From the IMG/VR virus record IMGVR_UViG_3300038304_000019, positions 1 through 20,243 of that record: a DNA stretch of 20,243 nucleotides; one strand, 5' to 3'. A program made the translations under genes and the position numbers. How positions within the stretch are numbered: the stretch's first letter is position 1; each line of letters opens with the position of its first letter. Below the pieces are notes generated by a model. The model saw only the letters and a list, made by a program, of their open reading frames with translations, did not search any database and was not told where the DNA came from. This stretch comes from a virus. Shown one piece after another: positions 1 through 20,243 of this stretch.

Positions 1-96
1 AAGATACAAGGTATTCCAGCATTTGCAGAGTTATTCCAATGGATGACCGTAATTATCGAGATGTATTTTGGTGCAACACTAGCGAGAAGAGCGTGA
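1..96 (+). CDS. Holin-like membrane protein, 3' end only
   Basis: The first 31 codons of the window form the C-terminal end of a gene whose start lies upstream; the stop is TGA at 94-96. The visible peptide is hydrophobic and ends in FGATLARRA after a segment containing WMTVIIEMYFG. A final membrane segment followed by an F/YFG-x-R-type tail is typical of three-helix phage holins of the gene-transfer-agent holin type, which make lesions in the inner membrane at lysis. That family assignment is inferred from about 30 residues and is tentative. The stop codon overlaps the probable GTG start of the next gene in a GTGA arrangement, which supports this being a real translated end. Confidence 0.5.
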   Translation, partial: KIQGIPAFAELFQWMTVIIEMYFGATLARRA

Positions 97-278
97 ACAG
101 AAAAACAATTAAAGCTAAAGAGCTCAAACTAGATGATAAGTTCTTCTATAACGGCTACGAATATACAGTCAAATATATAAGCGAGGCTAGAGTCTTAGGT
201 AGTAGTGGAGTAATGGGTAGTAAGACTGATCTGCACAAAGAAACAGATGTAGAGGTTATAGCTAGTAGTGTAGGTTGA
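93..278 (+). CDS. Small phage protein with beta-rich fold, function unknown
   Basis: This encodes 61 residues from a GTG start at 93 that overlaps the upstream TGA (GTGA). An in-frame ATG at 39 would add 18 residues inside the holin-like gene. I prefer GTG because the overlap implies translational coupling, because GAGAAGA just upstream can act as a weak Shine-Dalgarno sequence, and because the compact domain begins just after it. The protein reads as short beta strands: an IKAKELKLDDKFFYNGYEYT stretch, then a loop rich in Gly and Ser, then a closing VEVIA strand. The pattern 'L-x-x-D/G-D-x-F-x-x-x-G-x-x-Y-T-V' recurs in many small uncharacterised phage proteins that look like tiny SH3-type barrels. 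No function can be assigned. Confidence 0.6.
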   Translation: MNRKTIKAKELKLDDKFFYNGYEYTVKYISEARVLGSSGVMGSKTDLHKETDVEVIASSVG

Positions 279-302
279 TAGTGGTATACTACAGCTTCCA
301 CT

Positions 303-320
303 AACTAAACCACATAAGGA
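303..320 (+). promoter_or_regulatory. Repeated leader motif AACTAAACCACATAAGGA, copy 1
   Basis: This 18-base element carries the ribosome binding site AAGGA six bases before the ATG at 327. Much more than the Shine-Dalgarno is shared with the leaders at 4863-4880 and 7630-7647, including the TAACTAA-x-CACATAAGGA framework. A TATACT hexamer at 285-290 could be a -10 box, but I see no matching -35. Either a conserved translation leader or part of a late promoter would explain the conservation. Confidence 0.55.
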
Positions 321-326
321 TATATT

Positions 327-536
327 ATGCAAACTAAACAAAGAGAAGTTATTACTAAACTAGATAGGATAAGTAAACTAGCTGGTAGAGTGAGTAAGAT
401 GGTAAAGGCAGGCGACATACCTAACCAAACCCAACTCGATACCCTACATACATCTATAGAATCTATAGATGATTATTTTGTAGGTCAAAGCAAAGCTATG
501 CAAACTACTATTCAAACTAAATTTGTAAGGGGTTAG
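327..536 (+). CDS. Small hypothetical phage protein
   Basis: This encodes 69 residues, charged and predominantly helical, with no cysteine, signal peptide or membrane segment. The N-terminal half is Lys/Arg-rich (KLDRISKLAGRVSKMVKAG) and is followed by a second helix containing LDTLHTSIESIDDYF. I do not recognise the family. The ATG at 327 is well supported by AAGGA with a six-base spacer inside the repeated leader motif. The TAG stop at 534-536 is separated by one base from the next ATG, so the gene is probably co-translated with the membrane protein downstream. If TAG were read through, a TGA ends the frame four codons later. Confidence 0.65.
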   Translation: MQTKQREVITKLDRISKLAGRVSKMVKAGDIPNQTQLDTLHTSIESIDDYFVGQSKAMQTTIQTKFVRG

Positions 537-537
537 T

Positions 538-930
538 ATGTTTCCTGAATATTATACAGAGTTAAAGTTTATCCATGTATTAGCAGTTATACTGTTTACA
601 TCAAATACCCTTATTACTACGGGGTGGAGATGTAAAGCGTTAGGTAGTTCTGATATTAACACCATCAGATTCTTTGCAGATATGATGGGGAAATCAGATA
701 CCTTATTTTACTCTATAGCTAGTACGATAGTACTTGTTACCGGTTTAGCTAATACTCATGCGTGGGATCAGTTGTGGGTACAGTTAGGTTTAGTTTACTG
801 GATAATTAGTTTTATTGCTTGGGCATTCGTAATGCGCCCAGTGCAGAAGATACAACGTAAAGTACTACGAGGATTAAATAGTGTAGAGGAAATTCCTGAT
901 AACTACTGGAAACTTAATAGGCGTTGGTAG
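538..930 (+). CDS. DUF2269-like integral membrane protein, ended by an in-frame amber codon
   Basis: This encodes 130 residues with three clear membrane helices at about 9-28, 55-75 and 82-102. It has the layout I associate with the DUF2269 predicted membrane family: an early His in the first helix (LKFIHVLAV), a W near the end of that helix, and a C-terminal IPDNYWKLNRRW. In that family this last motif is followed by a fourth helix. Here it is followed at once by TAG (928-930). Beyond it the same frame continues with 24 residues, IAGWIGFIAPVLAVHAM onward, to TGA at 1003-1005, and these read as the missing fourth helix. AAGGGG at 527-532 supports the ATG. The role is unknown, and adjacency to the acyl carrier protein and ketosynthase genes suggests shared expression. 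DUF2269 is assigned from memory of the motif pattern. Confidence 0.75.
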   Translation: MFPEYYTELKFIHVLAVILFTSNTLITTGWRCKALGSSDINTIRFFADMMGKSDTLFYSIASTIVLVTGLANTHAWDQLWVQLGLVYWIISFIAWAFVMRPVQKIQRKVLRGLNSVEEIPDNYWKLNRRW

Positions 931-1005
931 ATTGCTGGATGGATTGGATTTATAGCTCCGGTACTTGCTGTGCATGCAATGGTCACTAAGGGAGGATTAT
1001 TTTGA
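928..1005 (+). other. In-frame continuation past the amber codon (fourth membrane helix)
   Basis: Codon 131 of the DUF2269-like frame is TAG at 928-930. The 24 codons after it are open and encode a hydrophobic helix flanked by Trp and Lys, ending at TGA 1003-1005. That TGA overlaps the TTG start of the acyl carrier protein gene at 1002 (TTGA), the sort of coupled junction seen elsewhere in this operon. The natural family length of about 150-155 residues is reached only if the amber codon is read as sense. This can be a recent nonsense mutation, programmed readthrough, or suppression in the host. Confidence 0.6.
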
Positions 1006-1325
1006 GTACTTGTAATATTACAGAAGATAAATTCATTGAGGTTATTAATGGACTAGCTAAATACGAGGCCGTTGATGTAAGTATGTTCGAGCCAATTACT
1101 TCATTAGATCAGGACATACTATTAACTAATATAGACAGTTTAGGTATTATGATGATGTTTATTTGGTTATCAGCTATTTTTGGTATTGGGGATGAGGAAG
1201 GTAAAGAATTACTAGGTCAAGGGGATGTACTCACTGGGCATGTTATTGTTACCTTTGTCAAAGCATACCAAACAAAAAGTTACACTGATGAAGAAGTTGA
1301 TTTCCATGTAAGGTCTTTACTGTAA
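1002..1325 (+). CDS. Acyl carrier protein-like protein, phage-encoded
   Basis: This encodes 107 residues, starting at TTG with a strong GGAGG at 991-995 and a six-base spacer; no ATG is available in frame. The core is an acyl carrier protein fold. There is a leading helix (about 8-20), a loop with PITSLDQDILL, then NIDSLG, where Ser46 of the DSL motif is the expected attachment site for 4'-phosphopantetheine. A hydrophobic second helix ending in FGI follows, and then DVLTGHVIVTFVKAY, which matches the final 'vgDvv-x-y-v' helix. Such proteins carry growing acyl chains as thioesters after a host AcpS-type transferase loads the arm. The gene is a little longer than the usual 75-90 residues because of a 17-residue C-terminal tail. 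It abuts the ketosynthase gene (TAA at 1323-1325, ATG at 1326). It is unusual in an N4-like structural operon. Confidence 0.82.
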   Translation: MSTCNITEDKFIEVINGLAKYEAVDVSMFEPITSLDQDILLTNIDSLGIMMMFIWLSAIFGIGDEEGKELLGQGDVLTGHVIVTFVKAYQTKSYTDEEVDFHVRSLL

Positions 1326-2357
1326 ATGTATATTACCCACCTCAATTCTATATACTCTAATGAAACTACATTAATAGATTATGTTCCCTACCCTCAACGT
1401 GTACATCAAGTATCAGATGGGGGGATACGGGTAGCTCAGGGAATTAAAATACTTCCTTCTGAATTTGTAGAGTATCTACTAGCAGGCTCTCAGGGGGCTA
1501 CTACAAGGTCTTTAGATATTCTTAGGGGGATTGTAGCAGCTAGGGGGAAGACAGGGCTAATACTGGCTACAGGAGGCTCTGTATGGACAGGATATGGCAC
1601 TACGATACCATTAACTAATAAGTACCCTAAACATCGTATGTTACCATTAGGTATGACTCAGATATATGCTGGGCAGCTAGCAAATAAGTTAGGTGGTGTT
1701 GACTATGTATCTACAGATACTACTTCCTGTATCTCTGCTCATTCTGCCTTGCATCATGCTAAACTATTAATTGATAGTAGTAGGTTAGATAGGGTAATTG
1801 TAGTATCTAGCGACAATGGGGCTAGTGAGGAGTATATGCATTTCTTTGGCGAGCAGGGGCTATGTTTATTAGAATCAGATGGCGTAGATGCTAATAAATT
1901 TAGGTTAGGCCAGGGAGCTAATATCACAGTAGTGGAATCCCCCACATCCTTAAAACAAACTAAAAATACACCATTAGCTAAAGTACATGATATTAATATA
2001 GTATCCGAGACACACAGTAATCCTTTAGGTATTGCTCCTACAGGTATTGGATATAGAAAAGCTATTACTAGTATTTTAACTCCAGCTATGGTATCCTCAA
2101 TTAACTTTGTTAAAACACATTCGACTTACTCAGATGATAATCAAGTGGAATGTGAGGTTGTTAAGGAGCTATTAGGTAATATGCCAACAGTAAACTATAA
2201 AAAGAAGATCGGACATACAATGGGACCTAGTGCAGCTATAGAGATGCACTTAGCTATGGGAGACCGTAAGGGTACCTTTCTGAGTTTAGGTGCTGGTATG
2301 GGTAATGTATTCGCAGCTGCTATTGTGGAGACCCTCGATGCCTTTACCGAAGAATGA
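1326..2357 (+). CDS. Beta-ketoacyl-ACP synthase-like protein (thiolase fold), phage-encoded
   Basis: This encodes 343 residues. The family joins an acyl chain to malonyl-ACP by decarboxylative Claisen condensation. The full triad of the KAS I/II type is visible. Cys135 lies in STDTTSCISAHSAL and is followed by the expected RLDRVIVVSSD strand. His265 lies in KTHSTYSDDNQVE, the counterpart of HGTGT-x-x-ND-x-x-E. His297 lies in KKKIGHTMGPSAAIEM, with Lys292 five residues before it as in FabF. GQGANITVVE matches the usual 'GEGAG-x-x-v-l-E'. The spacing from Cys to the first His (130) and between the His residues (32) is close to that of FabF (140 and 37). The protein is about 70 residues shorter than FabF, and the C-terminal glycine loop is LGAGMGN instead of a clear GFGGTN. 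The second His and the K-GH motif argue against FabH, which has Cys-His-Asn. It follows the acyl carrier protein with no gap, so the two are probably partners. The substrate is unknown. Confidence 0.85.
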   Translation: MYITHLNSIYSNETTLIDYVPYPQRVHQVSDGGIRVAQGIKILPSEFVEYLLAGSQGATTRSLDILRGIVAARGKTGLILATGGSVWTGYGTTIPLTNKYPKHRMLPLGMTQIYAGQLANKLGGVDYVSTDTTSCISAHSALHHAKLLIDSSRLDRVIVVSSDNGASEEYMHFFGEQGLCLLESDGVDANKFRLGQGANITVVESPTSLKQTKNTPLAKVHDINIVSETHSNPLGIAPTGIGYRKAITSILTPAMVSSINFVKTHSTYSDDNQVECEVVKELLGNMPTVNYKKKIGHTMGPSAAIEMHLAMGDRKGTFLSLGAGMGNVFAAAIVETLDAFTEE

Positions 2358-2670
2358 AATATTGTTTGCTTCGGCTTCTGTTATACAGAAAGGGGAGGCT
2401 ATGCTATTCTACCAGTATAGGAAAGATATACCAGGATACCTAATAGCAGCAATTATATGTGCCCCTAATACATACGCTCGTATAGATCTCGTAGGAGTAA
2501 TGAATTACTTTTTTAAAGAAATAGTTAGAGATAGGGAAGCATACTGCTCCTTATTTCTAGATGGCATAACGGATATATTTCCAGGGCAATTGTCGTATAA
2601 ACAAGAGCTAAATGGTTTATCAATATTTAAGATAGACCATTCTAAATTTAAAATACTTATAGGCACATAA
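2338..2670 (+). CDS. Hypothetical protein overlapping the ketosynthase gene
   Basis: This encodes 110 residues from ATG at 2338, which lies 20 bases inside the end of the ketosynthase gene and has GTGGAG at 2325-2330 as a ribosome binding site. An earlier in-frame ATG at 2290 would add 16 residues but lacks such a site and lies deeper in the overlap. The protein has a hydrophobic centre (PGYLIAAIICAPNTYARIDL), then helices containing VMNYFFKEIVRDREAY, and ends in beta-like segments. I do not recognise the family. The overlap implies translation coupled to the ketosynthase, so it may be part of the same acyl pathway. It contains two cysteines and no motif that I would call catalytic. Confidence 0.65.
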   Translation: MPLPKNEILFASASVIQKGEAMLFYQYRKDIPGYLIAAIICAPNTYARIDLVGVMNYFFKEIVRDREAYCSLFLDGITDIFPGQLSYKQELNGLSIFKIDHSKFKILIGT

Positions 2671-2673
2671 AGC

Positions 2674-4848
2674 ATGATTGAAGAGAAAGCAGATATCATA
2701 TCACCAGAATCAGATCAGATAGTAGACTGGGAGAATCCCCCTACTTTAGAAGACCTAAAGCAAGACTTAACAGAGGCTACTTCTTCCCACAGTGCACACG
2801 AAGTAGAAGTAGATACTTGGCTGAATGCCCTTAATGGCAATCAGGTAATCAAAGCTAAGAAGGGTAGATCGAAGATTGTACCTAAACTTATACGTAAACA
2901 AGCCGAATGGAGATACTCTAGTTTAAGTGACCCTTTCCTTAATACAGATGAACTATTCAATACTTACCCTAGAACCTTTGAGGATAAAGCTAATGCCTCA
3001 CAGAATGGGCAAGTACTTAATTACCAATTTAGCTCTAAACTAAATAAGACTAAGTTTATAGATGAGTATGTACGTACTGGCGTAGATGAAGGTACTGTTG
3101 TTATCAAGTTAGGTTGGGAGTATGCGGATGAGACTATAGAGGTGCCAGTACCTGACTTTGAGTTTCAACAAACACCAGATGCAGGGCAGATACATCAACA
3201 GCTACATGGGATGATGCAACAGAGTCCTGAACAGTTCCAGACTGAAGTGCCACCTGAGATGCAGCAAGCACACCAGATGACTATGCAGGGAGGAGTACCT
3301 GTCGTACCGGTACAGGTAGGCTCTCATATGGAAGAGCAGACCAAGATTGTAAGGAACCAACCTACTATTGATGTATGTGACTATCGGAATGTAGTGATAG
3401 ACCCTACCTGTAAAGGGGATCTAGATAGAGCAGAGTTTATTATATATAGCTTTGATACCTCTATGTCTGAACTAGAGAAAGATGGTAGGTATATTAATTT
3501 AGATCATGTAAACCTAGAGTCTGGTAGTGCGTTAGCTCAGGAGGATCATTCTATAGAGGATGACTCTAACTTCACTTTTAAAGATAAACCCCGTAAGAAG
3601 ATAGTAGCCTATGAGTACTGGGGATACTGGGATATCAATGATACAGGTGTTGTAGAACCTATAGTAGCTACTTGGATAGGTGATACTTTAATTAGGATGG
3701 AAGAGAACCCATTCCCAGATAAGAAACTACCATTCGTATTAGTTCAGTATTTACCTAAGCGTAATAGCGTATATGGTGAACCTGATGGTGTATTGATTGA
3801 AGACAATCAGAAGATCGTAGGTGCTGTCACTAGAGGTATGATAGATATTATCGGTAGATCAGCTAATGGTCAGGTAGGCTCTAGGAAGGATGCCTTAGAT
3901 ACCGTTAATGCTAGGAAGTTTAAGAATGGTGAAGACTACACTTTCAATAGTAATGTAGATCCTCGTCAGGCTTTCCATATGGGTACATACCCTGAGATAC
4001 CTAATAGTGCAATGAATATGCTCAGTCTTCAGAATAACGAAGCAGAGAGTCTTACAGGGGTGAAAGCATTTAGTAGTGGTATTAGTGGGGCAGCTCTCGG
4101 AGACACTGCTACGGGCATTAGGAGCGCCTTAGATGCCACTTCTAAGAGAGAGCTTGGTATACTCCGTAGACTAGCTAACGGTATTACTCAGGTAGGTAGA
4201 AAGATTATATCTATGAATGCTGAGTTCTTAGATGACCAAGAGATTATCCGCATTACTAATGATGAGATGGTAGAGATCAATAGAGATGATCTAGGTGGTG
4301 ATTATGATATTAAGTTATCTATATCTACCCCAGAAGAAGATAACCAGAGAGCAGAACAGTTAGCATTCATGTTACAGACTATGGGTAACAGCATGCCTCA
4401 GGATATGTCTCAAATGATTCTAGCTGATATAGCTAAGTTACGGAATATGCCTACTCTCGCACATAAGATTGAGAACTTCCAACCTCAGCCTGATCCTATG
4501 CAGCAGCAGAAGGTACAGCTAGAGATGCAGTTACTACAAGCACAGATAGCTAATGAGACTGCTAAGGCACAAGAGAATCAAGTTGATGTTGGACTTAAAC
4601 AAGCTAAGACTGTCACTGAGGAAGCTAAGGCAAGAGCAATGCACAGTGGAGCTGACCTACAAGACTTGGACTTTGTAAGTAAGGAATCCGGTGTAGATGA
4701 CGTTAACCAAGAAGAGAGAATGAAGCTAGGTCACCAACAAGCTATGGAACAGAAGGAGTTCGATAGAAGGAAGGACTTGGATTCTAAGACATTTGATGCT
4801 ATGCTTAACAAAGAATCAGAGGTACCTCAACAGTACCCAGGTTTATAA
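2674..4848 (+). CDS. Portal protein, N4 gp59-like
   Basis: This encodes 724 residues, close to the length of N4 gp59 (about 760). Portal proteins form the dodecameric ring at one capsid vertex, through which DNA is packaged and ejected. The N-terminal part has the conserved block GRSKIVPKLIRKQAEWRYSS followed by LSDPFLNTDELF (about residues 63-94), then NYQFSSKLNKTKFIDEYVRT and a following EGTVVIKLGWEY. A Gln/Met-rich insertion at roughly 165-215 is atypical. The middle carries YEYWGYWD, PFVLVQYLPKRNSVYGEPDG and the ITRGMID-like stem region. From about residue 600 the protein is a long Gln/Ala/Glu-rich helix, likely coiled-coil. The start ATG lies three bases after the preceding TAA. Its Shine-Dalgarno is poor, so coupling to the upstream gene is likely; CACATAA at 2664-2670 resembles the repeated leader. 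Assignment to portal is firm, to the N4 type by context. Confidence 0.9.
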   Translation: MIEEKADIISPESDQIVDWENPPTLEDLKQDLTEATSSHSAHEVEVDTWLNALNGNQVIKAKKGRSKIVPKLIRKQAEWRYSSLSDPFLNTDELFNTYPRTFEDKANASQNGQVLNYQFSSKLNKTKFIDEYVRTGVDEGTVVIKLGWEYADETIEVPVPDFEFQQTPDAGQIHQQLHGMMQQSPEQFQTEVPPEMQQAHQMTMQGGVPVVPVQVGSHMEEQTKIVRNQPTIDVCDYRNVVIDPTCKGDLDRAEFIIYSFDTSMSELEKDGRYINLDHVNLESGSALAQEDHSIEDDSNFTFKDKPRKKIVAYEYWGYWDINDTGVVEPIVATWIGDTLIRMEENPFPDKKLPFVLVQYLPKRNSVYGEPDGVLIEDNQKIVGAVTRGMIDIIGRSANGQVGSRKDALDTVNARKFKNGEDYTFNSNVDPRQAFHMGTYPEIPNSAMNMLSLQNNEAESLTGVKAFSSGISGAALGDTATGIRSALDATSKRELGILRRLANGITQVGRKIISMNAEFLDDQEIIRITNDEMVEINRDDLGGDYDIKLSISTPEEDNQRAEQLAFMLQTMGNSMPQDMSQMILADIAKLRNMPTLAHKIENFQPQPDPMQQQKVQLEMQLLQAQIANETAKAQENQVDVGLKQAKTVTEEAKARAMHSGADLQDLDFVSKESGVDDVNQEERMKLGHQQAMEQKEFDRRKDLDSKTFDAMLNKESEVPQQYPGL

Positions 4849-4862
4849 TTTAACTAACTTTT

Positions 4863-4880
4863 TAACTAACCACATAAGGA
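4863..4880 (+). promoter_or_regulatory. Repeated leader motif TAACTAACCACATAAGGA, copy 2
   Basis: This is the second copy of the 18-base leader element, six bases before the ATG at 4887. It lies in the longest gap between portal and capsid genes. A perfect TATAAT at 4844-4849 overlaps the portal stop and could be a -10 box, with no convincing -35. Identity with the copies at 303 and 7630 extends well upstream of the AAGGA ribosome binding site. Confidence 0.55.
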
Positions 4881-4886
4881 TTTACC

Positions 4887-5228
4887 ATGACTAGACAGGA
4901 TCAAGCTATACAAGAAATAGAAGTAGGGATTGAAGAAGCTAAAGAAATTATAGCTTTGAGGGACAGCCTAGATAAGTTAAGGAGCAATCCAGACTTTAAG
5001 AAAGTAATCAATAAAGCTTACTTTCAGGACGAAGCAGTCAGACTAGTTATGGCTAAAAGTTCTCCTATGGAAGAAGCACAGCTTGCAAACATAGATAAAA
5101 TGATGTACGGTATAGGTAGTTTAGCTCAGTTCTTAGATACTATACTACGTAATGGGGATGCAATGGAGCAGTCAGTTAAGGAAAGTGAACAAGCTAGAGA
5201 AGAGATACTTAGAGAGGGACTTGATTAA
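4887..5228 (+). CDS. Small helical protein between portal and scaffold, N4 gp58-position
   Basis: This encodes 113 residues, almost entirely helical and charged. The central LRSNPDFKKVINKAYFQDEA, followed closely by VRLVMAK, is a pattern I associate with small conserved proteins next to portal genes in N4-like and related phages, where they are listed as virion-associated or hypothetical. No membrane segment or cysteine is present. It starts after the repeated leader motif. Its TAA overlaps the ATG of the scaffold-like gene (TAATG at 5226-5230), indicating coupled synthesis at the assembly stage. A role in head assembly is inferred from position only. Confidence 0.7.
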   Translation: MTRQDQAIQEIEVGIEEAKEIIALRDSLDKLRSNPDFKKVINKAYFQDEAVRLVMAKSSPMEEAQLANIDKMMYGIGSLAQFLDTILRNGDAMEQSVKESEQAREEILREGLD

Positions 5229-6388
5229 TGAATACTATAAATGATAGCAGTTTAGGGATGACAGATGAAGAGTTCCTAAAACAAGACCCTAGTACCTTTG
5301 AAACAGATGATATAGATACTGCTGGAGATACAGAAGCAGTATTAGAAGAGAATACAGATACTGAGGCAGAGCATACTGCTGATGTGGAAGTAGAGGATGA
5401 GAATCCTCAAGATGTAGAAGCCCAAGAGCAACTTGATCCATCAAGTGAAGATGACGAAGTAAGCCAACCAGAAGGGGATACCCAGACGGAGCATGAAACT
5501 GAATCTAAAGTTAATGAGGAAGAGTCTCTTGATACAGAAGCCGAAACTAGTGACACAAATGGGGATACTCAGGAAACACAAGAGGTAGACTTCCAAGGAG
5601 CGTATAAGAGGATCTTTGCACCGTTTAAAGCCAATGGTAAAGAGATGCAGGTAGACAATGTCGAGGACGTTGTTAAGCTTATGCAGATGGGTGCTAATTA
5701 CAATAAGAAGATGTCGGCTATTAAGCCGCAGCTAAAGATTGTGAAGATGCTAGAGAATAACGGTTTACTTCATGAAGGTAAACTTAATAATCTCATTGAC
5801 CTATCTAAGAAAGACCCTGCAGCTGTAGCCAAGCTTATTAAAGATAGTGGTATAGATCCTTTAGATATTGATACTGATAAGGATGTTGATTACAACCCAA
5901 CCGAGTATAGTGTATCAGATAAAGAGTATGAGCTAGACCAAGCCCTGAATGATATTAGGGATAGTAGCACTTTTAATAAAACACTAGACGTTATGAGTCA
6001 ACAGTGGGACACTAAGAGTAAAACTATTATTTCAGATAGTCCTGCGATAATTGGTATTATTGACCAGCATATGCAGAATGGTGTATATGAACAAGTCAGT
6101 AGTCTTGTTGAAAGAGAGAAAGCATTAGGCCACCTTGATGGGGTGGCTGATGTGGAAGCTTATAGACAAGCAGCAGAGTACTTAGCATCTACCGGTGTAC
6201 TAGTTGGGGGGACACAAACACAACAACCAGCTACCAGTGTATCAGAGACTAAAGCAAAACCGGATACAGCAGAGCTAAATAAGAAACGTAAAGCTGCTGC
6301 ATCCAGCAAGTCTAAGCAGGCTGCTTCTAAACCTAAGGAAGACTTCCTAGGGTTGTCAGATGAAGAGTTTATGAAGCAGTACGCTTAG
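5228..6388 (+). CDS. Scaffold-like head assembly protein, N4 gp57-position
   Basis: This encodes 386 residues immediately upstream of the major capsid gene, where scaffolding proteins usually lie. Residues 1-120 are extremely acidic and low in complexity (Glu, Asp, Thr). A conserved block follows at about 125-160 (YKRIFAPFKANGKEMQVDNV and VKLMQMGANYNKKM), then helical sequence. The Lys/Ala-rich tail contains KKRKAAASSKSKQAASKPKE, so charge is strongly split between the two ends. A short peptide occurs at both ends: LGMTDEEFLKQ at residues 9-19 and LGLSDEEFMKQ at 374-384. These could be paired docking motifs. Family members are sometimes called tape-measure-like in databases, but position and composition favour scaffold. 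It ends in TAG, with an AAGGATATATT leader before the capsid ATG. Confidence 0.7.
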   Translation: MNTINDSSLGMTDEEFLKQDPSTFETDDIDTAGDTEAVLEENTDTEAEHTADVEVEDENPQDVEAQEQLDPSSEDDEVSQPEGDTQTEHETESKVNEEESLDTEAETSDTNGDTQETQEVDFQGAYKRIFAPFKANGKEMQVDNVEDVVKLMQMGANYNKKMSAIKPQLKIVKMLENNGLLHEGKLNNLIDLSKKDPAAVAKLIKDSGIDPLDIDTDKDVDYNPTEYSVSDKEYELDQALNDIRDSSTFNKTLDVMSQQWDTKSKTIISDSPAIIGIIDQHMQNGVYEQVSSLVEREKALGHLDGVADVEAYRQAAEYLASTGVLVGGTQTQQPATSVSETKAKPDTAELNKKRKAAASSKSKQAASKPKEDFLGLSDEEFMKQYA

Positions 6389-6403
6389 ATTAATTTAACT
6401 TTA

Positions 6404-6420
6404 ATTTATAAGGATATATT
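6404..6420 (+). promoter_or_regulatory. Leader and ribosome binding site of the capsid gene
   Basis: The sequence ATTTATAAGGATATATT precedes the capsid ATG at 6424. It shares AAGGATATATT exactly with the leader of the gene at 327 but lacks the CCACA part of the other copies, so it is a variant of the repeated leader. The AAGGA lies 9 bases from the start codon. Expression of a capsid gene needs to be high, and the A/T-only flanks should keep the site unfolded. Confidence 0.5.
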
Positions 6421-6423
6421 ATT

Positions 6424-7554
6424 ATGGCTACAAATTACAATGACCCACTAGGTGGGACAGCTTCAACTATCGGGTCTCAGGCACGTACTGATTACTACCA
6501 CAAGAAAGCACTTATCGCTGTACGTGATAAGCAGTACTTTATGCCTTTGGCTAATGTACGTGCTATGCCTAAGCATATGGGCAAGAAGATTAAGCAAGAT
6601 GTCTACATCCCATTGCTTGATGACCGTAACGTAAATGACCAAGGTTTGAGTGCTGCAGGTGCAGTAATCGCAGACGGTAACCTATATGGCTCTAGTAAGG
6701 ATACTGGAGTTATCGGTACTAAGATCCCTACTCTTACTGAGAATGGTGGACGAGTTAACCGTGTAGGTTTCACACGTCTACAGATTGAGGGTGATATCCA
6801 CAAACGTGGTTTCTTCACTGAGTATACTCAAGAGTCTTTAGACTTTGATAGTGATGCAGAGCTTCTATCCCATATTACTGAGGAAGCTTTAGTAGGTGCT
6901 AATGAGCTTACTGAGGCAGAGCTTCAGTCGGACCTTATTACTACTGCTTCTGCAGATGGTACTGTTTACTACATCGGTGGTACAGCTAAGGATGAGGTTA
7001 CTGGTGTAGTTACTTATACTGATCTTATGAACTTGTCTATTGCATTAGATAATAACAAGACTCCTAAGCAGACTAAAGTAATTGCAGGTTCACGTATGAT
7101 TGATACTAAAACTATCAATGGTGGGCGAGTAATGTACATTGGTTCTGAGATGATTCCTGCTATCCGTGCTATGACTGATTTGCATAGTAACCCAGCATTT
7201 GTTTCAGTAGAGAAATATGCTAATGCAGGTAACATCCTAAACGGTGAGATTGGTTCAGTAGATCAGTTCCGTCTAGTAGTCGTTCCTGAGATGCAATCAT
7301 CTGTAGGTGCTGGTGCTGCTGGAGTAGATATCTACCCAATGCTTGTTGTTGGTGATGGTTCATTTACTACTATCGGTTTCCAGACTGACGGTAAGACTGT
7401 GAAGTTCACTATTAACCACAAGAAACCTGGGAAAGAGATTGCAGATCGTACTGACCCTTATGGTGAGACTGGCTTCTATTCTATCAAGTACTACTATGGC
7501 TTCATGGCTCTACGCCCTGAACGTCTTGGTATTGTTTGGACAGAAGACGCATAG
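6424..7554 (+). CDS. Major capsid protein, N4-gp56 family
   Basis: This encodes 376 residues, near the 401 of N4 gp56. The protein forms the icosahedral shell and has the HK97-type fold. Typical family features are the N-terminal segment with [20 protein letters not shown], the [20 protein letters not shown] strand, the Gly-rich loop before [20 protein letters not shown], the [15 protein letters not shown] block, and the ending [20 protein letters not shown]. Codon use differs slightly from neighbours (more CGT for Arg and GGT for Gly), as expected for the most highly expressed phage gene. The stop is TAG, followed in frame three codons later by TAA. A perfect stem-loop 17 bases after the stop may protect or end this transcript. 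Confidence 0.95.
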
Positions 7555-7570
7555 GTAGAAGTGTAATAGT

Positions 7571-7602
7571 GTAGCCCTCTAGTTTGTATTGTAGAGGGCT
7601 AC
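7571..7602 (+). terminator. Perfect 11-bp stem-loop after the capsid gene
   Basis: GTAGCCCTCTA at 7571-7581 pairs perfectly with TAGAGGGCTAC at 7592-7602 across a 10-base loop. It lies in the only non-coding gap near 100 bases in the window, between capsid stop and next start. No run of T follows on either strand, so it is not a textbook intrinsic terminator. It may be a partial terminator, an RNase-processing site or a 3' stabiliser that raises capsid mRNA relative to downstream genes. Confidence 0.55.
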
Positions 7603-7629
7603 CATATGAAAACTTCTTTCATAGATAAC

Positions 7630-7647
7630 TAACTAAACACATAAGGA
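7630..7647 (+). promoter_or_regulatory. Repeated leader motif TAACTAAACACATAAGGA, copy 3
   Basis: This is the third copy of the leader element, with AAGGA six bases before the ATG at 7654. It follows the post-capsid stem-loop, so a fresh transcription or translation start here makes sense. Compared with copy 2, only one internal base (C to A) differs over 18 positions. Confidence 0.55.
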
Positions 7648-7653
7648 CACAAC

Positions 7654-8193
7654 ATGGATATTGACAATATGGATATTGAGGATGTAAAAGCAGAACTAGA
7701 AGTAGCTGGTGTTAAACTCCACCATAAGACAGGTGAAGCCAAATACCGTCAAGTGCTCTCAGAGGTCGTAGCAGGGACTTATAACAATAAGCCTGATAAT
7801 ACTCCTCCTGTAGCCGTAAGCAGCCCGACAGAGCTTACAGTAGAGCAGAAAGCTATGAAGCTATCACGTATTGTAGTATCTCCAAATGATCCACTGCAAT
7901 CTACGTATACAGGCCTAATCTTTACAGTCAGTAGCTCTATCATTAATAGAGGTAAAGCTATTAAGAAGTTTGTACCATTCAATAATGATGAAGGGTGGCA
8001 TGTACCTAATATCTTAGTTAAGCAAATTCAGAATGCTGAGATGCAGAAGTTTAAAACTATTAAAGCAGCGAACGGTGAGAAGCAACTAGTACCGTATATC
8101 ACTAAAAAATATAATGTACAAACTCTTCCTGACCTAACTCAACCAGAGCTAGATAAACTAGCAGACCAACAAAAAGCTAGAGGAGATACCTAA
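7654..8193 (+). CDS. HeH-domain virion structural protein downstream of capsid
   Basis: This encodes 179 residues. Residues 1-40 (MDIEDVKAELEVAGVKLHHK, then GEAKYRQVLSEV) form a small helix-extended-loop-helix unit of the HeH/LEM-like type, a putative nucleic-acid- or protein-binding module common in phage head genes. After a Pro/Thr-rich linker, residues 70-179 contain FTVSSSIINRGKAIKKFVPF followed by NNDEGWHVPNILVKQIQNA and a C-terminal LPDLTQPELDKLADQQKARG. I recognise this second domain as a widespread conserved phage structural protein found next to N4-gp56-type capsid genes. Its precise role is not established. The stop TAA is followed directly by the next ATG. Confidence 0.75.
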   Translation: MDIDNMDIEDVKAELEVAGVKLHHKTGEAKYRQVLSEVVAGTYNNKPDNTPPVAVSSPTELTVEQKAMKLSRIVVSPNDPLQSTYTGLIFTVSSSIINRGKAIKKFVPFNNDEGWHVPNILVKQIQNAEMQKFKTIKAANGEKQLVPYITKKYNVQTLPDLTQPELDKLADQQKARGDT

Positions 8194-9828
8194 ATGGCGA
8201 TAACTATAGCAGATCTTACAAGTAACGTAGCTACAGTAGACGGTGTAGTTACTGGTGATGGCGTATTTGATGAACTAATGGAAGCAGTCAATTCACAGCT
8301 AGAAAACCAGTACGCTTTAGGTAGAATAACTGGTGGAGATTTTGCAACTGTTTATTTAGGAGCAATGCAAAGTGCCTTACAATCTTCAGTTAGTTATACA
8401 CTTGATCAAGAAAAAACAAATGCTGATGTAGTATTAATAGGTAAACAAGGTTTAAAAATAGATGCAGATAAATTATTAGTTGATGCTCAAGAATTACTAA
8501 CAGATGCACAAAAATTAAAAGTAGATGCAGATATAGTTTTAAGTGGTAAACAAGGTGCAAAAGTTGATGCTGATAAATTACTAGTAGATGCTAATGAATT
8601 ATTAACTGATGCGCAGAAATTAAAAGTTGATAGTGATGTAGCATTAAATACTAAACAAGGGGCTTTACTTGATGCTCAAGAATTAAAAGTTGATGCAGAT
8701 GTAGTATTAGTAGGTAAACAGGGCTTAAAAGTTGATGCAGATAAATTATTAACTGATAAACAGGTAGTTAAACTAACAGCAGATGTTGCATTAGGTGTTA
8801 AACAAGGTACATTAACTGATAATCAAGCAGCAACAGAACTAAAGAAAGCTCTTGATATTGTTAATACAACTACTAATAGAAGTGCGTCACAAGCTACATC
8901 AGAAAATACAGCAATAAAACAAAGATTATTACTTGTTAATCAAACTGCGACTGAACTTAAACAAGCTTTAGACATAGTTGCTGCTACTTCACTTAAAGAT
9001 AAGCAAGCATTGACTGAAGTCAAACAAGCACTAGATATAGTAGGTGCCACTACACTCAAAGGTAAACAAGGAAGTTTAGTAGATAATCAATCTGCTACTG
9101 AACTTAAAAAAGCTTTAGATTTAATTGGAGCTACTTCACTTAAAGGATCACAGAAAGAATTAGCAGACAAACAAGCATTAACCGAAGTTAAACAGACATT
9201 AGATGTAATAGGTGCTACTGCACTCAAAACTAAACAAGGAAGTTTAATTGATAATCAAGCAGCAACTGAACTTAAAGTAGCATTAACTGAAGTTAAAAAA
9301 GCACTAGATGTAGTTGCTTCTAGTTCACTTAAAGATAAACAAGCATTAACTGAAGTTAAGAAAGCTTTAGATTTGGTTTCTAGTCAAGAAGTTCGTGATG
9401 CACAATCTGGTGCTGATATTACATTGAAAGGTAAACAAGGAGGATTAGTTGATAATCAATCAGCAACTCAAGTTAAACAAGCTTTAGATTTAATTGGTGC
9501 TACTGCACTTAAAAATGCTCAAGAAGAAAAAACAGATGCTGAAAAAGCTTTATTAGGACAGAAAGAAATTACTGAGTATGCACAAACACAAAAAAGTACT
9601 AAAGCTGCTCCTGATGCTGGTAGTATTATGGGTAAACAAGCTACCTTATATGGTGAACAATCTAAAGGGTTTAAATGGAACGCTGACCAGAAGTATTTAG
9701 ATACTCTCCTTAAAGCTTGGCAGATGAATGTTAATACTGCTGGTATCCCTAGTACAGGTGTGGATGCACTAAACGCTACAGGTACACCAAATATCAATAC
9801 AATTATCTCAGACTCTAAACCTACATAA
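8194..9828 (+). CDS. Heptad-repeat structural protein, N4 gp54-position
   Basis: This encodes 544 residues in three parts. Residues 1-75 are a conserved N-terminal module (FDELMEAVNSQLENQYALGR, then GDFATVYLGAMQSALQ). Residues about 76-445 are tandem amphipathic heptads in two families: units such as VDADKLL-VDAQELL-TDAQKLK first, then longer units like TEVKQALDxxGATxLKxKQGxLxDNQxA. The second-family units measure 7, 21 or 28 residues, always whole heptads. Residues 445-544 are a conserved end with GFKWNADQKYLDTLLKAWQM. Similar N- and C-terminal modules flank shorter middles in other N4-like phages, as far as I recall. The repeat region is A-rich, with mostly CAA and AAA codons, unlike neighbours. 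A long helical rod used in the neck or an ejection conduit would fit, but this is inference. Confidence 0.7.
   Translation: MAITIADLTSNVATVDGVVTGDGVFDELMEAVNSQLENQYALGRITGGDFATVYLGAMQSALQSSVSYTLDQEKTNADVVLIGKQGLKIDADKLLVDAQELLTDAQKLKVDADIVLSGKQGAKVDADKLLVDANELLTDAQKLKVDSDVALNTKQGALLDAQELKVDADVVLVGKQGLKVDADKLLTDKQVVKLTADVALGVKQGTLTDNQAATELKKALDIVNTTTNRSASQATSENTAIKQRLLLVNQTATELKQALDIVAATSLKDKQALTEVKQALDIVGATTLKGKQGSLVDNQSATELKKALDLIGATSLKGSQKELADKQALTEVKQTLDVIGATALKTKQGSLIDNQAATELKVALTEVKKALDVVASSSLKDKQALTEVKKALDLVSSQEVRDAQSGADITLKGKQGGLVDNQSATQVKQALDLIGATALKNAQEEKTDAEKALLGQKEITEYAQTQKSTKAAPDAGSIMGKQATLYGEQSKGFKWNADQKYLDTLLKAWQMNVNTAGIPSTGVDALNATGTPNINTIISDSKPT
8418..9540 (+). repeat. Degenerate tandem repeats coding for heptads
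   Basis: Within the structural protein gene, 21-, 84- and 105-base related units encode whole heptads. Phrases such as ACTGAAGTTAAAAAAGC and GATAATCAA-GCAGC recur with synonymous changes. The DNA copies have diverged more than the peptides, which suggests the repeat is old enough to have drifted but is maintained at protein level. The strongest cluster is 8990-9500. Confidence 0.75.
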
Positions 9829-9841
9829 GGGGTAATCTGCT

Positions 9842-12697
9842 ATGGCTTTTGTAGTAGCTTGGGTAGCAGCAGCCACAGTAGTGACGATAATAGTGGCAGT
9901 GGTAGTTATTGTCGCTGTTGTACTAGTTGTCACGGATCTGTTGGGAATGCTGGATGACCAAGTCATTGAGCTATTTGATGTACATAATCAACCTCTGTTC
10001 GCATCCGATACCATCGAACAGAGTAATCAAAATGTAGCTACTGCATTATTTAATGATATACCATTAGCTGATTACCTACTAATACACGCAGCCTACGCTC
10101 CCTCAATCTCCGTAGATTTACGTAAGTTTATTACTTATATAGATGATGATAACTACTTTAGTGGTTTCCCTGAAGTAACCTCCTTTATGAATTACGTAGA
10201 TACAGAGGAAGTGTTAGATGTATTAAATACATTAGAAGGTACCCCCTGTTCTCTACAGTCCTCCAAATTAGGGGGATTGTCTATTACAACTTGGATACGT
10301 TATTGGTTACAAGAGAATAAAGGATATGACTATACCACCAACACCTTAATTGAGCCTACGATTAGTGCTCTACCTCTAGTGGTTCAGTATACTGACTACA
10401 CGTACAATGAGGCGACAGATGACTATAGTGTATCCATATCTTTAACCGGAGAGGCTATCCTACTACCTTACGTAATACCTAGTAAACCTATAGGTAGCCA
10501 TTATACAATTGTATATATAAAAGATAATGATCCAGTAGTAGATAAACTCTTTATCTATAAGACGGGTACAGGTACATACCCAGAATTAGATAATCCTACT
10601 ATTGATGTAGATACAGATGCAGATGCATTACAAGTATTACCTGCGATACCCCTCAGAGTAAATAATGTTAATTATAATACTACCCCCTCTACTCGTACAG
10701 ATCAGATAAATGAATTATGTGGATTCCTTAATTTACAGCCTGATGGTATATTAAGTAGTATCCTAGATAATCATGATGGGGATATTAATGATTTAGATCA
10801 TATCTACCTTAACTTTGGGGTACGGATGTGGGATACTACACAAGCGGGTATGACGTATTTATTTAATGTGTTCCAGAATTTATATAGTGGGGGTATATCA
10901 ACTCAAGGGGATTATGATTCTACCTCTAGTTCGGATGATAAACCCTACAATGCGATAGCTATAATATCAGAGGATTATAGGTATGCATTTAAGTTTAGTT
11001 ATATAAATTATACTCATACCCCCTTAGCTGATATTAACTCTAATCCTAGTAGTATAGAAAATGAGGTATATTATTCTCAACCTAAATTCTTTGAGGGTAC
11101 TACGTTAGTAAAGACTTACTACGCCTCTAGTGGGCAGGCTACGTATAATCTTAAATACGCAGCAAGCAATGCTACAGAGGTTCAGGACTTTTTAGATGGT
11201 AATGGCCACCTAGCTCCTGGGGCTACTGCTAGTGAAGCAGGAGAGTGGTTACAAGTAACAGAGAGGTTTGCTTGGTCAGGTAATGTATATGATAAAGACT
11301 TTGAGCTGGTTACTGGTAGTCAGCTACAACCTTTTAAAATATACAGGGGAATGCCTAACACTTCGTTTGGATCCTACAACGCTGAGAGTTGGGGTTATGC
11401 TTATGGGGAGACAGATACCCCTGACAATATTATTAGTATGACACTCACTACCCAGCACTCAAACAGTGTGTGTGCACTAGACCAGTCTTTCGGTATCCTC
11501 GACAGTAACAGCGGTATATGGGCAGATCACGGATGTAGAGGGACATTCTCACTTAGGTTCAGTCAGCCAGGGTACAATGGAGACCTACAGGAGGTCGATA
11601 CAGCTACTGACGCTACATTTATAGGTCAACATATGACTTACTACCAGATTGTCCCTAACGGGCTTAATGCGTACACTGTACAAGCTCCTACAGGAGTATT
11701 TAATGTACGGGATACAGAGTCTAGTAAGTACAAGATGGTTAACTTCAATCTAGCTAATAGAGATGACCTAATGGTTCCTCTATTCTATTCCCAATTGCAG
11801 GGTATTTCTAAAGAAGATGTAGGCAAGTTATGGTTAACTAGTTCCCGTGTAACTGTGATGGTAGCCCACTACGAGGTTATTGAGGTAGACATCTGGTCGC
11901 TGGTATTGATGATTGTACTGATTATTATAATCGTTTATGTGACTATGGGTACTGGAGCTCCAGGATCTACAAACCCAGGGATTACGTCTGTTCTGAAAGG
12001 ATCAAACGTGCAATTAGCTACAATGACTTCTGCTGAAACCGGTGCGCCTATGTTAGTAAATTCTGCTAATGGAATTGGGGTAACAGGGGACGTATTAGTG
12101 ACTAGTAGTTTAGGGATAACCTATACAACACCATACGCTTTAGGTGTAGCTATAGGACCAACTTCAATTGCATGGGCTCCTACAGCAATTAGTTTTGCTA
12201 CTAATTTGATAATCAATCAGATGATTAATTTAGTCGTACAAGAGATAGCAGAGGAGAGTCCTTTAGTAGGATTTATAGTAGCTGTAGGCTTACACATGAA
12301 TTTTGGTATAGGTAAAGATATATCATTTGATAGTATCGACTTAGTGGATGTATTAAAATTAAGTACTATTACTATTGATTCAGTAGCTACTGTGACTACT
12401 GTAGTGGCAAGAATGGAAGCTGAAGAAGAGGCAATTAGACATGAAAAAGCTATAGCCCTAATTGCTGATACTGATTTATTAGTACAAGAAGAACTAGATA
12501 AAATAGCCGCATTGACAAATGACCGTAATACTGATACATTAGAGATGTTAGATGTAGATATACGGGGGGTCATTACCCCCATATACCCTGAGAAGTTTTA
12601 TGCTAAAGTATATGCTAATAAGCTATATGATAATGTCTTTAATATATCAGGACAAATAGATTATAAATTTAAACAAGATTTTAGTAGAATGACTTAG
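9842..12697 (+). CDS. Large membrane-anchored virion protein, N4 gp53-position
   Basis: This encodes 951 residues. Residues about 3-31 are an uninterrupted Val/Ile/Ala-rich membrane helix. A second strong hydrophobic segment at about 684-702 (IWSLVLMIVLIIIIVYVTMG) is followed by a Gly/Ala-rich, moderately hydrophobic region to about 815 that could form one or two more helices. Between them lies a soluble, Asp/Tyr/Asn-rich, beta-type domain of some 650 residues. Residues 855-900 form a charged helix (EEEAIRHEKAIALI). I do not recognise a catalytic motif. Its size, the two membrane segments and the position between structural genes suggest a virion protein that inserts into the host envelope or forms part of the neck. 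The ribosome binding site AAGGGG precedes the ATG by about ten bases. The stop TAG lies inside the AGGAG site of the next gene. Confidence 0.65.
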   Translation: MAFVVAWVAAATVVTIIVAVVVIVAVVLVVTDLLGMLDDQVIELFDVHNQPLFASDTIEQSNQNVATALFNDIPLADYLLIHAAYAPSISVDLRKFITYIDDDNYFSGFPEVTSFMNYVDTEEVLDVLNTLEGTPCSLQSSKLGGLSITTWIRYWLQENKGYDYTTNTLIEPTISALPLVVQYTDYTYNEATDDYSVSISLTGEAILLPYVIPSKPIGSHYTIVYIKDNDPVVDKLFIYKTGTGTYPELDNPTIDVDTDADALQVLPAIPLRVNNVNYNTTPSTRTDQINELCGFLNLQPDGILSSILDNHDGDINDLDHIYLNFGVRMWDTTQAGMTYLFNVFQNLYSGGISTQGDYDSTSSSDDKPYNAIAIISEDYRYAFKFSYINYTHTPLADINSNPSSIENEVYYSQPKFFEGTTLVKTYYASSGQATYNLKYAASNATEVQDFLDGNGHLAPGATASEAGEWLQVTERFAWSGNVYDKDFELVTGSQLQPFKIYRGMPNTSFGSYNAESWGYAYGETDTPDNIISMTLTTQHSNSVCALDQSFGILDSNSGIWADHGCRGTFSLRFSQPGYNGDLQEVDTATDATFIGQHMTYYQIVPNGLNAYTVQAPTGVFNVRDTESSKYKMVNFNLANRDDLMVPLFYSQLQGISKEDVGKLWLTSSRVTVMVAHYEVIEVDIWSLVLMIVLIIIIVYVTMGTGAPGSTNPGITSVLKGSNVQLATMTSAETGAPMLVNSANGIGVTGDVLVTSSLGITYTTPYALGVAIGPTSIAWAPTAISFATNLIINQMINLVVQEIAEESPLVGFIVAVGLHMNFGIGKDISFDSIDLVDVLKLSTITIDSVATVTTVVARMEAEEEAIRHEKAIALIADTDLLVQEELDKIAALTNDRNTDTLEMLDVDIRGVITPIYPEKFYAKVYANKLYDNVFNISGQIDYKFKQDFSRMT

Positions 12698-12708
12698 GAG
12701 AAATAAAT

Positions 12709-13317
12709 ATGAGTTTAGGTGATAAGAAGAGTACCGCTCAACAAATTAGGGACAAGCGCCTAAAGGCGTTCCAGCAGCTCCAGTCCAGCGACGTAATCCA
12801 ATCCACACGGGACACAGACAATCAAAAGTATGAGACAGCCCTGAATGCAATGTCCGGGTACCAACCAAAAAAGACTAAGCAACCTGTAGTTGCACCAGAA
12901 GTAGTGGAGCCCTCTGCCCAATGGACTCCGGAATACAAAGAATTTTTAACGAATCTTTATACGTTAAATAATAATAACGCAAAAGATTCAGGGTTGTTTG
13001 GGTACTCTAGGAATCAGGTTGGGGCGGCTACTGGATTGTTAGGAGCAGGTGCTAATATCTTTGGTGTATATGACCAATACCGAGCCAATAAAGAAACAGC
13101 TAGACATAACCTCGTTGCAGAAAACCAAGGGTGGCTAAATGCTATTGGGGCAATCCAGCAGGTTGATTATGACATAGCAGCTAATAAACCTATGGCAGTC
13201 GCTATGGGTGGTTGGGCAGATAGTCAAGGTATGCAGGATGTAGCAGCTAATTATGACCAACTATCTAATTATAAATTAGCTGAGCCTATGCAAGCAGCAC
13301 TAACCCGTACAATATAA
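12709..13317 (+). CDS. Internal virion (ejection) protein-like, N4 gp52-position
   Basis: This encodes 202 residues, Gln/Ala-rich. A Gly/Ala-rich hydrophobic helix at about 100-118 (GAATGLLGAGANIFGVYDQY) is followed directly by the charged helix RANKETARHNLVAENQGW. This layout resembles the small internal core proteins of podoviruses (compare T7 gp14), which leave the head at infection and insert in the outer membrane. The resemblance is of composition and layout only. AGGAG at 12696-12700 overlaps the previous TAG and lies eight bases before the ATG. It is followed by a large helical protein and the giant protein, so the three may be an ejected set analogous to T7 gp14-gp15-gp16. Confidence 0.55.
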   Translation: MSLGDKKSTAQQIRDKRLKAFQQLQSSDVIQSTRDTDNQKYETALNAMSGYQPKKTKQPVVAPEVVEPSAQWTPEYKEFLTNLYTLNNNNAKDSGLFGYSRNQVGAATGLLGAGANIFGVYDQYRANKETARHNLVAENQGWLNAIGAIQQVDYDIAANKPMAVAMGGWADSQGMQDVAANYDQLSNYKLAEPMQAALTRTI

Positions 13318-13319
13318 AG

Positions 13320-13329
13320 GAGTATACTC
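13320..13329 (+). promoter_or_regulatory. Palindrome GAGTATACTC between ribosome binding site and start
   Basis: The ten bases immediately before the ATG at 13330 are a perfect palindrome that shares its first bases with the AAGGAG ribosome binding site. It could fold into a very small hairpin or be bound by a dimeric regulator, but a chance occurrence is likely. I record it because it fills the whole spacer. Confidence 0.2.
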
Positions 13330-15213
13330 ATGGCAGTAGCTACAGCATTTAACATAAGTGACGGGCAATTCAAAGCGCAGGAGTATATCGAGCCTACAGC
13401 ACTTGATGTAGGGGATATCTTCGCACCAATAAGTGACGAATTGGCTGCTGGGAGCACACGAGACTACAGAGGTGCTTTAACTGACCATACTGACGAATTA
13501 GCCCGACAGAAGGCAATCAAAAACTACGTAGCCATAGAAGAGGAGCGTTTACTAAACGCACCGGATCGTGAGTTAGCGAGTGTTCAAGCAGCAGATAGTA
13601 TTGCTGCGTACCTTAGTCCGCAGGCTAAGGCTAATAGGGACGAGGCTCAAAAGCAACTTGAGGCGAAGAAAAGCATAGATTTATATCTAACTGGCAATAC
13701 GATATCTAACAGGAAACAGTATCTCCCAGACGAGATAGTTAGGGCTAACGTCGCTGCAGGGCAAACTGAAACAGTTACCCAAAATAAGGCAGACCTAGAT
13801 ACTCAGTTGTTTAACTTAAGCACAGAACCTAGTGCATTAGAGCAAATGACGAAAATGCAGGAAGATATCTTTAGGACCCAACTAATGCAAGGGGGTCAGA
13901 CTGCTGAACAGGGTTATAATGACATACTGATTAAAAAAGCAATAAATGAGTTCACTAGTCCATTGGCTCGCGATCTGGCCCTACGACAGGCGCAGGTAGC
14001 CCAGCAAACTGCTGAGAACAATATAAGGAAATTGGAGAATGAGGCGAAGATAATAGACACACACCTAACCGCAAGCTTACCAATTGCCCTGGACACAGCT
14101 AATAAGGTAGCTGCAGACAAGACAAAGAATGCAAGTACGATAGTGGCTAATGCTGTCACTGCACAGGCTCAGAAGGTTCGGGAGGAACAGCTGCGTTTGT
14201 CACTTGCTGAAACAACTTTAACTATAGAGGAACAGAAGGCTGCCCTCAAGGTAGTCGAGGGTTTGGGTGAGGAGATAGAAATAGATCAAGCAATAAAGGT
14301 AGCCAAGTATGTCGTCAATGAAACCCCCCACCTAACGGGCGTAATGAATGACCTTAATAATACGACTGAAGATAAATTAACTGCTATAACTAACCTGGCA
14401 CAAGGTATTATTAGTCAAGGGGTAACACCAGAGCAAACAGCTACTCAAATTAAACCATATCTGGATACCCTCACAGCGACACATAAATTCGCTACCGATA
14501 GTAAACAAAGTGTGGATACTCTTATACAAGACCTTGTAGGTGAGGGAGGGGCAGTAACCCTCGCTACCTTGAAAGATGTAAGGAAAAGCCTTACAGCCTT
14601 TCACGGGAAGCGCTTCGTATTTACTCCACTTGCTGATGATTACGCTAAGAAGGTAATGGGGGCATCTAATCTACCTACACAGTATAAACAATTAGCAATT
14701 AGCCATAACCAAAGTATTATCGCTGCGCAAGAACAAGTAGACTTAATGAAAGCGGCTAGCAGTGGTGAGTTATTTACTGCACAACAGTTTGCAGATAGTG
14801 TGGGTATCTCTGTTGAGGAGCTAAGAGATACTGTGTTCGGTGAATCTCCGTATACGGACTTTAAATCAGCTATAATTAATATAGCAGATCAGTTATATGG
14901 TACGGATCCTACTGATATTAGAAGAAGGCAGCTGTACTCTCAGGTGAACCAACGGGTAATCTTTAGTATAAGTGGGTCTAATGAAGGTGGTATAGCTGCA
15001 CTTGGTGGGGTCGATACTCTTGAAGATGGGGTGGGAGATGATGCAGCCAACTGGAATAAAGCTGAGGCAACGTCTTGGCTTAAGGCTACTTTCCCTGATG
15101 GCTTTGGTCCGAATAGCAAGTTCAACAAAAAACTTTTAATAGAGGAAATACGGGCTGCCTCAGAAAAGTTAGACCCTAAGAATTGGAAATCCTTCGTATA
15201 CGGTGAGAACTAA
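13330..15213 (+). CDS. Large helical internal virion protein-like, N4 gp51-position
   Basis: This encodes 627 residues, almost all predicted helix, rich in Ala, Gln, Glu and Thr, with no cysteine, signal peptide or strong membrane helix. Long charged helices lie at about 115-300 and 310-400. A short stretch near 460-490 (YKQLAISHNQSIIAAQEQ) continues the pattern. I recognise no enzymatic motif. By size, composition and place directly before the giant frame it parallels N4 gp51, which is found in the virion, and the general class of ejected core proteins such as T7 gp15. AAGGAG at 13317-13322 is the ribosome binding site. The ten bases before the ATG (GAGTATACTC) are a perfect palindrome. The stop TAA overlaps the next ATG (TAATG at 15211-15215). 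Confidence 0.6.
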   Translation: MAVATAFNISDGQFKAQEYIEPTALDVGDIFAPISDELAAGSTRDYRGALTDHTDELARQKAIKNYVAIEEERLLNAPDRELASVQAADSIAAYLSPQAKANRDEAQKQLEAKKSIDLYLTGNTISNRKQYLPDEIVRANVAAGQTETVTQNKADLDTQLFNLSTEPSALEQMTKMQEDIFRTQLMQGGQTAEQGYNDILIKKAINEFTSPLARDLALRQAQVAQQTAENNIRKLENEAKIIDTHLTASLPIALDTANKVAADKTKNASTIVANAVTAQAQKVREEQLRLSLAETTLTIEEQKAALKVVEGLGEEIEIDQAIKVAKYVVNETPHLTGVMNDLNNTTEDKLTAITNLAQGIISQGVTPEQTATQIKPYLDTLTATHKFATDSKQSVDTLIQDLVGEGGAVTLATLKDVRKSLTAFHGKRFVFTPLADDYAKKVMGASNLPTQYKQLAISHNQSIIAAQEQVDLMKAASSGELFTAQQFADSVGISVEELRDTVFGESPYTDFKSAIINIADQLYGTDPTDIRRRQLYSQVNQRVIFSISGSNEGGIAALGGVDTLEDGVGDDAANWNKAEATSWLKATFPDGFGPNSKFNKKLLIEEIRAASEKLDPKNWKSFVYGEN

Positions 15214-18200
15214 TGACAGGACATGTATTAGACTCTGCAATTGACCGAGCCAAAGCAAATGTAGCACCTGCGTTACTAGCGGAAAAAGCTAGTATAATGG
15301 ATAAAGTACTACAACGTAAAGTCAGTGTATTAGCTCCTACCATCCCAGAGATGGTGGCACCAGTACCAGAAGTGACCCCCGAGATCATGTTAGAAGTGAC
15401 CCCTGCGCTCACACCTGAGATTGTGCCAGAGATCACACCTGCGATTGCGTCAGAGAGCGCAGCTGGGATGTTGGAGCCTGAAGGTACACTAGGAGACCCT
15501 GCAGTTGTAGATATGGCTGTATCGCCTCCTGAGGAGCCTAAGGATAGCTTTACACGTATACCCATCCCAGAATACTTACGCCAGCAAGCAGAACCTCCCA
15601 CTAGGAATGACATACCTGTAGATATTCTACCTAAGGAGGACACAACTCCTGTAGATACTAGTTGGTTGAATGCTTTTAAGGGTATTGGGAGTATGGGTGG
15701 GGCTGCTTCAGTAGATACTGTTAAGGCACTTAGGGATATGTATCAGTATGTCGCAGGAGATGATATTAGTGATTTAGCTAAACAGTTTAATTCACATGCC
15801 CCAGCTGAGGATGTAATTACTGAAGCAGACTTACAGATGTTTGTTGGTACTAAAAAATTAAGTTATACCACTCCACCTTCTAATGAACAAATAACCTTTA
15901 TGCAATCTTCCCAGTATAAGAATCTGAATAAGATGGATACTGACTTAGAGATGCTAGACATGGAATGGAAAGAAGCCAGTATAAACACAAAGGCTGAACT
16001 ACATGAACTATCTGGTTGGGATAACAGGGACTTAAATGAATTAGTACAAGGCAGTAATGTTACCTGGCAGAGCGGGAAGGGCTTTACAGATACTTTTGGT
16101 AAGATGGTGGATTATTACATGGATAACTCAGGAGCTAGTCTCCGATCTGCTATTCCATCATTAGTTCATACTATCCTTTACTCTGGGGGTAAGGCGGTAG
16201 AAGCAGCGTTCTCTACAGTACAAGTACATAAGTATTACAATGAATTTGTAGATGCTAATGAGAAACTGTATGCAGACTTTACTACTGAAGAAAAAGCAGA
16301 GGCTTTTGTATATGCATTAGGAGCTGTAGGGACTGAATGGTTTGGTGAAAAAATATTAGGTAATGTTGGTAAAAAATTAGGTAAAGCAATACCTGGTAAA
16401 TTTAAGAACATGGATTTTGAGATTCCTTCGTTAACCAAAGCAGGACAAGTAGCTGTTAATGCAACTGGGGTAGTATTTGCTTCTGGTGCCTCTGAGGCCT
16501 CTACAGAAACATTTCTACAACTTGGCACAAATGTACGTGACCCAAATTTCAAAGAAGGGGATGTCGCTACAGCATTTGCATTAGGATTAGTTGGTACACC
16601 TACGGTAGTTAGTACAGTAGCAGCAGGGGATACAGCTATCAATACTGTTATAGATAGTACACAATCTACAAATACACAGGTTACTACAGAGCTAGATAGA
16701 TTAACCCAGATTCAGACTGATAATCTGGCGAGTATAGCTAAAGGGGAATCAGATCTAGATATTGATGTAATCCCACATTCTGAGAAAGATACATCTATTA
16801 GTGCAGCGGCACAGACAGTACAAGCTTCAATTGCTGAAGTAGAAGCTAATTTAGCTCAAGCGACGCGTAATCTCAATACAGAGAAAGTGGATGCAAACGA
16901 TCCTGAAGCAATAGCTGAAGCACAAAAGAATATTGACACGTTCACCACTAGACTGAAATTACTAAAAGAACGCCAACAGGGCATAGTCAAATCCTTAGCG
17001 ATAGCCAAGCGAGCACAACTCGCTGTTGGGACAGTAGAAGCTGAAATTGTTAAGAAGCAAGCTCAAATAGACAAGCTAGATACGAAGGTACCTGCTAATG
17101 AAAAAGAGACAGTTAAACTAATCAATCGCAAAGCTAAGATACAGGGGGAGATTGACCAATTAAAACAAAACAAGACGAAGGCAGAGGAGTTAGCTAATGT
17201 TGATTACACAGGCTTAACAGATGCTGATAAAACTACCACTACTACTAAACTCACTGAATCTGTTAAGTCAACAGTCAGGGAGCATCGGGAGGATAGGGCA
17301 CAAGAGCGTGCAGACAAGCAAACTGAAAATGCAGTACGTACCGACCAGGTTAAAGAAGAACTAGACACTGTAAATGAAGAAAGAGAAGTACTGCGTAAGG
17401 AGATCCTAGCAGAGAAAGACCCTACTAAAAAACAGGCACTGAAAGATGACTTATCAATCAAGTATGCCGAGAAACAAACTCTGCTACAAGAGCAGCAGAA
17501 GTTAGCAAAGGAGAAGGATACATACCAACAAAGTTTTGTTAAGAGAAGTGTAGCTAAAACTAAGAATGTAGTATCTAAGGTGGTAGACACAGTTGCCGCT
17601 ACTGCTAAGGGTACAACTAAATTTATCAAAGAACAGTCTAATACCAATAGGGTTATCAAATCTATCGTAGAGGATTTCCAAACCTACGCTGAGGACTTTA
17701 CAGGGATATCTATAGTAATAGATACAGAAGAGAAAGATAACGACAATAAGAATACTCCAATAGATCTAAGTGCAGGCACTACCTCACCAGAACGTGTAAT
17801 GGAGTATATCGTGACTGCAGCGGGGCAGGTTACTACGAAAGTAGAAGATGAATTAGCTAAAATAGAGGAAGGCAGTTCTGAGAAGACGTTATCAGTTGCT
17901 GAATTGAATGAGGCTTTAACTAAAGCCCAAGAAGCATTGCTGCGTGTCACTCGTGCAGAGAATCAACTACCAGCAACTAATCTTGATTCTGGGCGAGTCA
18001 AACAAGATGTGAATACCAGAATAAATAAAGCAGCTAAAAAAATAGATAAATTAGCTAAAGCACAAGGAATACCTGCTACTGCAAAAAAACAAAACAAGAA
18101 ATTAATGAAGTTAATAGAGGCTGTTGAGAAGGCACAAACAGATGAAGAAGTCAGTACAACCCTCGCAGCATTTACTAGTATAGTTGAGTCCACACCGGGA

Positions 18201-20243
18201 AAAGAACTATCCGGTGACTATGGTACTATGCTTGATACATTAGCAGAACGTAGTGGGGTAGCTAAATCAGCAATACAGTCCCTATTTAGTTTAGTAGAGG
18301 TGACTGGCACTGAGCAAGGAGAGCAGTTAATACAGACTCTTCGTAAGAAAGCTAGAGGAGAACGTATATCTGAGTATAGTGATGTTGCCTTAGCTAATGA
18401 AGTAGCCTCTCCATTAATTAAAAGTCTTGTTTCCTTTTTAGATTCTGAACCCACTGCTACATCCTTAGCTGCTGATGTAGAGCAAGCGTACAGCGAGGGT
18501 TTAGATAAAGTATCTACTGATATACTACAAGATGTTGGGCAACACCCTAGATATCAATCAGCAGCAGCCAGGGTTGCCAAGCTATTAACTGCCCTAGAAT
18601 CAAATGAGGATCTAGGTACTGTACTTGAACAGAATAAGAAACTCCGACAGTTTAAAGGACTTCACCAGAAGAAGCTAAATGCTTTTCGGGAAGCAGCACA
18701 ACTACATCAGGAGTTGACTGATACAAGTGCCCTCTCAGCTGATGAAGTAGTATTGATTACAAAAACCTCAGCTGATGGTGGGCGTTTCGATGCTCCTCGT
18801 GTTGTTACACGAGAAGAGTATGCTGAATTAACTGAAAATAAAAAATCAGGAGAACACTACTGGTATTACGATGGGGACAAATCAACTAATTTGGTTAATC
18901 GTATAGCAGCAGAAAATGCATTCTTACGTACTGAATTAGATTTAGCTAATAAGATAGGTTTAGCTATCCAGCAACAACATGCACGAGGCATTGCACGTAA
19001 ATCTCTTGAGGAGTCTTCTGCAAGTGAGACTGAGGACTTTACGGAGGTACCTGAGGCAAAGGTAGAGGGTAAGAAGCCTCCTGAGGCCCCTAAGAAGGGC
19101 AAAGAGGCAGACCTACATACAATAGTAAATAAAGATGGTGCTACTACAGATGCACTTGAGGTATATATTAAAAAGCATGTTGGGGCACCTAAACCAACGG
19201 ATCCCAGTGGAGATACACACCCATCTATTAAGTTTGCTCTCTGGCACCAAATACTATTAGATGCAGTGAATAAACTGAGTATGTCTGCGGAGAATATTAC
19301 TAAAGTAAAACATTTAATAAAAGATGCCAAGAAAGATGAGATACTTGCAGCAGTCAAAGCAGAAGGAATAAATCCAGCTACGTTAGATAGTACTGTAAAA
19401 TATGCTTTGATTAAAGAGTTATACGCTGTGTACGGTGATACTGTCCCTCCTCCTATTTCGGCAGGAGAGATAACAAAAGCGGGCATTGACCAGTTAATAG
19501 CAACAGTAACAGAAGAGAATGCAGAGAGTATGGCTGATATACTGGAATCAGTACCTGAACCTAAAGAAGGAAAAGCTGAACTAATACAGTCCGTAAAAAA
19601 CTTCGCTTCTTTAACTACAAAAGAACAAGCCCAAGTAAATATAGATCTATCTAATTTCTTAGCTGCAGCAAAAGAAGAAGCTTCTAGTAAAGCCCCTCAT
19701 TGGTTGTACAATCAACCTGACCCTTTACGCCTACTCGTAGGTGAGGGAGCTAAATCCCAATCTAAGTTTTTCACTTCGTTAGCGCAACTAAATAACGGGA
19801 AAGGATTTGATATCCATAAGTTGTTTACAGCTGACCCTACCACTGCAGATAAAACTCTTGCTAACTTCCCCTCGATTATCTTCACTAAAGAGAATATACT
19901 ACGAGACCATATTATTGGGCTATTGGCAGATCAGAAGAATGCTCTGCCAGCAGGGAATAAGTTAAGTCAAGAGGAGCATCTGGAGACTTTAACTAAATAT
20001 GCTAAAACCATCGCTCGTAAGTTCTTTGCGTACCGTAAAGCATACGCAGGCATTACTGATCTGCACGTACCTTTGAGTCAGGTGTACCTAACTACGGATT
20101 TAGTGGGTTGGTTTTATAATGTTGAAAAAGTGGATGGGGTAACTAAAATCAACACTACATTACCTGATGCATTGTTATTTAGTATGTTTATGCGTGCGGA
20201 AAATTGGCTAGTAACTGAGGGTACATCGGATCCTTTATCAAAT
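15213..20243 (+). CDS. Giant virion RNA polymerase (N4 gp50-like), N-terminal part, 3' truncated by window
   Basis: I translated this frame by hand: 1,677 codons with no stop up to the last base, so the gene continues beyond the window. ATG at 15213 overlaps the previous TAA and has GGTGAG just upstream. Residues 50-79 are a Pro/Glu/Val/Thr repeat. About 330-470 is Gly/Ala-rich and hydrophobic (for example ATAFALGLVGTPTVVSTVAA), as in proteins that cross membranes during ejection. About 530-777 is long coiled coil. The last part, residues 1510-1677, contains TDLVGWFYNVEKVDGVTKIN and a following LPDALLFSMFMRAENWLVTE with TSD after it. From memory these align with the N-terminal region of the N4 mini-vRNAP (W-x-x-x-L-x-x-VE-x-DG, then A-x-x-x-x-x-x-W-x-x-T-x-x-S-x-T). 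In N4 this polymerase enters with the DNA and transcribes early genes. Catalytic motifs are not in the window, so activity cannot be judged. A non-polymerase giant ejection protein is the alternative. Confidence 0.78.
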   Translation, partial: MTGHVLDSAIDRAKANVAPALLAEKASIMDKVLQRKVSVLAPTIPEMVAPVPEVTPEIMLEVTPALTPEIVPEITPAIASESAAGMLEPEGTLGDPAVVDMAVSPPEEPKDSFTRIPIPEYLRQQAEPPTRNDIPVDILPKEDTTPVDTSWLNAFKGIGSMGGAASVDTVKALRDMYQYVAGDDISDLAKQFNSHAPAEDVITEADLQMFVGTKKLSYTTPPSNEQITFMQSSQYKNLNKMDTDLEMLDMEWKEASINTKAELHELSGWDNRDLNELVQGSNVTWQSGKGFTDTFGKMVDYYMDNSGASLRSAIPSLVHTILYSGGKAVEAAFSTVQVHKYYNEFVDANEKLYADFTTEEKAEAFVYALGAVGTEWFGEKILGNVGKKLGKAIPGKFKNMDFEIPSLTKAGQVAVNATGVVFASGASEASTETFLQLGTNVRDPNFKEGDVATAFALGLVGTPTVVSTVAAGDTAINTVIDSTQSTNTQVTTELDRLTQIQTDNLASIAKGESDLDIDVIPHSEKDTSISAAAQTVQASIAEVEANLAQATRNLNTEKVDANDPEAIAEAQKNIDTFTTRLKLLKERQQGIVKSLAIAKRAQLAVGTVEAEIVKKQAQIDKLDTKVPANEKETVKLINRKAKIQGEIDQLKQNKTKAEELANVDYTGLTDADKTTTTTKLTESVKSTVREHREDRAQERADKQTENAVRTDQVKEELDTVNEEREVLRKEILAEKDPTKKQALKDDLSIKYAEKQTLLQEQQKLAKEKDTYQQSFVKRSVAKTKNVVSKVVDTVAATAKGTTKFIKEQSNTNRVIKSIVEDFQTYAEDFTGISIVIDTEEKDNDNKNTPIDLSAGTTSPERVMEYIVTAAGQVTTKVEDELAKIEEGSSEKTLSVAELNEALTKAQEALLRVTRAENQLPATNLDSGRVKQDVNTRINKAAKKIDKLAKAQGIPATAKKQNKKLMKLIEAVEKAQTDEEVSTTLAAFTSIVESTPGKELSGDYGTMLDTLAERSGVAKSAIQSLFSLVEVTGTEQGEQLIQTLRKKARGERISEYSDVALANEVASPLIKSLVSFLDSEPTATSLAADVEQAYSEGLDKVSTDILQDVGQHPRYQSAAARVAKLLTALESNEDLGTVLEQNKKLRQFKGLHQKKLNAFREAAQLHQELTDTSALSADEVVLITKTSADGGRFDAPRVVTREEYAELTENKKSGEHYWYYDGDKSTNLVNRIAAENAFLRTELDLANKIGLAIQQQHARGIARKSLEESSASETEDFTEVPEAKVEGKKPPEAPKKGKEADLHTIVNKDGATTDALEVYIKKHVGAPKPTDPSGDTHPSIKFALWHQILLDAVNKLSMSAENITKVKHLIKDAKKDEILAAVKAEGINPATLDSTVKYALIKELYAVYGDTVPPPISAGEITKAGIDQLIATVTEENAESMADILESVPEPKEGKAELIQSVKNFASLTTKEQAQVNIDLSNFLAAAKEEASSKAPHWLYNQPDPLRLLVGEGAKSQSKFFTSLAQLNNGKGFDIHKLFTADPTTADKTLANFPSIIFTKENILRDHIIGLLADQKNALPAGNKLSQEEHLETLTKYAKTIARKFFAYRKAYAGITDLHVPLSQVYLTTDLVGWFYNVEKVDGVTKINTTLPDALLFSMFMRAENWLVTEGTSDPLSN
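15360..15449 (+). repeat. Pro/Glu/Val/Thr-rich repeat near start of the giant gene
   Basis: Residues 50-79 of the giant protein are an imperfect repetition of V/I-P/T-E-I/V-T-P units, such as PVPEVTPEI and PEIVPEITPAI. It is probably a stiff, extended linker separating a short N-terminal helix from the first globular part. The DNA copies (CCAGAAGTGACCCC, CCAGAGATCACACC) are clearly related. Confidence 0.6.

Follow-up and report, generated by a model that had tools for sequence, protein, structure and literature searches.

An acyl carrier protein, a FabF-like ketosynthase and a GNAT-like protein encoded before the portal gene of an N4-like phage fragment: a possible acyl-transfer cassette

The window, i.e., the whole stretch of DNA analysed here, is a 20,243-base virus fragment from IMG/VR, in which several small genes precede a portal gene (Table 1). 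By its portal and capsid genes and their order, the window can be assigned to an N4-like structural gene block, in agreement with the context originally proposed for it. The portal protein is 49-55% identical to the N4-like portals among the best 60 of 577 matching records, including those of the Schitoviridae phages Pollock and DL64; the portal family phrog_1216 and the major head protein family phrog_1357 are both matched, and the order portal, small gene, gp57-like gene and capsid is that of Pollock and DL64. A giant virion RNA polymerase is a defining trait of N4-like phages (Schitoviridae); the open reading frame starting at 15213 and running past the window end (1677 aa) gave no PHROG match at 1e-5.

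Table 1. Genes preceding and including the portal gene in the window
Feature	Position	Strand	Length and principal matches
DUF2269 membrane protein gene	538..930	+	130 aa; PF10027 4e-12
ACP (acyl carrier protein)	1002..1325	+	107 aa; phrog_28189 9.8e-34; AlphaFold pLDDT 89.0
KS (ketosynthase, KAS I/II type)	1326..2357	+	343 aa; FabF 8.4e-22 (PDB); phrog_35856 1.1e-160
orf109 (GNAT-like fold)	2338..2670	+	110 aa; phrog_28689 6.5e-22; predicted model
Portal protein	2674..4848	+	PF23899 5.4e-147; phrog_1216 portal 5.3e-246

The original prediction concerned the acyl carrier protein (ACP) and the ketosynthase (KS), whose coordinates proved correct. As read from the sequence, the ACP frame opens with a TTG at 1002, preceded by GGGAGG, and closes with a TAA at 1323-1325, which the ATG of the KS at 1326 abuts directly in the same frame (TAA-ATG junction, 1323-1328). 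The KS ends with a TGA at 2355-2357 and is overlapped over its last 20 bases by orf109, which extends from an ATG at 2338 to a TAA ending at 2670. The two genes had been placed directly upstream of the portal gene and in tight coupling with it; the tight coupling stands but orf109 intervenes, and the account of a two-gene unit was incomplete, the unit taking in orf109. The portal gene is the anchor gene of the same block and lies outside this cassette, for which late expression is suggested by position only. On the upstream side, the DUF2269 gene stops at an in-frame TAG but its homology runs on to a TGA at 1003-1005, and 161-aa homologues in four relatives (L007, L008, L009 and L015) overlap the ACP start; this gene is an optional part, accompanying the cassette only in the closest relatives of the window.

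The identification of the second gene as a ketosynthase is borne out by profile comparisons. Among NCBIfam models, those of ketosynthases rank first (fabF, 4.7e-11), and solved FabF structures in the PDB are matched at 1.2e-06 with the single sequence and at 8.4e-22 with a profile of 8, although the score against the FabF equivalog TIGR03150 (42 bits) falls far below its cut-off of 493.75. With Pfam, the window KS reaches 20.1 bits for PF00109 and 15.9 bits for PF02801 against a cut-off of 20.8, and among its relatives 27/59 match PF00109 and 12/59 match PF02801 at E 0.001. The KSs of L103 (PF02801 3e-17, PF00109 7.8e-12) and L113 exceed both Pfam cut-offs, that of L084 exceeds PF02801 only, and those of L083 and L089 exceed neither. 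As such, the phage KS is, on its family matches, a distant relative of KAS II, FabF being the nearest. The residues singled out at the outset, namely Cys135, His265, Lys292 and His297, align with their FabF counterparts, this alignment taking the place of the structural superposition proposed for the pair, and are invariant: among 70 non-identical sequences, Cys135 is kept in 66/66 of those with a letter at the column, and His265, Lys292 and His297 each in 69/69, as are Asn272 and Glu275. The catalytic residues remain invariant even in KSs down to 29% identity to that of the window.

Like FabF, the phage KS thus has a Cys-His-His triad with a Lys five residues before the second His, and it keeps the conserved Glu after the first His and the C-terminal G-x-G-x-x-N loop. 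It differs in its length (343 aa in the window versus 406-431 aa in the FabF-type chains matched), in a short N-terminal part, in the lack, within the N4-like group, of about 30 residues ahead of loop 1, in a Met for the loop Gly, and in forming a separate group in the tree. It differs above all in an Ala replacing the FabF gate Phe400: when 15 phage and 7 bacterial KSs are aligned, Phe400 of FabF (SFGFGGTN) corresponds to Ala323 of the phage protein (SLGAGMGN), and Ala323 is kept in 69/69 phage KSs with a letter at the column. According to the available portion of PMC7138838, Phe400 is the FabF gate, and the F400A variant of Streptococcus pneumoniae FabF forms triacetic acid lactone efficiently. 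Judged by this alignment, the phage KSs are naturally gate-less, in the Phe400 sense, which may alter the product of the KS.

The case for the ACP is weaker than that for the KS. Alone, the window protein gave no Pfam or NCBIfam family match, so that the profile searches proposed to verify the pair placed the KS near the ketosynthase families but left the ACP on its own without a family; against the PDB, its single sequence found a FlaK peptidase best (0.034), followed by an ACP at 0.32. A first small ACP profile reached only E 0.051 in the PDB, whereas a profile built from 57 relatives matched mostly carrier proteins (best E 0.0019), with 10 of the 60 PDB matches listed being colicin E9 immunity proteins, aligned over the first part only. 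Only one of the first 7 relatives matched PF00550 (0.15), against 4 matching Phage_XkdX (best 0.002); of the full 57, a number that counts the window itself, 13 reach PF00550 with E-values no higher than 0.1 (best 0.001), alongside scattered weak matches to other families, e.g., Phage_XkdX. The best of them, the ACP of L084 (E 0.001), scores 19.7 bits against the PF00550 cut-off of 20.8.

The AlphaFold model of the ACP (pLDDT 89.0) is a helical bundle in which Ser46 opens helix II (46-60). In Foldseek, ACPs are ranked first with weak E-values (0.27 and up), and in VIA the matches are titled as carrier proteins or complexes holding one, the best of them (Z 7.5, rmsd 2.5, 78 aligned) lying at a level, Z below 8-13, that may be generic to helical proteins. 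Asp45 and Ser46 are kept in 65/65 relatives with a letter there and position 47 is L or M in 66/66, in accordance with the D-S-L serine originally pointed out; phosphopantetheine is predicted to attach at Ser46 of D45-S46-L47. The protein thus resembles AcpP-type ACPs in its helical bundle and in a D-S-[LM] motif at the start of helix II, but differs in its 107 aa with an extra C-terminal helix (96-106) and in that its relatives are sub-threshold to PF00550 and PF14573 where they match at all. Chance occurrence of the ACP and KS motifs is ruled out by the residue conservation counts.

The third gene product, orf109, is a probable acyl-transfer enzyme of GNAT-like fold, as suggested by its predicted structure (pLDDT 83.6, element order b-b-b-a-b-a-b-b). 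Acyl- and acetyltransferases come first in the Foldseek search of the PDB, with weak E-values (0.049 and up); the viral library gave a best E of 0.0025 and mostly uncharacterised phage proteins with some acetyltransferases; and 33 of the 50 titles listed by VIA name acetyl- or acyltransferases, many of the others (GCN5, PCAF, AtaT) being GNATs under other names. The best VIA match (Z 7.7, rmsd 3.9, 96 aligned) is too low to establish a fold on its own, and sequence searches of the PDB with orf109 gave no match. The usual pyrophosphate-binding motif of GNATs is R/Q-x-x-G-x-G/A; by eye, this motif is absent from the strand-helix junction of orf109, where the consensus of 55 sequences is A-P-N-x-x-A-K.

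A search of IMG/VR with the KS matched 361 stretches, 324 of which were confirmed and 80 kept, many of the latter showing the KS in the same position as in the window. Several KS loci are overlapping stretches of one contig and are therefore not independent genomes. In the loci examined, every KS is directly preceded by an ACP, except at contig edges, i.e., where the contig starts inside the KS or at most 36 bases from it (L016, L033, L079, L082 and L085-L088). Three settings can be discriminated: (i) an N4-like setting with the order ACP-KS-orf109-portal; (ii) a second phage type with no adjoining orf109 or N4 portal (L002, L090, L091, L102, L103, L105, L107-L113 and L119), where the upstream genes are annotated as tail and 'phage stabilization' in L002 and match virion structural PHROGs in L113; and (iii) L083/L084, where an upstream open reading frame of L084 matches tail-fibre PHROGs. 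In L083/L084, the gene after the KS carries an EExRH..DE[SI]RH pattern; in L083 it gives sub-threshold matches to rubrerythrin (8e-4) and FA_desaturase_2 (0.0084), and no PDB match at E 1. This desaturase-like gene hints, through its sequence pattern, at acyl chemistry. A profile comparison gave no link between orf109 and the third gene of the second phage type. By eye, the strand/helix order of the latter appears similar to that of orf109, a likeness that is unproven.

How often the cassette accompanies the portal was assessed on the 80 loci nearest to the window portal, which is not a census; 29 of these with less than 1,750 bases upstream were dropped, and the remaining 51 were scored with profiles at E 1e-3, on the same strand and within 3,000 bases of the portal. 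Of these loci, 26 hold ACP, KS and GNAT-like genes, 2 ACP and KS, 5 ACP and GNAT, 8 GNAT only and 10 none (24, 1, 4, 8 and 7, respectively, once identical portals are merged to 44), and a KS without an ACP occurs in none of the 51. The ACP is present in 31/39 loci with the GNAT-like gene versus 2/12 without it (Fisher 1.5e-4, a value that ignores phylogeny), and the stop of the GNAT-like gene lies -10 to +26 bases from the portal start in 39/39 loci. The cassette is therefore frequent, but not universal, among the relatives of the window. A second scan, likewise not a census and numbered with new ids, took the 79 loci nearest to a Litunavirus portal, 5 of which (L280, L281, L296, L298 and L303) lie on contigs already present in the first scan; 21 had too little upstream sequence, and 57 of the other 58 hold none of the three genes, the remaining one holding the GNAT-like gene (L296, on the contig of L177). 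No cassette protein was found in the stretches examined of the cultured phages Pollock and DL64, where lysis genes or a dUTPase gene precede the portal on the opposite strand.

The search for the pair beside the portal was thus productive: the order ACP-KS-orf109-portal recurs in uncultured N4-like contigs. The statement, made with a reservation, that no N4-like phage is known to carry the pair holds for the annotated phage collection as searched but not for the many uncultured N4-like contigs of IMG/VR. Queried with both proteins, the annotated collection, which may omit records near the window even though relatives were in the PHROG dataset (PHROG families exist), yielded one record with both KS and ACP, i.e., MW202545, an uncultured genome whose annotation includes P22-type tail genes. 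With the KSs of L113 and L084 as queries, 20 and 12 other records, respectively, are matched along part of their length at 23-30% identity (best 8e-17); these mostly unannotated matches look like bacterial FabF. A close-relative scan with the L084 KS returned its own contig only.

A 100/100 branch in a tree of 60 rows sets the 26 phage KSs, along with one row labelled bacterial (L129), apart from the rest; in position, L129 coincides with the phage-like contig L119, within a Balneolaceae MAG. Because of this row, the phage and bacterial labels strictly need two changes, not one. A single origin of the phage KSs is likely, in a tree that carries a long-branch warning, and by their sequences they group well apart from bacterial FabF. 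A bacterial home was also looked for. The only two matches in bacterial genome contigs were contigs with phage-type genes binned in MAGs, and a profile (A6, E 1e-60) matched one of 398 genomes from the phylum, in a location that coincides with the L118 contig, which holds ACP, KS, orf109 and portal. Among 19 phage records, most of them fragments, neither a phosphopantetheinyl transferase (PPTase, PF01648) nor an acyltransferase (AT, PF00698) was found (0/19 each), and the PF00106 reductase family gave a single match (3.8e-4), under the cut-off and in a 52-aa frame with a stop; this search for fatty-acid-synthase partners covered the PPTase, AT and reductase, as opposed to the dehydratase or enoyl reductase. 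With these partners lacking from the 19 records, the host would have to prime and feed the phage ACP. The description of ACP and KS as the minimal pair for chain building therefore fits only in part, given the Ala in place of the gate Phe and the lack of PPTase, AT and above-cut-off reductase in those mostly fragmentary records.

Taken together, the sequence families, invariant residues, gene order, nested co-occurrence and predicted folds lead us to favour, tentatively and with slightly less than an even chance of being right, the view that ACP, KS and orf109 form one host-primed acyl-loading and acyl-transfer cassette co-expressed with the virion genes. In such a cassette, a host PPTase would transfer phosphopantetheine onto Ser46 of the phage ACP; the KS, with Cys135 as nucleophile and His265, His297 and Lys292, would draw an acyl or malonyl unit from the fatty-acid synthesis of the host and, being devoid of the FabF reaction-order gate, might load the phage ACP with an acyl chain that is short or beta-keto; orf109 would then take the acyl group directly from the ACP and pass it to an amine. 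The acceptor would most likely be something made late, possibly a virion protein, since orf109 abuts the portal gene and phages of other types have ACP-KS next to virion genes. From the nested co-occurrence, in which phylogeny is ignored, the ACP would seem to serve orf109 and the KS to serve the ACP, and it is this pattern, together with the existence of carrier-using GNATs, that favours host priming, chain formation by the KS and transfer by a GNAT. According to the accessible part of PMC6331615, SbzI, SbzC and FeeM are GNATs that take their acyl group from a carrier protein. The phage system resembles FeeM and SbzI/SbzC in pairing a carrier protein with a GNAT-fold acyltransferase, but differs in that orf109, with 110 aa, is a GNAT core only and gave no homology in a sequence search. 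Against the cassette, the GNAT assignment is that of a model unsupported by sequence, its Z staying below 8 and its Foldseek E-values at or above 0.049 (PDB) and 0.0025 (viral library); in the second phage type, the third gene has no profile link to orf109; the window ACP is under the curated cut-offs; and the three genes are separable, since the GNAT-like gene occurs without the ACP in 8/51 loci and ACP with KS occurs without it in 2/51.

The boldest reading, based on position only and doubtful, would have a virion protein, i.e., the portal or a neighbour, acylated during assembly by the ACP, the gate-less KS and a miniature ACP-dependent GNAT. If true, marine N4-like phage particles would undergo a lipidation or beta-ketoacylation step, which would add a new step to the assembly or entry of tailed phages; if no virion protein is acylated, there would still be a compact ACP-KS-acyltransferase system amenable to testing. 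Either way, an ACP is tied to a gate-less phage KS and a portal-abutting GNAT-like gene in many uncultured marine phages.

Several other explanations have to be weighed. ACP and KS could join or drain host type II fatty-acid synthesis and so alter the membrane lipid supply before lysis, with orf109 an unrelated neighbour of the portal. This would accord with a KS nearest to the elongating FabF, with reports elsewhere (R22Y, Rhodobacteraceae prophages, freshwater pelagimyophages) that assign ACP and fabF genes of phages to fatty-acid or lipid metabolism and with the interpretation of phage ACPs as fatty-acid helpers in the accessible portions of the literature; it is nonetheless rather unlikely, given the Ala replacing the FabF gate, the lack of an above-cut-off FabG-type reductase and of an AT in the 19 mostly fragmentary records, the position next to virion genes in all three settings examined, and the distance of the phage KSs from bacterial FabF. 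The triacetic acid lactone formed by the Phe400Ala FabF of S. pneumoniae (PMC7138838, available portion), along with the N-acyl amino acids made by ACP-dependent enzymes in literature available in part, lends some credit to a gate-less KS making short polyketide-like or beta-ketoacyl chains that orf109, or elsewhere the desaturase-like protein, would turn into a diffusible N-acyl product or signal. This second possibility we consider distinctly unlikely: no AT was found in the same records, mostly fragments, and there would be little time for a product to act, since it would be made beside the portal and so probably late.

It is also improbable that ACP and KS alone are a functional pair, for loading and decarboxylation or condensation, beside which orf109 is a general GNAT-like protein of the portal region. 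The abutment of orf109 on the portal gene in 39/39 loci, its occurrence without the ACP in 8/51 and the absence of a profile match between it and the third gene in the other phage type are what this explanation would predict, but the ACP accompanies orf109 without the KS in 5/51 loci, and the ACP is found in 31/39 loci with orf109 against 2/12 without (phylogeny being ignored). That the proteins are non-catalytic virion or scaffold parts keeping their folds only would suit a position inside the structural block, but is very improbable, the catalytic residues and the phosphopantetheine Ser being invariant.

A literature search covering mostly papers outside subscription gave no description of an ACP-KS-GNAT unit at a phage portal. 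A phage-borne ACP or KS is nevertheless of an already known kind, as illustrated by Alteromonas schitovirus R22Y (ACP, gp30), an Erythrobacter phage (ACP) and Rhodobacteraceae prophages (acpP-fabF-fabG, an order compared with bacterial fab operons), all three as reported in the accessible parts of the respective sources; the papers available in part include PMC11705849, PMC5463345, PMC8224337, PMC10653327, PMC8762209 and PMC12783922. The Rhodobacteraceae prophages likewise combine an ACP gene with a KS gene within one phage region, but include fabG, and the accessible part of the report mentions no portal position. Freshwater pelagimyophages carry fabF and a stearoyl-CoA desaturase gene according to the accessible part of PMC7029224, i.e., KS and desaturase genes in one phage as in L083/L084, a comparison by description only; our guess would be that L083/L084 are such pelagimyophages. 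In R22Y, a profile located an ACP at 23774-24070 (E 1.5e-4), presumably the gp30 of the paper, with the portal at 11822-13768. As in the window, this ACP belongs to a Schitoviridae phage and lies among structural-type genes, but it is about 10 kb from the portal, and a search covering 50,000 of 68,251 bases gave no relative of the KS or of orf109. The gene following the R22Y ACP appears by eye, as an unproven likeness, to have a strand/helix order similar to that of orf109.

Upstream of the ACP gene, the gene encoding a DUF2269 membrane protein is interrupted by an in-frame TAG, past which the frame is still open and homologous as far as a TGA. In the relatives L007-L009 and L015, the DUF2269 reading continues past the position of this TAG; locus L003, identical in sequence to the window across the gene, has the same short ORF. 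The TAG may correspond to a nonsense change, or be subject to read-through or recoding.

Regarding the gene company of the ACP-KS pair, the relative L164 exhibits diverged ACP and KS genes, with some 370 bases between them, ahead of an N4-like portal gene and without the GNAT gene, a pattern also found in L167. In L083 and L084, a third setting of the pair, the gene immediately 3′ of ACP-KS is ferritin-like and desaturase-like, and its product is a possible alternative partner in acyl chemistry. In Alteromonas phage R22Y (L115), a gene overlaps the end of the ACP gene; its product has no Pfam match and, judged by eye, its apparent strand-helix order recalls a GNAT core. The cassette, or its ACP-KS part, is further carried by two MAG contigs of phage-like appearance, namely L118 and L119, for which binning suggests Hyphomicrobiales and Balneolaceae as hosts.

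Farther along the window, one ORF is composed, as judged by eye, of short imperfect repeats. A long ORF, still open where the window ends, has no PHROG match at 1e-5; a gene arrangement like that of N4 would place the giant virion RNA polymerase in roughly this region.

Coordinates of the features considered
Feature	Location	Product	Remark
DUF2269 gene	window 538-1005		TAG 928-930; TGA 1003-1005
Repeat-built ORF	window 8194-9828	544 aa	phrog_2050 virion structural protein match
Long ORF	window 15213-20243	1677 aa	open to window end
Desaturase-like gene	L083:6455-7243
Desaturase-like gene	L084:6984-7691
Diverged ACP and KS	L164:1626-3396
R22Y gene beside ACP	L115:24051-24554	167 aa
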